This document shows positions 1-60,998 of a stretch of 60,998 nucleotides of DNA, in pieces. The notes beneath the pieces are model-generated. The model did not search any database. It was not told the DNA's origin and saw nothing but the letters and a program-made list of their open reading frames with translations. Origin of the DNA: Ectothiorhodospiraceae bacterium (lineage in GTDB: Bacteria; Pseudomonadota; Gammaproteobacteria; Nitrococcales; Aquisalimonadaceae); contig JAFIFU010000016.1 in assembly GCA_020831885.1 (NCBI GenBank), positions 1-60,998 on the forward strand. The letters are read 5' to 3'. The position numbers and the translations under genes were made by a program. The stretch's first letter is position 1. Every line of letters begins with the position of its first letter.

Positions 1-1691
1 GAGTGGAGCGTCATCAACTGCACGCAGTCCTCCCAGTCATCCGCCTGCCCCTCACCGGCCTCCAGGGCCGCATGGGCAAGAAAGGCGGTGAGGGCATCCA
101 TCTCCGTCTCATCGGTCTGCAGCCATTCCTGCTCGAACCCCCGTGCCGCGCTCACCAGTTCATCCAGGTTCTCCAGCCGGGATTCACCCCGCTCGTCGCG
201 GTCTTTCTCGAACAGCGCCCGCAGTCCGGAATGCCGGATGACGGTATCGAAGGCCTCCGCCATGGGCTGCTCGGCCACCGCTTCGTCCATGGCGTCGATC
301 AGGGCCAGAAACCGCGTGACGGCGTTGGCGGCGCGCCCGGGCAACAGCCGCCCGTCCAGCGCCGTGAGGGCCGCCTGCCAGAGGCTGAAGCCACCGGCAC
401 GCGCCTGCTCCCGGAGGATATCCAGCGTCTTGCCGCCGATACCCCGGGCCGGCGTGTTCACCACCCGTTCAAACGAGGCGTCATCGTGCCGATTGCTGAG
501 CAGTCGCATGTACGCCAGGGCGTCCTTGATCTCGGCCCGTTCAAAGAAGCGCAGGCCGCCATAGACCCGGTAGGGGATGGAATGCGCCAGCAGGGCCTCC
601 TCGAACACCCGGGATTGGGCGTTGGACCGGTACAACACGGCGAAATCGGACCGGCTGAACCCCTGCTGCAGATTTTCGTTGATCCGGTCCACCACGAAAC
701 GGGCTTCGTCCAGCTCGTTGAAGGCGGCATACAGGGCGATGGGCTCACCGTCGGCGCCCTCGGTCCAGAGGTTCTTGCCCATACGCCCGCTGTTACGGGC
801 GATCAGCGCGTTGGCGGCATTCAGAATCGTCCCGGTGGAGCGGTAGTTCTGCTCCAGCCGCAGAACGCAGGTATCCGGATAATCCTCGGAGAAGCGTCGG
901 AGGTTCTCCACCCGGGCCCCACGCCAGCCGTAGATGGACTGGTCATCGTCCCCCACCACGAACAGATCGCAATCCGGGCCGGCCAGCATGCGCAGCCAGT
1001 TGTACTGGATGCCGTTGGTGTCCTGGAACTCATCCACCAGGATGTGGCGGAACTGGCTGCGGTAATGGTCGCGGATCGCGGCATTGTCCCGGAGCAGCTC
1101 GAAGCTGCGCAACAGCAGCTCGGCGAAATCCACCTGTCCTCCCCGCTGGCAGGCCTCGTCGTAGGCACGATAGATGCGCACCATACGCTCCGTGTAGGGG
1201 TCCAATCCGTCACCGAGATCATCGGGGCGGAGACCGTCATCCTTGCGGCTGTTGATGAAGCCCTGTACCTGTTTTACGGGCCAGCGGGCCTCATCCACCT
1301 CCAGCAGCCGCATCACGCGCCGGATCAGCCGCTTCTGATCCTCCGAGTCCAGAATCTGGAAGCCTTCCTGCAGACCCGCATCACGCCAGTGACGGCGCAA
1401 CAGCCGGTGCGACAGCCCATGGAAGGTTCCCGTCCACATGCCGGCGGCGGAAATCCCCAGCAGGCGTTCGATGCGCCCGCGCATTTCGGCGGCGGCCTTG
1501 TTGGTGAAGGTCACGGCCATCAGTGTGTAAGGGGAGGCCCCCTCCACCCGGTTCAGCCATGCGGCCCGGTGCACCAGCACGCGGGTCTTGCCGCTGCCGG
1601 CGCCGGCCAGCACCAGATGCCGCCCCACCGGCGCGGACACCGCCTGGCGCTGGGCATCGTTCAGGGGATCGAGGATATCCGAGACGTCCAT
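1..1691 (-). CDS. uvrD: DNA helicase II UvrD, 3' end outside the window
   Basis: SF1A DNA helicase that unwinds duplexes 3'-5' in nucleotide excision and mismatch repair. The ATG at 1691 gives MDVSDILDPLNDAQRQAV, followed by the Walker A segment LAGAGSGKTRVLVHR. The UvrD/Rep signature TNGIQYNWLRMLAG is read in the same frame. The window edge cuts the gene inside DCVQLMTLHS, the start of the conserved MTLHSAKGLEF motif, so about 563 of an expected ~720 codons are present and the last helicase motifs and C-terminus are missing. It begins 10 nt after the oxyR stop on the same strand, so the two are probably cotranscribed. UvrD rather than Rep is favoured by general resemblance only. Confidence 0.92.
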   Translation of the reverse strand, partial: MDVSDILDPLNDAQRQAVSAPVGRHLVLAGAGSGKTRVLVHRAAWLNRVEGASPYTLMAVTFTNKAAAEMRGRIERLLGISAAGMWTGTFHGLSHRLLRRHWRDAGLQEGFQILDSEDQKRLIRRVMRLLEVDEARWPVKQVQGFINSRKDDGLRPDDLGDGLDPYTERMVRIYRAYDEACQRGGQVDFAELLLRSFELLRDNAAIRDHYRSQFRHILVDEFQDTNGIQYNWLRMLAGPDCDLFVVGDDDQSIYGWRGARVENLRRFSEDYPDTCVLRLEQNYRSTGTILNAANALIARNSGRMGKNLWTEGADGEPIALYAAFNELDEARFVVDRINENLQQGFSRSDFAVLYRSNAQSRVFEEALLAHSIPYRVYGGLRFFERAEIKDALAYMRLLSNRHDDASFERVVNTPARGIGGKTLDILREQARAGGFSLWQAALTALDGRLLPGRAANAVTRFLALIDAMDEAVAEQPMAEAFDTVIRHSGLRALFEKDRDERGESRLENLDELVSAARGFEQEWLQTDETEMDALTAFLAHAALEAGEGQADDWEDCVQLMTLH

Positions 1692-1701
1692 GCCCGGGAG
1701 T

Positions 1702-2619
1702 TTACCATGCACTCAGCCCGCGCACGGCCTCCAGCGACCGGACCATTTCCCCCAGTGCCTTCACCGTGGCCTCCCGCGCTGAGCCTTTGCGCCAGAGGAT
1801 GGCGATATGCCGCTTCGGCTGCGGTTCCGTGAACCGCAGGAGCCGTATCGCGCCGGCATTCGCCAGCCCGGCCCCGGCCTGTGCCGCCAGTTCCGGCAAG
1901 AGGGTGACTCCGGCGCCGGAAGCAACCATCTGGCGCAGTGTCTCCAGGCTGGTGGCGCGGAATTCCCGCTCGTCGCCGGCCCCCACCAGTTTGCAGATCT
2001 CCAGCGCCTGATCGCGCAGGCAATGCCCTTCCTCCAGCAGCAGCACACGCTCCGCGGCCAGGCGCTCCAGCGATACGGCCTGGCCGGCATCCAGTTCATG
2101 TTCCCGGGGCACGGCCAGGAGAAACGGCTCATCGTAGAGGGGCAACTGGGCGAAACCCTCCGCTCCCTCCACCGGCACGGCCAGAATGGCCGCATCCAGT
2201 TCCCCGCGACGCAGCCGTTCCAGGCAGGGTGCCGTCTGTTGCTCGTAGAGCAGCGGGCGCAGCCGGGACAGATGCTCGCGCATGGCGGGGACCAGATGGG
2301 GAAGCAGGTAAGGCCCCACGGTTGGAATCAGGCCCAGGCGGAAATCGCCGGAGAACGGATCGGAAGCCGCACGCGCCACTTCCACGATATCGTCAGCGGT
2401 GTTGAGAATGTACCGGGCCCGCTGGGCCACCTCTGCACCGATGGGTGTCAGCATCACCTGGCGGCTGGTGCGCTCCACCAACTGGACGCCGAGAAACTCC
2501 TCCAGCTTCTTCAATTGCGCGCTGAGGGTCGGCTGACTGACGAAACAGGCTTCGGCCGCACGGCCGAAATGGCGGTGATCGGCCACAGCGACCAGATAGC
2601 GGAGATCCCGAAGATTCAT
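1702..2619 (-). CDS. oxyR: Peroxide-sensing LysR-type regulator OxyR
   Basis: Transcription factor that senses hydrogen peroxide through a reversible disulfide and activates antioxidant genes. It has an N-terminal LysR winged helix (MNLRDLRYLVAVADHRHFGRAA) and a LysR substrate-binding domain. The diagnostic block GHCLRDQALEIC carries Cys200 and Cys209, matching E. coli Cys199/Cys208, followed by FRATSLETLRQMVASG. At 305 aa it has the family's usual length. The frame is open 45 codons upstream, but the ATG at 2619 aligns with known OxyR starts and has GGGAGC upstream. uvrD follows 10 nt downstream. Confidence 0.95.
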   Translation of the reverse strand: MNLRDLRYLVAVADHRHFGRAAEACFVSQPTLSAQLKKLEEFLGVQLVERTSRQVMLTPIGAEVAQRARYILNTADDIVEVARAASDPFSGDFRLGLIPTVGPYLLPHLVPAMREHLSRLRPLLYEQQTAPCLERLRRGELDAAILAVPVEGAEGFAQLPLYDEPFLLAVPREHELDAGQAVSLERLAAERVLLLEEGHCLRDQALEICKLVGAGDEREFRATSLETLRQMVASGAGVTLLPELAAQAGAGLANAGAIRLLRFTEPQPKRHIAILWRKGSAREATVKALGEMVRSLEAVRGLSAW

Positions 2620-2795
2620 TCCCAATGCTCCCGAAATCCGTAGGCGGGCACACCGCCGGTCCGCTGCTGCCGACCATCCGGCGGGCAACCGCAGCGACAG
2701 GCTTTCGTCGGTGATGTCAGTGTAATAGCCTACCAGATGATTCGCAGGCATCATCCTGATACGCCCGGGCGCCTGACAGCAACACTCCGCCCCCG

Positions 2796-3830
2796 GTGCG
2801 GAGCAAGGGAACCCTGATTACGGCCGTGGAAACGCGCGTGGTGAAGGACGCAAGCAATGCCCGGGTGACACCGGACAAAGTCTCCGTGGTCATCGTGGAT
2901 GACGCCAGGGTGACGCTGGAGATTCTGCGGCGGACGCTGAAACAGGCGGGTTACGAGGACGTTCGCATCGCATCCAGCGGCCACGAGGCACTGACGCTGC
3001 TGGAGGAGCGTAGCGCCAACCTGCTCCTGGTGGACTGGTTGATGCCCGGAATGGACGGATTGGAACTGACCCGCCGGGTACGGAAACAGGATGAGGCGAA
3101 CAATCGCTACACCTACATCGTGCTGCTGACGGGGCGCGAAGGCAGTGATTCCCTGTCCACGGCCTTTGCCGGCGGTGTGGACGATTTCCTGAACAAGTCG
3201 CCGGACAATACCGAGCTGCTGCTGCGGCTGCACGCGGCCGGTCGGGTTTCGGCACTTCAGAACGCCTTGTTGCAGGCGAACCGGGAGCTGCGCGAACTCA
3301 ATCACCAGTTGGCCACGCAGAACAGTTTCGATCTGCTCACCGGGCTGGGCAACCGGGATTACCTGGAGCGGACGCTGGATCGACTGCTCCGCTACGTGGA
3401 ATCCCGCGGCGGCCTGGCCGGCATCGCGATGGTGGCCCTGCGGCGTCCGGACGCCTTACGCCGCACCCACGGCGACCGGGCGGTGGAAGCCGTTGACACC
3501 ATTGCCGCCGCGCGCTTGCAGCAGGCGGTCCGCCCCATGGACACCCTGGGCAGACTGGAGCCGGGGCAATTCGGGCTACTCATGCACGTGGACAATGAAG
3601 ATGAATGCCACCCCAACGCGTTCAAACGGCTGTACGATGCACTTAACCTGAGGGCCTACAAGACTCCGGATGGCTTCGTCAATGCAGGCTTCAACGTCGC
3701 CATCGCCTGCCTCCGGGCATCCCAGGCGGCAAGCCAGCCGACCCCCGAAACGGTCCTGGAACGGGTTGCGGAGGCCTTACCGGAATCGGAGGCCATCGGG
3801 CGGGTGGCATTGGCCCGCTGGCCTGGGTAA
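2796..3830 (+). CDS. Response regulator with receiver and degenerate GGDEF domain
   Basis: Two-domain signalling protein of about 344 aa. The receiver domain (about residues 29-150) has the acidic pair VDD, phospho-acceptor Asp80 in LLVDWLMPGMDG, Thr112 and Lys134. A short coiled linker leads to a GGDEF-fold domain (about 178-340, opening SFDLLTGLGNRDYLERTLDRLL). The catalytic GGEEF is replaced by EPGQF (255-259), so cyclase activity is unlikely. An RxxD-type inhibitory site, RPMD (246-249), lies exactly five residues before it, so c-di-GMP binding is plausible (inference). The start is uncertain: GTG at 2796 is used, and a GTG at 2826 is possible. It converges with the HDOD-GGDEF gene, with stops only 24 nt apart. 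Confidence 0.85.
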   Translation: MRSKGTLITAVETRVVKDASNARVTPDKVSVVIVDDARVTLEILRRTLKQAGYEDVRIASSGHEALTLLEERSANLLLVDWLMPGMDGLELTRRVRKQDEANNRYTYIVLLTGREGSDSLSTAFAGGVDDFLNKSPDNTELLLRLHAAGRVSALQNALLQANRELRELNHQLATQNSFDLLTGLGNRDYLERTLDRLLRYVESRGGLAGIAMVALRRPDALRRTHGDRAVEAVDTIAAARLQQAVRPMDTLGRLEPGQFGLLMHVDNEDECHPNAFKRLYDALNLRAYKTPDGFVNAGFNVAIACLRASQAASQPTPETVLERVAEALPESEAIGRVALARWPG

Positions 3831-3854
3831 CTCGACGGAGGGGCGCCCCCGGGA

Positions 3855-5381
3855 CTACAAAACCGCGGTGTAGAATTCCACGCGGTTGCGGCCGTTGCTC
3901 TTGGCGTCGTAAAGGGCCCGGTCCGCGGCCCGCACCATGTCCAGGGGGCTCTCGCATTCCATGATATCCGCGGCCACGCCCACCGAGGTCGTGACCTGGA
4001 ACTGGCGGCCGTCCTCGCTGCAGTACACCTGTTCCGCCACTGCGATCCGCAGCCGTTCGAAGACGGCACGCGCGGCATCACGATCGGTCCCCGGCAAAAG
4101 CACGACGAATTCCTCGCCGCCATAGCGGGCCACGAAATCAGCGGGCCGCAGGTGGGCACGGAGTATTTCCGCGATTCGCGTCAGCACCTGATCGCCGATC
4201 ACATGGCCGTGGATATCGTTGACTTCCTTGAAGTGATCCAGGTCGAGAAAGCCCAGGGACAGCGATTGCCCCTTTTTCCGGGCAAGGCTGAATTCCTCAT
4301 CCAGACGCTCATCCAGATACCGGCGGTTGTAAAGTCCCGTCAGCGCATCCCGCTGGGCATGCTCCCGTAGCAGCCGGGTGCTTTCCTCAGCCTTCGTGGC
4401 GCGCCGCTGCTGATCCGCAACCTCCTGCAATAAGGCCAGGTTCCTGGCTGCCAGGATTTCCCGGGCCTGATCCAGGATACCGGTGGCCCGCTTGGCAGAG
4501 AGGATCTCCGTCTCGAACAAGCGTTCCACTTCGGGAACATCGGCGGACACCGCTTCCAGCATGCCCTGCACGCCGTTTCTGTCCATGCCCAGCATGCCTG
4601 CCGCATCACCGGCCAGCAGCTCGGTCTCGGCCTCCGGATCGGACCCGCTGAAGATATCGGCCAGACGGCCCGCTATCCTCACGCAGGCAACGAAGTCCGA
4701 ATCGATGCCGGCGTCCGGTGGGAGGTCACCGCATTGGTGGCTGCCAATGGCCACCAGCGGCAGGTATTCCGGCAACCCCCAGCGCTGCATCAACCAGGCA
4801 CCGGCCTCCCCATGGTCACAACCCAGCGTCTGGCGCTCCCGCTCCAGGAGCACACAGTGGGACGGGGTATCGGCCAGCAGCGCCCCATAACGGTCGCCAA
4901 GCGCCACTTCCAGCGCCAGGATGCCGATATCCTGCAGAAGTCCGGCCAGAAACAGTTCTTCAAGATCCCAGCGCCCCATCATCCGGCCCACCTGCCGTCC
5001 GGCAATGGCGGCCAGCAGGCCGCGCCGCCAGACGTAACCGACGATTTGCTTGGAGCGGGCCTGGTGGCGCATGGTATCGGCCAGGGAAAAACTCAGGGCC
5101 AGCGTCATGGCCGCGTTGAGGCCCAGCACGGATAAGGCCTGCAACAGGTTGTTGGACTGCCGCCCACGGGCATAGACCGGGGAATTGCTCACACGCAGAA
5201 TGCGGCTGGACAGCGCTGCGTCCTTGGCGACGGTTTCCGACAACTCGGAAAAATCCACCTCCCGCTGCCTGCCCAATTGCACGACACGCATGGCCACGGC
5301 GGACATCGTTGGAAGGTTCGGACAGTACTCCAGCGCTTCCTGGATTTCCGCAGGCAGATTCTGTGTCGTCAATGCATCCAT
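3855..5381 (-). CDS. HDOD-GGDEF diguanylate cyclase
   Basis: 508-aa protein. The N-terminal HDOD domain (about residues 15-215, with NLPTMSAVAMRVVQLGR and LEELFLAGLLQDIG) is a degenerate HD fold that usually mediates signalling interactions. A linker/coiled region (about 280-340) leads to a GGDEF domain (about 344-508: RDALTGLYNRRYLDERL, then ARYGGEEFVVLLPG). The active-site GGEEF (421-425) and the inhibitory RxxD site RPAD (412-415) are both intact, so this should be a product-inhibited diguanylate cyclase making c-di-GMP in the cytoplasm. About 265 nt of noncoding DNA lies upstream. Neighbouring the receiver protein with a dead GGDEF domain suggests a writer/reader pair. Confidence 0.9.
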   Translation of the reverse strand: MDALTTQNLPAEIQEALEYCPNLPTMSAVAMRVVQLGRQREVDFSELSETVAKDAALSSRILRVSNSPVYARGRQSNNLLQALSVLGLNAAMTLALSFSLADTMRHQARSKQIVGYVWRRGLLAAIAGRQVGRMMGRWDLEELFLAGLLQDIGILALEVALGDRYGALLADTPSHCVLLERERQTLGCDHGEAGAWLMQRWGLPEYLPLVAIGSHQCGDLPPDAGIDSDFVACVRIAGRLADIFSGSDPEAETELLAGDAAGMLGMDRNGVQGMLEAVSADVPEVERLFETEILSAKRATGILDQAREILAARNLALLQEVADQQRRATKAEESTRLLREHAQRDALTGLYNRRYLDERLDEEFSLARKKGQSLSLGFLDLDHFKEVNDIHGHVIGDQVLTRIAEILRAHLRPADFVARYGGEEFVVLLPGTDRDAARAVFERLRIAVAEQVYCSEDGRQFQVTTSVGVAADIMECESPLDMVRAADRALYDAKSNGRNRVEFYTAVL

Positions 5382-5647
5382 AATTCGTTAGGACCTACAC
5401 CGAACGGCTTGAGTAAACGAACGCCGCTGTCCGCCGGATGGAGAAAATACCCCCGTCTCCGGGATCCCATGACTTGGGTCAGGATACGGCACACTGCCGC
5501 GAGCCGCCAGCAGCACGTGCCCATGACCGCGGGTATCCAGCGGCGTTTCTGTCCCATGAACAGAGCCGGTGTCCCGTAATACACGTTCGTTGTCTTTTTG
5601 AGCGGGGGAGCCGCCGCGGAGCGCCACTGGAACAGATCGGCGCTTCC
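5382..5647. other. Intergenic region upstream of the HDOD-GGDEF gene
   Basis: 266 nt between the end of the PagL-like gene and the start of the cyclase gene, both leftward. It should hold the cyclase promoter, but I could not pick a convincing -10/-35 pair. A GC-rich stretch near 5605-5625 beside a short T run could end the PagL-like transcript. No protein-like frame was recognised. Confidence 0.4.
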
Positions 5648-6238
5648 CTAGAATCGGTAACGCAGCCCGAGGGTCAGAAAGTTGGAACCGCCGGTCACCC
5701 CGTAGAGGCCGAACGCCCCGGAACGGTGATGCAGACGCCCGACCAGGCCCACCCGATCATGCGCAGGCGGGCGGAACTCCAGTTCCGCATGCATGTAATG
5801 CAGGAGCCGGCGGGTGGGTTCTTCCAGGGCCGGCCGCTGGGAGGCGAAGGACACGCCCTGGCCGAAGGAAACGCTGGTGTCCAGGTAACGATCCCAGGGG
5901 AAACGCATCCAGCGCACGGCCACCGCGCCATTGGTCTCCCACAGAGACTGCCGGCCCCAGTGCCGGTAGCCCTGGACTTCCGCTTCCCAGCGGATGGCAG
6001 GCCCCCAGGCGCCCAGCTCCCGTGCCACCACGCCGCCTCCCATGTAGGAGGCCCGCAGGTCGCCTCCGTCCAGCACCAGGATATCCAGAAAGCGGCTGTG
6101 GTCGTACTGACCCACCAGGGCCGTCACCGACCAGGGCCGGGACGCCCCATGGGCCGGCTCCGCTGTCGCAACCCCCGGCACAATGGCGAGCAGAACCATC
6201 AAGGCGCATGGCACGGTATGGCAATGCAACCACGGCAT
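5648..6238 (-). CDS. PagL-like outer-membrane beta-barrel protein (possible lipid A deacylase/acyloxyacyl hydrolase)
   Basis: 196-aa predicted outer-membrane barrel. The ATG at 6238 (GGAGT upstream) starts a signal peptide, MPWLHCHTVPCALMVLLAI, with an Ala-x-Ala cleavage region ending ATAEPAHG. The mature part alternates polar and hydrophobic residues and ends in LTLGLRYRF, with the terminal Phe typical of BAM-assembled porins. The segment LHHRSGAFGLYG near the C-terminus resembles the His-x-Ser catalytic region of PagL-type lipid A 3-O-deacylases. I see no glutamate at the spacing expected from the Pseudomonas PagL triad, so activity is uncertain. It could be a non-enzymatic barrel. It sits just downstream of the yceI gene on the same strand. 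Confidence 0.6.
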   Translation of the reverse strand: MPWLHCHTVPCALMVLLAIVPGVATAEPAHGASRPWSVTALVGQYDHSRFLDILVLDGGDLRASYMGGGVVARELGAWGPAIRWEAEVQGYRHWGRQSLWETNGAVAVRWMRFPWDRYLDTSVSFGQGVSFASQRPALEEPTRRLLHYMHAELEFRPPAHDRVGLVGRLHHRSGAFGLYGVTGGSNFLTLGLRYRF

Positions 6239-6290
6239 TCCGGTACTCCGCGATCGGTTCCCATGGCGCAGGGCAACAGCACCTCCCGGT

Positions 6291-6866
6291 TCACGGATCG
6301 CGGTCAAGACCAAGATCGAATTCCACCAGGACATGGTCGGGGATAAAGTCGGTATCGGCCAATTCTCCGGTCCCCACATCGTAATCCAGGCGGCTTATCG
6401 TGGCAGCGCCCTCCAGCCGCCACCCGTCCGCGACCTCCTCCAGCCGGAACCGCCCTTCCTCCTGCCGCGTGGCCCCCCGCAGTCGCAACTCGCCCGAGAT
6501 CCGGTAGGCGTCGCCATCCGGTTCGATGGATCGTGTACGCCATTCCGCTGTCGGATAGCGGTCCACATCGAAGCCCTCCGGTTCCTGAATGCCCATGTCC
6601 AGATCCCGGTTACCGGTGGCCACCGAGGTGAGGTCCACGGTCACGCGGATCTCCCCCTGCTCGGGCACGCCGGACTCCATGCAGTACACCGCCTGAAAGC
6701 GCCCGATCCGCCCGATGAACTCGGAACGCTCGATGCGGAAATGGAACCGAATGGCTCCGTTGTCAGCTGTACCCCGATAACAGACCGGATCGGCGGCCGG
6801 CTGGATGGTCTCACCGGCGGCCAGGGGAAGGACCAACAGGCCCGCGAGCAGTGTTATCGGTCCCAT
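6291..6866 (-). CDS. Periplasmic YceI-family protein
   Basis: 191-aa secreted protein from the ATG at 6866, beginning with a signal peptide (MGPITLLAGLLVLPLAAG, mature from about ETIQPAAD). The rest has YceI lipocalin-like features: GAIRFHFRIERSEFIGRIGRF, then VTVDLTSVATGNRDLDMGI, and DVDRYPTAEWRTRSI. YceI proteins bind polyisoprenoid-type lipids, probably including quinones, in the periplasm. It begins 8 nt after the cytochrome b561 stop, so the two are one transcript, a pairing seen repeatedly in bacteria. The frame is open further upstream, but that stretch lacks a signal peptide and overlaps the cytochrome gene. Confidence 0.85.
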   Translation of the reverse strand: MGPITLLAGLLVLPLAAGETIQPAADPVCYRGTADNGAIRFHFRIERSEFIGRIGRFQAVYCMESGVPEQGEIRVTVDLTSVATGNRDLDMGIQEPEGFDVDRYPTAEWRTRSIEPDGDAYRISGELRLRGATRQEEGRFRLEEVADGWRLEGAATISRLDYDVGTGELADTDFIPDHVLVEFDLGLDRDP

Positions 6867-6874
6867 GATCGCCC

Positions 6875-7423
6875 TCACCACGGTAACATCCGCCGCATCA
6901 CGGCATCCCTCTTCACGAAGTGGTGGCGCAACGCCGCCAAGCCGTGGGCCACCACAAGGGCGGCCAGCAGCCAGGCAAGCAGCCGGTGGACCCATTGCAG
7001 ACCATCCATCAGGGCCTGGTCCTGCCCAACGGGGTCCGGAAGATGAATCAGGCCGAACCAACTGGCCCCGTATCCGGCGGCGGAGGACATGGCCCAGCCC
7101 GCCAGCGGTATGATCAGCAACAGCACGTAAAGCATGCCGTGGATGATGCCGGCGGCACGCCGCTCCCAGGCCGGCATTCCGGCAGGCAGGGGTGGCGGCG
7201 GATTGAAGTACCGCCAGACCAGCCGTAGCACCACCAGCGCAAGAATGGTCAGGCCGACGGACTTATGCTGATTCACCAGGTCGAAACGCTCCCGCCCGAA
7301 CCCCAGTTGCTGGATACGCCAGGCCCAGATGAACTGCAGCAATACCAGCCCCGCCACCACCCAGTGGAAGGCCTGGCTGATCAGACCGTAGGCCTGTTCA
7401 CTGTTTCGCAGGGGAATGCGCAT
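6875..7423 (-). CDS. Cytochrome b561 family membrane protein
   Basis: Four-helix inner-membrane cytochrome b of 182 aa from ATG 7423 (MRIPLRNSEQAYG). Candidate haem-ligand histidines lie in the membrane segments: FHWVVAGLVLLQFIWAW, NQHKSVGLTILALVVLRLVWR, GIIHGMLYVLLLIIPLAGW, and WVHRLLAWLLAALVVAHGLA. Such proteins pass electrons between quinones and periplasmic partners. It is followed 8 nt later by yceI and is divergent from a second YceI lipoprotein gene (67-nt gap), which suggests a quinone-related redox function (inference). Upstream in-frame codons are probably not translated because they overlap the divergent promoter region. Confidence 0.88.
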   Translation of the reverse strand: MRIPLRNSEQAYGLISQAFHWVVAGLVLLQFIWAWRIQQLGFGRERFDLVNQHKSVGLTILALVVLRLVWRYFNPPPPLPAGMPAWERRAAGIIHGMLYVLLLIIPLAGWAMSSAAGYGASWFGLIHLPDPVGQDQALMDGLQWVHRLLAWLLAALVVAHGLAALRHHFVKRDAVMRRMLPW

Positions 7424-7490
7424 GGCTGACCTGTCGGGTATGCTGACCTCTTCCTTCCCGCGTACGCCGGGGACCACCGGGGTGGATGCC

Positions 7491-8198
7491 ATGAAGCCCG
7501 TCAGCACCCTTCTCCCATTCCTGATTTTGGTCCTGCTCCTGACCGCCTGCCAGGGGCCGCCCCGCCAGCCGGGGGAACCCGGCCTGGATGCCCGGCCTCC
7601 CGCATCCCCACTACCGGAAACACCGCCGCCCGGTCAGTGGTTCCAGGTGGACGGCACCCGCTCGGAAATCCGGATCATCACCTACCCGGAGGGGCGCCTG
7701 GGGCACACCCATGTGATCGGCGGTCAGGCGTTGAGCGGCGAATTCGTCATACCGGAAAACCACCATGACCTCTGGCTGTCCCTGGTGATCCGGGTGGATG
7801 CCCTGGCGGTGGACGAGCCGGCATGGCGGACGGATGAAGGCCTGGACCCGGACATGACTGAGCGGGCGATATCCGGCACCCGGGAAAACATGCGCTCGCC
7901 CCGTGTGCTGAACGCCCGGGAGTTTCCGGTGATCCGGATTCGCGCGGCGGAGGCGAGCGGACCGCCATGGCAATCCGACGTTCCAGCCCACATCACACTG
8001 GCCGGAGAAACACGGGAAGTCATGGTTCCGGTCTCCTTGCATCGCTCCGGCCCGGCGTTGGAGGCCACCGGCCGGTTCCGGATCCGGCAGACAAGCTTCG
8101 GCATCGAACCCTTTTCCGCCCTGGGCGGCGTACTCCGTGTGGCCGACGAGGTGTTGATCCGCTTCCGCATTCACGCGCGGACGGACGGGCCCCCATAA
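7491..8198 (+). CDS. YceI-family lipoprotein
   Basis: 235-aa lipoprotein. The ATG at 7491 gives MKPVSTLLPFLILVLLLTAC with an LTAC lipobox, so Cys20 should be lipidated. A proline-rich linker (about 21-50) precedes a YceI domain: FQVDGTRSEIRIITYPEGRL, then GHTHVIGG, GTRENMRSPRVLNAREFPVI and RQTSFGIEPFSALGGVLRVAD. The GHTHVI segment is common in the subgroup related to lipid- or quinone-binding YceI proteins. It is transcribed divergently from the cytochrome b561-yceI pair. An in-frame start 75 nt upstream exists but is rejected because the lipoprotein signal begins here. Confidence 0.86.
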   Translation: MKPVSTLLPFLILVLLLTACQGPPRQPGEPGLDARPPASPLPETPPPGQWFQVDGTRSEIRIITYPEGRLGHTHVIGGQALSGEFVIPENHHDLWLSLVIRVDALAVDEPAWRTDEGLDPDMTERAISGTRENMRSPRVLNAREFPVIRIRAAEASGPPWQSDVPAHITLAGETREVMVPVSLHRSGPALEATGRFRIRQTSFGIEPFSALGGVLRVADEVLIRFRIHARTDGPP

Positions 8199-8236
8199 GC
8201 ATAGCGTGCCAGGGAACGGGCGCCGGGCGGCGCCGA

Positions 8237-9172
8237 TCACGGTGAATCCCGGCGGCCGGCCGTCGCCACCATGGGCGCGATCAGCCGCTCCACCAGCGGC
8301 ATCGCCACGTTCAGATCCTCGTGGTAGAGCATATGCCCCGCGCCGGGCACCGGCACCAGTTCCCGGTTGGGTAACCGTGACCAGCGCAAGAACCAGCGGA
8401 CAGCCCAGGTCGGCACCAGGGCGTCCTCGGTGCCATGCACCACCACCAACGGGCAGATCTGCCGGCCGCGAAGCCGGGGGTTGTGGCGGAACAGACTCCC
8501 AACGGCGCGGTTGCTCAACCGCCAGGCAGCCCTGGGATCGGCTTCCTCCTGGATGTAACGCTGCAGAACCGGATCCCTGGTCATGTTCCTGAACTCATGC
8601 GCTAACCTGGCGGTGCGCATGGACCCGCTGGGATTCCGCTCCAGGAGCCGTCCGCGTATCCGGAATGAGAGCAGCCGGCCGGGAATGACGAAGTTGTGCG
8701 CGACGGCCAGGTCCGCCGGAATCCCCCGAAAGACCGCGAAGCCGGTGAGCAGGCCGCCCAGGCTGGATCCGGCCAGGATGACCGGCAAGCCGAACGTGGC
8801 GCGGGCATAGTCGACGACACATTGGGTGGCATCCAGGGCTTCTTCCACGGTGCAGTCACCGGTATCCCCGTCGGAATAGCCATGTCCCGGCCTGTCGATT
8901 GCCAGCATATGGTAGCCGGCCCGGGCCAGCCGGACCCCAAGAGCGCAATAGAAACGGGCGTAGGAACCGGCGCCCGGCTGGAAGACCACGACGGCCCGGG
9001 CATGTGGTGCCCGGTGGAGTTCCACGTGCAGGCGCTTTCCCGCAAGGCGCAGCCAGACCGACTCGATGCCTGACAGCATGTCATCAACGCCGCACGGCAG
9101 CACGGTCTGCAGCAGCTCGCTGCCGCGGAGATAGGCCAGCAATTGCGGTGTCGTCTCACAGGGGCTCTGCAT
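8237..9172 (-). CDS. Alpha/beta-hydrolase fold protein
   Basis: 311-aa serine-hydrolase-like protein. The nucleophile elbow is GSSLGG (in VILAGSSLGGLLTGFAVF), the acid is probably the Asp of HGTEDALVPTWAVRWF, and the base is the His of GAGHMLYHEDLN. The oxyanion side reads VVVFQPGAGSYARFY and the second strand AIDRPGHGYSDGDTGD. No signal peptide is visible, so it is probably cytoplasmic. The fold covers esterases, lysophospholipases and lyases, and the substrate cannot be told. It stands alone, tail-to-tail with the YceI lipoprotein gene. Confidence 0.85.
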   Translation of the reverse strand: MQSPCETTPQLLAYLRGSELLQTVLPCGVDDMLSGIESVWLRLAGKRLHVELHRAPHARAVVVFQPGAGSYARFYCALGVRLARAGYHMLAIDRPGHGYSDGDTGDCTVEEALDATQCVVDYARATFGLPVILAGSSLGGLLTGFAVFRGIPADLAVAHNFVIPGRLLSFRIRGRLLERNPSGSMRTARLAHEFRNMTRDPVLQRYIQEEADPRAAWRLSNRAVGSLFRHNPRLRGRQICPLVVVHGTEDALVPTWAVRWFLRWSRLPNRELVPVPGAGHMLYHEDLNVAMPLVERLIAPMVATAGRRDSP

Positions 9173-9320
9173 CGGTCGTTGCCGCCGTGTACCGGAACGA
9201 ATTGGGAAAGCATCGTGTTGCTGATGCCCCGCCTTAGCCGGAGTTTAGTGCACCGTCACCGGGTGCGTCGCTGATAACCCTGATAAACCGGCGGCAGGAG
9301 TCGATACCCGATTGTGCCCA

Positions 9321-11303
9321 TTATCGCGTCAGGCTTCCGGCGGCCAAACGCTCCCCCGGACGGCACCGATTCAGGCATACACCCCCAGCAACGCCCGCGC
9401 TGGTGAGAACAACGGCCCAGACAGACAGCGTGGTCGAGGAAACGCCTAGAAGCGGTGAATGGGGCAGGGCCAGCAACAGGCCGCCACCCAGCAGGAACCC
9501 GCGTACCGGCCACGCCGACCAGGCCGGCGTCGCCGTCAGCGGGCCGGCGAACGGCAGATAGCCCTGCAGACCCGCTGCGACAACGAAAATCCCGCTGATC
9601 GCGAACGCCAGAGCGACCAGCACCTCCGGCACCGTACCCTCCAGTATCAGCGCCGGTTCCATGATGAAGAAGAACGGGATGAAGTAGATGATGCTGCCCA
9701 ACCGCATGGATTCCAGCGCCGTGGGCATGGGACGCGCACCCGCCACGGAGGCAGCGGCAAACGCACCCAGCGCCACCGGGGGCGTGATGAAACTCAGCAT
9801 GGCCCAATACAGGATAAAGAGATGAACCCCCAGCGGGTTGAGACCAACGGTGACCAGCGCCGGGGCCAGGGCGATGGCAAGAAAAATGTAGGCCGCCGTC
9901 GTGGTCATTCCGATGCCGAGCACGAAACTGGTCACCGCCCCCATCAGGATTAGCACGCGCACATCCCCGCCGGCCAGGTGCAGCAGATCGTTGGCGAGGG
10001 TGCTTGCCATGCCTGAGACGGCAAGCCCCCCCATGATCAGCCCGATACCCGCCATGATGCCCGCCAGTTCGGCGAACAGTGCGCCGCAGGCGCGCAGGAA
10101 CTCCACACAATCCCTCCAGGACCAGCGGGAGACGGATCGGATCTGGTTCACCACCAGCAGCAGGGCGGTGGCGTAATAGGGGGCTTGCGCCTCACGCTGC
10201 AGGACCAGGAGCATCCAGACAAGCAGTACGAACACCGCCAGATAATGCCATCCATCGGCGAATGTCCTGGTCAGGGTAGGCAACTGCTCCTTGGGCAGGC
10301 CCTTCAGTCCGGTCCGTGCGGCGTAGTAGTCCAGTTGAACGAACAGGCCGAAGAAGTACAGCGCGGAGGGCAGAATCGCCGCCATCACGATATGGCTGTA
10401 CGGAACCTCCAGAAAAGTGGCCATCACGAAGGCGGTGGCTCCCATGACCGGTGGCATGAGCACCCCGCCGGTGGATGCACAGGTTTCCACGCCGCCGGCA
10501 TAACGCGGGCTGAATCCAACCCGGCGCATGGCGGGAATGGTGAGGCTGCCCGTGGTTAACACATTGGTCACGACGCTGCCTGACATGGACCCCATCAGGC
10601 CGCTGGAGAAGATGGCCACTTTCGCTGGTCCACCGCGAACATGGCCCAGAAGCGCGAAGGCCAGGTTGATGAAAAAGCGGCCCCCGCCGGTTTTCTGCAA
10701 TGCGACGCCGAAAATCAGAAAACCGAAGACCAGGTTCGCGAAAGCCTGCAGCGGTATGCCCAGCAGGCTTTCCGTGCTGTTGGCGTGAAAGATCGCCACC
10801 AGGTCCACGGGCGTGGATGCGGCGGCCATGGCGTCCGGCAACCGATGTGCCCAGACCGGAAACAGGGACGCCGCCAACACCAGGAGAAACACGGGCCAGC
10901 CACCGGCGCGACGGGTGGCTTCCAGGCAGAGCCCCCACAGCAGATAGCTCAGGTACACGACGTGCTCGGGGGCGAGATACTCCCAACCCTCACGGAGGGC
11001 GCGTTCGCTGTTGGCGAAAAAAAATATCAGCACGCCCGCCGTCGCCAGCGCCAGCAGGCCGTCATACCAGGGAATGCGGGCCGCCCCTTCCCGCTTCCGG
11101 CCGCGTAGGTCGAAGGCGATGAACACCAGTGGCAGTACCGTTGCCAGGAGCAGGTAATAGTACTGGGTGCTGAGTAGCGGCTGGAAATAGCGCCCGCCCA
11201 GGTTGAACACCTGGTAGGTCGCCAGGGACGCCGACACCACCGCGGCGACACAAAGCAGTACGGTGAGCAAACCCGGAGCGCGGAAGGGTCGCTGTTCGTT
11301 CAT
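9321..11303 (-). CDS. TRAP transporter fused permease, TAXI type
   Basis: 660-aa inner-membrane protein joining the small (DctQ-like) and large (DctM-like) TRAP subunits, which drive solute import by an ion gradient. Many hydrophobic helices are visible; the DctM-type core shows GLMGSMSGSVVTNVLTTGSLT, then GGVETCASTGGVLMPPVMGA and FITPPVALGAFAAASVAG, characteristic of the fused TAXI permeases. The start is ATG 11303 (MNEQRPFRAP), with AAGGAAACC upstream; the open frame reaches 11 codons further. It is 123 nt downstream of the TAXI binding protein, its obligate partner. Confidence 0.93.
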   Translation of the reverse strand: MNEQRPFRAPGLLTVLLCVAAVVSASLATYQVFNLGGRYFQPLLSTQYYYLLLATVLPLVFIAFDLRGRKREGAARIPWYDGLLALATAGVLIFFFANSERALREGWEYLAPEHVVYLSYLLWGLCLEATRRAGGWPVFLLVLAASLFPVWAHRLPDAMAAASTPVDLVAIFHANSTESLLGIPLQAFANLVFGFLIFGVALQKTGGGRFFINLAFALLGHVRGGPAKVAIFSSGLMGSMSGSVVTNVLTTGSLTIPAMRRVGFSPRYAGGVETCASTGGVLMPPVMGATAFVMATFLEVPYSHIVMAAILPSALYFFGLFVQLDYYAARTGLKGLPKEQLPTLTRTFADGWHYLAVFVLLVWMLLVLQREAQAPYYATALLLVVNQIRSVSRWSWRDCVEFLRACGALFAELAGIMAGIGLIMGGLAVSGMASTLANDLLHLAGGDVRVLILMGAVTSFVLGIGMTTTAAYIFLAIALAPALVTVGLNPLGVHLFILYWAMLSFITPPVALGAFAAASVAGARPMPTALESMRLGSIIYFIPFFFIMEPALILEGTVPEVLVALAFAISGIFVVAAGLQGYLPFAGPLTATPAWSAWPVRGFLLGGGLLLALPHSPLLGVSSTTLSVWAVVLTSAGVAGGVCLNRCRPGERLAAGSLTR

Positions 11304-11426
11304 GGCAGGGTTTCCTTCGGAGCCCGACGCGGACAATGCGGCGCGCGACGTCGGGCTTGATCGGCATGTTACCAGCGGGACATACCCGGATACCCGGGCG
11401 GTGTTCCCCCGATCGTCCCGGAGCGA

Positions 11427-12572
11427 TCAGAAGCCGGCATCCTGCAGGGCTTGCTCCCGAGCCTGGGGCCATTTCGCCATCAACGCGTCCGTTCCGGCAA
11501 CCCGCTCCCGCAGGCCTTCCCATGCGTTCTGAAGAACCTGTTGCCTCTCCAGCATGCGCTGGTTGTGCGCCTCGTCTTCCTGGCTCCAGACGCCACGCTC
11601 CCGGTAGTAACGCACCGCCCCGGCGTGAATGGGCAGCGTTTGTTGGAGGTTGTGGTTATCCAGGTTGTAACCCCGGGCCCCGGGCGCCATGTCCTTGAAG
11701 GTATCGTAGGTCTCGAAGATAAACCGCGTCAGATGGTATGCCTCGTCATCATCATGATCCAGATACGTGATGAGGACCGGGAGCGGATAACTGCCCCCAT
11801 GCCACGGAGCGTCTTCACTGATGCCTGCACCGCGCGTCAGGGTGATCGGCTCGTAGTAGGGCAACACCTGCTGGGCCTGATCCCAGCCGGCGGGTTCGTC
11901 GGCATCAAGGTGAAGCCAGCGCATGCCCCGCGGGCTGGATTCGGCCCGCGCCGCCAGCGGTGAGGCCGACACCATGAAAATGGCATCCACATCGTTGGAC
12001 GTGAATCCGTCAAAGGTCGCGGTATAACTGGAGTACTCCACCCGGGTCACGTCATCCCATCCGAGGCCGCCGAACGCCAGATTGGCCTCTGTCACGGAGT
12101 TGATCCCGGTCTGGCCACTGATGTAGGAGACGCGCTTGCCCGCCAGATCCCGCGGGTGCTGGATATCCGAGTCCGCCGCCACGATGACGCCGAAACCCAC
12201 CACGCCCTGCGCGGCCAGCAGTATGCCCACCGGTTGGGGGCCCCAATTGGGTTCGTTGAAATCCTCCAGCCCTTCCTGTGCGTAGTAAATCGACATTCCC
12301 GTCAGGGTGTAGTCGGCGCGGCCTTGGCGCACGGGAAGCAAACGGGCGACGTCGCTGCGAGAGGGCAGGACCCGCAGGGTGCTGCTGCCGTTTTCGCGGA
12401 GCAGATTACCGATGGCATTGGCCTGCGCATTCAATGAGGTGCCGGTTTCGTAGGTGGTCCAGACCAGGGTCCGGGGCAACTCCACGTTCTCCACTGCCAG
12501 GGTGTTGCCGGCAACGCCCAATGTCAGGGCCGCCGTCAAGGACACCCCCCATAGTTGGTGTTTGGCACTCAT
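11427..12572 (-). CDS. TAXI-family TRAP transporter substrate-binding protein
   Basis: 381-aa periplasmic receptor with signal peptide MSAKHQLWGVSLTAALTLGV ending at NTLAVENV. The TAXI signature region is TYETGTSLNAQANAIGNLL, followed by LPSRSDVARLLPVRQGRADY and VSYISGQTGINSVTEANLAF. It should deliver an organic anion to the fused permease encoded downstream. The gene is followed by the permease and preceded by a class III CoA-transferase (82-nt gap). That arrangement suggests that an imported carboxylate is then activated to its CoA thioester (inference). Confidence 0.92.
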   Translation of the reverse strand: MSAKHQLWGVSLTAALTLGVAGNTLAVENVELPRTLVWTTYETGTSLNAQANAIGNLLRENGSSTLRVLPSRSDVARLLPVRQGRADYTLTGMSIYYAQEGLEDFNEPNWGPQPVGILLAAQGVVGFGVIVAADSDIQHPRDLAGKRVSYISGQTGINSVTEANLAFGGLGWDDVTRVEYSSYTATFDGFTSNDVDAIFMVSASPLAARAESSPRGMRWLHLDADEPAGWDQAQQVLPYYEPITLTRGAGISEDAPWHGGSYPLPVLITYLDHDDDEAYHLTRFIFETYDTFKDMAPGARGYNLDNHNLQQTLPIHAGAVRYYRERGVWSQEDEAHNQRMLERQQVLQNAWEGLRERVAGTDALMAKWPQAREQALQDAGF

Positions 12573-12654
12573 TCGAGATCTCCTCCGCTTGATGTGTGGA
12601 CAAGCTCCGGCGCGGGGCTGCGGTCTGCCCCCGGTGTGTCCGTGTGCTCATGGG

Positions 12655-13824
12655 CTAACGATCATGCTTGCCAAGGACTTCCGTCAGCACTTCGTCCGTG
12701 TGCTCCCCGAGCAACGGCGCCGGCCGGGCCGTCGGACGCGGCGCTGCGCTGAAGCGCAGTGGAAGCGGCATCTCCACGTAGTCGCCTTCAGTGGGATGGG
12801 TACGCCGTTGAAACAGGCCCGTCGCCCATAGGTGCGGATCATCCCGGACGGATTCGAAGTCAACGACGGGCATTGCGGGGATCTGGGCTTGACGCAACAT
12901 CACCAACCATTCGGCTGTTGTGTGACGCGGCGTCTTCTCTCCGATCCGCCGGTAAAGCAGCGTCATGTTCGCGCGCCGCTGTTCCGGAGAGCTGAACCGG
13001 GGATCCTCTGTCAGCTCCAGGCTATCCAGGAGTTCCAGCATCGTCAGCCAGACGTCATCCGTATAGGGCACGATGCTGATATACCCGTCCGCGGTGGGGA
13101 ACGGCTGCCGGTTGGGATCGGTCTGCCGGAAGTAGCCGAATTCCCCGGCCGGCGGCTCGAAGGCATGCCCCCACAGGTGCTCCTGAAGCAGAAACTGGGT
13201 GAATGCCTCGAACATGGGAACTTCCACGTGCTGGCCTTCGCCGGTGCGAAGCCGATGGATGACCGCGGCCAGCACAGCCTGACTGGCATAGAGTCCGGCC
13301 ACCTTGTCGGCGATCGTGGAAGGAACGTACCGGGGGCGCTCGTCGCCATGGTAGCGTCCCATGAGCGAGGTCAGTCCACTGGCGGCCTGGATCACGTCGT
13401 CGTAAGCCTGGAGACCCGAATACGGTCCCCCGGAACCGAACCCCACGCAGTGGACGTAGATCAGGTCCGGTTTGAGCGTGCTAACCTGCTCGAAGCCGAA
13501 GCCCAGCCGCGTGATCGCCTGCTCCCGAACGTTGTGGATGAACACGTCCGCACTGCGCAGGAGCCGGTTCATGGCATCGCGATCGTCCGCCTTCTTGAGG
13601 TCGAGGACCACCGAGCGCTTCCCGCGGTTGATGGTGAAGAAACCCGGCCCCATCAGGGGAGTGCGCGCCGGCTTTCCGGGGATGCGGAACTGGTCGCCAC
13701 GTGGGGGTTCCACCTTGACCACGTCCGCGCCCATGTCAGAAAGCATCTGCGTGCAATAGGGGCCGAAGACCACAGAGGTCATGTCGATGATGCGGACACC
13801 GTCCAGCAACGCGGGCTTGCTCAT
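12655..13824 (-). CDS. Class III (CaiB/BaiF) CoA-transferase
   Basis: 389-aa family III CoA-transferase, which exchanges CoA between carboxylic acids through an aspartyl intermediate. Family marks are the N-terminal LLDGVRIIDMTSVVFGPY, GADVVKVEPPRGDQFR, NRGKRSVVLDLKK and YVHCVGFGSGGPY. The probable catalytic Asp is Asp173 in STIADKVAGLYASQ. The ATG at 13824 is used because GGAG stands at ribosome-binding distance; a TTG directly precedes it. It heads the leftward TAXI-TRAP module and faces a LysR gene across a 198-nt divergent region containing a LysR-type dyad. Substrate unknown. Confidence 0.9.
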   Translation of the reverse strand: MSKPALLDGVRIIDMTSVVFGPYCTQMLSDMGADVVKVEPPRGDQFRIPGKPARTPLMGPGFFTINRGKRSVVLDLKKADDRDAMNRLLRSADVFIHNVREQAITRLGFGFEQVSTLKPDLIYVHCVGFGSGGPYSGLQAYDDVIQAASGLTSLMGRYHGDERPRYVPSTIADKVAGLYASQAVLAAVIHRLRTGEGQHVEVPMFEAFTQFLLQEHLWGHAFEPPAGEFGYFRQTDPNRQPFPTADGYISIVPYTDDVWLTMLELLDSLELTEDPRFSSPEQRRANMTLLYRRIGEKTPRHTTAEWLVMLRQAQIPAMPVVDFESVRDDPHLWATGLFQRRTHPTEGDYVEMPLPLRFSAAPRPTARPAPLLGEHTDEVLTEVLGKHDR

Positions 13825-13946
13825 CAATCACTCCTTCGGGCCCTTCCCGTTACCGGCGAGGCTGCATGGAAGTGGCGGCCGGTCATACCCATGGCGGAAC
13901 GTTAGCAGGCACGAAAATCGGACGTCCAAGACGTATTTGCGACGAT

Positions 13947-13965
13947 CTATACGGTTTTCGAATAG
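13947..13965. promoter_or_regulatory. Candidate LysR-family operator
   Basis: CTATACG-GTTTT-CGAATAG is a 7-bp dyad with one mismatch; read from the outside it is CTAT-N11-ATAG, the T-N11-A pattern of LysR-type binding sites. It lies 58 nt before the LysR start and about 120 nt before the CoA-transferase start, inside the divergent promoter region. Binding by the adjacent LysR protein is inferred. Confidence 0.55.
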
Positions 13966-14022
13966 ATGCTTATGTCGCCTTACAATGACAACGGACATCA
14001 CACGGGATCACGAGTACTGACC

Positions 14023-14949
14023 ATGACCATCAACCCGGTTTGGATCCGCAGATTCGTGGTGGTTGCGGAGGAGCGATCCTTCAGCGCCGCGGCCGCTCGC
14101 CTGCGCGTGGCCCAGCCATGGCTTTCGGTACAGATCCGCAAGCTCGAGAAGGAGCTCGGATTTCCTCTGTTTCGTCGCACCAGCCGGCATGTGGAACTCA
14201 CCGAGAACGGGCAGGCGCTCTTGCTTGAAGCCAGTGAATTCCTCAAGGCCAGCGAAAACCTGGACGCCGCCATCCGGGCCCTTCAGCACACCCAACAGCA
14301 GCAACTCCGCATCGGGATTCCGCCGTACGGTACGTTATTCGGGGTCTACCGGGAGATGGTTGAACGGTTTTCCCGTGCCCATCCGGAAGTCACCGTGGAG
14401 GTTGAGTACGGATGGACGCCGCAATTGCTGGAACGTCTGGATCACGGGGGCATCGACCTGGCCTTCGCCTTGGGCGCGGCCCAGAGGGCAGATCTCCTCG
14501 TGCAGTCGCTGGCTCCGGTGGAGCGCCTGTTGCTGCTGCCGGAAGACCACATACTGGCCTCCCTTGAGCGCGTCCCGGTGACGGCACTGGCAGACTGCAG
14601 GATTGCGGTGTTCCCGCGGGCGCTGAACCCGGGGCTATATGATGAGCTGTACACGCCTTTGCTCCGCCAGGGGGCCACGCCTGTTCCCGTTCCGCATTGG
14701 GACCGGAAAGCGCTCCGGAGATACCTGGTGCAGGACGGCTTGCTCTGGATTGGTCTGGGCGACAGCAGACGCGTGGGACACGTGTTCGGCGGCCTTGGTG
14801 TCACCGGGCGTGCCCTTGAGGGAGATCTGGACGCGATATCCTTTTCCATCATCCTCCCCCGACGCCGCCACGCGGGGCCGCTCAGGGATTTTGTCCATGT
14901 CAATCGGTCAAGATTGCGAGCGCTGATGGACACGGGGTTGGCCGGGTAA
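14023..14949 (+). CDS. LysR-family transcriptional regulator
   Basis: 308-aa LysR regulator. The winged helix lies in residues 1-62 (NPVWIRRFVVVAEERSFSAA, then RLRVAQPWLSVQIRKLEKEL and FRRTSRHVELTENG), and the inducer-binding domain starts about LRIGIPPYGTLFGVYREMVE. ATG 14023 (MTINPVWIRRF) matches the usual LysR N-terminus; an in-frame ATG 57 nt upstream would add a tail unusual for the family. It is divergent from the CoA-transferase/TAXI-TRAP module and probably controls it in response to the imported acid or its CoA ester (inference). Confidence 0.9.
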   Translation: MTINPVWIRRFVVVAEERSFSAAAARLRVAQPWLSVQIRKLEKELGFPLFRRTSRHVELTENGQALLLEASEFLKASENLDAAIRALQHTQQQQLRIGIPPYGTLFGVYREMVERFSRAHPEVTVEVEYGWTPQLLERLDHGGIDLAFALGAAQRADLLVQSLAPVERLLLLPEDHILASLERVPVTALADCRIAVFPRALNPGLYDELYTPLLRQGATPVPVPHWDRKALRRYLVQDGLLWIGLGDSRRVGHVFGGLGVTGRALEGDLDAISFSIILPRRRHAGPLRDFVHVNRSRLRALMDTGLAG

Positions 14950-15309
14950 CGGATTCCGGCCGGACGTTGCTTACTTCGAATTCAGATTGAGACTATTCGC
15001 CGCCGCAGAGCGCATTCCTCAAAAAACCAACGACTCCAATATTCCGAACGCATTTCGACACGGTCGAACAATCATTCAAAACAATATACAAATCAGTACA
15101 TTATAAATTTTTCGCCAAAGCCTCTCGGACTAACTTTCAGCCGGCCCGAGAATCCGGGGACACACCAGAGTGACCACAAAGGGAAGTCGACGCCGTGGTG
15201 ACCGAGCGGTAATCAACATCCTCTCCAGATTGCACTTGCGGAAATAGGGGATCAGCGCCCTGCTTAACCTACAATTGTCATTGATGGATTTCCGGCTGAT
15301 ATTGATCGC
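14950..15309. other. AT-richer convergent intergenic region, no gene recognised
   Basis: 360 nt between two convergent genes. It begins with a short dyad GGCCGG...CCGGCC (14940-14961) spanning the LysR stop codon, with no T run. The middle (about 15000-15120) is clearly richer in A and T than its surroundings. I find no convincing protein frame, RNA gene or repeat. It may mark the left junction of the accessory catabolic block. Confidence 0.4.
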
Positions 15310-16089
15310 CTATCCATACCTGAGTTTCCGCGCAAGTGCCCGTACCGGAGCCCCGTCGGATTCCAAAATATTCAAGGCATTCATCATCACCTCTACCCTG
15401 AGTCCTGTCAGGGGGGCGAGGTTGGTTAGATGCTCGGCGATCAGAACGCCGTTGGCGAGCAGCTTGCGGTGGACCGGATAGCAGAAGCTCTGCGTTCGAC
15501 GCTTTACGGCCTCGTCGGGCGTTGGCATGTCAACGCCTACCAGTTTGATCTGATGGTCGACTATCCACTGGGCACCGGCTTCGCTGAGAGCGGGGTGGTC
15601 ATCGTAACCCTCGCTCCCTGCACGCCTGTGTGTCCCGGTATTGAGGAGCAGGATGTCACCGGGTTTCAACAAGCGTTCGGCCGGCATTAGATGTTCCGGG
15701 CCAATGAGTCCGTCGCTGTTGACGCTCACGGGAAAAACCAGTCCGGCACCGCACAGCCGACTCAAGGGAATGTCCTGAAACGCTGGCCCATCATTGAAAA
15801 AATGGCGCGGGGAATCAACGTGTGTACCGGAATGCACGACCATGCTAATGGCCGTGACATTGATCTGGTGCTCCGGGATGGAATAGACGCGATCCAATAC
15901 GGGTTCGGGAAAAAAGGGCACCCTGGGGAGGTTTCGGCCGATCGGGTGCGAGAGGTCAAACCACTCCCCTTGCCCCTCTGTATCGGTCCACGTGTCCGGC
16001 GCACACCATCCACGCCAACCGACTCCACGAATCACATCAGGTTCGCACATGGTGCAAGCCGTCTTTGCCAAGAAGAGATGAAAATGCAT
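15310..16089 (-). CDS. Cyclase-family (kynurenine-formamidase-like) metal hydrolase
   Basis: 259-aa member of the cyclase/kynurenine formamidase superfamily. The metal-binding signature is HSGTHVDSPRHF, preceded by WFDLSHPIGRNLPRVPFFPE and followed by LLLNTGTHR and LVGVDMPTPDE. Known relatives hydrolyse amide or lactam bonds in rings and N-formyl groups, so a hydrolytic role on a cyclic intermediate is possible but unproven. It is the last gene of the leftward operon. From ATG 16089 it overlaps the preceding gene by 53 nt; an internal ATG at 16050 would cut the overlap to 14 nt, but neither has a strong ribosome-binding site. Confidence 0.8.
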   Translation of the reverse strand: MHFHLFLAKTACTMCEPDVIRGVGWRGWCAPDTWTDTEGQGEWFDLSHPIGRNLPRVPFFPEPVLDRVYSIPEHQINVTAISMVVHSGTHVDSPRHFFNDGPAFQDIPLSRLCGAGLVFPVSVNSDGLIGPEHLMPAERLLKPGDILLLNTGTHRRAGSEGYDDHPALSEAGAQWIVDHQIKLVGVDMPTPDEAVKRRTQSFCYPVHRKLLANGVLIAEHLTNLAPLTGLRVEVMMNALNILESDGAPVRALARKLRYG

Positions 16090-17419
16090 TGAAGTCGCAG
16101 CTTTCCATGCTTCTTATCATCGCCAGTAGCTTTTCTGTGCTTTCAGGCTTCATCACTCCGTCGACGTTGTCACGGAACTTGCGCTCCAGCTCCTCGCGGG
16201 TTAGCGGGTTCTGGGGATCGCCTTTCGGGTAAAGGAAAGTGGACTCCAACTGCCTGCCATCCTGCATGACAACGATCACCCGTGCCGGGAATTTGTCCGG
16301 ATAGAGCGGTGACAGCTCAGGGTCGACGGTCACCTCGACCTTATCAAGCAGGCGTAGAACGTCTTGGTCGGTGTATCGCTCCGGTCGAAACTGGCGTTGT
16401 GTAATCTCACCATCCACCAAGGCTGCAGCCACACAATACGGCACCGAGAGCCGTGCCGACATGCCATTCCGGACTTCCTTGCTGGAGAAGTGTGATTTCA
16501 CCGTGGCGTACGTCCGGATTTCAACCGATTCGATCGCCTTGGGGTCAAGCGATTCCCGTGAACGGATATCAAGCGACGCGCCGATTGGTGAATGACTGGC
16601 CAGTATGGACGGGTAGGGTTTGAAGCCGTTCTGGAGAATCTCCCAGTCGGTGCCAAGGCCATTGGTCAGTACGTGCGCCTTGGGTTCGTCACTGAACGCT
16701 GCGAGGTATCCCTTGGGGTGCCCCAGGATGTCCGGAGGGCTTGTGGCGCCGAGTTGCGTCAGGACAGCTGCGAGTACGCCGTTCAAGCCGGCTTTGCCGG
16801 GATGAACGCTCTTGGAGTCATCCCCGGATTCGAAAAAGGCATTCAACCCTGCCGCCTGGGTGCCGGCGAAGCCCAGACAGGTGCAGGTGTCTTCCGCACT
16901 GAGGGACAACGCCCTGGCGCTTGCGGCTGCGCTACCAAAGGTTCCGTTGGTGGCGGTTGAATGCCAGCATTTGTAGTGACTTGGCATAACCGCCATCCCC
17001 ACCCGGGTAGCCACCTCATAGCCCGCTACAAGGGCGACGAGCAGTTCGCGACCGCTGCGGCTTGAGGCCTCTGTACTGGCCAGCGCCGCAGGGACGACAA
17101 CAGAGCCCACATGGATCAGCGCGCGCTTGTGCGTATCGTCGTTGTCAGCCGCGTTGATGAGAATGCCGTTCGAAAGCGCTGCCAGGGCAGGATGGGCCCT
17201 GCCTCCACCGATAACTGTTGAAGGCCCTCCAGCCCCGAACTGCTGTGCGATCTCCGTTGCAATGCCCGCCTTCCGGCGATCTTCCTTGAACGCAGCCATT
17301 GCGCAACCAAGCGCATCAAGAAGTACGTCCTTGGCTTTGTCGATCACATTGGGGGGCAGGTCATCGAAGTCGAGTCCCGCAACGAACTCAGCAAGTTCCC
17401 TGGTCAGCGACTGTTGCAC
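16037..17419 (-). CDS. MmgE/PrpD-family protein
   Basis: 460-aa protein of the family that includes 2-methylcitrate dehydratase (PrpD) and cis-aconitate decarboxylase. Family features are the N-terminal VIDKAKDVLLDALGCAMAA, AADNDDTHKRALIHVGSVV, HSTATNGTFGSAAASARAL and a C-terminal domain with GFKPYPSILASHSPIGASLD. These enzymes dehydrate or decarboxylate branched tri- or dicarboxylates; the substrate here is unknown. It lies 41 nt downstream of the MaoC-like hydratase gene, a neighbourhood also found in the itaconate operon of Pseudomonas aeruginosa, though that operon's CitE-type lyase is missing here. Confidence 0.85.
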   Translation of the reverse strand: MQQSLTRELAEFVAGLDFDDLPPNVIDKAKDVLLDALGCAMAAFKEDRRKAGIATEIAQQFGAGGPSTVIGGGRAHPALAALSNGILINAADNDDTHKRALIHVGSVVVPAALASTEASSRSGRELLVALVAGYEVATRVGMAVMPSHYKCWHSTATNGTFGSAAASARALSLSAEDTCTCLGFAGTQAAGLNAFFESGDDSKSVHPGKAGLNGVLAAVLTQLGATSPPDILGHPKGYLAAFSDEPKAHVLTNGLGTDWEILQNGFKPYPSILASHSPIGASLDIRSRESLDPKAIESVEIRTYATVKSHFSSKEVRNGMSARLSVPYCVAAALVDGEITQRQFRPERYTDQDVLRLLDKVEVTVDPELSPLYPDKFPARVIVVMQDGRQLESTFLYPKGDPQNPLTREELERKFRDNVDGVMKPESTEKLLAMIRSMESCDFNAFSSLLGKDGLHHVRT

Positions 17420-17460
17420 TCTCTGTCTCCGGTGAACATTTCGAAAGGCGTTCCCGCCGA

Positions 17461-18291
17461 CTATTTCGCGGATCCCCGTAGCGCGACAGTGCCATCCTCT
17501 CGGGTTACCCAGAGCAGGGCGCCATCGCCGTCCACTCGGCCTGATGCGGTTACCTCAGTGCCCGAGAAAACAGGTGCCTGTGATCGGTATTCGAACCGGC
17601 TGAGCGGGCGCCCAAGATTCTCCTCGGCAAGGCCGAACATCAGCGTTGCGAGCAGAGGGCCATGAACGACAAGGCCTGGATAGCCTTCTTCATTGACGCA
17701 GTAGGGGTAGTCATAATGAATCCTGTGACTGTTATACGTGAGAGCCGAGTAGCGAAACAGCAGCAAGGAGTCCGGCTTCCAGTGTGAGCGCCATGTCCAT
17801 TGTTCTTCAGTCGCGCAGGGCGGAGCCGGCCGAGCGGCTCCGGCTCCGCCTTCTCTGTAGACGATGTCCTGTTCGTCGTCCAGCCGACCTCCGCGGTCTC
17901 CCCGCATCTGGTGCCGCACGGTCACGAAAACGAGCTTTCCGCTGCGCCCTTCTTTTACTGCCACGTCGGCGATCGTGGAACGGAGCCGAACATGTTCTCC
18001 AACCTGCAACGGGCAACTGACATTGATTCGACTGCCCGCCCACATTCTCTGAGGATCGCCCGGCAGCGCTGGTAGAAACTCCCCTAGGCGCTCGTGCCCG
18101 TCCGGGCCGGACGCGACAGCACGGTAGAGCGGTCGGAAGTACAGCCAATGCCAGCATGCGGCAAGCGGTGTCCCGTCTGCGGGGATTTCCGCGCTTCGAT
18201 CCAGGGCCGCGTTGAAAGCGGCTACGGGCCATGGGTCAATGCGCTCTTCACGATAACGCTCCAACCCCACCCACTGCTTCGGGTCCTGCAC
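17461..18291 (-). CDS. MaoC-like / FAS1-like dehydratase-domain hydratase
   Basis: 276-aa hotdog-fold hydratase. The N-terminal half (about 40-150) resembles the FAS1-like dehydratase domain (HWLYFRPLYRAVASGPDGHE, MWAGSRINVSCPLQVGEHV). The C-terminal half has the MaoC-type segment RYSALTYNSHRIHYDYPYC, with the expected His/Asp pair, then GYPGLVVHGPLLATLM. This architecture is shared by mesaconyl-C4-CoA and itaconyl-CoA hydratases, so hydration of a branched enoyl-CoA is likely, but the exact substrate is open. It lies 45 nt downstream of the quinone-oxidoreductase-like gene in the operon. Confidence 0.82.
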   Translation of the reverse strand: MQDPKQWVGLERYREERIDPWPVAAFNAALDRSAEIPADGTPLAACWHWLYFRPLYRAVASGPDGHERLGEFLPALPGDPQRMWAGSRINVSCPLQVGEHVRLRSTIADVAVKEGRSGKLVFVTVRHQMRGDRGGRLDDEQDIVYREGGAGAARPAPPCATEEQWTWRSHWKPDSLLLFRYSALTYNSHRIHYDYPYCVNEEGYPGLVVHGPLLATLMFGLAEENLGRPLSRFEYRSQAPVFSGTEVTASGRVDGDGALLWVTREDGTVALRGSAK

Positions 18292-18336
18292 GGTTAGTTC
18301 CTTTTTCTGGCAACCAGAACGCGTCGATTTGATTCC

Positions 18337-19341
18337 CTAGCGGGCGCCGGTGATGGCAAGTATGGCTTTGCCGCTCACCTTCCCAGCCCGGACGTCCTCA
18401 AGCACGGAAGCGAACTCCTCGAGCGGAGAGACGCGATCGATATGTGGCCTCAGGCCACCGTTTCGGTACAGCTCGTACAGGTGTTCCTGCGCAGCGCGTA
18501 CCAAACCTGGTGTTCGATCCCGGTAATCGCTCCACTGCAGGCCCAGTACAGCGATGTTCTTGACCAGCAGATAATTGGAACGAATCGCGGGAATCTCTCC
18601 CGCTGCGAAGCCGATCACGACAAGCCGCCCGCACCAGGCCAGCGCGCGAAGGCTTGCTTCGAGTATGGATCCGCCGACGGGGTCTACGACGATATCCACA
18701 CCATGATTGTTTGTGACATCGAATACCTGCTGGCGCAGCAGGTCCCGGATTGGATCGGCCGTGAGGTCGATGATGTGATCGGCTCCATTGGCACGTGCGA
18801 TTTCCGCCTGCTGTTCGTTGATCACGCCGGCTAATGCTGTCCCGTTCAATGCCTTGACCAACTGTATTGCTGCCAAGCCGACTCCGCCAGCGGCACCATT
18901 CACAAGCACGCTGTTCCCTTCTCGGAATCCCGCTCGCTCGAGCAGCGCAAAGTGCGCCGTCTGATAACTTAGCCCGATGGCCGCAGCGTCTGCGAACGGC
19001 ATCGAATCGGGGATGCGGTAGCAACTGTCCCCCGGCGCGATTACCGCTTCTGAGTACGCACCAAATTCCACCTGTGCGGCGACGCGATCACCGGGCTTGA
19101 GGTCTTGTACGGCTGCTCCGACCTTTGCAACCGTGCCGGCGACTTCCTTACCCGGAGAAAACGGCAGCGGCGGTTTGATCTGGTAGCTACCTTCCATGAC
19201 CAGGATATCCGGAAAGTTCACTTCCGCCGCAGCGCCATGTATCAGGACTTCGTCGGGGCCGGGAGATGACGGCGAGATTTCCTCGACCCGGGCGTTCTCG
19301 ATCGGGCCGAATTCTCTGACAATCACCGCGCGCATCGGCAT
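18337..19341 (-). CDS. Zinc-independent MDR, NADPH:quinone oxidoreductase-like
   Basis: 334-aa medium-chain dehydrogenase/reductase of the quinone oxidoreductase group, without a structural zinc cysteine cluster. It shows VIVREFGPIENARVEEI, EVNFPDILVMEGSYQIKPPL, PFSPGKEVAGTVAKVG and the NADPH-binding stretch NGAAGGVGLAAIQLVKALNG. In a CoA-thioester catabolic operon such enzymes can act as enoyl reductases or on electrophilic ketones; the role here is inferred only from position. Two ATGs (19341 and 19335) are possible starts; CGAGG lies at a suitable distance from the first. Confidence 0.88.
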   Translation of the reverse strand: MPMRAVIVREFGPIENARVEEISPSSPGPDEVLIHGAAAEVNFPDILVMEGSYQIKPPLPFSPGKEVAGTVAKVGAAVQDLKPGDRVAAQVEFGAYSEAVIAPGDSCYRIPDSMPFADAAAIGLSYQTAHFALLERAGFREGNSVLVNGAAGGVGLAAIQLVKALNGTALAGVINEQQAEIARANGADHIIDLTADPIRDLLRQQVFDVTNNHGVDIVVDPVGGSILEASLRALAWCGRLVVIGFAAGEIPAIRSNYLLVKNIAVLGLQWSDYRDRTPGLVRAAQEHLYELYRNGGLRPHIDRVSPLEEFASVLEDVRAGKVSGKAILAITGAR

Positions 19342-19359
19342 GCTGATACCTCGGGTTGA

Positions 19360-20487
19360 TTAGCTGGATGGCTTGGCAACAAGGTCGTTATCCCTGCCCA
19401 ACGGGGGGTAAGACGCAGACGTTCCGGTTTGCGCGCGGAAAACCGGCGCAAGCGGGACGGGCAAAGCGTCAATCTGTTTGCCGTCATCACTTTCGAGTTG
19501 ACGGTCAAACAGGCGTCGGCTCTGAAAATGGGGGTTGGCCAGCGCCTCCTGAAGCGTCGCAACGATGCTGCAGCAGACATCAACCCCCTGGAATTTTTCT
19601 TGCCAGTAGGCTGCCGGCCTCCGTCGGATGCGCTCTGCGACAGCAGCGATTGCTTCCTTCGGGTTGGCTGTCTCACTGCGATGGGCTTCCGGCAAATCGA
19701 TCAGCCAACAGAAGTTGTCCCAGAACTTCTGTTCCAGCGGCGCAGCCGCCACAAACCGGTCATCAGCTGTCCGGTAGATCTGGTATCGGGGGGAGCCGCC
19801 TGTGACCAACTCATTCCCGGGACGAGGCCATTGATCATGCGCCTTGGCCTCCCCGAGGGCCCAGTACATGAACGGAAACAGGCCATCCGACATGGAGATA
19901 TCCAGATGATTTCCTTCGCCCGTGCGGTCCCGCTGGTGCAGCGCCAGCAGAATATTCATGACGGCCGGGTATGTGCCTCCGCCGATATCGGCGATCAATG
20001 CCGGAGGCGGGATGGGGGCGCCGTCCGCTCCGGCGCTCAGTCCCAACAGGCCGGTTTCGGCGATGTAGTTGAGGTCGTGAGCCGCAACAGCGGCGTTCGG
20101 GCCGGACTGTCCATACCCGGTGATGGAGCAGTAGATCAGGCCTGGATTGATCTCACGCAATTGCGGATATCCCAGACCGAGACGATCCATAACCCCGGGC
20201 CGAAACTGTTCGATCAGAACATCAGCTTCCCGGAGAAGCGGCATCAGTTGGTTGATGCTTTCCGAATCCTTCAGATCCAGGGCAAGACTCTTCTTGCCAC
20301 GATTGAGCAGTGCGAAATTCACACTGTCCTGCCCGAACTTCGGGACATAGCTGCGCATTTCGTCCCCGCGCCCCGGGCGCTCGATCTTGATGACGTCGGC
20401 ACCGGCCTCGGCCAGGATCAGGCTTGCCATCGGCCCAGGTAGCAGAGTGCTGAAATCCAGTACCTTCAGGTCCTCCAGCGGCCTCAT
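19360..20487 (-). CDS. Alpha-methylacyl-CoA racemase-like CaiB/BaiF protein
   Basis: 375-aa class III CoA-transferase-fold protein. It resembles the alpha-methylacyl-CoA racemase branch: SITGYGQSGPNAAVAAHDLN, YIAETGLLGLSAG and PPALIADIGGGTYPAVMNIL. His137 and Asp167 are 30 residues apart, the same spacing as the catalytic His/Asp pair of mycobacterial racemase MCR. A racemase would fit a substrate with a branch next to the thioester, converting it to the enantiomer that a dehydrogenase accepts. Its ATG overlaps the stop of the upstream gene (TGA/ATG), so translation is coupled. A true CoA-transferase role cannot be excluded. Confidence 0.82.
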   Translation of the reverse strand: MRPLEDLKVLDFSTLLPGPMASLILAEAGADVIKIERPGRGDEMRSYVPKFGQDSVNFALLNRGKKSLALDLKDSESINQLMPLLREADVLIEQFRPGVMDRLGLGYPQLREINPGLIYCSITGYGQSGPNAAVAAHDLNYIAETGLLGLSAGADGAPIPPPALIADIGGGTYPAVMNILLALHQRDRTGEGNHLDISMSDGLFPFMYWALGEAKAHDQWPRPGNELVTGGSPRYQIYRTADDRFVAAAPLEQKFWDNFCWLIDLPEAHRSETANPKEAIAAVAERIRRRPAAYWQEKFQGVDVCCSIVATLQEALANPHFQSRRLFDRQLESDDGKQIDALPVPLAPVFRAQTGTSASYPPLGRDNDLVAKPSS

Positions 20488-21146
20488 GTCGTTCCTCCGT
20501 CGCGCTGCCGACGCTGATGCGCTGCTACAGCACGCCTTGCTGGTGCATATGCGCGCCCGCCGTAAACCTCAAACAGGGCCCGCGTCACTTCGTAGTGGTG
20601 TTCCAGCCCCGAGCGTTCCAGCAGGCTGATGGGGCCCTCCGGATAGCCGAGCCCAAGCTTGAGCGTCAGATCCAGGTCGTCAGCCGAGGCGAGGCGCTCA
20701 TCGAGCCGCCGCAACGCCTCGTTGTAATAGGGCCGAACAAGCTGATCGATGATTCGGCCAGCGAAATCTCCACAAACCGCGACATCCAGACCCGCGTTCT
20801 CAAACAGCGTTACGGCGGTCCGGATAGCGGATTCGTCAGAGTTCGGCTGCCGCACCAGTTCAACCAGATCTGACGGTGCATCCTCACCGAGCCGGAATCG
20901 GGAGAATCCAAGAACGTTCGAACCTTCTTCACCCCGGCTTTCGCCTGTGTGGCCGCCCAGCGTGTCGGTATATAACTCGACCAGGATCACCGCTTTGCTG
21001 TCGGTGTCCGGAATGTCGGCCAGCCGTGCTCCTGCGTCCGGGCCCACCAGAACCTGAATGTCCGCATCGTCGCTTGCGCTGGCGAGAAAGGCACTCCCCT
21101 CCGGGAATGAACGGCTTGTGCCAGTAGAAATCACGGAATACTGCAT
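20484..21146 (-). CDS. Partial 3-hydroxyacyl-CoA dehydrogenase-like protein (C-terminal domain with degenerate N-terminus)
   Basis: 220-aa protein. Its C-terminal ~100 residues match the 3-hydroxyacyl-CoA dehydrogenase C-terminal domain (DFAGRIIDQLVRPYYNEALR, then DLDLTLKLGLGYPEGPISLL). The N-terminal half lacks a GxGxxG nucleotide loop and only loosely recalls the Rossmann domain (SNVLGFSRFRLGEDAPSDLV). It probably partners the complete dehydrogenase encoded 4 nt upstream rather than acting alone (inference). The start is ATG 21146 with GGAGG upstream; the longer open frame is rejected because it would overlap the upstream gene extensively. Confidence 0.78.
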   Translation of the reverse strand: MQYSVISTGTSRSFPEGSAFLASASDDADIQVLVGPDAGARLADIPDTDSKAVILVELYTDTLGGHTGESRGEEGSNVLGFSRFRLGEDAPSDLVELVRQPNSDESAIRTAVTLFENAGLDVAVCGDFAGRIIDQLVRPYYNEALRRLDERLASADDLDLTLKLGLGYPEGPISLLERSGLEHHYEVTRALFEVYGGRAYAPARRAVAAHQRRQRDGGTT

Positions 21147-21150
21147 GCGC

Positions 21151-22026
21151 TTAGCCTCCGAACATCGCATCGCGGTCATAGGTGTAGAAGCCTTGGCCGG
21201 TTTTCCGGCCCAGGCGCCCGGCGGCAACCATCCGCTTGAGCAACGGAGGACACGCGGCACGCGGATCATTGGTAACGGCATGGAAGGCCTCGCAGAGGCG
21301 AATCTGCGTATCGAGGCCAATCATGTCGAGCAATTCGCAGGGCCCCATGGGGTAACCCAGGCCCTTCTTGATTGCGCGGTCCAGATCGGCTGGCTCCGCC
21401 ACTCCGGACTCGATCAGCCTGATCGCGTCGTTGTTAAACGGCACCAGGAAGTAGTTCAGAATGAACCCCGGCGTATCCTGGGTCTTCACTGGTTGCTGCC
21501 CCAATGCTTCGCAGAAGGCCCATGCCGTGTGGAAGGTCTCTTCAGAAGTGTTCAGTCCCGGAGACATTTCCACCAGTTTCATCACCTGGGCAGGTAGGCA
21601 GAAGTGCATCCCGACCACGCGGTCATCGCGGTTCGATCCGCCGGCAATCTCGCTGATGGAGAGCGTCGACGTGTTGGAGGCGAAGATAGTGTGTTCCGGG
21701 CAGATCTCATCGAGTTGACTCATCAGGTCGTGCTTGACGCCCAGGTCCTCGAAAACGGCCTCGATGACGAGGTCGCACTGTCCCAGCGCCCCCAACTCCG
21801 TTGTGTTCTGCATGCGCTGCAGGGCCTGCTCCTTCTGCTCCTCAGTCAGCTTGCCCTTGGTTACCGACCTGGAGAAGAAGCCCTCGGTCTGTTTCCTCGC
21901 TTTCGCGAGGGTGTCCTGGTTGAGGTCAAACAGCACAGTGTCGAACCCGGCGCGGGCCACCACGATCGCGATCCCGGCGCCCATGGTGCCGGCGCCGGCG
22001 ACGCCCACGGTTTTGATCTTGCTCAT
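21151..22026 (-). CDS. 3-hydroxyacyl-CoA dehydrogenase
   Basis: 291-aa NAD-dependent dehydrogenase oxidising 3-hydroxyacyl-CoA to 3-ketoacyl-CoA in beta-oxidation. The Rossmann loop is GVAGAGTMGAG (residues 8-18). The catalytic region reads GMHFCLPAQVMKLVEM, with His141 and Glu153 present. The Asn usual after the His (HFxNP) is Leu here. The C-terminal domain has DTPGFILNYFLVPFNNDAIR and LDRAIKKGLGYPMGPCELLD. ATG 22026 has AGGAG at good spacing and the stop of the acyl-CoA dehydrogenase gene is 10 nt upstream of it. It probably acts on the ring-opened chain. Confidence 0.92.
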   Translation of the reverse strand: MSKIKTVGVAGAGTMGAGIAIVVARAGFDTVLFDLNQDTLAKARKQTEGFFSRSVTKGKLTEEQKEQALQRMQNTTELGALGQCDLVIEAVFEDLGVKHDLMSQLDEICPEHTIFASNTSTLSISEIAGGSNRDDRVVGMHFCLPAQVMKLVEMSPGLNTSEETFHTAWAFCEALGQQPVKTQDTPGFILNYFLVPFNNDAIRLIESGVAEPADLDRAIKKGLGYPMGPCELLDMIGLDTQIRLCEAFHAVTNDPRAACPPLLKRMVAAGRLGRKTGQGFYTYDRDAMFGG

Positions 22027-22036
22027 CGTTTTGCTC

Positions 22037-23203
22037 CTAACGCTGAAGGAAGCTGCGGCCAATCAACTGGCGGTGAATCTGGTTCGTACCTTCCCAGATC
22101 TGGGTAAGCTTGGCGTCACGCATCAGCCGCTCCACCCTGTAATCGCGGCAATAGCCGTATCCGCCATGCAGTTGGACGGCGTCCGTGGTGACGCGCATGG
22201 CGAGATCGGACGCACGTTGCTTGGCGATGGAAGCCTCGATGGAGAAATCCTCGGCGCCGGAGTCCACCAGGCGTGCGACATGCCAGAGCCAGTTCTCGCA
22301 GAGTGCGAGTTCGGTTGCCAGGTCGGCAACCATGAACTGCACGCCCTGGAACTCGAGGACCTTGCGACCACCTTGTTCGCGTTCGTTGATGTAGGCAACG
22401 GCGTCGTCGAAGGCAGCCTTGGCGATCCCCAGGGCTTGGGCAGCGACGCTCGGTCGTGACTTGTTCAGGGATGCAAGCAGGATAGGCAGCCCGTCGCCGG
22501 GTTCGCATATCAGGTTTGCCCGCGGAACGCGGCAATTGTCGAAGGAAAGCGTTGCCGTGCTGGAGGCGCGATGCCCCATCTTGTCTTCCTTGCGCAACAC
22601 CTGCAGGCCAGGCGTGCCCTTCTCGATGATCAGCGCGGAGATCGCCCGCTTGGGGTCATCAATCTCGGACCACTTCCCGAACACCAGATACAGGTCAGCC
22701 ACGTCGCCGGAAGTGATGAACGTCTTCCCGCCATTGATGACAATGTGGTCGCCGTCGGGAATGAACTGGGTCCGCATGCCCGTCGCATTGGAGCCGGCTG
22801 AAGGTTCTGTGATGCACAGGGACGCAAGCCCGCCATCCAGCATGGTTGGCAGAAAGCGTCTGCGTTGTTCCTCGGTTCCGAAGTCGATCAGTGGCTTGAT
22901 TGCATGGAAATTCGTTGCCCAGATCACCCCGGTGGAGGCGCAAGCCTTGCTGATCTCAATGACGCAATGGAGGTAGGCGGCGTAGGAGAGTCCGGCCCCA
23001 CCGTGCTCCTCGGGGATGAAGATTCCGTTCAATCCAATGTCGTTGAGCAGGCGTACGTTCTCCCAGGGAAATTCGTTGCGCTCGTCATAGCCTGCTGCAC
23101 GTGGCTTGAACTCCTTCTCAGCGATCTCAACCACGGTTTTCACGATCTCCGCTTCCTCGGGTGCAAGGGCGTCAAGCGGGCCGATCCGATCAAGCATGTT
23201 CAT
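22037..23203 (-). CDS. Acyl-CoA dehydrogenase
   Basis: 388-aa FAD flavoprotein that introduces an alpha-beta double bond into an acyl-CoA and passes electrons to ETF. Features: GIFIPEEHGGAGLSYAAYLH, LCITEPSAGSNATGMRTQF, GGKTFITSGDVADLYLVFGK, RASSTATLSFDNCRVPRAN and the C-terminal LTQIWEGTNQIHRQLIGRS, with the catalytic Glu in IWEGTNQ. Within a ring-opening operon its most economical role is the AliB-like oxidation of an alicyclic acyl-CoA to the 1-ene (inference); a straight-chain role in later beta-oxidation is also possible. It lies 26 nt downstream of the SDR gene. Confidence 0.93.
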   Translation of the reverse strand: MNMLDRIGPLDALAPEEAEIVKTVVEIAEKEFKPRAAGYDERNEFPWENVRLLNDIGLNGIFIPEEHGGAGLSYAAYLHCVIEISKACASTGVIWATNFHAIKPLIDFGTEEQRRRFLPTMLDGGLASLCITEPSAGSNATGMRTQFIPDGDHIVINGGKTFITSGDVADLYLVFGKWSEIDDPKRAISALIIEKGTPGLQVLRKEDKMGHRASSTATLSFDNCRVPRANLICEPGDGLPILLASLNKSRPSVAAQALGIAKAAFDDAVAYINEREQGGRKVLEFQGVQFMVADLATELALCENWLWHVARLVDSGAEDFSIEASIAKQRASDLAMRVTTDAVQLHGGYGYCRDYRVERLMRDAKLTQIWEGTNQIHRQLIGRSFLQR

Positions 23204-23228
23204 GTGCGCTCCAGTTCAAAGATTGCGG

Positions 23229-23972
23229 CTACAGGGTGACGCCCTGTCCGCCATCGACGTAGATGGTCTCCCCTGTCAGGAACGGCATGTTCTCGACAAA
23301 GACTGCTCCAACGAGTTGACCGATTTCATCTGGTTGGGCGGCCCGCTGAACGGGAATCCGGGAACGCAGGTAACGCTGGAATTTTTCCTGCTCCAGGTAT
23401 TCCCTGTTCAGATCGGTCGCCACGAACCCTGGCGCCACGTTCACCACGCGAATTCCATCCCGCGCCCACTCCACTGCCAGACAGCGCGACACCGCGCCGA
23501 CAGCGGCTTTCGAGGCACAGTAGGCGGCATTGCCTGGAACCCCCGAACGGTCGTAGAACGATCCAATGTTGACGATCATTCCGCCCGAGGCTTTCAGGTA
23601 CGGATAGGCGAGCTGCGAAACCCTGAAGGGGCCGATCACGTTGGTGTGCAGCACCTTGTCGAAGTCCTCGGCCGGGAACTCGGTGCTGGGTCCGTCAAGG
23701 TGAATACCCGCGTTGTTCACCAGGCCGTCTATCTGGCCATGTGCCTCTGCGATGGTCGCTAGCGTTTTTTCCATGCCGCTTGCATCGGTGACATCTCCCG
23801 CATAGGCATGGATGCGCCCCGCGAAATCGGACGGCACCTGAACGTCTTCAACCCCGTGGCCCTTTCGGCTGATGCAGGCGACCTGGAAACCACGCCCTGC
23901 GAGGTTCCGGACAATGGAAGACCCTATGCCGCGGCTGCCACCTGTGACGACTATGCACTTGGATTCATTCAT
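23229..23972 (-). CDS. Short-chain dehydrogenase/reductase
   Basis: 247-aa classical SDR. NAD(P) motif VTGGSRGIGSSIVRNLAGRG, structural NNAG in GLVNNAGIHLDGPST, catalytic Ser in NIGSFYDRSG and Tyr/Lys in AAYCASKAAVGAVSR. By context it is the candidate for oxidising a ring 2-hydroxyacyl-CoA to the 2-ketoacyl-CoA, the BadH step before ring hydrolysis; overall similarity to BadH is only at family level. Its ATG sits just past the stop of the enoyl-CoA hydratase gene, so the two are translationally close. Confidence 0.9.
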   Translation of the reverse strand: MNESKCIVVTGGSRGIGSSIVRNLAGRGFQVACISRKGHGVEDVQVPSDFAGRIHAYAGDVTDASGMEKTLATIAEAHGQIDGLVNNAGIHLDGPSTEFPAEDFDKVLHTNVIGPFRVSQLAYPYLKASGGMIVNIGSFYDRSGVPGNAAYCASKAAVGAVSRCLAVEWARDGIRVVNVAPGFVATDLNREYLEQEKFQRYLRSRIPVQRAAQPDEIGQLVGAVFVENMPFLTGETIYVDGGQGVTL

Positions 23973-23973
23973 G

Positions 23974-24747
23974 TCACGCGTCCTTAAAATCCGGTTTCCG
24001 CTTTTCCGCGAATGCGCTCATGCCCTCCGCAGCATCCGATGTCTGATAGGCCAGCGTGGAGAGATCCGCCTCTATCCTCAGCCCGTCATGCACGGGCACA
24101 TCCAGTGCCCGCTGTACAGCTTCTCGTGCAAACCCCAGGGAGAGCAGGCTGAAACCGGAGAACTCCCGGGCGAACGCGACGCCCGCCTGCAGTGGGTCGG
24201 CTTCCGGTTCCAGCAACCGGTTGACCAGGCCAACGCGCTCCGCTTCCTCCGGCCTGACGGCGCGTCCGGTCATGATCAGTTCCAACGCTCGTGCCTCCCC
24301 AATAAGCCGGGGCAAACGCTGTGTGCCGCCATAGCCGGGAATCAGGCCCAACTTGATCTCGGGTAGCCCGAGCCGCGCATCCGAGGCGGCTACGCGGAAG
24401 GTACATGCCATCGCCAGCTCCAGCCCTCCGCCAAAGGCGTAGCCATTAATGATCGCAACCGACGGAATGGGGAGCATCGCCAGTTTCTGAAAAACACGTT
24501 GACCGAACTCGGCACCGCGCTTCTGGTCGATCAGCTTCCGGTTCATCAGCTCCTTGATATCAGCGCCAGCGCAGAATGCCTTGCCCCCGGCGCCAATGAT
24601 CAGCAGTGCACGGGCATCACCTTCGGCGACCCTGTCGAACGCCTGATCCAGATCGCGTAGAATGTCGAAGCTGAGCGCGTTCAGCGCTTCGGGTCGATTC
24701 AACCGAAGAACGGCAAATTCGTCGTGGCGTTCGAGCTCAACCGTCAT
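23974..24747 (-). CDS. Enoyl-CoA hydratase (crotonase fold)
   Basis: 257-aa crotonase. The oxyanion loop reads KAFCAGADIKELMNRK. Both catalytic glutamates are present: Glu110 in GGGLELAMACTFRVAAS and Glu130 in LGLPEIKLGLIPGYGGTQRL, so a genuine hydratase is expected. In the operon it fits hydration of a ring enoyl-CoA (BadK-like step) or of a chain intermediate. The start is ATG 24747 with AAGGAGAC upstream; it overlaps the end of the ligase gene by 11 nt, indicating coupled translation. A longer open frame upstream is rejected for lack of homology. Confidence 0.91.
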   Translation of the reverse strand: MTVELERHDEFAVLRLNRPEALNALSFDILRDLDQAFDRVAEGDARALLIIGAGGKAFCAGADIKELMNRKLIDQKRGAEFGQRVFQKLAMLPIPSVAIINGYAFGGGLELAMACTFRVAASDARLGLPEIKLGLIPGYGGTQRLPRLIGEARALELIMTGRAVRPEEAERVGLVNRLLEPEADPLQAGVAFAREFSGFSLLSLGFAREAVQRALDVPVHDGLRIEADLSTLAYQTSDAAEGMSAFAEKRKPDFKDA

Positions 24748-26428
24748 TGTTTGTCTCCTTTCGATTCTTCGGGCTAACCCACCGCACCGGTTCAGGCCGC
24801 ACGGTTCCGTCACGAACCCAGTCAACGAGACGTCGCTTGAGAATCTTGCCGCTGGCCGTCATGGGGAATTCGTCCAGGCGGATGAAGTACTCTGGCATGT
24901 CGTATTTCGATAAGCCCTGTTCGTGCAGGAACTTCAGCATCTCCTGGGATGTGACCTTCTGTCCGTCCAAGGGGAGTACAGCCAGGCAGACCTTTTCACC
25001 CAGACGTTCGTCCGCAACCGGAATGGCCGCGACCGCATTGGCGGCGGGGTGACGAATTGCCAGTCCTTCGATGTTCGTCGGGTGAATGTTGTGGCCTCCA
25101 CGAATGATGAGATCCTTCTTTCGGCCAACGATTTGCAGGCACCCCTTCTCATCCAACTGGCCGAGATCCCCGCTGAGAAACCAGCCATCCCGATTGAAAG
25201 AGCGCTCCGTGGCGAACTGGTTGTCGTAGTAGCCCAGCATCAGCAGGGCGCCCCGGCTGCCGATTTCCCCGACTTCGCCAACGCCTAGCCTTTGATCCGG
25301 CGCCTCCGCGTCGAATATCGCCACCTCAAATCCTGTACAGGCACGTCCACAGGTGGACACGATGGTGTCGACGTCGTCATCGGGAAGGGTGTACTGGTGC
25401 GAGCCGTTCTCGGTCATCCCGTACACGTTCTGGGGGCGGATACCCAATTCCAGAAAACGTTCCGCAACCGAGCGCGGAATGGGGGATCCCGCCATGTAGA
25501 AGGTCTTGACGCAGCCAAGACGGTCCACGTTTCGCCGCTTCAACTCCGACAGAATATCCATCGCATGGGTCGGCACCCCCATCACGTAGGTCGCTCGGGT
25601 TTCCTCGATACGGTCAACGGGAGACTGGCCTCGCCTTATGTCGTTGATGACCAGCTCGCAGCCGCCGACCATCGCCTGGGACAGCGCAACGGTTCCGATG
25701 TGGTGGCTCAGGGGGCTTAGCGTGTAGAGCACCGTGCTGCTGTCCAGCGCCCAGTCCTGAACCATTGCCCGGCCATTAGCAAGCAAGGTGTTGTCGCTGT
25801 GCATCACGCCCTTTGGTTCACCAGTAGTACCGGAGGTGAATGCCAGGTACGTGATCTTGTCCGGGTTGGAGTCAGCCGCAGGAAGTCGGGCGGGATCACC
25901 AGTGCCGCCGAAGGCCTGGAAACGCAGACCGTGCGGCCCCCGCCCTTCGTCGCCGAGAGCCACGGCACGACGCATGAAGGATAGCTCCTCAGCGACGTCG
26001 AAGACGCTGTTGACCGTTGCGTCGGCACCATATCCCGGCTTCGCGAACAGCACTGCGGTCTGCAAACGTTCCAGGCACCGCACGATCTCCGCAACCGTGT
26101 GATTCTGGTGCAGCGACGGGTTGGCGACATAGCCGTTCCGGGAGCAGGCAAGAAAGATCACCACCGATTCCACACAGTTGGGAAGCCACACTGATACCCG
26201 GTCGCCGGGCTCGACGCCCAGTTCATGCAGGTCGCTGGCCAACTGATCCACCGCGGCGAGTAGCTGTGCATAGCTCAAGCGCCGGCTGCCGTCCTGCACG
26301 GCCCAACCATCGGGCTGCTCGGTCGCATGGCGCCGCATCAGGGAGTAGAAGGTGTCCCCCCGCCAGTAGCCGCTGGCGTGGTATTCCGTGGCGACGGCCG
26401 GATTATGAAGTGTCAGCAGTGGCTTCAT
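24737..26428 (-). CDS. AMP-forming acyl-CoA ligase, possibly alicyclic-acid-CoA ligase
   Basis: 563-aa adenylate-forming ligase making an acyl-CoA from a carboxylic acid, ATP and CoA. Motifs: TYLAFTSGTTGEPKGVMHSD (P-loop), VYGMTENGSHQYTLPDDDVD, FNRDGWFLSGDLGQLDEKG, VGRKKDLIIRGGHNIHPTNI and the C-terminal TASGKILKRRL with the catalytic Lys. The N-terminal SLMRRHATEQPDGWAVQDG and ACSRNGYVANPSLHQNHTV recall cyclohexanecarboxylate-CoA ligase-type enzymes. That substrate assignment is an inference from context. ATG 26428 is preferred (GGAGAGG, 6 nt upstream) over the in-frame ATG 21 nt earlier. Confidence 0.9.
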   Translation of the reverse strand: MKPLLTLHNPAVATEYHASGYWRGDTFYSLMRRHATEQPDGWAVQDGSRRLSYAQLLAAVDQLASDLHELGVEPGDRVSVWLPNCVESVVIFLACSRNGYVANPSLHQNHTVAEIVRCLERLQTAVLFAKPGYGADATVNSVFDVAEELSFMRRAVALGDEGRGPHGLRFQAFGGTGDPARLPAADSNPDKITYLAFTSGTTGEPKGVMHSDNTLLANGRAMVQDWALDSSTVLYTLSPLSHHIGTVALSQAMVGGCELVINDIRRGQSPVDRIEETRATYVMGVPTHAMDILSELKRRNVDRLGCVKTFYMAGSPIPRSVAERFLELGIRPQNVYGMTENGSHQYTLPDDDVDTIVSTCGRACTGFEVAIFDAEAPDQRLGVGEVGEIGSRGALLMLGYYDNQFATERSFNRDGWFLSGDLGQLDEKGCLQIVGRKKDLIIRGGHNIHPTNIEGLAIRHPAANAVAAIPVADERLGEKVCLAVLPLDGQKVTSQEMLKFLHEQGLSKYDMPEYFIRLDEFPMTASGKILKRRLVDWVRDGTVRPEPVRWVSPKNRKETNNDG

Positions 26429-26451
26429 GATAGCCTCTCCAAGATTCAACC

Positions 26452-27231
26452 CTATTTCCCGAACTTGCTCGCGTCAGGGGTGCGTCGTTCGGCGAAGGCG
26501 GCTGAGAGTTCCTGAGATTCTTCGGTCTTCAGATACGTGCGCAGAAGCAGGTCATGCGCCATGCGCGCAAGCCCCCCGACGCCGCCATGGCGGGCATTGA
26601 AGGCGGCTTTCAGGGAAGCCAGTGCGAAGCTGCCACGGTCGGCGACAGTCAGAGCGAACTCCGTGGTGGCGTCAGCCAGCTCCGCATCGGGCACGACCTT
26701 GTTAATTAGACCGATGTCCAGGGCCTCGGCGGCGGTCAGCTTTGCGTTGGTGAACCACATTTCCTTGGCCTTCTTCTTCCCGATCAGGTCCTCCAGATAC
26801 CAGGTCCCAAAGCCGGCGTCGAAGCTACCCATCATCGGGCCAACCTGGCGGAAGACCGCGCTTTCCTTGGCGATGGTCATGTCACAGACGACCTGCAGGA
26901 CGTTTCCGCCACCCACGGCAAAGCCGTTTACGGAGGCGATGACTGGTTTCTGGATGCGTTCGATAGCTTCGTACATTTCCAGCGTGGGCAACACGCCGGC
27001 ATAGAGCGTCGTGTCCTCCATACCCTCCTTGCGGCCACCGATGCAGAAAAACTTTTCACCGGCTCCGGTCAGGACGACAACCCGGGTACGCGTTTCCCGG
27101 CCCACAGTGTCCAGGCAGTGGCGGATCTCCTGGCACATTTCAGGCGTGAACATGTTGCCGTCGTCCGGACGGTTCAGGGTGATCCGGGCGATGGGGCCGT
27201 CTTCCTGGTAGATGATGCTGTTGTAATCCAT
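26452..27231 (-). CDS. BadI/MenB-type ring-opening hydrolase (2-ketocyclohexanecarboxyl-CoA hydrolase-like)
   Basis: 259-aa crotonase-superfamily protein of the BadI/MenB branch. BadI hydrolytically opens a 2-ketocyclohexane ring thioester by a reverse Dieckmann reaction, giving pimelyl-CoA. Branch-specific signs: FFCIGGRKEG (FCxGG rather than FCAGAD), AVGGGNVLQVVCDMTIAKES, VFRQVGPMMGSFDAGFGTWY and GKKKAKEMWFTN. Ser136 and Asp138 match the conserved Ser/Asp pair of BadI and MenB, and no crotonase-type Glu pair exists, so it should not be a simple hydratase. Tyr233 sits near the usual C-terminal Tyr but appears shifted by one residue. MenB function is unlikely because no menaquinone genes are nearby. 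Confidence 0.85.
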   Translation of the reverse strand: MDYNSIIYQEDGPIARITLNRPDDGNMFTPEMCQEIRHCLDTVGRETRTRVVVLTGAGEKFFCIGGRKEGMEDTTLYAGVLPTLEMYEAIERIQKPVIASVNGFAVGGGNVLQVVCDMTIAKESAVFRQVGPMMGSFDAGFGTWYLEDLIGKKKAKEMWFTNAKLTAAEALDIGLINKVVPDAELADATTEFALTVADRGSFALASLKAAFNARHGGVGGLARMAHDLLLRTYLKTEESQELSAAFAERRTPDASKFGK

Positions 27232-27255
27232 GGAAATCTCCTTGCCTGTGGGGAA

Positions 27256-28485
27256 TTATTCGATGGCGCCTTCGTCTCTCAGTCCGTCGATGTCGTCGGC
27301 GCTGTAGCCGAGCTCAGCGAGGATTTCCCGGGTGTGCTCACCCAGGCGGGGAGGGAGGCTCCGAAGCGTCTCGGCACTTCCGTCCAAGTGATACGCGGAT
27401 CCAACCTGCGGGACTGCCGCGCTTCCGTCGCGTACAGAATAGAAAAGCCCCCGTTCCATCAGATGATGGTCGGCGACGACTTCGTCCAACCTGTTGATGG
27501 GTCCGGCGGGAATCCCTGCGTCACGAAAGCGGGTGAGCCAGTATTCGCGCGGCTTCTCGATAAGAATGTCCTGAATGCGGGAAACGATGGCCGCCCTGGC
27601 CTGGCGGCGTTTCGCATTTGTCGCCGTGTCTTTCTTTTCTCCCAGCTCCGGCTGCCCGACCGTGTGCCAGAAGCGTTTCCAGATGCTGTCGTTGCCGAGG
27701 CCCAGTGTCAGCGGGAGATCGGCAGTATCGAATGCCTGATAGATGGCGATGACGCTGTCGCGTCCGCCGCTGCGTCGCGGCACTTCCCCGGATCCGAGGT
27801 ACGACATGATGCGCGGCGCAAGAAACCGGGTCATGCTGCCGACCAGCGACACGTCAACCTTGTGGCCCTTGCCGGTGCGCGCGGTGTCAAAAATGGCCCC
27901 AAGCGTGGCGATTGCCGCATCCGACGCGGCAATCATGTCGGCGGCTGGCGCGCCGATCTTCTGCGGCTCCCCGTCGGCTTCTCCCGTGAGGTCCATGATG
28001 CCGCTGTAGCCTTCGGCTATCAGGTCGTAGCACGTCCAGTCCGCGCGCTCTCCTGTCAGACCGAAGCCGGTAATGGAGACATAGATAAGCTTCGGGTTGA
28101 TCTTCGACAGCGTATCGTAGTCGATCCTCAGCTTCTTCTGTGTGCGGAGAACGTTGTTCAGCACCACGACGTCGGCCTTGGCAATGAGCTTTTCCAGGAC
28201 CTCCCGGCCCGGCTCGGTGGTGAAGTCCAGGGCAATGCTTTTCTTGTTCCTGTTGACGCTGAGAAACCACAATGACTCGCCGTCCAGCTCCGGCGGAAGC
28301 CAGTGTCGGGCATCATCGCCCCCGCCCGTGCGCTCCACCTTGATCACGTCCGCTCCCATATCAGCGAGCAGCATTGCTGCGAAGGGTCCCGCAATAGAAG
28401 TGGTCAGATCGACCACGCGCACGCCCCGCAGCCATTGAATACCTTCACCACACTGTCGTTGCGGGAGTTTCTCAAAAGGCAGCAT
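27256..28485 (-). CDS. Class III (CaiB/BaiF) CoA-transferase, first gene of the catabolic operon
   Basis: 409-aa family III CoA-transferase: LRGVRVVDLTTSIAGPFAAM, GADVIKVERTGGGDDARHW, NRNKKSIALDFTTEPGRE, SITGFGLTGERADWTCYD and APAADMIAASDAAIATLG, with probable catalytic Asp183. It may activate the imported acid using CoA from a downstream product, in parallel to the ligase (inference). ATG 28485 is chosen (GGGGAT upstream); the frame is open 10 codons further, to about the predicted transcription start. It lies about 30 nt downstream of the start predicted from the sigma-54 promoter at 28529-28543. Confidence 0.9.
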   Translation of the reverse strand: MLPFEKLPQRQCGEGIQWLRGVRVVDLTTSIAGPFAAMLLADMGADVIKVERTGGGDDARHWLPPELDGESLWFLSVNRNKKSIALDFTTEPGREVLEKLIAKADVVVLNNVLRTQKKLRIDYDTLSKINPKLIYVSITGFGLTGERADWTCYDLIAEGYSGIMDLTGEADGEPQKIGAPAADMIAASDAAIATLGAIFDTARTGKGHKVDVSLVGSMTRFLAPRIMSYLGSGEVPRRSGGRDSVIAIYQAFDTADLPLTLGLGNDSIWKRFWHTVGQPELGEKKDTATNAKRRQARAAIVSRIQDILIEKPREYWLTRFRDAGIPAGPINRLDEVVADHHLMERGLFYSVRDGSAAVPQVGSAYHLDGSAETLRSLPPRLGEHTREILAELGYSADDIDGLRDEGAIE

Positions 28486-28527
28486 CAACCGTATCCCCAA
28501 GCCAATTCGACACACATCTCCAGCTGA

Positions 28528-28543
28528 AGCAAACGGCGTGCCT
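28528..28543 (-). promoter_or_regulatory. Sigma-54 (-24/-12) promoter of the catabolic operon
   Basis: On the minus strand the sequence reads AGGCACG-CCGT-TTGCT, matching the consensus TGGCACG-N4-TTGCA at 10 of 12 fixed positions, with the invariant GG (28541-28542) and GC (28529-28530) separated by exactly 10 nt. Transcription would start near 28517, upstream of the ATG at 28485. It is divergent from a gene for a GAFTGA-containing sigma-54 activator. Confidence 0.8.
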
Positions 28544-28628
28544 ATTCATGTTTTGTTTGGTTTGTCACATGGTTATATGCGGGTCACTTTCACCGTGTAC
28601 CGTCGACTGTTGCTTGGGCGGGCACCGG

Positions 28629-28649
28629 TGTGTAGTTTGCATGGACACC
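28629..28649. promoter_or_regulatory. Candidate activator binding site (UAS) for the catabolic operon
   Basis: TGTGT-N11-ACACC, containing the dyad GTGT-N11-ACAC. Its centre is about 97 bp upstream of the -24 element of the operon promoter, the usual range for an enhancer of a sigma-54 activator. Similar dyads stand before the other two sigma-54 promoters in this region. Binding is inferred. Confidence 0.45.
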
Positions 28650-28750
28650 CGTAAACAGATAGCGTCCTATGCATGTGCCGATCGTCTCGGCTGACTTGGA
28701 CGTACAGGATGCTGCTTATGGAACCGAACCCGTCCAGGGAGAAGCAATCC

Positions 28751-30379
28751 ATGCAAAACGACAGGGCAGATTGCGGTGTCCTTGTGTTGCGTGATGATGG
28801 CGAAGTCATCTTTCGCGCCGGGGTAGCCCATGACGACCTAATGCTAGAGCGCCTGCGTCACCTCGGGAGCGAGCCGTTCCGGCGCATCCTGCCGGTGTCC
28901 AGCGGCGATGCCAGCTATGTGGCGCTGTCCCGGCCTATCGATTCCCGGACGACCCTGATTCTGGTTCTGCCAAGCGAACGGGCAGATGAACTGGTGGATT
29001 TTTTGGCAACTGTGGACTTCGCGCCCGACATCCTGAACAAGCTCCTTGCCAGCCCTTTTGACGGGATGACGGTGGTTGATTCGAAAGGCCGCATCGCCTT
29101 CCTGAGCCCCGTTCATGAACGCTTTTTCGGCCTGAAGCCAGGGGAGGCGCGAGGCCGTCACGTCACCGAGGTTATCGAGAACACCCGATTACACACGGTA
29201 GTGGCAACCGGTCAGGCAGAGATCGGTCAGGTCCAGCACATGCACGGAACAACCAGGATCGTGACACGGACACCGGTTCTCAGGGATGGCAAGGTCATTG
29301 GCGCCATCGGACGCATCATGTTCAAGGGGCCTGAGCAGCTCATTGCCATGAGTCGAGAACTGAGCGCACTAAAGAACGAAGTGGAGTTCTACAAGCGCGA
29401 AGCACGGTTGCTGCGGAATCGAACATACGGGATCGACGATATCATCGGTGACAGTAAGGCCGTTCGGAAACTCAAATCCGATATGGCGCGAGTGGCCAGA
29501 ATGGACGTGCCTGTCCTCCTGCTCGGCGAAAGCGGAACCGGGAAGGAGCTGGTCGCACACGGCATACATCGGCTGAGCATGCGGCGCGAGAAGTCCATGG
29601 TGATGGTGAACGCCAGCGCGTTACCGGAAAACCTGGTCGAGAGCGAACTGTTCGGCTACGAACCAGGAGCATTCACCGGTGCACAGAAGAAGGGGCGACG
29701 CGGGAAATTTGAGGCGGCCAATGACAGCTCGCTTTTTCTGGATGAGATCGGAGACATGCCGCTTGACGTCCAGGTGAAGCTGCTGCGTGTTCTGCAGGAC
29801 GGTTCCTTCGAGCGAATCGGAGGTGATCATCCGCGCCATTCGGATTTCCGCCTTATTACGGCAACGAACCGCGATATCAGCAGCATGATCGATGGTGAGC
29901 AGTTCCGTCTCGACCTCTACTATCGGATCAGTGGGGTCACCCTTCGGTTGCCCCCGTTGCGGGAACGAGTCGAGGACATCCCGGCGCTGGTGCAACACTT
30001 TGTGCGGTCCTTCGTTACCCGGCAGGGGAGTTCGGTAAGTCGCATCGACCCTAAAGTCTACCGGTATCTTCAGCGCAGACCCTGGCCGGGCAATATCAGG
30101 CAGTTGCTGCATGAAGTCGAGCGGGCAATGATCTTCTGCGACAGCAACGAACTCACGGTGGAAGACTTCAGGCCCAGCGAAATCTTTCAGGAGCCGGCAC
30201 CCACGGATACCGATCCCCAACAAGGAGAAACGCTCAAGGACACATTGGAGCGGGTCGAGTTGTCCGCCATCATGGAAGCTATGGCTAGGCACGACGGGAA
30301 CAAGAAAAAAGTCGCGGAAGAGTTGGGAATATCCCGCTCCTATCTCTACAAGCGCCTTGAGCAATTGGAAAGCCGCTGA
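28751..30379 (+). CDS. Sigma-54-dependent transcriptional activator with PAS sensor domain
   Basis: 542-aa enhancer-binding protein. The N-terminal ~95 residues match no domain I recognise. A PAS-like sensor follows (about 98-195: SPFDGMTVVDSKGRIAFLSP), then a AAA+ domain (about 225-455) with Walker A GESGTGKE (259-266), the sigma-54 contact loop GAFTGA (306-311) and Walker B LFLDEIGD (328-335). A C-terminal Fis-type helix-turn-helix (NKKKVAEELGISRSYLYKRL) completes it. With GAFTGA intact it should activate RNA polymerase-sigma-54, probably on a ring acid or its CoA ester. ATG 28751 has GGGAGAAG upstream; in-frame ATGs at 28718 and 28673 are possible. Confidence 0.93.
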   Translation: MQNDRADCGVLVLRDDGEVIFRAGVAHDDLMLERLRHLGSEPFRRILPVSSGDASYVALSRPIDSRTTLILVLPSERADELVDFLATVDFAPDILNKLLASPFDGMTVVDSKGRIAFLSPVHERFFGLKPGEARGRHVTEVIENTRLHTVVATGQAEIGQVQHMHGTTRIVTRTPVLRDGKVIGAIGRIMFKGPEQLIAMSRELSALKNEVEFYKREARLLRNRTYGIDDIIGDSKAVRKLKSDMARVARMDVPVLLLGESGTGKELVAHGIHRLSMRREKSMVMVNASALPENLVESELFGYEPGAFTGAQKKGRRGKFEAANDSSLFLDEIGDMPLDVQVKLLRVLQDGSFERIGGDHPRHSDFRLITATNRDISSMIDGEQFRLDLYYRISGVTLRLPPLRERVEDIPALVQHFVRSFVTRQGSSVSRIDPKVYRYLQRRPWPGNIRQLLHEVERAMIFCDSNELTVEDFRPSEIFQEPAPTDTDPQQGETLKDTLERVELSAIMEAMARHDGNKKKVAEELGISRSYLYKRLEQLESR

Positions 30380-30407
30380 ACGCTTCTATCTGGAGGCGTT
30401 CAGCGGA

Positions 30408-30428
30408 AGTGTCACGGCGGCATCCACT
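30408..30428. promoter_or_regulatory. Candidate activator binding site (UAS) before the small tandem-fold gene
   Basis: AGTGT-N11-CCACT, one base away from the AGTGT-N11-ACACT dyad before the transporter gene. The centre is about 97 bp upstream of the -24 element at 30515. It begins 28 nt after the stop of the activator gene. Binding is inferred. Confidence 0.35.
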
Positions 30429-30513
30429 CAGGTGTCGCCTTCGACGACAGAATTGATGCCGTCTCTCTTTAGTACCGCCTTGCTTTTCAGGAGTTTGTCT
30501 GCCGGACCAGGAA

Positions 30514-30529
30514 TGGCCCGGTCTGTGCA
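30514..30529 (+). promoter_or_regulatory. Sigma-54 (-24/-12) promoter
   Basis: TGGCCCG-GTCT-GTGCA has the invariant GG (30515-30516) and GC (30527-30528) exactly 10 nt apart and differs from TGGCACG-N4-TTGCA at two positions. Predicted start near 30540, about 20 nt before the ATG at 30561 and just ahead of its AAGGAGG ribosome-binding site. Confidence 0.65.
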
Positions 30530-30560
30530 TGTTTGCTTGACAAAGCAAGGAGGTGGCTTG

Positions 30561-31190
30561 ATGAAATCCGTGTTCGGAATCTGGTACGACGTCGGGACGA
30601 ATCGCGAAAGAAGCCTGGACAACTGGTATCTTCGTCGGGAGATCCCGGATGCATTGACATCTTCGAAGCTCCTGTCCATCCGCCGGTATATGGCACTTTC
30701 GGACGGGCCTCGATTCCTAACACTTTATGAGTATGACTCGGCAGACGCGGTACGCCCTGAAGCCCTTCTCCAGCGTTTGCTTTCGGCTACGGACCCTTCT
30801 ACGCAGCGAGCTTGCCGAGCACGGCCGGTTTCGGCACTCGGGGGAGCGCAGCAACTCTGCCTCGGATCCGGGGTTGGAGGTGTCGCAATGACGCTTCGTA
30901 TACGTTTAGGTGATCTGCAGGAACTCGATGATCTCTCACACATCCTGTCGGAGCAGGTTCTCCAGCTACCCGGAATTCTGGGTGCGCGTGTCTGGCACGA
31001 CATCGACAAAGGACCGGAAGCGGCAGTGTTGGTGGAGGGGACTACGCCCGGAGCGCTTGCTCTCGCCCTTAACTGCTGCGCGACGGATCCCTCCAGCCAG
31101 ATGCAGCCGGAATCGACGCCTCGGACGGCGTACCGCCTTCTGCATATCGTGGACACCTCCACGCGCGGGATAAGCGCGCAGGCTTACTAA
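30561..31190 (+). CDS. Uncharacterised protein, probable tandem ferredoxin-like (dimeric alpha-beta barrel) fold
   Basis: 209 aa from ATG 30561, which has a strong AAGGAGG site. I do not recognise a characterised family. The N-terminal half (FGIWYDVGTNRERSLDNWYL, then REIPDAL, SIRRYMALSDGPRFLTLYEY) has the WY...IPD pattern of EthD-like dimeric alpha-beta barrel proteins. The C-terminal half (about 110-209, LSHILSEQVLQLPGILGARV) may be a second, weaker copy. Such folds occur in small catabolic accessory enzymes and isomerases. It has its own sigma-54-type promoter between the activator and the importer, so it likely belongs to the same pathway. No membrane segment or signal peptide is evident. 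Confidence 0.7.
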   Translation: MKSVFGIWYDVGTNRERSLDNWYLRREIPDALTSSKLLSIRRYMALSDGPRFLTLYEYDSADAVRPEALLQRLLSATDPSTQRACRARPVSALGGAQQLCLGSGVGGVAMTLRIRLGDLQELDDLSHILSEQVLQLPGILGARVWHDIDKGPEAAVLVEGTTPGALALALNCCATDPSSQMQPESTPRTAYRLLHIVDTSTRGISAQAY

Positions 31191-31278
31191 CCGTCCAACG
31201 GGGGGTGGGTTCACGGGGCTCTCTGCCCGAGTTCGCGGCACTGCATCCTACCTGCCAGCGACTCATTCGCAAGCGAAG

Positions 31279-31299
31279 AGTGTTCTCGAGAAGGACACT
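31279..31299. promoter_or_regulatory. Candidate activator binding site (UAS) before the ABC importer
   Basis: AGTGT-TCTCGAGAAGG-ACACT, a perfect 5-bp dyad with an 11-nt spacer that itself contains the palindrome TCTCGAGA. Its centre lies about 85 bp upstream of the -24 element at 31374. It is the best example of the GTGT-N11-ACAC motif in the region. Confidence 0.5.
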
Positions 31300-31372
31300 T
31301 ATGCCTGTCAGCAAAGGCCGCCAGCACCTCTTCTTGTTTGTAAGAAAATGATTAACAACGTTTTTTTATGGT

Positions 31373-31388
31373 TGGCACAGACTTCGCA
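31373..31388 (+). promoter_or_regulatory. Sigma-54 (-24/-12) promoter of the ABC importer operon
   Basis: TGGCACA-GACT-TCGCA: GG at 31374-31375 and GC at 31386-31387 are 10 nt apart, and the -24 half differs from the consensus at only one position. Predicted start near 31399, 60 nt before the binding-protein ATG. The A/T-rich stretch at about 31330-31370 just upstream (including a run of seven T) could help DNA bending between the dyad and the promoter. Confidence 0.75.
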
Positions 31389-31458
31389 TCAGTGCCCGTG
31401 CTGGTCTTCCAGGCCACAGATGACGCAAAGCTAGACGATCTCGATGGAGGAGAATCAA

Positions 31459-32688
31459 ATGTCTTCAATCTCGCGTGTTGGTACTTCAGTCCTCGCCGCA
31501 GCAGCGGTTGGGTTGGCTTCTGCGTCTGTAAGCGCAGACGGCATCAGCGGCGACGTCGTTCGAATCGGGGCGATGGTCGATATGTCCGGTGTGTACTCCG
31601 CCAACGGGGGCCCTGGTGCCGTCGTGGCCGTGGAAATGGCGATCGACGACTTCGGTGGGGAAGTCCTCGGAAAACCGATTGAGTTGCTGTCCGCCGACTA
31701 TCAGAACAGGGTGAGCGTGGCACAGGCAACCGCCCGTCGCTGGTTCGACGAACGCGACGTGGACATGATCATCGAGTCCACAGATTCTGCCTCGGCATTG
31801 GCCCTGTTTGATCTGGGCAATGACCGGGAGCGGATCACCATCGCCGCCGGTAGTGCAACGACCCGCATGACTGGAGACGGGTGCTCGCGTTACGGCATCC
31901 ATTATGTGTATGACACATTTGCGCTTGCCACGGGCACTGGCAATGCGATCGTGCAGGAAGGGAATACCGAATGGTACTTCATCACCGCCGATTATGCGTT
32001 CGGTCATTCCCTCGAACAAGATACCGAGAACATCGTGCTTGCCAGCGGCGGCAACGTTCTGGGCAAGTCGCGCCACCCCCTGGGCTCGACGGATTACGCG
32101 TCGTATCTGCTCCAGGCTCAGGCGTCCGGAGCACAGGTGGTCGGTCTCGCCAACGCCGGCAACGACTTTAGCACCGCGGTGGAACAGGCCCACGAGTTCG
32201 GGATTACCGCCGGTGGGCAGATTCTGGCCGGCATGCTCGTGTTCCTGACCGACATCAACGCCCTCGGCGTCGACGTAGCTCAAGGCATGCAGTTCACCAC
32301 CGGTTTCTACTGGGACTACGACGACGAAACCCGCGCATTCTCCGAGCGCTTCTATGAACGCCACGGTGCGATGCCGACGATGATCCAGGCCGGCGCCTAT
32401 TCCGCAACCATGCATTATCTGCAGGCAATTGAGGCGACCGGTACGGACAATGCGGACGCCGTGATGGAGTATCTGCGCTCCAATCCGATCGAGGACTTCT
32501 TCTCGCGGAACGGCTATCTGCGGGCGGATGGTCGGATGGTACACGACATGTACCTGGCCGAGATCAAGAGCCCTGCCGAGTCTGAGTCGACCTGGGACAT
32601 GGTTCGCATAATTCGCGAAATTCCCGGTGACGAAGCTTTCCGTCCGCTGGAGGACGGAAACTGCCAATACGTGAACTCCGGTAGCTAA
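31459..32688 (+). CDS. ABC importer periplasmic binding protein (LivK-like)
   Basis: 409-aa periplasmic receptor of the branched-chain amino acid/amide type. Signal peptide MSSISRVGTSVLAAAAVGLA ends at SVSADG. Mature features: VVRIGAMVDMSGVYSANGGP, VAVEMAIDDFGGEVLGKPIE, IIESTDSASALALFDLGND and FITADYAFGHSLEQDTENIV. GGAGGAG stands 8 nt before ATG 31459, so the in-frame ATG at 31444 is rejected. Many Liv-type importers near aromatic or alicyclic catabolic genes carry ring acids, and that is the likely cargo here (inference). It is the first gene of a five-gene importer operon. Confidence 0.92.
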   Translation: MSSISRVGTSVLAAAAVGLASASVSADGISGDVVRIGAMVDMSGVYSANGGPGAVVAVEMAIDDFGGEVLGKPIELLSADYQNRVSVAQATARRWFDERDVDMIIESTDSASALALFDLGNDRERITIAAGSATTRMTGDGCSRYGIHYVYDTFALATGTGNAIVQEGNTEWYFITADYAFGHSLEQDTENIVLASGGNVLGKSRHPLGSTDYASYLLQAQASGAQVVGLANAGNDFSTAVEQAHEFGITAGGQILAGMLVFLTDINALGVDVAQGMQFTTGFYWDYDDETRAFSERFYERHGAMPTMIQAGAYSATMHYLQAIEATGTDNADAVMEYLRSNPIEDFFSRNGYLRADGRMVHDMYLAEIKSPAESESTWDMVRIIREIPGDEAFRPLEDGNCQYVNSGS

Positions 32689-32754
32689 GTTCTGGCATTG
32701 GAGGCGGCGCCCGGTCGCCTCCAAGGCCGGCCCGTCGATGAGAGGCAATGGATC

Positions 32755-33510
32755 GTGGAAAACAACTACGTGATCGAGACGCGCGGCCTCACCAAGGAGT
32801 TCATGGGGTTTCGGGCTGTGGAGGACATCAACCTCAAGGTCCGTCGCGACACTATTCATGCGATGATCGGCCCGAATGGCGCAGGCAAGAGCACCGTATT
32901 CAACCTGATTACCAAGTTTCATCAGCCCACTGCGGGCCAGATCATCTTCAAGGGTGAGGACATCACGCGCGATCGCCCCGCGGCGCTTGCACGCAAGGGC
33001 CTGGTCCGTTCCTTCCAGATTTCGGCAGTTTTCCCGGAAATGACGGTTCTGGAAAACGTGCGCATGGCGCGCATGCGAAAGGAAGGCAAGCCATACCAGT
33101 TCTGGAGATCACTCACGACACTTCATCCACTCAATGACGCATGTCTTGAGCTGATCGACCAGGTTGGGCTCTCCGAATATGCCCATGTCTCGGCCGCCGC
33201 GCTGCCTTACGGGCGAAAGCGCGCCCTTGAGCTGGCCACAACTCTGGCTCTCGAGCCTGAAGTCATGCTGCTGGACGAACCTATGGCCGGCCTCGGATCA
33301 GAAGATATCAAGAGGATCAGCGCTCTTATCCGGCGCGTGGCCCAGGGTCGCACAGTGCTCATGGTGGAACACAACATGGGTGTCATCGCCGACCTCTCCG
33401 ACGTGATCTCCGTCCTGCAACGAGGCCGTGTTCTGGTGGAAGGGGATTACGAGACCGTCTCGAAAGATCCGAGGGTCATCGAAGCCTATGTCGGGACAGG
33501 CGGGGACTAA
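32755..33510 (+). CDS. ABC importer ATPase (LivG-like)
   Basis: 251-aa ATP-binding subunit. Walker A GPNGAGKST, LivG-type TKFHQPTAGQIIFKGEDITR, RKGLVRSFQISAVFPEMTVL, a variant signature LPYGRKRALELATTLAL and Walker B VMLLDEPMAGL, then the switch His in MVEHNMGVI. The start is taken at GTG 32755, with GAGAGG 10 nt upstream; the frame stays open back to 32698. The stop overlaps the first base of the next gene. Confidence 0.92.
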   Translation: MENNYVIETRGLTKEFMGFRAVEDINLKVRRDTIHAMIGPNGAGKSTVFNLITKFHQPTAGQIIFKGEDITRDRPAALARKGLVRSFQISAVFPEMTVLENVRMARMRKEGKPYQFWRSLTTLHPLNDACLELIDQVGLSEYAHVSAAALPYGRKRALELATTLALEPEVMLLDEPMAGLGSEDIKRISALIRRVAQGRTVLMVEHNMGVIADLSDVISVLQRGRVLVEGDYETVSKDPRVIEAYVGTGGD

Positions 33511-34265
33511 TGGGGATTGAACTCATGACTGATCAATTGCTTCGCGTTGAGAACCTGCATGCAAGATACGGCGAATCCAAGGTCCTGCACGGCTTGTCCT
33601 TCTCCGTCGATCGAGGAGAAGTTGTTACGTTGCTTGGACGGAATGGTGCTGGAAAAACATCTACCTTGCGCGCTCTGATGGGTATCCTCCCCACGCGTGA
33701 CGGAAGCATCTTGTTTGACGGAAAAGAAATCATAGGGCTTCCGTCGAACCGGATTGCACGCCTCGGCATGGGCTATGTGCCCGAAGAACGGGGAATATTC
33801 GGGTCTCTTACAGTTGCCGAAAATCTTGTGCTGCCGCCGGTGGTGCGGTCTGGGGCGATGTCTCTGGACGAGATCTACACGCTATTTCCGAACATCAAGG
33901 AGCGGAGCAAAAGCAGGGGAACGCATCTGTCCGGAGGGGAGCAGCAGATGCTTGCCATGGCCCGGATACTGCGCACTGGCGCGCATTTCCTACTGCTTGA
34001 CGAACCGACCGAAGGACTCGCTCCAATCATCGTCCACGCCATTGCCGACGTGATCAAGGCCTTGAAGGCACGAGGTGCAACGATCCTGCTCGTAGAACAG
34101 AACTTCCGATTTGCGAGCACCGTGGCCGACCGGCATTACGTCGTCGAAGACGGTCGTATCATCGACCAGCTTGCGAACGACGAAATTAAAATGAACCCGG
34201 AGAAAATCGAGTCGTATCTCGGCATTGAGGTGGAACACCGCAGGAAGGAGGCCAGCCATGGGTGA
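33510..34265 (+). CDS. ABC importer ATPase (LivF-like)
   Basis: 251-aa second ATPase: LLRVENLHARYGESKVLHGL, Walker A GRNGAGKTST, RIARLGMGYVPEERGIFGSL typical of LivF, signature LSGGEQQMLAMARIL and Walker B FLLLDEPTEGL. ATG 33510 overlaps the LivG-like stop by 1 nt; ATG 33525 is an alternative with GGGGATTG upstream. It ends inside the LivH-like gene (8-nt overlap), indicating coupled translation of the importer subunits. Confidence 0.92.
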   Translation: MGIELMTDQLLRVENLHARYGESKVLHGLSFSVDRGEVVTLLGRNGAGKTSTLRALMGILPTRDGSILFDGKEIIGLPSNRIARLGMGYVPEERGIFGSLTVAENLVLPPVVRSGAMSLDEIYTLFPNIKERSKSRGTHLSGGEQQMLAMARILRTGAHFLLLDEPTEGLAPIIVHAIADVIKALKARGATILLVEQNFRFASTVADRHYVVEDGRIIDQLANDEIKMNPEKIESYLGIEVEHRRKEASHG

Positions 34266-35145
34266 GATTTTCGGAATGCCCGTGCAGGTGCTTATGGGGC
34301 AGCTCGCCATCGGGCTCATAAATGGCTCCTTCTATGCACTCCTGAGTCTCGGACTCGCCATCATTTTCGGGTTGCTCAATGTCATCAACTTTGCCCATGG
34401 CGCCCAGTACATGCTTGGTGCATTTGTCGCCTGGATGTTGCTCCATTATCTCGGCATTGGTTACTGGCCCGCCCTTCTGCTCGCACCACTAATCGTTGGG
34501 GCAATCGGGATCCTGATGGAGCGTTTCATGATTCGGAAGCTCTATCATGTGGATCATGTCTATGGGCTGCTGCTGACATTCGGCATTGCACTGATTTTGC
34601 AAGGTTTGTTCCTCAACATGTTCGGGGTCTCCGGGCAGCGGTATCCGACGCCCGACGCTCTTCGCGGCATGGTCGACCTGGGCTTCATGTTTCTGCCGAT
34701 CTACAGGGGCTGGGTCATTGTCGCATCGCTTGCGGTTTGCCTGCTGACCTGGTTCATCATCGAGAAAACCAAACTTGGGGCCTATCTGCGCGCAGCGACG
34801 GAAAACCCCGAACTGGTCAGGGCTTTCGGCATCAACGTTCCGGTACTGATCACGCTGACCTACGGCGCGGGGGTCGCGTTGGCCGCATTTGCCGGCGTCA
34901 TGGCCGCACCCGTGTATCAGGTATCCCCGATCATGGGTGCCGAGATCATCATTGTCGTGTTCGCGGTCGTCGTCATCGGCGGCATGGGATCACTGCTCGG
35001 GGCAATCGTCGCAGGCTTCGGGCTCGGGCTCGTCGAAGGCCTTACCCGGGTTTTCTACCCGGAAGCATCGAGCGTCGTCATTTTCCTGGTTATGGCCATC
35101 GTGCTGCTGCTCAAGCCTTCGGGCTTGTTCGGCCAGGCGCGATAA
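34258..35145 (+). CDS. ABC importer permease (LivH-like)
   Basis: 295-aa inner-membrane permease with about eight hydrophobic helices. Family blocks: GLINGSFYALLSLGLAIIFG, LLNVINFAHGAQYMLGAFV, RAATENPELVRAFGINVPVL and VFAVVVIGGMGSLLGAIVAG. ATG 34258 follows AGGAAGGAG; the open frame upstream lies within the preceding gene. It would form the membrane channel together with the LivM-like subunit. Confidence 0.93.
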   Translation: MGEIFGMPVQVLMGQLAIGLINGSFYALLSLGLAIIFGLLNVINFAHGAQYMLGAFVAWMLLHYLGIGYWPALLLAPLIVGAIGILMERFMIRKLYHVDHVYGLLLTFGIALILQGLFLNMFGVSGQRYPTPDALRGMVDLGFMFLPIYRGWVIVASLAVCLLTWFIIEKTKLGAYLRAATENPELVRAFGINVPVLITLTYGAGVALAAFAGVMAAPVYQVSPIMGAEIIIVVFAVVVIGGMGSLLGAIVAGFGLGLVEGLTRVFYPEASSVVIFLVMAIVLLLKPSGLFGQAR

Positions 35146-35154
35146 GGGGGGCCC

Positions 35155-36180
35155 ATGATGCGCATTGCCTTGTTTGTCGCTCTCGTAATCCTGGCAATCA
35201 TTGCACCATTTTTTGTCTATCCCGTCTTCCTGATGAAGGTGTTTGTTTTCGCGCTTTTCGCGAGTGCATTTAATTTGCTACTCGGATACGCGGGGCTTCT
35301 GTCATTTGGTCACGCTGCGTTCTTCGGAACTGGCAGTTATATAACCGCACACGCCTTGAAGGTCTGGGGCTTCCCTTTCGAAATGGGGCTATTGGCTGGA
35401 GTGGTGGCATCCACGGCCCTGGGGGTGCTCTTCGGCCTGATCGCGGTGAGGCGACTTGGCATCTATTTCGCCATGATCACCCTCGCCCTGGCCCAGATGA
35501 TGTATTTTGTCTACCTGCAGGCCCCCTTCACCGGCGGCGAAGACGGTATCCAGTCCGTTCCTCGCGGAACGCTGCTTGGCCTCGTCGATCTTCGCAGCGA
35601 CCTGAATCTCTACTATGTGGTGCTCGCGATCTCCTTGGCCGGAATCTTTTGTATCTATCGGATCGTCAAATCCCCGTTTGGGCAGGTTCTGCGCTCCATC
35701 GGCCAGAACCCCGATCGTTCCGTTTCCCTGGGGTATTCAATTAGCACCTACAAGCTCGCCGTCTATATCATGTCGGCGGCCTTCTCCGGGCTGGCGGGCG
35801 CGCTTCTGGTTGTGGTCTTCCAGTTGGCGAGCCTGGATGAGGTGAACTGGCACATGTCGGGCGAGGTGGTTCTCATGACACTGGTTGGTGGCGTAGGCAC
35901 GCTTCTGGGGCCTATTGTCGGCGCTGCCGTTATCGTCACGCTGCAGAACTACCTGGCAGAAGTCGGTCAGTGGGTTCTGGTCATTCAGGGCAGCATTTTC
36001 GTGATTATTGTCCTCGCGTTCCGGAAGGGAATCGTCGGCGAGCTTTCGGATCCCGAAAGCTGGCTGCGGACCACGCTGCGGCGCGTGGGCATGAGGTCAC
36101 CGGGGCCCGGCCCGTCGGCACGCCCGGGTGAGGCGGTGGATCTGGGTCAGGCACGACAACCAGTACGCTCCGGAGATTGA
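35155..36180 (+). CDS. ABC importer permease (LivM-like)
   Basis: 341-aa inner-membrane permease: FAKVFVFALFASAFNLLLGY-type core (read as FVFALFASAFNLLLGYAGLL), SFGHAAFFGTGSYITAHAL, RRLGIYFAMITLALAQMMYF and GGVGTLLGPIVGAAVIV. Two adjacent ATGs (35155, 35158) are possible starts, 9 nt after the LivH-like stop. It is the last gene of the importer operon and is followed 5 nt later by an unusually long perfect hairpin. Confidence 0.92.
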   Translation: MMRIALFVALVILAIIAPFFVYPVFLMKVFVFALFASAFNLLLGYAGLLSFGHAAFFGTGSYITAHALKVWGFPFEMGLLAGVVASTALGVLFGLIAVRRLGIYFAMITLALAQMMYFVYLQAPFTGGEDGIQSVPRGTLLGLVDLRSDLNLYYVVLAISLAGIFCIYRIVKSPFGQVLRSIGQNPDRSVSLGYSISTYKLAVYIMSAAFSGLAGALLVVVFQLASLDEVNWHMSGEVVLMTLVGGVGTLLGPIVGAAVIVTLQNYLAEVGQWVLVIQGSIFVIIVLAFRKGIVGELSDPESWLRTTLRRVGMRSPGPGPSARPGEAVDLGQARQPVRSGD

Positions 36181-36185
36181 GGGAG

Positions 36186-36246
36186 GGCCTCTCGTCCATC
36201 GCCGGGGGCACTATTGCCCGGTGCCCCCGGCGATGGACGAGAGGCC
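36186..36246. terminator. 26-bp perfect inverted repeat between convergent genes
   Basis: Arms 36186-36211 and 36221-36246 are perfect complements over 26 bp (starting GGCCTCTCGTCCATCG) with a 9-nt loop TATTGCCCG. It fills the 72-nt gap between the LivM-like stop and the stop of the MFS gene on the other strand. Position suggests a bidirectional terminator. Neither side has a T run, so it is not a textbook intrinsic terminator; it could instead block exonucleases. Confidence 0.6.
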
Positions 36247-36252
36247 GCATCC

Positions 36253-37449
36253 TCAGACCCTTTGCCGCAGGCTCATCACGTAACGTGGCCGTCCGGCCCC
36301 AAATCCGGCCAGCACAGCAACCAGCGACATGGCGACAATCAAGCCCGCGGTAGCGTGCCAACCTCCGGTCCACTCCCGGAGCAAGCCTGCGAATAACGGT
36401 CCAAATGCCGCGATCGTATAGCCAACGCCTTGGGCCATCCCCGAGAGTTCAGCAGCGGTTTCCCCATCAGGCGACCGAATTACGATCAATGCCAGCGCTA
36501 TGGCAAAAGCCCCCCCCTGGCCAAGCCCCAAAACCGCGGCCCACATCCACATCGTAGCCAGCGGTGCATACATGAACCCGAGTATTCCGCTGCTAAGCAG
36601 CAGGATGACCAGGGCGGAAATTCCCCCTTGTTCGTGGCGCCGCGCGGCAAGCAACGGGGCTGTCAGCGCGGTACTGAGCTGAATCAGCACCGCTGTACCC
36701 ACGACGGCGCCAGCAGTTACCGGGTCCGTGCCGCGTTCACGAAGAATAGGCGCAAGCCAGGCAAAGACGATATATGCGAGCGAGGACTGCAGGCCCATGT
36801 ACAGTGTGACCTGCCATGCCAGGAGGTCGCCACGTAACGCAAGCAGACGCCGCCGACGTCCCGGCGCTTGGCTTGCAGCACCAATAGCCGGTGCGCGCGT
36901 CTGCGGCAGCCAGACCAGTAGAGCAACCAGGGCCGGCAATGCCCACCACGCAAGCGCTTCGGACCAGCTTCCCAGCCATTTGGCAAGGGGAACGGTCAGA
37001 CCAGCGGCTCCAGCGGCACCAGCACTGAGCGCCATTGTGTACATGCCGGTCATCAGACTGGTGTTCCGGGGAAAATGGTGTTTCACCAGCCCGGGGAGCA
37101 GAACACCGGCCACTCCCAAACCGGCGCCGCCGGCGAGCGTGCCCAAGAGTAGCCATTCGTACCGCGGAACGCCTCGCAATGCGACGCCCACGGCGGTCAG
37201 GGCAAGAGCCATGGCAACCGCACGCTCGATACCGAACGCCCTGGACAGACGGGGAGCGACGAAACCGAAAACCCCCAAGCACAGAATGGGTGCCATGGTA
37301 AGCACGCTGGCGGCGTCCGAGCCAATACCCGTGTCCTTCATCAACTCAGGCATCACCGGACCGATACTCGCAAGCATTGGCCGCAAGTTCAGCGCAATGA
37401 GCAATAGCGACACCATCAGTAGCAGTCTGCGTTTCACATCTCCGCTCAT
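36253..37449 (-). CDS. CynX/NimT-type MFS transporter
   Basis: 398-aa major facilitator with about 12 hydrophobic helices. The N-terminus (LLLMVSLLLIALNLRPMLAS, then IGPVMPELMKDTGIGSDAAS) and GLGVAGVLLPGLVKHHFPRN, FPRNTSLMTGMYTMALSAGA are characteristic of the CynX/NimT branch, whose members handle cyanate, 2-nitroimidazole or unknown small molecules. No cyanase gene is nearby. It is transcribed divergently from the GntR regulator, which may control it. Its 3' end lies 7 nt from the long hairpin. Confidence 0.87.
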   Translation of the reverse strand: MSGDVKRRLLLMVSLLLIALNLRPMLASIGPVMPELMKDTGIGSDAASVLTMAPILCLGVFGFVAPRLSRAFGIERAVAMALALTAVGVALRGVPRYEWLLLGTLAGGAGLGVAGVLLPGLVKHHFPRNTSLMTGMYTMALSAGAAGAAGLTVPLAKWLGSWSEALAWWALPALVALLVWLPQTRAPAIGAASQAPGRRRRLLALRGDLLAWQVTLYMGLQSSLAYIVFAWLAPILRERGTDPVTAGAVVGTAVLIQLSTALTAPLLAARRHEQGGISALVILLLSSGILGFMYAPLATMWMWAAVLGLGQGGAFAIALALIVIRSPDGETAAELSGMAQGVGYTIAAFGPLFAGLLREWTGGWHATAGLIVAMSLVAVLAGFGAGRPRYVMSLRQRV

Positions 37450-37572
37450 GAGGGCTATTCACGGGACCGTTCAGTGCTGGCCGGCTGACGTCAACGCCTC
37501 GAACCGTCAGGCTCAACGTCGTCACCGAGGGCCGTGACGGTAGCATGATGTCACAATGTCGTATATCGTCAG

Positions 37573-37585
37573 ATTGTCATACAAT
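37573..37585. promoter_or_regulatory. Candidate GntR/FadR-type operator
   Basis: ATTGT-CAT-ACAAT is a perfect 5-bp dyad with a 3-nt spacer, the general shape of FadR-subfamily GntR operators (TNGTNNNACNA). It is flanked by GTATAT (37561-37566) and ATATAC (37584-37589). It lies 25 nt before the GntR start, in the divergent region shared with the MFS gene, so autoregulation is likely. Confidence 0.55.
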
Positions 37586-37610
37586 ATACGTTAGTAACAT
37601 TTCTGCTGTC

Positions 37611-38330
37611 ATGGTCAGAGAGTTGAAGATCGAGCGAGATCAGCTTTCCTTGAGATGTCGTGTCGCTGACGCACTTCGTGCGGAGATTGCGTCGGGGCGG
37701 CTTACGCCGAACACCCGTCTGATAGAGCAGAAGCTGTGCACCGCTCTCGGTGTAAGCCGAACCGTACTCAGGGAAGCGCTTCGCCAGTTGGAGGCCGAAG
37801 GAGTCGTGGAAATCGTTCCCCATCGGGGCGCGATGGTTGCCTCGCCCGGCCCCGCGGAGGCGATGCACATCTACGAGGTTCGCGAAGCGCTGGAATCTCT
37901 TGCTGCGCGGAGCTTCTGTGACAATTCAACGACCGGCGCCATTGAAGAACTGAGGCAGGTTCTGGAGGTGCTTGAGCGAGTTCCCAGCAACACTTCTGTC
38001 GAAGCCAATGTGCTGGCCCTCAAGGAGCGCTTCTATCGCATCCTGCTTGATGGATGTGGCAACCCGGTCATTCGCGAAACACTTGATCGGCTGAACAACC
38101 GCATCAGCTACCTGCGCTCAATGTCCATGCGCCAGCCGGGGCGTCTTGCGGAAACGATCAGGGAACTGCAGGGGCTCGTGGACGCACTGGCGCGCCGTGA
38201 CGCCCATGGCGCTTCCGTTGCCGCGGGGCAACATGTCAGAAATGCGGCCCGCAACGCCCTGCAGACATTGCAATCAATGCAACAACCGCAGAGCCCACTT
38301 GACAGGAAGGAGTCAAATTCCGATGGCTAG
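37611..38330 (+). CDS. GntR-family (FadR/FCD) transcriptional regulator
   Basis: 239-aa regulator. Winged helix in residues 1-75 (VADALRAEIASGRLTPNTRL, then CTALGVSRTVLREALRQLEA and GVVEIVPHRGAMVASPG) and an all-helical FCD ligand-binding domain (EVREALESLAARSFCDN onward). Metal-binding histidines typical of many FCD domains are not obvious. The ATG at 37611 is used; the earlier in-frame ATG would lie in the operator region. It is the first gene of a rightward operon; its 3' end overlaps the next gene by 8 nt. FadR-type regulators generally sense organic acids or acyl-CoAs. Confidence 0.9.
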   Translation: MVRELKIERDQLSLRCRVADALRAEIASGRLTPNTRLIEQKLCTALGVSRTVLREALRQLEAEGVVEIVPHRGAMVASPGPAEAMHIYEVREALESLAARSFCDNSTTGAIEELRQVLEVLERVPSNTSVEANVLALKERFYRILLDGCGNPVIRETLDRLNNRISYLRSMSMRQPGRLAETIRELQGLVDALARRDAHGASVAAGQHVRNAARNALQTLQSMQQPQSPLDRKESNSDG

Positions 38331-38709
38331 CGAACTGTTTGATAAAGGCCTTGAAATCCGTCGTGCGGTACTTGGGGAATCGTATGTGAATGAATCGCTC
38401 AAGAACGCGGATGATTTCACAATGCCGCTCCAGGAATTGGTCACCGAGTATTGCTGGGGTGCGGTCTGGGGACGGGAGACACTGCCGCGGGAGACGCGGA
38501 GTATTATCAACCTGGCAATGATCACCGCTCTCAACCGTCCGCACGAACTGAAACTGCATATCCGAGGCGCTCTGAACAATGGATTGAGCCGTGAGCAGAT
38601 CCGCGAAGTCCTGCTACAGACAGCCATCTATTGCGGTGTTCCCGCCGCCATCGACAGTTTTCGCGCAGCGCGGGAAGTGTTCGCCGAGTTGGATGGGGCG
38701 GAGAAGTAG
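38323..38709 (+). CDS. Carboxymuconolactone decarboxylase (CMD) family protein
   Basis: 128-aa protein, the length and pattern of PcaC-like gamma-carboxymuconolactone decarboxylases: FDKGLEIRRAVLGESYVNES, TEYCWGAVWGRETLPRETRS, NRPHELKLHIRGALNNGLSR and EQIREVLLQTAIYCGVPAAI. The His in ELKLHIRGAL matches a conserved family position. No protocatechuate genes lie nearby, so the true substrate may be another lactone or peroxide-derived acid. ATG 38323 has AAGGAG upstream and overlaps the GntR gene. Confidence 0.88.
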   Translation: MASELFDKGLEIRRAVLGESYVNESLKNADDFTMPLQELVTEYCWGAVWGRETLPRETRSIINLAMITALNRPHELKLHIRGALNNGLSREQIREVLLQTAIYCGVPAAIDSFRAAREVFAELDGAEK

Positions 38710-38711
38710 CC

Positions 38712-39614
38712 ATGCGTGATCAAGACATCCTGGTTGGATTCGTGGGCCTGGGAAATATGGGCTGGCCTATGGCCAGAAACCTGGCGACAGGTGGTATTCG
38801 GCTCGTGGTTGCCGATGCGAAAGATGGCGTTGCGGAAGCGTTTGCTGCAGAAACGGGCGCCATCCCTGCCGCTTCACTCCAGGAACTCGCGCATGCGGCG
38901 GCCGTTATCATACTGATGCTCCCGAATGGCGATATCGTCAGAGAGGTGCTTCTCGGCGATAACGGGATAGCGCCCCACACAAACACCGGGAACCTGGTAA
39001 TCGACATGAGCTCCTGTGATCCGGTGGGGACGCAAGAAATTGGCAAGGCTCTGGCCGAACACGGCGTCGAGATGCTCGACGCACCGGTGTCCGGGGGAGT
39101 AAAGCGCGCCGTGACGGGAGAACTGGCCATCATGATCGGCGGAGAGCAGGGGTTGTACGAACGCGTGAAGCCACTGCTGGACCTGATGGGCAACAAGGTA
39201 TTTCGAGCGGGGCCGCTCGGCGCGGGGCATGCCATCAAGGCCCTCAACAATTACGTTTCCGCTGCAGGTCTGGTCGCGGCCGCCGACGCCGTTCGCATCG
39301 CCGCCCGGTTCGGGATCGCACCGGGCGACGCCATTGACATACTCAACGCGTCCAGTGGACGCAACAACAGTACGGAAGTGAAATTCCACCAATTTATTCT
39401 ATCGGAGACATACAACTCCGGTTTCAGTTTGTCACTGATGGCCAAGGATATCGGCATTGCCTTGGAAATGGCGAAGGAGAAGGGAAGCTTCGCGCCTCTC
39501 CTCACGCAATGCTTGAATCTCTGGCGTGAAGCGGGTGACCACCTTCCTCCCGACACGGACCACACAGGGATCTTCAAGTACCTGCAGGAACGGGACGGGT
39601 CCGGCGTCCGATAA
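38712..39614 (+). CDS. Beta-hydroxyacid dehydrogenase (3-hydroxyisobutyrate dehydrogenase family)
   Basis: 300-aa NAD(P)-dependent dehydrogenase. Rossmann motif GFVGLGNMGWPMARNLATGG, substrate-binding DAPVSGGVKRAVTGELAIMI and the catalytic Lys in GAGHAIKALNNYVSAAGLVA. The family reversibly oxidises 3-hydroxyisobutyrate, tartronate semialdehyde products, 6-phosphogluconate-like or similar beta-hydroxyacids; which applies is unclear. ATG 38712 is 2 nt after the CMD stop, so the genes are one transcript. Confidence 0.9.
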   Translation: MRDQDILVGFVGLGNMGWPMARNLATGGIRLVVADAKDGVAEAFAAETGAIPAASLQELAHAAAVIILMLPNGDIVREVLLGDNGIAPHTNTGNLVIDMSSCDPVGTQEIGKALAEHGVEMLDAPVSGGVKRAVTGELAIMIGGEQGLYERVKPLLDLMGNKVFRAGPLGAGHAIKALNNYVSAAGLVAAADAVRIAARFGIAPGDAIDILNASSGRNNSTEVKFHQFILSETYNSGFSLSLMAKDIGIALEMAKEKGSFAPLLTQCLNLWREAGDHLPPDTDHTGIFKYLQERDGSGVR

Positions 39615-39656
39615 AGCCGGCACAACTGATGAATGCGACATCACGGGAGGGTAGTC

Positions 39657-40439
39657 ATGGTCCCCGAAACCTACGAGGTGTTTGCTCTCAAATATGCAAC
39701 CGTTTCACGACGGTCTTCCGAGAACTTCATAGGCGGTGATCCGCATGACCATGCGACCAGCATGGACTATTTCGTATGGCTGATCCGCTCGCCCGACCGA
39801 ACCATTCTTGTGGACACGGGTTTCAATGAGGATGCGGCCCGGAGAAGGAAACGGGAGCTTCTACGTTGCCCGATCGAATCCCTGACCCTGCTCGGCGTTA
39901 ATCGTGAAGAGGTGCAGGATGTGGTTCTGACCCATCTGCACTACGATCACGCCGGCAACTGCGATCTGCTACCGAAGGCGCAGTTCTATCTCCAGGACAG
40001 TGAACTCCAGTACGCAACTGGGGCTTCGATGCGCCACTCCCTGTTGCGTGCCGCATATCAGGTGGAGGATGTACTCGGCATAGTGCGGGCGGTCTATGAG
40101 GAACGCGTCACCTGTGTGAACGGTGAACATGAACTCACTCCGGGGGTTACCCTTCATCGGGTTGGTGGTCACACGGCGGGGCTTCAAATCGTGCGTGTCC
40201 GGACGCGGAAAGGCTGGATGGTTCTGGCCTCAGATGCGACGCATTTCTATGCAAATTATCAGAACCAGACCCCATTCCCTATCGTGCATCATGTGGGCGA
40301 GATGCTGGATGCATATGAGACATTGAACGCGCTTGTAGATAATGCGGAGCTGATCGTCCCTGGGCATGACCCGCTTGTGATGGAGAATTTTGACGCTCCA
40401 TCACCGGACTTGAAGGGCATTGTGGCGCAACTCGCTTGA
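39657..40439 (+). CDS. Metallo-beta-lactamase-fold hydrolase (AHL-lactonase-like)
   Basis: 260-aa zinc hydrolase: VLTHLHYDHAGNCDLLP (HxHxDH), GHTAGLQIVRV, VLASDATHFYANY and the C-terminal LIVPGHDPLVMENF. Overall organisation (SMDYFVWLIRSPDRTILVDT near the start) resembles quorum-signal lactonases and related lactone hydrolases. Combined with a CMD-family protein, hydrolysis of a catabolic lactone is a reasonable guess. ATG 39657 has GGGAGGG upstream and starts 42 nt after the dehydrogenase stop. The IS21 element begins 27 nt after its stop. Confidence 0.85.
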   Translation: MVPETYEVFALKYATVSRRSSENFIGGDPHDHATSMDYFVWLIRSPDRTILVDTGFNEDAARRRKRELLRCPIESLTLLGVNREEVQDVVLTHLHYDHAGNCDLLPKAQFYLQDSELQYATGASMRHSLLRAAYQVEDVLGIVRAVYEERVTCVNGEHELTPGVTLHRVGGHTAGLQIVRVRTRKGWMVLASDATHFYANYQNQTPFPIVHHVGEMLDAYETLNALVDNAELIVPGHDPLVMENFDAPSPDLKGIVAQLA

Positions 40440-40458
40440 GAACATGCCGATACACGCC

Positions 40459-40466
40459 CCCATAAC
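40459..40466. repeat. Target-site duplication, left copy
   Basis: CCCATAAC directly before the left end of the IS21 element; an identical copy follows its right end. Confidence 0.85.
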
Positions 40467-40564
40467 TATCCGACGACAATAACTCTGGCCGGCCCGGCGA
40501 CAACTATTCTGGCCGGTTGCCACTAAGCTAGGCCGCCTTTCCATGAGACCCACAAGGGGCGGGG

Positions 40565-42067
40565 ATGGCGGTCACGAAGCAACAGGTCAGAGTCTTCATG
40601 GCACACCGAGCGGGCGGCAAGACCCAGTCGACGGCTGCAGCAAAAGCGGGTATCTCCGAGCGAACGGGCCGGCGGATCGATGCAGGCAATCCGGTTGGCG
40701 GCGCCAAGGCACGCCATTGGCGCACACGTGCGGACCCGTTTGCCGCGGTCTGGGGCGAAGTCGCTGAACAACTGCATGCCACGCCCGACCTGCAGGCCAT
40801 TACGTTGTTGGAGTGGCTGCAGGGACGCTTCCCTGGCGAGTATCCCGATAGCCTGTTGCGGACCCTGCAGCGACGGGTGAAAGCGTGGCGTGCCCGGTAC
40901 GGGCCCGATAAGGAAGTCATGTTCCCGCAGCGCCATGCGCCGGGAGAGCGTGCGCTATCGGATTTCACCGTGCTCAAGGAGATGACGGTGACCGTGCGCG
41001 GAGAGATCCTTGCGCATCGCCTCTACCACTTCCGTCTGGCCTACAGCGGCTGGTGCCATGCGCGGGTCATCCTGGGCGGCGAGAGCTACACGGCGCTGGC
41101 CGAGAGCCTGGCGGAAGCGCTGGAGCACCTCGGAGGCGTGCCGGTGGAGCACCGCACGGACAGCCTCTCGGCGGCATTCAGAAACCTCGACGCCCAGGCC
41201 CAGCGGGACATCACGGCGCGTTACCAGGCGCTGTGCGCCCACTACGGCATGCGCCCGAGTCGGAATAATCCGGGGCGTGGCCACGAGAACGGCAGCGTCG
41301 AGTCCCCGCACGGACATCTCAAGCGTCGGATCCGGCAGCGGCTGAAACTGCGCGGATCGACGGACTTTGACAGTCTGGCGGCCTACCGGACGTTCATCGA
41401 CGAGGTCGTCGCCAGCATCAATCGCCGCAACGCCTCGCGCATCGCCGCCGAGCGGACGGTGCTGGCCCCCTTGCCCTGTCAGCGCGGGGCGGACTATACC
41501 GAGGCCCTTGTGCGGGTGACGACATCGAGCACGTTCACGTACTCCCGGGTGCTGTACTCGGTGCCCGCACGCCTGATCGGCGAGCGGTTGCGCGTCCATG
41601 CCTACGACGATCGACTCGTTCTCCACCATGGCGGCCAGGAGCTGCTGACGCTGTCCCGCGTCCACACGGTCCCCGGTGGTGGTCGGCGGCGCAGCATTGA
41701 CTATCGCCACGTCATTGCCTGGCTCGTTCGCAAGCCGCGGGCGCTGGCCGCTCTCGCCTTCCGGGACGACCTGCTGCCCGACGACAACTGGCGCAGCATC
41801 TACCGTCGACTGGGTGCCTTACTGAGCACCGAGGATACCTGCAAGCGCGTGGTCGGAGCCCTGAAGCTGGCCGCCGACCACGACTGCGCCCAGGCCCTCG
41901 GCGCCGATTGGCAAGCGGCGCTGCAGCGCGGGCACTGCCCCACGCTTGCCGAACTGCAGACCCGCTTCGCGCCGCGAAGCGCCACTCGATCGCTTCCCGT
42001 CCTTCAATCCCGTCAGCACCCGCTGGCCGACTACGACTGCCTGCTCAAGGAGGCTTCCTATGGCTAA
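40565..42067 (+). CDS. istA: IS21 transposase IstA
   Basis: 500-aa transposase. N-terminal helix-turn-helix (MAVTKQQVRVFMAHRAGGKT, AAAKAGISERTGRRID) followed by an rve-type catalytic core; likely acidic residues are in RALSDFTVLKEMTV, EHRTDSLSAAFRNLD and GHENGSVESPHGHLKRRI. The C-terminal DNA-binding part includes TYSRVLYSVPARLIGERLRV, common in IstA. It overlaps istB by 8 nt, as in other IS21 elements. Confidence 0.93.
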   Translation: MAVTKQQVRVFMAHRAGGKTQSTAAAKAGISERTGRRIDAGNPVGGAKARHWRTRADPFAAVWGEVAEQLHATPDLQAITLLEWLQGRFPGEYPDSLLRTLQRRVKAWRARYGPDKEVMFPQRHAPGERALSDFTVLKEMTVTVRGEILAHRLYHFRLAYSGWCHARVILGGESYTALAESLAEALEHLGGVPVEHRTDSLSAAFRNLDAQAQRDITARYQALCAHYGMRPSRNNPGRGHENGSVESPHGHLKRRIRQRLKLRGSTDFDSLAAYRTFIDEVVASINRRNASRIAAERTVLAPLPCQRGADYTEALVRVTTSSTFTYSRVLYSVPARLIGERLRVHAYDDRLVLHHGGQELLTLSRVHTVPGGGRRRSIDYRHVIAWLVRKPRALAALAFRDDLLPDDNWRSIYRRLGALLSTEDTCKRVVGALKLAADHDCAQALGADWQAALQRGHCPTLAELQTRFAPRSATRSLPVLQSRQHPLADYDCLLKEASYG

Positions 42068-42833
42068 CGCCGCAACACTCCCCCTACTGCTGCGCCAGCT
42101 TCGCCTGCCCACCATGGCCGAGTGCTGCGCGGAGGTGACCGAGCGATCCACTGCCCACGGCTGGAGCGTCGCCGAGACTCTGGCGACACTCTGCGAGTAT
42201 GAACTCGCCGAACGCGAGCGCCGGCGCCTGGAGCGGCACCTCAAGGAAGCCCGTTTGCCACCCGGAAAAACACTGGAGACGTTTGATTTCAAGACCATCG
42301 GCGGCGCCGACCGTAATCAGCTCAGTGCCCTGGCGTGTGATACCGGCTGGGTCGATCAGGCGCGCAACCTGCTGCTGTTCGGCCCCTCTGGCGTTGGCAA
42401 AAGCCACCTTGCCGCAGCGATCAGCTACGCTCTCATCGAGCAGGGTCTGCGCGTGCGCTACTACGCGGCCTCCGCGCTTGTTCAGGAATTGCAGTCGGCA
42501 AAACAGGCGCTTCGGTTGTCCGATGCGCTCTCGAAGCTCGACAAGTACCGCCTCCTGGTCATCGACGACATCGGCTACGTGAAACGCAGCGAAGCCGAGA
42601 CCTCGGTGCTCTTCGAACTCATCGCCCACCGCTACGAGGCCGGCAGCTTGCTGATCACTTCCAATCAGCCTTTCAGCGCTTGGGACAATGTCTTCCCGGA
42701 CGACATGATGGCCGTCGCCGCCATCGACCGGCTGATCCACCACGCGCACGTCGTCGAGCTCAGCGGCGAGAGCTACAGAAAACGGGCGCACACCGCGCAG
42801 CGCAAGAAGGACGAGGCTGTCGCAGCAGCCTAA
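42060..42833 (+). CDS. istB: IS21 helper ATPase IstB
   Basis: 257-aa AAA+ ATPase that assists IstA in target selection. Walker A is FGPSGVGKSHLAAAISYALI, Walker B LLVIDDIGYVKRSEAETSVL, followed by sensor ITSNQPFSAWDNVFPDDMM and RLIHHAHVVELSGESYRKR, all typical of IstB. ATG 42060 follows AAGGAGG within the end of istA. Intact. Confidence 0.94.
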   Translation: MANAATLPLLLRQLRLPTMAECCAEVTERSTAHGWSVAETLATLCEYELAERERRRLERHLKEARLPPGKTLETFDFKTIGGADRNQLSALACDTGWVDQARNLLLFGPSGVGKSHLAAAISYALIEQGLRVRYYAASALVQELQSAKQALRLSDALSKLDKYRLLVIDDIGYVKRSEAETSVLFELIAHRYEAGSLLITSNQPFSAWDNVFPDDMMAVAAIDRLIHHAHVVELSGESYRKRAHTAQRKKDEAVAAA

Positions 42834-42900
42834 ACGACAATTACCGCCGACCGGCCAAAATAATTGTCGTCCAACCGGCCAGAGTAGTTGACGTTAGATA

Positions 42901-42908
42901 CCCATAAC
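42901..42908. repeat. Target-site duplication, right copy
   Basis: CCCATAAC directly after the right end of the IS21 element, identical to the left copy. Confidence 0.85.
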
Positions 42909-42969
42909 GCCTCGGCACTCGGTCTTGACGGTACCGGAGCCTCCTTTTATCTGCGTTGGAGACCCTTGA

Positions 42970-44082
42970 ATGAGCCCGCTGTTTGCGCCATTGGCGCTGC
43001 AATCGCTGGAACTGTCCAATCGGATTGTAATTGCTCCGATGTGCCAATACTCAGCCGAGGATGGTTGCGCCACGGACTGGCATCTTATTCACCTCGGCCA
43101 GCTCGCGATTTCCGGGGCCGGCATGCTCATTCTCGAGGCCACAGCAGTGTCGCCCGAAGGGCGGATCACGCACGCTGATCTCGGCCTGTACTGCGAGACG
43201 ACGATGATGGCGCTTGGCCGTGTCCTCGATGGCGTCCGCAAATATTCCGATACCCCACTTGCCATCCAGCTTGGGCATGCCGGACGCAAAGCTTCGAGCC
43301 GCGCACCATGGGATGGCGGTAGTCTGATTCCGCCGGCTAAGGGTGGTTGGCAGCCCGTGGCCCCGTCTGCGGTGCCACACTCCCCAGGTGAATCGCCACC
43401 AGTAGGGCTGGATGCTGACAGCTTGGCGAGGATCCGGGCGGATTTTGCGTCCGCTGCGCAGCGCGCCGTCAGTCTGGGCCTGCAAGCTATCGAGTTGCAC
43501 ATGGCCCACGGCTACCTGTTGCACCAGTTCCTCTCACCGCTAGCGAATAAGCGCGCTGATTGCTACGGCGGTAGTTTGGAGAATCGCATGCGCTTTCCGC
43601 TTGAGGTGCTTGATGCCGTGAGCGAAGCGGTATCGGCCAAGGTTCCCGTCGGCGTGCGCATCTCAGGTACCGACTGGGCAGAAGGTGGTCTGAATATCAA
43701 TGAGAGCGTTCAATTCGGCCGGGTACTGGAGCAGCGGGGGGTGGCCTGGATCCATGTTTCAAGTGGGGGAGTGTCACCGAAACAGAGCATACCGGTTGCT
43801 CCCGGGTACCAAGTGCCGCTAGCGACCCAGGTACGGAAGGCGGTTGATATTCCGGTGATAGCTGTGGGCCTGATTACTGACCCCGGGCATGCGGAACGCA
43901 TCGTTGCAAGTGGACAGGCTGATCTGGTCGCGCTGGCTCGGGGGGTGCTCTACAATCCACGCTGGCCCTGGCATGCAGCGGCCCATCTCGGTGGACAGGT
44001 GCGAGCCCCTCGCCAGTACTGGCGATGCCAACCGGAGGGCCAGAAAGAGTTGTTCGGTCGAACGTACACGGGACAGCGCTGA
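42970..44082 (+). CDS. Old Yellow Enzyme-family NADH:flavin oxidoreductase (YqjM/XenA type)
   Basis: 370-aa FMN ene-reductase that reduces activated C=C bonds using NAD(P)H. It begins SPLFAPLALQSLELSNRIVI, continues APMCQYSAEDGCATDWHLIH (the Cys and Tyr typical of the YqjM class), IQLGHAGRKASS, the active-site pair in IELHMAHGYLLHQFLSPLAN, and the FMN-phosphate stretch AVGLITDPGHAERIVASGQA. GGAGAC stands before ATG 42970. It is probably the original downstream member of the GntR operon, now separated by the IS21 element (inference). Confidence 0.92.
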   Translation: MSPLFAPLALQSLELSNRIVIAPMCQYSAEDGCATDWHLIHLGQLAISGAGMLILEATAVSPEGRITHADLGLYCETTMMALGRVLDGVRKYSDTPLAIQLGHAGRKASSRAPWDGGSLIPPAKGGWQPVAPSAVPHSPGESPPVGLDADSLARIRADFASAAQRAVSLGLQAIELHMAHGYLLHQFLSPLANKRADCYGGSLENRMRFPLEVLDAVSEAVSAKVPVGVRISGTDWAEGGLNINESVQFGRVLEQRGVAWIHVSSGGVSPKQSIPVAPGYQVPLATQVRKAVDIPVIAVGLITDPGHAERIVASGQADLVALARGVLYNPRWPWHAAAHLGGQVRAPRQYWRCQPEGQKELFGRTYTGQR

Positions 44083-44272
44083 GAAAATCCATCCAGTTGC
44101 GCGGCGACAACCACCAAACGCCATGGGGTCAGGAAACCCGAGGTTCGACACCTCAGGCCAGTCTGGCGCGGAGTCAGCCCCGAGGCCTTCGGGCTGGCCT
44201 CAAAATGAGGGCCCGGGGTGTCCATCGGAGTGGGGGAAGTCCAGGGGTGGCCACCGTCGCCTTCGCCGGCTG
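44083..44272. other. Noncoding segment between the reductase and a transposase remnant
   Basis: 190 nt without a recognised gene. It contains short dyads such as GAGGT-TCGAC-ACCTC and CCCGA-GGCCT-TCGGG. It may be the outer end of the decayed insertion sequence whose transposase tail follows, but no matching terminal repeat could be identified. Confidence 0.3.
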
Positions 44273-44437
44273 TTACGCCGCCTCCTCGTGATTCAATTGG
44301 TTCATAACAGGCTGGGTTGGTGCCTTCTCCATCACCGGAGCGAGGCTCTCCAGGCTCAGGTACCGCCGACTGACCTGCCATTCATCGTTTTTCTCCAGCA
44401 GCAGAACGGTCCTGGTACTGGATTCGCGTAAGCTCAT
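44273..44437 (-). pseudogene. Possible C-terminal remnant of an IS256-family transposase
   Basis: A 54-residue frame, MSLRESSTRTVLLLEKNDEW, then QVSRRYLSLESLAPVMEKAP, ending NQLNHEEAA. The EKNDEWQVSRRYLSLESLA part is like the C-terminal end of IS256/mutator-type transposases as I remember them. Everything N-terminal is missing, so it would be a relic. AGGA before the ATG makes a small free-standing gene possible. It abuts the 3' end of the RND transporter gene. Moderate doubt remains about the family. Confidence 0.4.
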
Positions 44438-44462
44438 GGTGATTTCCTGTCGTGATGAGCAA

Positions 44463-47400
44463 CTATTTGCGGGTTTCCCGTGCCGGCCATCCTGTTGATG
44501 GCTCAGTCGCCTGAACCCACCCCCACTCGTCGAACAACACGTAGAGTGCTGGGATCACCAGGAGTACCAGCACGGTAGCGCTGAGCAGTCCGAACACCAC
44601 CGAAATCACCAGCGGCTTGATGGCCGCCGCCTGTGTACTGGTTTCAGCCAGCAGCGGGAGTAAACCGGCAATGGTCGTCGTCGACGAAATCAGGATGGGG
44701 CGCAGCCGGTCGCGGCTGGCCTGGGCGGCGGCTGCCACGGCATCCAGCCCGCTCTCGCGATGGGTCTTGATGAAATGGATCAGCAGGATGGCGTTGTTGA
44801 CCACGATGCCGGCCAGGGAGGCCGCGCCGATCAGCGAGGGCATGGAGAGGTAGTAGCCCATGAGCACATGCCCCCAGATGGCGCCAATGAAGGCCAGCGG
44901 GATCGACAACATGACGATGAGCGGTTCGACGTAGCTGCGGAACTGGAAGGAGAGGATCACGAAGATACCCACCAGCCCGATGAGCAGACCGCGGCCGATG
45001 GAGCCGCCGGTTTCAGCCGAGCGGGCCACTTGTCCCTCAAAGGTGAGCTCCACCTCGGGATGACGCTCCCGGAACTCGCTCAGCCAGCCACTGCCGACGA
45101 GATCGTCGACGATGGCCTGGCCGCTGGCTTGGCTCGCATCCACATTGGCTTCCACGGTGACGGTACGCCGCCCGTCAATGCGGGTGATGCGCGCCCATTC
45201 GCGCCGCTCCTCGGTATCTGCGACCACCTCTAACGGCACCCGGCGACCGTCCGGCAGGGCAATGGTCAGATCGGCCAGGTCGTCGAGGGAAGTCCTGTCC
45301 GCTTCGGCCAGGCGAATCAACATCTGGATCTCCTGCTCGCCGATGCGCAGGGTATCCGCAATCTCGCCTAGCAATGCCGCACGCAGCTGGCCGGCCACCT
45401 CTTCGGCGGTGAGGCTAAGGCCGTGGGCGCCCTCGGCCATCGAGAAGGTCAGCTGGGGTTTGCCCAGGCGCAGGTCATCGATGACGTTGTAAACGGCTGC
45501 ATAATCCTCGAGATGAGCGCCCAGCTCCAGCGCCGCCTCCTTCATGGACTCCAGGTTCTCTCCGGCCAGGCGTACCGCCACCGGCACGCCGGCGGGGCCG
45601 AAACCGGGCTCCTGGATAATCAATCGCTGAAGCCCCTCGATCTCACCAATGCCCTCACGCCAGGCGGCGGTCAACTCGTCCAGGGTTACCCGGCGGCGCT
45701 CGGCGGTCAGCAGATCGACAACGACGGTGGCCACATGGGGACCGGCTTCCCGAGCGCTGGGATTGTGGTTGAAGCGCACCTGAATCGCCTCGACCAGAGG
45801 GGCACCGCCCGGCTGCTCAGGCGAGTAGTGCGTATCGAGTTCGCGCATCGCCGCCTCGACCCGCTCGGCCACCGCCTCGGTAGATGCCAGGGGCGTACCC
45901 TGCGGCATCAGGATGCGGGCCTCCAGTACATCGCCATCGATATCCGGCATCGCCTCACTGCCCACATGCCCCCCGGCCATGAAGCCGAAGGAGCTCAACA
46001 TAATGGCGAAAACAACTCCCAGCACCGCATGGCGAAATCGTATCGCCCGATCGGCCAGCCGCCCGACTGCCTCGCTGAACCTGTCAAAATGCCGTTCGAA
46101 GGCGGCACGGAAGCGCGAGTCGTGCCCAGTGGTGAGCCGCCCCACGCTGCCCTTAAGATGATGGGGCAATATCCAGAATGCTTCGATGAGGCTCGCTGCC
46201 AGTGCCGCGATCAGCACCACCGGCAGCACCTGAAGCACCGCGCCCAGTTCGCCGGCCAGGAAGGAGAGTGGGGCGAATACCGCCACCGTGGTAAGAAACG
46301 ACGAAAGCACGCCGGGCAACACCTGGCGGGTGCCCGCCACCACCGCTTCCACAGATGAGGCACCCTTTAAGGCGTGGACGGCAATGCTGTCGGTAATCAC
46401 GATGGCATCATCCATGACGATGCCGATGGACATCAGCAGCGCAACCAAGGTGATCATGTTCATCGACAGCCCCGTCAGGGCCATGACGATGAATGCGCCC
46501 ATGAAGGCGGCCGGCAGCCCCAGCACCGCCCACAGCGCCAGCCGCGGGCGGAAGAAGAGGCTCATCATCAGCACTACCAGCACCAGCCCCATCAGGCCGT
46601 TGTTCACTAGCATCTGCAGGCGGTCGCGGACGATACTGGTCGCATCCTGGGTCAGCGTCAGTGAGACACCACCGTCGAAGCGACGACGCTCCGCCTCGAG
46701 CAGTGTGTCAAGACGCTCCTTGACTGTCAGGGCGTCGTCGCGCAGCGCCTTGCTCACCTCCAGCACCAGCGCCGGTTCGCCGTTGAAGTGGATTCGCTCC
46801 TCGGTGTGCTCGCCAGTCTCGGTGATGGTGGCCAGTTCCCCCAGCGTCAGCTCGCCGCCTCCGGCGTCGGAGACCACAACCAGGTTGGCCAGCCCGGCCG
46901 GCGAACGACGCTGGTCGGTGAAGCGCAGCAGGATATCGCGGCCAGCGGTCTCCAGGGTGCCCAGCGGCAGATCGAGACTCTGACCGGTCACCCGGCGTGC
47001 CAGTTCCCGCGCGGAGAGACCGTGCTGCCCCAGCACCTCGCGGGGGACTTCCACCTGCCACTGGCGTTGAGACATGCCGTGAATCGCCACCTCCGCCACG
47101 CCGGGCAGCGTCATGATGCGCTCTTCCAAACGCAGGGCGTAGGCCTCGAGATGGTGCATCGGCATGTCGCCGGAGACGGCGACCGCTGCCACCAGGTCAC
47201 TGCGGTGAAGCTCCCTCACCACGGGGGCGTCGGCACGGTCCGGCAGCTCGGTGATGGCGCCGACCTCGGTGTCGATCTCATTGAGGAAACGAATGGCATC
47301 GCCCCCGGCGGACATGGTTGCCGTGGCACTGGCCAGATTGTCCTGGGCCACACAACTGAACTCATCAAGAGATTCCACGCTCTTCACGGCATCGTGCAGG

Positions 47401-47591
47401 CGCCGACACACGGCGTCTTCCACGTCAGCAGCACTCGCCCCGCGATAGACCACCTCCACGGATACTTCCACCGGACGATAATCGGGGAAGGTTTCACGCT
47501 TGAGGTGGGGTGCGGCGAACAGCCCGGCGGCCAGCAGCAGTATCAGTAGCAGATTGGCAGCGGTGGGGTGGACAGCAAACCAGCGAATCAT
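44463..47591 (-). CDS. RND-family efflux transporter
   Basis: 1042-aa inner-membrane proton-driven pump of the AcrB/MdtB type. The first helix is WFAVHPTAANLLLILLLAAG, and the porter domains follow (YRGASAADVEDAVCRRLHDA). The TM4 proton-relay aspartates are in LLMSIGIVMDDAIVITDSIA. Further helices appear in FRSYVEPLIVMLSIPLAFIG and near the C-terminus. Length is typical. Its ATG overlaps the stop of the adaptor gene (ATGA). No outer-membrane channel gene is present, so it may use a TolC encoded elsewhere. Confidence 0.93.
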   Translation of the reverse strand: MIRWFAVHPTAANLLLILLLAAGLFAAPHLKRETFPDYRPVEVSVEVVYRGASAADVEDAVCRRLHDAVKSVESLDEFSCVAQDNLASATATMSAGGDAIRFLNEIDTEVGAITELPDRADAPVVRELHRSDLVAAVAVSGDMPMHHLEAYALRLEERIMTLPGVAEVAIHGMSQRQWQVEVPREVLGQHGLSARELARRVTGQSLDLPLGTLETAGRDILLRFTDQRRSPAGLANLVVVSDAGGGELTLGELATITETGEHTEERIHFNGEPALVLEVSKALRDDALTVKERLDTLLEAERRRFDGGVSLTLTQDATSIVRDRLQMLVNNGLMGLVLVVLMMSLFFRPRLALWAVLGLPAAFMGAFIVMALTGLSMNMITLVALLMSIGIVMDDAIVITDSIAVHALKGASSVEAVVAGTRQVLPGVLSSFLTTVAVFAPLSFLAGELGAVLQVLPVVLIAALAASLIEAFWILPHHLKGSVGRLTTGHDSRFRAAFERHFDRFSEAVGRLADRAIRFRHAVLGVVFAIMLSSFGFMAGGHVGSEAMPDIDGDVLEARILMPQGTPLASTEAVAERVEAAMRELDTHYSPEQPGGAPLVEAIQVRFNHNPSAREAGPHVATVVVDLLTAERRRVTLDELTAAWREGIGEIEGLQRLIIQEPGFGPAGVPVAVRLAGENLESMKEAALELGAHLEDYAAVYNVIDDLRLGKPQLTFSMAEGAHGLSLTAEEVAGQLRAALLGEIADTLRIGEQEIQMLIRLAEADRTSLDDLADLTIALPDGRRVPLEVVADTEERREWARITRIDGRRTVTVEANVDASQASGQAIVDDLVGSGWLSEFRERHPEVELTFEGQVARSAETGGSIGRGLLIGLVGIFVILSFQFRSYVEPLIVMLSIPLAFIGAIWGHVLMGYYLSMPSLIGAASLAGIVVNNAILLIHFIKTHRESGLDAVAAAAQASRDRLRPILISSTTTIAGLLPLLAETSTQAAAIKPLVISVVFGLLSATVLVLLVIPALYVLFDEWGWVQATEPSTGWPARETRK

Positions 47592-48970
47592 CGCCGTTCT
47601 CCCGGCGTTACATCGCCGAGAGCCCGGGCGGCCAGGCGTGCCTCGAGGGCTTCATCCCGACGCACGGAGAGCGCCATACCTTCAATGGCAGGCTGCAGAT
47701 CGTCGACTACCACCCGCTCGCCAGAAGCCAGACCTGCCTCGATCACTGCCAGGCCTCCCTGCTGGAAGGCTACGGACACCGGGCGTCGCACCAGCCGATC
47801 CTGCTCGTCGGCAAGATACAGCTCGCCCTGATGGAGTGCCGACACAGGGACGATGATTCGCGCCTCGGGACTGGGTGCCGACAGGCGCACTCGGGTATAC
47901 ATGTCGCGCTGTAAGGGAGGGTGGTCGGGGGGCCGCGCATCGCGCCAGGGCTCCTCAACCCTTACCACTACTCGCACCGCGCGGGTGACTGGGTCGAGGC
48001 CGCTGGCCACGCGTACCACCTGGCCCGTCCAGCCCACACCGGGTGCCCCAACCAGCTCCAGCTCTGCATCGATCGAGTCAAGGTCGATGCGCTCGCTCAG
48101 ATCCAGGGTGCCGGGCTTGAGGTCCGTCGGCGCCACATTGCCTAGGAGGCGTCGCACCATACTGAAGGGAAGACGTGCCTCCACCTCGGCAGCAGCCAGG
48201 CTATCCGCCTCAAACAGCCGCTGGCCCACGCCTACGAACTGGTGCAGCTCTACGTCCACCTCACCCAGACGTAGGCCATAGGGCGCTACGAAACGGGTAT
48301 CCGCCAGATCGCGATGCGTCTGGGCCAAGCGCACCGATGCCCGTTCCCGCTGGGCTCCGAGAATGTCGCGCCGAGCCGGCAGCAGGGCCAGAGTGTTCTC
48401 CAGCGACGTCACCGCCTGACGCTGCCCCAGGGTACTGCGCCGCTGAGCATCGCGCTGGGAAGCCGAAACCGCCCCGCTGGCCGCCAGACGCTCGATGCGC
48501 GACAGCTCCTGTGCGGCGAGGTCGAGTGCCTGGCGCTCCAGGTCCAGCAAGCGTCGGGTATTGGCCTCCTCTGCCTCCAGCTGAGCCAGCTCGCCGGCCA
48601 GGCTGGCCAGCTCCGCCTCCGCCTCGGCGATGGCGAGTTCATAGCGACTCGGGTCGAGAGCCAGCAGCAGTGTGCCTTCGGGGAGCAGGGCACCGCTCTC
48701 AAGTGCTGGATGGCGCTCCACCACCCTGCCAGAGACATTGGCCACGGCCTGCCAGGTCTCGGCGGGGCGCGCTACACCGTGGCCGCGGGCCTCAAGGCGA
48801 AACGCCATCGGCTGCGCCTCAATCACCACCACCGCCATGGGGACAGGCGGCGAGTCACTACGCTCTGGGGTCTGGCGATTGACCACGAAGAAGACGAGCA
48901 GCGCCACACCAATGGCCAGGCCAATGACAACCACCAACACACGCCCCAGGCGTTGCACCAGGCCTGTCAT
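47588..48970 (-). CDS. RND efflux periplasmic adaptor (membrane-fusion protein)
   Basis: 460-aa HlyD/AcrA-type adaptor. One N-terminal membrane anchor (VLVVVIGLAIGVALLVFFVV), then a barrel/lipoyl part (RGHGVARPAETWQAVANVSG, LLLALDPSRYELAIAEAEAE) and a long alpha-helical hairpin rich in Glu, Leu and Ala (about 125-210: LASLAGELAQLEAEEANTRR). It links the RND pump to an outer-membrane channel. It overlaps both the upstream tetR stop and the downstream RND start by 4 nt, forming a tightly coupled operon. Confidence 0.92.
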   Translation of the reverse strand: MTGLVQRLGRVLVVVIGLAIGVALLVFFVVNRQTPERSDSPPVPMAVVVIEAQPMAFRLEARGHGVARPAETWQAVANVSGRVVERHPALESGALLPEGTLLLALDPSRYELAIAEAEAELASLAGELAQLEAEEANTRRLLDLERQALDLAAQELSRIERLAASGAVSASQRDAQRRSTLGQRQAVTSLENTLALLPARRDILGAQRERASVRLAQTHRDLADTRFVAPYGLRLGEVDVELHQFVGVGQRLFEADSLAAAEVEARLPFSMVRRLLGNVAPTDLKPGTLDLSERIDLDSIDAELELVGAPGVGWTGQVVRVASGLDPVTRAVRVVVRVEEPWRDARPPDHPPLQRDMYTRVRLSAPSPEARIIVPVSALHQGELYLADEQDRLVRRPVSVAFQQGGLAVIEAGLASGERVVVDDLQPAIEGMALSVRRDEALEARLAARALGDVTPGERR

Positions 48971-49584
48971 GGGTGTGCCTCTTGCTGATTCTGAATGCCA
49001 TGACAGTAAAGGTGGAACGCACCCTGGGCCTGTTCGGCCACATGGTCCATATTGCCGATGATCAGCGACTGCATGACGAGGCCTTGGATGGTACCAATGA
49101 ACAGCGTGGCCGCCGCCTCGATATCCAAGTCCCGGCGCAGTTCGCCAGCCTCCTGCGCCTCGATCAGCAAGCTCCCGATGCGCTCACGGTAGCGAAACAG
49201 CAGTGAGCGAACCATACGTCTGGCCGGCGTCGGCCGGGCGTGCTGCAGCTGACCCATCATCAGCCGGGGCACACCCGGGTGCTCGACAATAAAAGTGATA
49301 TGCGCATGAAACATCGCTTCCAGCGCCGCCAGCGGGGTATCCGCAGAGGCAGCGGCTTTATCCAGCCGCTTCATCACCCGTTCGGCCACCCTGCTGATTA
49401 CGGCCTCCCAGATAGCGTCCTTGCTGGGAAAGTGGCGGAACAGCGCACCTTGTGTAACTCGCATGTGTTTGGCGATGCTACCGGTGGTGATGTTGGCCGG
49501 GTCGTCCTGCGCGCTCAAATCGATGACCGTATCGACAGTCCGCTCCCGACGCTCTTCGGCGGTTAGATTGCGCTTCTGTCTCAT
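48967..49584 (-). CDS. TetR-family transcriptional repressor
   Basis: 205-aa TetR protein. N-terminal HTH (TGSIAKHMRVTQGALFRHFP, then SKDAIWEAVISRVAERVMKR) and an all-helical ligand domain. It is the first gene of the tetR-adaptor-pump operon, with a near-perfect 30-bp palindrome 9 nt upstream of its ATG, so it very likely represses its own operon until a pump substrate binds. Confidence 0.92.
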   Translation of the reverse strand: MRQKRNLTAEERRERTVDTVIDLSAQDDPANITTGSIAKHMRVTQGALFRHFPSKDAIWEAVISRVAERVMKRLDKAAASADTPLAALEAMFHAHITFIVEHPGVPRLMMGQLQHARPTPARRMVRSLLFRYRERIGSLLIEAQEAGELRRDLDIEAAATLFIGTIQGLVMQSLIIGNMDHVAEQAQGAFHLYCHGIQNQQEAHP

Positions 49585-49592
49585 GACAAGCC

Positions 49593-49622
49593 CTCAAGAT
49601 AGTAATTGATTACTATCTTGAG
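49593..49622. promoter_or_regulatory. TetR operator palindrome
   Basis: Two perfect 14-bp arms, CTCAAGATAGTAAT and ATTACTATCTTGAG, separated by TG. The arms are far more AT-rich than the surroundings. It lies directly upstream of tetR and so overlaps or follows the operon promoter. Confidence 0.8.
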
Positions 49623-49770
49623 CTGCCCTAATGCACAATGCAACCAGCTTTTGACTGAGAGAAAACAAGGTGTGTAAACCCACCATGGCAGGCCGAGCCG
49701 ACGAAGGCCATCCCTGTGTCGCGGGCAACATCAAGCAACGCCCGAACGCTAACCGAGGGGAATGACACGT

Positions 49771-49920
49771 TCAGGGTATTGTCTTGGGCTGGCACGCCTC
49801 GGCGTGCCCATGGAGGCGTAGATCGAGGATGTCAGCGCTGAGACGCTGTTGTAATTGGTCGCGGCGATCGCGCAGCGTGATGTCGTTGGGGGGCGGACGG
49901 GCGATTTGCTCGCGGAGCAT
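49771..49920 (-). pseudogene. Short unidentified frame, possible gene remnant
   Basis: A 49-residue frame, MLREQIARPPPNDITLRDRR, then DQLQQRLSADILDLRLHGHA, ending EACQPKTIP. It reads like the end of a helical protein, perhaps a transposase or an uncharacterised protein truncated during rearrangement. No family was recognised and there is no clear ribosome-binding site. Confidence 0.25.
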
Positions 49921-50059
49921 CGGGGAACAGGGGGAAAGGCGCTACTCGGAGAGAGGCTTGCGCAGCAGCGTTCTTCGCGGGGCACTTGCTTGACAGCATT
50001 GGTACACCCTGGCGTCAGTGTTGGTCTCGATCGTTAACGAGCGCTGACGACGACTTTGT

Positions 50060-50126
50060 CTCAAACCATTCAAAAAAACGGATCAATTGTTCAAATCAGT
50101 TCGAATTGTTTCAAACTGAATTCGAA
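50060..50126. repeat. Helically phased TTC(A/G)AA motifs with an inverted repeat
   Basis: TTCAAA at 50069 and 50090, TTCGAA at 50100, TTCAAA at 50110 and TTCGAA at 50121, with weaker copies (CTCAAA at 50060, ATCAAT at 50082). The last four are spaced 10-11 bp, one helical turn. TTCGAATT (50100-50107) and AATTCGAA (50119-50126) form an 8-bp inverted repeat. This could be a regulator array or bent DNA downstream of glmS. Confidence 0.4.
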
Positions 50127-50158
50127 GGATACACAATGGAACCCATTCCGGGATCGCC

Positions 50159-51994
50159 TTACTCCACCGTGACGGACTTGGCCAGGTTCCGCGGCTTGTC
50201 CACGTCAGTGCCCTTGAGCACGGCCACGTGGTAGGCCAGGAGTTGAAGCGGGACGGTATAGACCACCGGTGCGAGTACATCGCCCACCCGGGGCACACGG
50301 GCCACGGTCAGGCCGGGTGAATCTTCCAGCGGCGTATCCGCATCGGCGAAGACAAAGAGCTGGCCGCCGCGGGCCTGAACCTCCTGCAGATTGGACTTGA
50401 GCTTTTCCAGCAAGGCGTCGTTGGGGGCCACCGCGACCACCGGCATCTCGCCGTCCACCAGGGCCAGTGGGCCATGCTTGAGCTCACCGGCCGGGTAGGC
50501 CTCGGCATGGATGTAGGAGATCTCCTTCAGCTTGAGCGCGCCTTCCAGGGCCACGGGGAACTGCACGCCACGCCCCAGAAACAGGGCGTGCTGCTTGTCG
50601 GCGAATTGCTGCGAGAGCTGTTCCACCTCGGGCTCCATGCGCAGAACCCGGTCCACACAGGCAGGCAGATCGTGCAGGGCCTGGACCAGCTCCCGTTCCT
50701 GCTGGGAATCCACGCCGTGCCGGCGTCCCAGAGCAATCACCAGCAACAACAATCCCACCAGTTGCGTGGTGAACGCCTTGGTGGATGCCACGCCGATCTC
50801 GGGGCCGGCGCGGGTCATGAGCACCAGATCGGATTCCCGCACCAGGGAGCTCTCGGGCACATTGCAGATGGCCAGGCTGGCCAGATATTCCGGCCGCTTT
50901 CGGCTTTCACGCAGCGCGGCCAGGGTATCGGCCGTCTCGCCGGATTGGGAAACGGTCACCAGCAGCGTATCGGGCTGCACCGCGGCACGCCGATAACGGT
51001 ATTCGCTGGCGACCTCCACGCGGCAGGGGATACCGGCCAGTTCCTCGAACCAGTAAGACGCCACCATGCCGGCATGGTAGCTGGTGCCGCAGGCGATGAT
51101 CTGGACTTGCCGGACACGGTCGAAAATCGGGGTGGCATCAGCCCCGAACACTTCCGGGAGCACCCGGTCCCGGGACAGTCGGCCTTCCAGGGTCTCCGCC
51201 AGGACCCGGGGCTGCTCGTGAATCTCCTTGAGCATGTAATGCCGGTACTGACCCTTGTCCGCCGCACTGGCGGTGAGTTCGGAGCGTTTCAGCGGCCGCT
51301 CCACAACGCGGCCATCCGCATCATAGATGCGCAGGGTGTCCCGGGTGAGCAGGGCGATATCCCCCTCCTCCAGGAAGATGAACTGCTGCGTGACAGGGAG
51401 TAGGGCGGAAACGTCGGAGGCGATGAAGTGTTCACCAATGCCCACGCCAATCACCAGCGGGCTGCCGCTGCGGGCCGCCACCAGCCGGTCCGGCTCGTCA
51501 CGGCACACCACGCCCAGGGCGTATGCCCCTTCCAGCACACCCACCGAGTGGCGCACCGCCTGCAGCAGATCGTCACCCCGCGCCAACTGCCGGTGAATGT
51601 GGTTGACCACCACTTCGGTATCGGTTTCCGAATCGAACACGTAGCCGTCGGCCTGTAATTCACGGCGCAGTGGTTCGTAGTTCTCGATGATGCCGTTATG
51701 GACCAGGGCAACCTGATCCCGGGAGATGTGCGGATGTGCGTTGTTGTCCGTGGGTCTGCCATGGGTGGCCCAGCGGGTGTGGGCGATGCCCGTCTGACCG
51801 TTCAGGGGTTCCGTCTGCAGCATCTCGGCCAGGCGCTCCACTTTTCCCGCGGCCCGACGGCGCTGGATGCGCGTGTCCTGATCGATGATCGCCATACCCG
51901 CGGAGTCATAGCCCCGGTATTCCAGTCGGCGCAACCCTTCCAGGAGGATGCGGCTCACATCCCGTTCCGCGACGGCCCCCACGATTCCGCACAT
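50159..51994 (-). CDS. glmS: Glucosamine-fructose-6-phosphate aminotransferase
   Basis: 611-aa enzyme making glucosamine-6-phosphate from fructose-6-phosphate and glutamine, the first step to UDP-GlcNAc. [20 protein letters not shown] starts the Ntn glutaminase domain (Cys2 nucleophile after Met removal); [20 protein letters not shown] and [20 protein letters not shown] follow, with two SIS sugar-isomerase domains and the conserved C-terminal [12 protein letters not shown]. It is close to the family length of 609. glmU, which supplies the later steps, lies upstream on the same strand with a stress-protein gene between them. Confidence 0.97.
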
Positions 51995-52014
51995 GGCCGA
52001 TCTCCCTCCCGGTG

Positions 52015-52857
52015 CTACAGGCGGCCGAGCTTGGCCGGAACCATCAGGATCGAGCGCGTGGCATTGCGGACCACAGCCTGGGCCGTGCTGCCCAGGAGCA
52101 GTTCTCGAACCGGGCTACGACCGCGCTTCCCCAGCACGATCATGGTACAGCCTTCTTCTTCCGCCACCCGGGCGATGGTGCGGGACGCCAGGCCCTGCTC
52201 CACCCGTGTCACCGGCTCCGGCCCGCCACTGGCTTTTTCCGCCAGCCGCTGGAGCTTCTCCCGGGCCTGCCGCACAGCGTGCTCGCTGCCCAGTTCCTCC
52301 GCTTCCTCGTCTTCCACCACGTGAACAAACACCAGCTTGGTGGCCTGCTTACCCAGCTCCAGCGCCATGGTTTCGGCCTCGGCGGCGTGGACCGAGAAAT
52401 CGGTGGCCAGCAGCACCTTGTCGAACCCCCGGGCACTGACCTTGCGGATCTCCGCTTCGATCGGCTCCAGCAGGACGGGAGTGGTGGTCTTGCGCACCAG
52501 TTGCAGAACGGTGGAACCGCGCATGAACTCGCGGAAATAGTGTTCCCCCCGGGAGCCGATCAGGATCAGTCCGGCGCCGCGGGCGCGGGCGATGGTGGAC
52601 AGCTCATGGGCGGGCTGACCGGTACGGAGTTCGATATTCACCTTGAAGCCGGCGCGCTGGAGTTCCGTCTTCTCCTCCTCCAGGCGATTCTGGGCGGCGG
52701 TGCGATGCTCTTCGCTCTGCTGGGCGGTGTCATGAGCGCGCAGCACGTCCACCAGTGTGAGCTCGCGGGCTCCGCGATCCTTGAGCTCCTTCAGGCTCTC
52801 GAACAGCGGCGCACTGGCCGAAGAGAAATGGGCGGCAATCACTACGTGCTCGAACAT
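52015..52857 (-). CDS. Tandem universal stress protein (two UspA domains)
   Basis: 280 aa with two Usp domains. The first ([20 protein letters not shown], then [20 protein letters not shown]) and the second ([20 protein letters not shown], then [20 protein letters not shown]) each end in the glycine-rich GxRG/GKRG...GS loop associated with ATP binding. Cytoplasmic; the exact role is unknown. ATG 52857 is chosen with AGGAG at 7 nt; a TTG lies two codons earlier. Sitting between glmU and glmS is unusual and may link expression to cell-wall demand (inference). Confidence 0.88.
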
Positions 52858-52883
52858 GACCAACTCCTGTCTGTAGGGTGCGA

Positions 52884-52909
52884 TCCTGTCGCCGGTCCGG
52901 CGGTCAGGA
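52884..52909. terminator. Hairpin between glmU and the stress-protein gene
   Basis: TCCTGTCGCCGGTCCGGCGG then TCAGGA: the core CGCCGGTCCGGCG is a 6-bp stem with a one-base loop, extended by CCTG/CAGG. There is no following T run, so termination would be inefficient or factor-dependent. It may lower read-through from the atp-glmU transcript. Confidence 0.35.
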
Positions 52910-52955
52910 CACCGGTTGCTCCCAGCATGATTGGGCGGAAACCCGGGCGAGTCAA

Positions 52956-54311
52956 TCAGCGACGACGCCGGCTCCAGCCCGGAATGTTCTTCTGCGGTAC
53001 ACGGCTCACCACCAGGCTGTCCGGCTCGCTGTCCCGGGTCACCGTGGTCCCCGCGCCCACCACACTGTTGCGGCCAACGGTGACCGGAGCGACCAACTGT
53101 GTATCGGAACCGATAAATGCGCCATCCTCGATTATGGTGCGGTGCTTGTTGACGCCGTCGTAGTTGCAGGTAATGGTTCCGGCACCGATGTTGACGCCGG
53201 CTCCGAGTTCGGCATCGCCGATATAGCTCAGGTGATTCACCTTGCTGCCGGCGCCGATGCGCGCCTTCTTCACTTCCACGAAGTTGCCGACACGTGCGCC
53301 TGCGGCCAGTACGGCTCCTGGCCGAAGCCTGGCAAAGGGGCCCACGATGCAGTCCTCTTCCACCTGGGCCTGTTCCAGAACGCTGTGGGCTTCCACAGTG
53401 ACACCGGCACCCAGTGTGGAGTCGCGAATCACGCAGTTGGGGCCGATCCGGACACCGTCGCCCAGCTCCACGCGGCCTTCGAACACACAGTTCACGTCGA
53501 TCACCACGTCAAGGCCGCAGGTCATCTCCCCCCGCAGATCGAATCGGGCGGGATCCAGCAGCGTGACCCCCGCCGCCATGAGCCTGTTGGCCTCACGCTG
53601 TTGCCACGCCCGCTCCAGGCCGGCGAGTTGCTCCCGATTGTTCACCCCGGACACTTCAATGGGATCGGCCGCGCTCACCGCAGTCACGGTAACAGCGTCC
53701 TCCACTGCCCGGGCGACCACGTCCGTGAGGTAGTACTCGCCCTGCGCGTTGTGGTTATCACAGCGCTTGAGCCAGGCGTGGAGCAAATGGGCAGGAGCGG
53801 CCAGCAGACCGGTGTTGATCTCCCGAATGGCAAGCTGCCCGGCATCAGCGTCCTTCTGTTCCACGATTTCCTGAACGTTGCCTGCCCCGTCCCGCACGAT
53901 GCGGCCATAGCCCGCCGGGTCGTCCAGAACCGTGGTGAGGATGCCGAGGCCCTCACTTCCGGCCGCCAGGAGTGGCCGCAGCGTCGCCGCCCGCACCAGC
54001 GGAACATCCCCGTACAGCACGAGAACCACGGCCTTGTCCGGGATGGCGGGCAAGGCCTGCATGACCGCATGCCCGGTGCCGAGCTGCTCCGCCTGCGGCA
54101 CCCAGCTCAGTCCGTCGCCGTCGAGTTGTTCGCGAACCCGTTCCCCTCCATGACCGTACACCACGTGGATTCGGGTACTCCCCAGTTCCCGCGCCGTGTT
54201 CAGTACATGAGCCAGCATCGGACACCCGGCAATGGGATGCAGGACTTTCGGAAGGCGGGAACGCATGCGGGTGCCCTGACCTGCGGCGAGTATGACAGTG
54301 TGCAGTTCCAT
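52956..54311 (-). CDS. glmU: Bifunctional N-acetylglucosamine-1-phosphate uridyltransferase/glucosamine-1-phosphate acetyltransferase
   Basis: 451-aa enzyme acetylating GlcN-1-P and then forming UDP-GlcNAc. The N-terminal pyrophosphorylase domain has [20 protein letters not shown] and [18 protein letters not shown]; the C-terminal left-handed beta-helix has [40 protein letters not shown] and [20 protein letters not shown]. The frame is open far upstream, but the homologous N-terminus begins at the ATG at 54311, with AAGG 6 nt ahead; 54323 is the alternative. It follows atpC by 103 nt. Confidence 0.96.
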
Positions 54312-54414
54312 GGGTGCCTTCATATCAGCGAATTGCCACACGACAAGGCCGCCGACCCGACCAGGCGGAGACGGCGGCCATGGCGATGCCAGCAGACATG
54401 GATTCCGCCGCCGG

Positions 54415-54843
54415 CTACTTGTTTCCGCGGTGCTTGCGCAGACTCTGCAGAGCCCGGAGCTGGGCGGCCGCGGCGGCCAGCTCTGCCTGGGCCTTGGCGT
54501 AGTCCATCTCGCCGGTGCGGTTGCGGATCGCCTCCTCGGCGCGGCGCTTGGCTTCCTCGGCGGCGGCCTCGTCGATATCCTTGGCGCGGACCGCCGTGTC
54601 GGCAAGGATGGTCACCACCTTGGGCTGCACCTCGATCATGCCGCCGGAGACGAAAAAGTACTGCTCTTCGCCCCCGGGGCGACGCACACGGACTTCACCC
54701 GGCTGCAGACGGGCCAGCAGAGGCGCGTGCCGGGGCATGATGCCCAACTCGCCCTCGGTGGCGCGGGCAACGACGAACTCCACCTCTCCGGAGAAGAGTT
54801 CCTCTTCCGCGCTGACGATGTCCAATTGCATGGTACTGGCCAT
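54415..54843 (-). CDS. atpC: ATP synthase epsilon subunit
   Basis: 142-aa subunit of the F1 central stalk. [40 protein letters not shown] and [20 protein letters not shown] form the N-terminal beta-sandwich; the C-terminus is a two-helix hairpin ([20 protein letters not shown]). It couples rotation to catalysis and can inhibit ATP hydrolysis. The last gene of the atp operon, 21 nt after atpD. Confidence 0.96.
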
Positions 54844-54864
54844 AAGGCACCCTATCCGCTGCGG

Positions 54865-56259
<1,395 letters not shown>

Positions 56260-56318
56260 TCAATGCTTGAAAACGGCACAGGCGCCCCGTTCGATCGGGC
56301 GCGGCAACCAGCTGCGGA

Positions 56319-57191
56319 TCACACCGCCGCCGCCCCGGAGACGATTTCCGTCAGCTCCGTGGTGATCGCCGCCTGCCGCGCCTTGTTGTAGACCAGCTGC
56401 AATTCGTCAATCAGCGACTCGGCGTTGTCGGAGGCGCTCTTCATGGCAACCATCCGCGCCGCCTGCTCACTGGCGATATTGTCCACCACGGCCTGGTACA
56501 CCAGGGACTCCACGTAACGCTCCAGCAGGTGGTCCAGCACCTCGGCCGCGTCCGGCTCATAGATGTAGTCCCAGCCATGCTCCGGTGCACCCGGCTCTGC
56601 CGGATCGTCCACCGGAGGCAGGGGCAGCAGGGTGTCGAACCGCGGCTGCTGGGTCATGGTGTTCACGAAACGGTTGTAGACCAGGATCAACTGATCCAGA
56701 CTGCCGTCCCGGTAGGCATCCAGCATCACCTTGATGGTGCCCAGCAGATCGGAAATGTGCGGGGTATCACCCAGGTGCGTGGCCTGCGCAACCATGTTGG
56801 TCTTCAGCCGGGACATGAACTGTACGCCCTTGTTGCCGATGGCGCAGACATCCACCTCGATGTTCCGCTCCTCGCACTCCCGGAGCTTCGGCAGGAGCTG
56901 CCGGAACAGGTTGCTGTTCAGGCCGCCGCAGAGCCCGCGGTCCGAGGTCACCAGAATGAAGCCGACCCGCTTGACTTCGCGCTCCACCAGGAACGGATGC
57001 CGGTACTCCGGATCCGCTTTGGCCAGGTGGCCGATCACCGTGCGGATCTTGTCGGAGTAAGGGCGGGCAGCCTGCATCCGCTGCTGCGCGGAGCGCATCT
57101 TGGACGCTGCCACCATTTCCATGGCGCTGGTGATCTTCTGCGTGCTTTGCACGCTCTTGATCTTGGTGCGGATCTCTTTTGCGCCGGCCAT
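56319..57191 (-). CDS. atpG: ATP synthase gamma subunit
   Basis: 290-aa central-stalk rotor. N-terminal helix [20 protein letters not shown], then [19 protein letters not shown] and [20 protein letters not shown], and the C-terminal helix [40 protein letters not shown], which form the antiparallel coiled coil inside the hexamer. 77 nt separate its stop from the atpD start. Confidence 0.97.
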
Positions 57192-57209
57192 CGGACTACC
57201 TCTTCCGGT

Positions 57210-58751
57210 TTACCAGGAGCCCTGGGACTTGAACTCATCGACCAGCTTCCGAAGCTGACCCTCGATATCGTCGTTGAAGTCGCCGGTCTCGTTGATCTTC
57301 TGGGCAAGCTCGGCGTAGTTGCTGTTCAGGTGCTTGTGTAACCCCGCTTCGAACGGCCCGACCTTTTCCAGTTCCAGATCGTCCAGATAGCCCTCGTTGG
57401 CAGCGAACAGCGACACCGCGGTTTCCGCAATGGAAAGCGGGGAATACTGTTTCTGCTTCATGAGCTCGGTCACGCGCTGACCACGCTCCAACTGCTTCCG
57501 GGTGGCTTCGTCCAGATCGGAAGCGAACTGGGAAAAAGCCGCCAGCTCCCGGTACTGGGCCAGGGCCAGCCGGATGCCGCCGCCGAGCTTCTTGATGACC
57601 TTCGTCTGTGCGGCGCCGCCCACCCGGGACACCGAGATACCGGCGTTGATGGCCGGCCGGATACCGGCGTTGAACAGGTCGGTTTCCAGGAAGATCTGGC
57701 CGTCGGTGATGGAGATCACGTTGGTCGGCACGAAAGCGGACACGTCACCGGCCTGGGTCTCGATGATGGGAAGCGCCGTCAGGGAACCGGTCTTGCCCTT
57801 CACCTCGCCGTTGGTGATCTTCTCCACATACTCGGCGTTGATCCGGGCCGCCCGTTCCAGCAGCCGGGAGTGAAGGTAGAAAACGTCACCGGGGTAGGCT
57901 TCACGCCCGGGAGGACGACGCAGCAACAGGGACACCTGACGGTAGGCCCAGGCCTGCTTGGTCAGGTCATCGTAGACAATAAGCGCGTCTTCGCCGCGAT
58001 CGCGGAAATACTCGCCCATGGCACAGCCGGCGTAGGGCGCGATGAACTGCATGGCGGCGGACTCGGAGGCGCCGGCCGCCACCACGATGGTGTGCTCCAT
58101 CGCACCGTGCTCTTCCAGCTTGCGTACCACGTTGGCAATGGAGGAGGCTTTCTGACCCACCGCCACGTAGATGCACTTAACGCCGCTACCCTTCTGGTTG
58201 ATGATGGTGTCGATCGCGACGGCCGTCTTCCCGGTCTGGCGGTCACCGATGATCAGCTCACGCTGCCCGCGCCCGATGGGAACCATGGAGTCGATGGCCT
58301 TGAGCCCGGTCTGCACCGGCTGATCCACCGATTGACGGGCGATAACGCCGGGAGCCACCTTTTCCACCGGCGAGGTGGCCTGGGCCTCGATCGCGCCCTT
58401 GCCGTCGATGGGGTTGCCCAGGGCATCCACAACGCGCCCCAGCAGGGCTTCGCCCACCGGAACCTCGAGGATGCGGCCGGTGCATTTGACCGGGTCACCT
58501 TCGGAGATGTGCAGGTAGTCACCCAACACCACCACACCGACGGAGTCCCGCTCCAGGTTCAGCGCCATGCCAAAGGTGTCGTTGGGAAATTCGAGCATTT
58601 CCCCCTGCATGACGTCGGCCAGCCCGGCGACGCGGACGATACCGTCCTGAACGGAGACGGCCGTCCCCTCGTTGCGGGCTTCGGCCACCGCATCGAACTT
58701 CTCGATGCGCTGCTTGATAAGATCGCTGATTTCCGAAGCTTTGAGTTGCAT
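57210..58751 (-). CDS. atpA: ATP synthase alpha subunit
   Basis: 513-aa regulatory F1 subunit. N-terminal [20 protein letters not shown], Walker A in [40 protein letters not shown], and the arginine-finger region in [20 protein letters not shown]. Same length as the E. coli subunit (513). 18 nt before atpG, 13 nt after atpH. Confidence 0.98.
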
Positions 58752-58764
58752 AGGAGTCGTCCCC

Positions 58765-59301
58765 TTAGCGGTTCAGGCTGGAGGCCAGCCGCTTGAGGCG
58801 GCCACGCACCGAACCATCGATAACCAAATCCCCTGCGCGAATCACTGCGCCGCCCAGCAGGCTCTCGTCGATTTCCGACTCAAGCTCCACCTTGCGCTGC
58901 AGCCGCTTGCCCAGTGCCTGGGCGAGATCGGCGCGGACCTTGTCTTCCACCGGGTGGGCGGAAATGAGGCGGGCCTTCAGCGTGCCTTCTTCCGTGGCCC
59001 GCAGCGACTCGTACTGCCGAACCATGTCTGGCAGCGCGATCAGGCGCCTGTTCTCCGCCAGCAGGCGCAACAGGTTCCTGCCGGCGTCGTCCAGCCGGTC
59101 ACCGCAGATATCCAGAAACAGCGCTTCCAACTGCTGCCCGGAGAAGCGGGGGCTGGCGAGCAGGGTCTGCATCTGCTCATCCGCGGCCACCTGACCGAGA
59201 AATTGCAGCATTTCGGACCATTCGGCCAGCCGGCCTTGTTCCCGGGCCAGCTTGAATACCGCTTGCGCGTAGGGCCGTGCGATGGTTTGAAAATCCGCCA
59301 T
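58765..59301 (-). CDS. atpH: ATP synthase delta subunit
   Basis: 178-aa peripheral-stalk subunit (OSCP homologue) joining F1 to the b subunits. N-terminal helical bundle [20 protein letters not shown], and the C-terminal [38 protein letters not shown] typical of the family. Located between atpF and atpA with 13-nt gaps. Confidence 0.96.
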
Positions 59302-59314
59302 CGGTATCCGCCTT

Positions 59315-59785
59315 TTAGAGTTGCTTGGCCAGGTCGTTCAACAGGTCATTATGCGCCTTGGCGTCCACTTCACGGCCCAGCACCTTGGTGGCACCGGTCA
59401 CGGCAAGCGTGACAACCTGCTCGCGCAGCTCCTGCTTGGCCTGGTTCAGCTCCTGTTCAATCTGCGCCTGGGCCTGGGCCAGTTGACGCTCGCCTTCCTT
59501 TCTGGCGGCTTCACGCGCCTCGTCGATGAGCTGGTTGGCCCGCTTGTTGGCCTGATCCAGGATCTCGTTGGCCTTCTGTCGGGCTTCCTTCAGAAGCTCG
59601 CCCTTCTCAGACTCCGCCTGCTCCAGATCCTTGCGGCCGCGTTCGGCAGCCGCCAGGCCTTCAGCGATCTTTTCCTGGCGCGAACGCATGGCCTGTGAAA
59701 CGGGCGGCCATACGAACTTCATGGTGAACCAGACGAATATCGCGAATGCGATCATCTGGCCCAAGAGCGTGGCATTGATCTCCAT
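59315..59785 (-). CDS. atpF: ATP synthase b subunit
   Basis: 156-aa Fo peripheral-stalk subunit, the same length as E. coli b. One N-terminal membrane helix ([29 protein letters not shown]) then a long charged helix (residues ~30-150) that dimerises as a coiled coil, rich in Ala, Glu, Gln and Arg. 13 nt before atpH. Confidence 0.96.
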
Positions 59786-59832
59786 GCCATCACCTCCCGT
59801 GCCGGTTACAGTGGGTTGCCGTGGTCAGACGG

Positions 59833-60147
<315 letters not shown>

Positions 60148-60172
60148 TCACGGTGATTCAGAAAAATCAAAG

Positions 60173-60997
<825 letters not shown>

Positions 60998-60998
60998 C

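Follow-up and report, generated by a model that had tools for sequence, protein, structure and literature searches.

Positions 15310..36180 of the window (60,998 nt, positions 1 to 60,998 of contig JAFIFU010000016.1 of an Ectothiorhodospiraceae bacterium, assembly GCA_020831885.1) probably encode a σ54-controlled regulon that imports a substituted cyclic carboxylic acid and opens its ring as a CoA thioester. We give this reading a probability of roughly 0.58. The individual reactions, their order, the ring opening, the effector and the substrate class (a substituted alicyclic carboxylic acid) are what we infer. The aerobic degradation of alicyclic acids, naphthenic and terpenoid acids among them, is poorly linked to genes. 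This operon offers an entry point, being conserved, having a key enzyme that can be recognised and, in some carriers, coming with a dedicated switch and uptake system. Within the accessible portions of the open-licence literature searched, we found no description of this cluster.

The ORF listing of the window contains thirteen ORFs on the minus strand between 15310 and 28485, nearly without gaps, in agreement with the thirteen leftward, tightly packed genes of the preliminary description. Gene 1 begins with an ATG at 28485, the same end as given there. With plausible starts, the spacings from gene 1 through gene 12 are 24, 23, -11, 1, 25, 10, 4, -4, 18, 45, and 41 nt, and most of these genes have a purine-rich stretch 5' of the start. 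Gene 13 would overlap gene 12 if it started at 16089, and a start at 15921 (the gene caller's choice) leaves a 115-nt gap. We favor the longer form because the alignment with its relative in locus L066 begins at residue 8 of that form. The gene set and much of the gene order recur in distant genomes, which argues against a chance arrangement. Profile matches also recovered the five enzyme classes named earlier: an acyl-CoA ligase, an acyl-CoA dehydrogenase, an enoyl-CoA hydratase (gene 4, 23974..24747), a short-chain dehydrogenase (SDR), and a BadI/MenB-type hydrolase.

Gene 2 (26452..27231, minus strand) encodes the hydrolase, and the best reading of its sequence is as a member of an undescribed branch that would open the ring. 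It missed the NCBIfam cut-offs for both badI (TIGR03210; 214.8 bits, cut-off 467.6) and menB (TIGR01929; 227.7 bits, cut-off 342.7). In the tree, its group is a supported third branch of its own, separate from both BadI and MenB. Long branches lead to the outgroup and to the clade itself, with a warning of long-branch meeting, and the bootstrap had not settled; we therefore rely on the tree for nothing beyond the three groups being separate. Examining the alignment, the Ser and Asp of MenB and BadI are present in the GSFDAG/GSVDPG stretch. The second Tyr of the C-terminal YY pair, which we take to be E. coli MenB Tyr258, is Leu in 82 of the clade's 85 sequences (Met in two, Tyr in one), and the same position is Tyr in 5/5 BadI-side rows and 3/3 MenB rows outside the clade. 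With this replacement, the enzyme may have a different substrate. Seventeen further columns are specific to the clade, and the nearest other crotonase in the genome is only 34% identical to gene 2. Relatives are labelled 'enoyl-CoA hydratase-related' in sixteen of the seventeen best plasmid records (the last is unannotated), and with only this name the group is easy to overlook. No described function for the branch turned up in the available parts of the open-licence literature searched.

The preliminary description had considered that the hydrolase might group with menaquinone enzymes, which did not occur in the tree. An operon for menaquinone biosynthesis or naphthoquinone breakdown, built around a MenB relative, would fit the menB score of gene 2, its best solved-structure match (MenB, the 1,4-dihydroxy-2-naphthoyl-CoA synthase), and the GSFDAG stretch common to both. 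However, that score is under the cut-off, gene 2 lies outside the MenB rows with Leu in place of the conserved Tyr, and the other men genes were not found in the operon. We rejected such a role as extremely improbable. It is conceivable, though short of even odds, that gene 2 founds a third functional class of the MenB/BadI group that lost the shared Tyr and gained an Arg and a His. Together with the CoA-transferase, racemase, and split dehydrogenase, this class would make up a mobile route, in many carriers switched by σ54, for alicyclic acids that are substituted or dicarboxylic (e.g. terpenoid or naphthenic), a class of substrates without an assigned pathway of this kind. The branch also gives a new point of comparison for MenB and BadI.

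The five enzyme classes are those of the bad-ali route from cyclohexanecarboxylate to pimelyl-CoA (AliA, AliB, BadK, BadH, and BadI), as described earlier for this operon, and they are likewise clustered in Rhodopseudomonas palustris and Aromatoleum sp. CIB, according to the accessible text of PMC9795900. That parallel held for enzyme class, while the curated models and the tree gave no support for orthology. One could still read the operon as a diverged bad-ali pathway with extra genes, since the five classes sit together in a single operon, the BadI-like protein keeps the Ser and Asp of the GSFDAG stretch, and the bad-ali route also runs aerobically in the portion of PMC9795900 available. 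The models for aliA and cyclohexane-1-carbonyl-CoA dehydrogenase also rank third for the ligase and the dehydrogenase. Gene 3 (24737..26428, minus strand; AMP-forming ligase families) scored 299.9 bits against AliA (TIGR03208, cut-off 792.3), and its top model was a medium-chain fatty-acid ligase; gene 6 (22037..23203, minus strand) scored 162.3 bits against AliB (TIGR03207, cut-off 575.35), with acryloyl-CoA reductase as its top model. The check proposed earlier on how these two enzymes group does not discriminate for them, as the alicyclic models rank third and every one of these models scores under its cut-off. The SDR (gene 5, 23229..23972, minus strand) is 29.7-31.2% identical to the SDR beside annotated badI over about 190 residues, and a BadH model is not among the matches listed for it (the best 25 of 235 families). 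Across the operon, proteins are 29-45% identical to the real bad-ali set. In two annotated plasmid bad-ali sets, the genes run SDR-badI-aliB-aliA and a MarR gene is included, and neither feature is seen here; none of the thirteen genes encodes a MarR-type repressor (BadR), and a σ54 activator, encoded divergently, takes the place of the MarR-type repressor of bad-ali. The extra CoA-transferase, racemase-like protein, split PaaH, reductase, and transporter are further differences. Based on the model cut-offs, the separate hydrolase clade, the identities, and the residues, we rejected bad-ali membership, consider a diverged bad-ali pathway quite unlikely, and relate the two routes only by analogy of enzyme class.

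Three other systems are comparable, as far as the available portions of their publications go. The mrc monoterpene ring cleavage genes of Castellaniella defragrans were likewise proposed to open a substituted ring in a BadHIK-like manner, and their hydrolase, MrcE, shares 88% identity with the BadI of an Azoarcus (PMC4109377); because of this identity, MrcE is presumably on the BadI side, unlike the separate branch here. The chcpca cluster of Rhodococcus aetherivorans BCP1 is also bad/ali-like; cyclohexane- and cyclopentanecarboxylate induce it, and its hydrolase is annotated as naphthoate synthase. It has TetR-like regulators and neither CaiB nor racemase in its published table (PMC5906575), in contrast to the σ54 activator and both CaiB proteins of our operon. 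In the thn operon of the naphthalene-degrading culture N47, a CoA-transferase shifts CoA between the two carboxyls of a ring-opened acid (PMC11659651), the same role we propose for CaiB1. ThnP, however, is a family I transferase, and thn is anaerobic and a different cluster (PMC11659651).

CaiB1 (gene 1, 27256..28485, minus strand) is a family III CoA-transferase. It scored 298.6 bits against the NCBIfam model SucGlutTfsCaiB (cut-off 750), matched PDB structures 4ed9, 10uh, and 9br7, and is closest in kind to dicarboxylate (glutarate or hydroxymethylglutarate) transferases. Asp183 is present in 50/50 members of its cluster, counting the window copy. CaiB2 (gene 9, 19360..20487, minus strand) is of the same CaiB family, yet of a different type, resembling alpha-methylacyl-CoA racemases. 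Its scores do not set racemases clearly above CoA-transferases: 191.5 bits for 2g04, 187.8 for the formyl-CoA transferase 10uh, and 178.8 for 1x74, with CoA:oxalate CoA-transferase as the best NCBIfam model (173.0 bits, cut-off 522). Aligned to 2g04 and 1x74, His137, Asp167, and Glu252, presumably the racemase catalytic positions, are found in all 47 members that reach 300 aa (window copy counted). These residues would favor a branched substrate, and the earlier suggestion of CoA-dependent breakdown of a cyclic acid, whose ring may be branched or substituted, stands as the best reading.

Genes 7 (21151..22026) and 8 (20484..21146), both on the minus strand, match positions 3-291 and 376-491, respectively, of one 507-position PaaH-type model. 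In six relatives, a single ORF of 442-504 aa (all six in one cluster) spans both, and the two genes look like halves of a single PaaH-type 3-hydroxyacyl-CoA dehydrogenase. Gene 10 (18337..19341, minus strand) is a quinone-oxidoreductase-like MDR reductase with 205.8 bits against TIGR02824 (cut-off 296.8). The operon has no thiolase; twenty-two thiolase matches are located elsewhere in the genome.

Open chains would also suit the ligase, dehydrogenase, hydratase, and SDR, which are generic enzymes. The beta-keto acyl-CoA hydrolysed by the BadI-like enzyme could instead be an open-chain or side-chain compound, in which case the operon would degrade a branched chain or a larger molecule's side chain, with no ring opening. 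The Leu for the shared Tyr and the 17 other clade-specific columns would be consistent with this, and the racemase-type residues and PaaH-type dehydrogenase suit branched and dicarboxylic chains. Without a thiolase in the operon, hydrolysis could also stand in for thiolysis. However, the nearest relatives, MenB and BadI, both work on a bond that closes or opens a ring, and in the Aminobacter copy a thiolase adjoins the operon. We regard this alternative as unlikely, if worth keeping in view, and prefer the opening of a substituted ring.

For such a ring, the activator would sense the substrate or an early intermediate and activate transcription of both the ABC transporter genes and the 13-gene operon, each from its own promoter. 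The imported acid would be converted to its CoA thioester by the ligase or by CaiB1, then desaturated (gene 6), hydrated (gene 4), and oxidized to a beta-keto acyl-CoA (gene 5). Gene 2 would cut a C-C bond of this thioester with water, opening the ring to give a dicarboxylic mono-thioester. CaiB1 may shift CoA between the carboxyls, and CaiB2 may invert an alpha-alkyl stereocentre. Genes 7 and 8 would serve in beta-oxidation of the opened chain, with the last step carried out by thiolases coded elsewhere in the genome.

A predicted σ54 promoter, AGGCACGCCGTTTGCT (28528..28543, minus strand), lies 42 nt 5' of gene 1, and a second, TGGCACAGACTTCGCA (31373..31388, plus strand), lies 5' of the transporter genes; each has one mismatch and counterparts in relatives. 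Between them, on the plus strand, are the divergent σ54 activator (bEBP; 28673..30379), with weak PAS, Sigma54_activat, and HTH_8 matches, GAFTGA, and Walker A, and a 209-aa ORF (30561..31190). This ORF has no Pfam match, was skipped by codon-model gene calling, and is a distant relative, by weak matches in other loci, of small DUF4286-like proteins near the operon elsewhere. The transporter comprises a substrate-binding protein (Peripla_BP_6; 31444..32688, plus strand) and, by profile matches, two ATP-binding proteins and two permeases of the branched-chain-amino-acid/urea type (32698..36180, plus strand). Within the window, one-mismatch σ54 sites are in no excess over chance (three found, 2.5 expected; the third is inside a permease gene), and the promoter call rests on position and conservation, not on this count. 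A -24/-12 site with at most one mismatch occurs 5' of the operon in 25/28 loci with a divergent activator, versus 6/52 where the activator was not found, and 5' of transporter binding-protein genes in 7/9. The genome has one RpoN. The link of this operon to σ54 in part of its carriers is new, with RpoN dependence predicted from sequence. In the 41 long loci defined below, the activator was found in fifteen, the binding protein in six, and the ATPase and permeases in one, so σ54 control and the transporter are not operon-wide features. The next regulator after the divergent σ54 activator is of the LysR type. The activator and promoter could be used for finding the inducing substrate.

To assess conservation, genes were tallied in the 41 loci that span 20 kb or more, leaving out 39 shorter ones; a gene was scored as present wherever in the locus it lay, provided that its identity exceeded a fixed threshold. 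All ten core genes (1-10) are present in thirteen of these, all from Pseudomonadota, and nine genes in eleven more. The BadI-like gene served as the query and is in 41/41 by construction. The dehydrogenase is in forty, the SDR in thirty-seven, each part of the 3-hydroxyacyl-CoA dehydrogenase in thirty-six, the ligase in thirty-five, and the hydratase in thirty-four. CaiB1, CaiB2, and the reductase are in 30, 29, and 21 (missing from 11, 12, and 20).

We rejected genes 11-13 as core members, since they are present in 0, 2, and 1 of the 41 long loci. Gene 11 (17461..18291, minus strand) is a MaoC-type, itaconyl-CoA-hydratase-like protein (PDB 8khg, E 7e-53) with no relative in the fetched loci at E 1e-8. 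Gene 12 (16037..17419, minus strand) belongs to the MmgE/PrpD family, with IRG1/cis-aconitate decarboxylases and IDS-epimerase as its nearest solved relatives; among fetched loci, only L066 and L019 have relatives over 50% identical. Gene 13 (15310..16089, minus strand), a PF04199 hydrolase ('cyclase') with the motif HSGTHVDSPRH, has its single relative in L066. The three may be a local add-on for a branched dicarboxylate. The preliminary description had taken all of the extra members as hints at the substrate; genes 9 and 10 do belong to the conserved unit, and the MaoC-like, PrpD-like, and cyclase-like genes fall outside it.

In three to four loci (L015, L019, L030, L032), the operon is preceded by a conserved block, which we considered as a substrate clue and rejected, as it consists of housekeeping genes (EngA-, HflX-, HflK/C-, histidyl-tRNA-synthetase-, and adenylosuccinate-synthetase-like). 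Other neighbors, in one to nine loci each, gave no shared hint of a substrate (arylmalonate-decarboxylase-like, hydantoinase, molybdenum hydroxylase, GMC oxidoreductase, TPP enzyme).

No 16S gene was found in the assembly. One of its ATP synthase subunits shares 73-78% identity with those of six genomes titled as gamma- or betaproteobacteria and 60-64% with those of five alphaproteobacterial or myxococcal genomes, which places the host no more precisely than the first group. A match was found in only one of fourteen genomes of the same family (E <=1e-60) and one of 369 of the same class (E <=1e-95), in both cases the window's own genome, which makes vertical inheritance unlikely. Plasmid pRK1-1 of Cupriavidus basilensis DSM 11853 has the ten core genes together with the divergent activator, and its record shows matches at two sites of the plasmid, so a second copy may be present. 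Myxococcota loci have reduced gene sets, and clusters in Rhodococcus and Streptomyces are similar in part. Ten-gene runs are found on plasmids of Cupriavidus, Burkholderia, Aminobacter (where gene 1 was detected by tblastn), and Achromobacter.

The thirteen tightly packed minus-strand reading frames that the preliminary description had marked at 15310-28485 proved to be real. The spacing from gene 1, at the 28485 end, to gene 12 is -11 to 45 nt, and gene 13 in its long form overlaps gene 12. The enzyme families named at that stage were recovered by profile search, in which genes 7 and 8 appear as consecutive stretches of a single PaaH-type dehydrogenase model; one longer gene spans both in six relatives. 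The two CaiB proteins, CaiB1 (gene 1) and CaiB2 (gene 9), are of different types.

We compared these enzymes with the bad-ali route from cyclohexanecarboxylate to pimelyl-CoA, using NCBIfam models with cut-offs as the curated comparison set. The enzyme classes of that route are present, as had been claimed, but the ligase, dehydrogenase and hydrolase all fall under the aliA, aliB and badI cut-offs. The BadI-like protein (gene 2) scores 214.8 bits against badI (cut-off 467.6) and 227.7 bits against menB, the menaquinone enzyme (342.7); the ligase (gene 3) scores 299.9 bits against aliA (792.3), and the dehydrogenase (gene 6) 162.3 bits against aliB (575.35) and 290.5 bits against the cyclohexane-1-carbonyl-CoA dehydrogenase model (650). 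Identities to badI, aliA and aliB as annotated on two plasmids, and to the SDR adjoining them, are 44-45%, 29-31%, 29-31% and 30-31%, respectively. Judged by these scores, the operon is not the bad-ali set.

Nor does the hydrolase group with menaquinone enzymes, an outcome that would have counted against the alicyclic reading. In a maximum-likelihood tree of 38 rows, the window protein lies inside a 29-row clade (support 100/100); the five BadI-side rows (99/98) and the three MenB rows stand outside it. The program flagged long branches and the bootstrap did not settle, so the tree is used for the separation of the three groups and not for its root or the order inside the clade. Among 85 clade members, 122 of 259 positions carry one letter in at least 97 per cent, which points to strong constraint given genomes as distant as Myxococcota, Bradyrhizobium and Alteromonas. 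Eighteen columns, taken where the BadI-side and MenB rows hardly vary, are at least 95 per cent fixed for a letter found in none of those rows; they include Arg128 (adjoining the GPMMGSFDAG stretch), His226 and Leu234. All eight reference rows have a YY pair whose second Tyr, corresponding to E. coli MenB Tyr258, is replaced in the clade by Leu234. The first Tyr is retained in 85/85 members, and one additional residue stands two places ahead of it. Part of the catalytic stretch is therefore retained in this branch, and another part is altered. The window's genome has no closer second copy of this gene; its next crotonase is 34 per cent identical.

The operon most likely encodes a CoA-dependent course, all steps putative, with hydrolytic opening by the BadI-like enzyme (related literature: PMC9795900, PMC4109377, PMC5906575, PMC4591350, PMC11659651, PMC7793797, PMC4547698). 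The substrate would be activated to a CoA thioester, then desaturated, hydrated and oxidized to a beta-keto thioester, which the BadI-like enzyme would open. CoA relocation and stereo-inversion would follow, and lastly beta-oxidation by thiolases coded elsewhere in the genome, where 22 thiolase matches are found. The chief rival explanation is that an open chain or a side chain is hydrolysed instead.

CaiB1 aligns with dicarboxylate-type transferases, and its Asp is present in 50/50. The best alignment of CaiB2 is to a fatty-acid-CoA racemase (191.5 bits), with a formyl-CoA transferase (187.8 bits) ahead of the alpha-methylacyl-CoA racemase MCR (178.8). With a transferase scoring between the two racemases, the predicted racemase assignment depends on three residues, which are invariant in all 47 members of at least 300 aa in a cluster of 48, a few of them copies outside the operon. 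The product of gene 11 is similar to itaconyl-CoA hydratase (E = 7e-53), and that of gene 12 to cis-aconitate decarboxylases of the IRG1 type; as a lead only, these likenesses point towards a dicarboxylate of branched C5 type.

A single search through 84,980 species genomes, with the BadI-like gene as query, yielded 175 stretches that encode relatives; the best 80 of these were retained. Counts are based on the 41 loci of at least 20 kb (39 shorter loci were excluded), and a core gene (genes 1-10) was scored as present when it turned up at any place in the locus with more than a set identity. The full ten are present in thirteen loci, nine in eleven, eight in five, seven in five, six in two, five in four and three in one. 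The thirteen complete loci are all titled as Pseudomonadota; the three myxococcal loci have reduced sets. Besides the query, the dehydrogenase, the SDR and the PaaH-type halves are commonest, while CaiB1, CaiB2 and the reductase are frequently absent. Relatives of genes 11, 12 and 13 occur in 0, 2 and 1 of the 41. Plasmids of Cupriavidus basilensis, Burkholderia multivorans, Aminobacter and Achromobacter carry the core in order, and Rhodococcus and Streptomyces plasmids have partly similar clusters with hydrolases 53-54 per cent identical. The Rhodococcus opacus plasmid cluster (L089, 5421-12774) has two small CoA-transferase genes, two more CoA-transferase genes, a hydratase, two dehydrogenases and a BadI-like gene 53 per cent identical. 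Genes of one cluster lie 3' of the operon in nine loci; its member at L059 12206-12970 belongs to the arylmalonate-decarboxylase/Asp-Glu-racemase family.

The divergent activator at 28673-30379 has Sigma54_activat and HTH_8 domains, a Walker A motif and GAFTGA, and the genome has one RpoN copy. A predicted σ54 site, AGGCACGCCGTTTGCT, sits between activator and gene 1 with one mismatch to TGGCACN5TTGCW; a second, TGGCACAGACTTCGCA, lies 5' of the ABC substrate-binding protein gene, and a third match falls within a permease gene. The count in 61 kb is not above chance (3 found, 2.5 expected), and the support for these predicted sites is comparative. Where the divergent activator is present, a site precedes the first operon gene in 25/28 loci at up to one mismatch and in 27/28 at up to two (the exception is L069), and where that activator was not found, in 6/52, the regions compared being of unequal lengths. 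In those 27 loci, shuffling the stretch 200 times gave as good a site in at most 3.5 per cent of trials. L056, counted among the 6/52, carries an activator on the opposite strand. Neither test applied to six of the 86 loci (L006-L091), including L038 (Pseudooceanicola) and L039 (Oceanicola), where an extra rpoN lies between activator and operon (7196-8611, by Pfam match, and 7197-8612, assigned by the same cluster). The site before the binding-protein gene recurs in 7/9 loci. Of the 41 long loci, only fifteen yielded the activator and six the binding protein; many operon copies must therefore have other control, and the σ54 switch is no general rule.

The operon was found in 1/14 genomes of its own family and 1/369 sampled from its class, each time the window's own. 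GC is 0.603 in the operon and 0.58 in the activator and transporter genes, against 0.642 pooled over sampled genome stretches and 0.638-0.648 at the window's ends. On its right side the low-GC stretch is bordered by an IS21-type element with transposase- and IstB-like genes (40565-42833); beyond this come an AcrB-type efflux pump and then glmS-, glmU- and ATP-synthase-like genes. The lower GC, the IS21-like genes of the right flank and the patchy distribution indicate that the operon region was acquired by transfer.

A 209-aa reading frame at 30561-31190 had no match in a Pfam search and has weak relatives near the operon in other loci; jointly with a DUF4286-like family seeded from L023, these touch eighteen loci, and L023 and L035 have two matching stretches each for such small proteins. 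Directly 3' of the transporter genes, an inverted repeat (36186-36246; 26 nt perfectly complementary, 9-nt loop) is possibly a terminator. A separate, catabolic-looking module at 37545-40439 encodes an FCD regulator and proteins of carboxymuconolactone decarboxylase, hydroxyisobutyrate-dehydrogenase-like and metallo-beta-lactamase-fold types. Another CaiB-family gene, an NMT1-like binding protein and a DctM-type transporter lie at 9321-13827, adjoined by a LysR regulator at 13966-14949.
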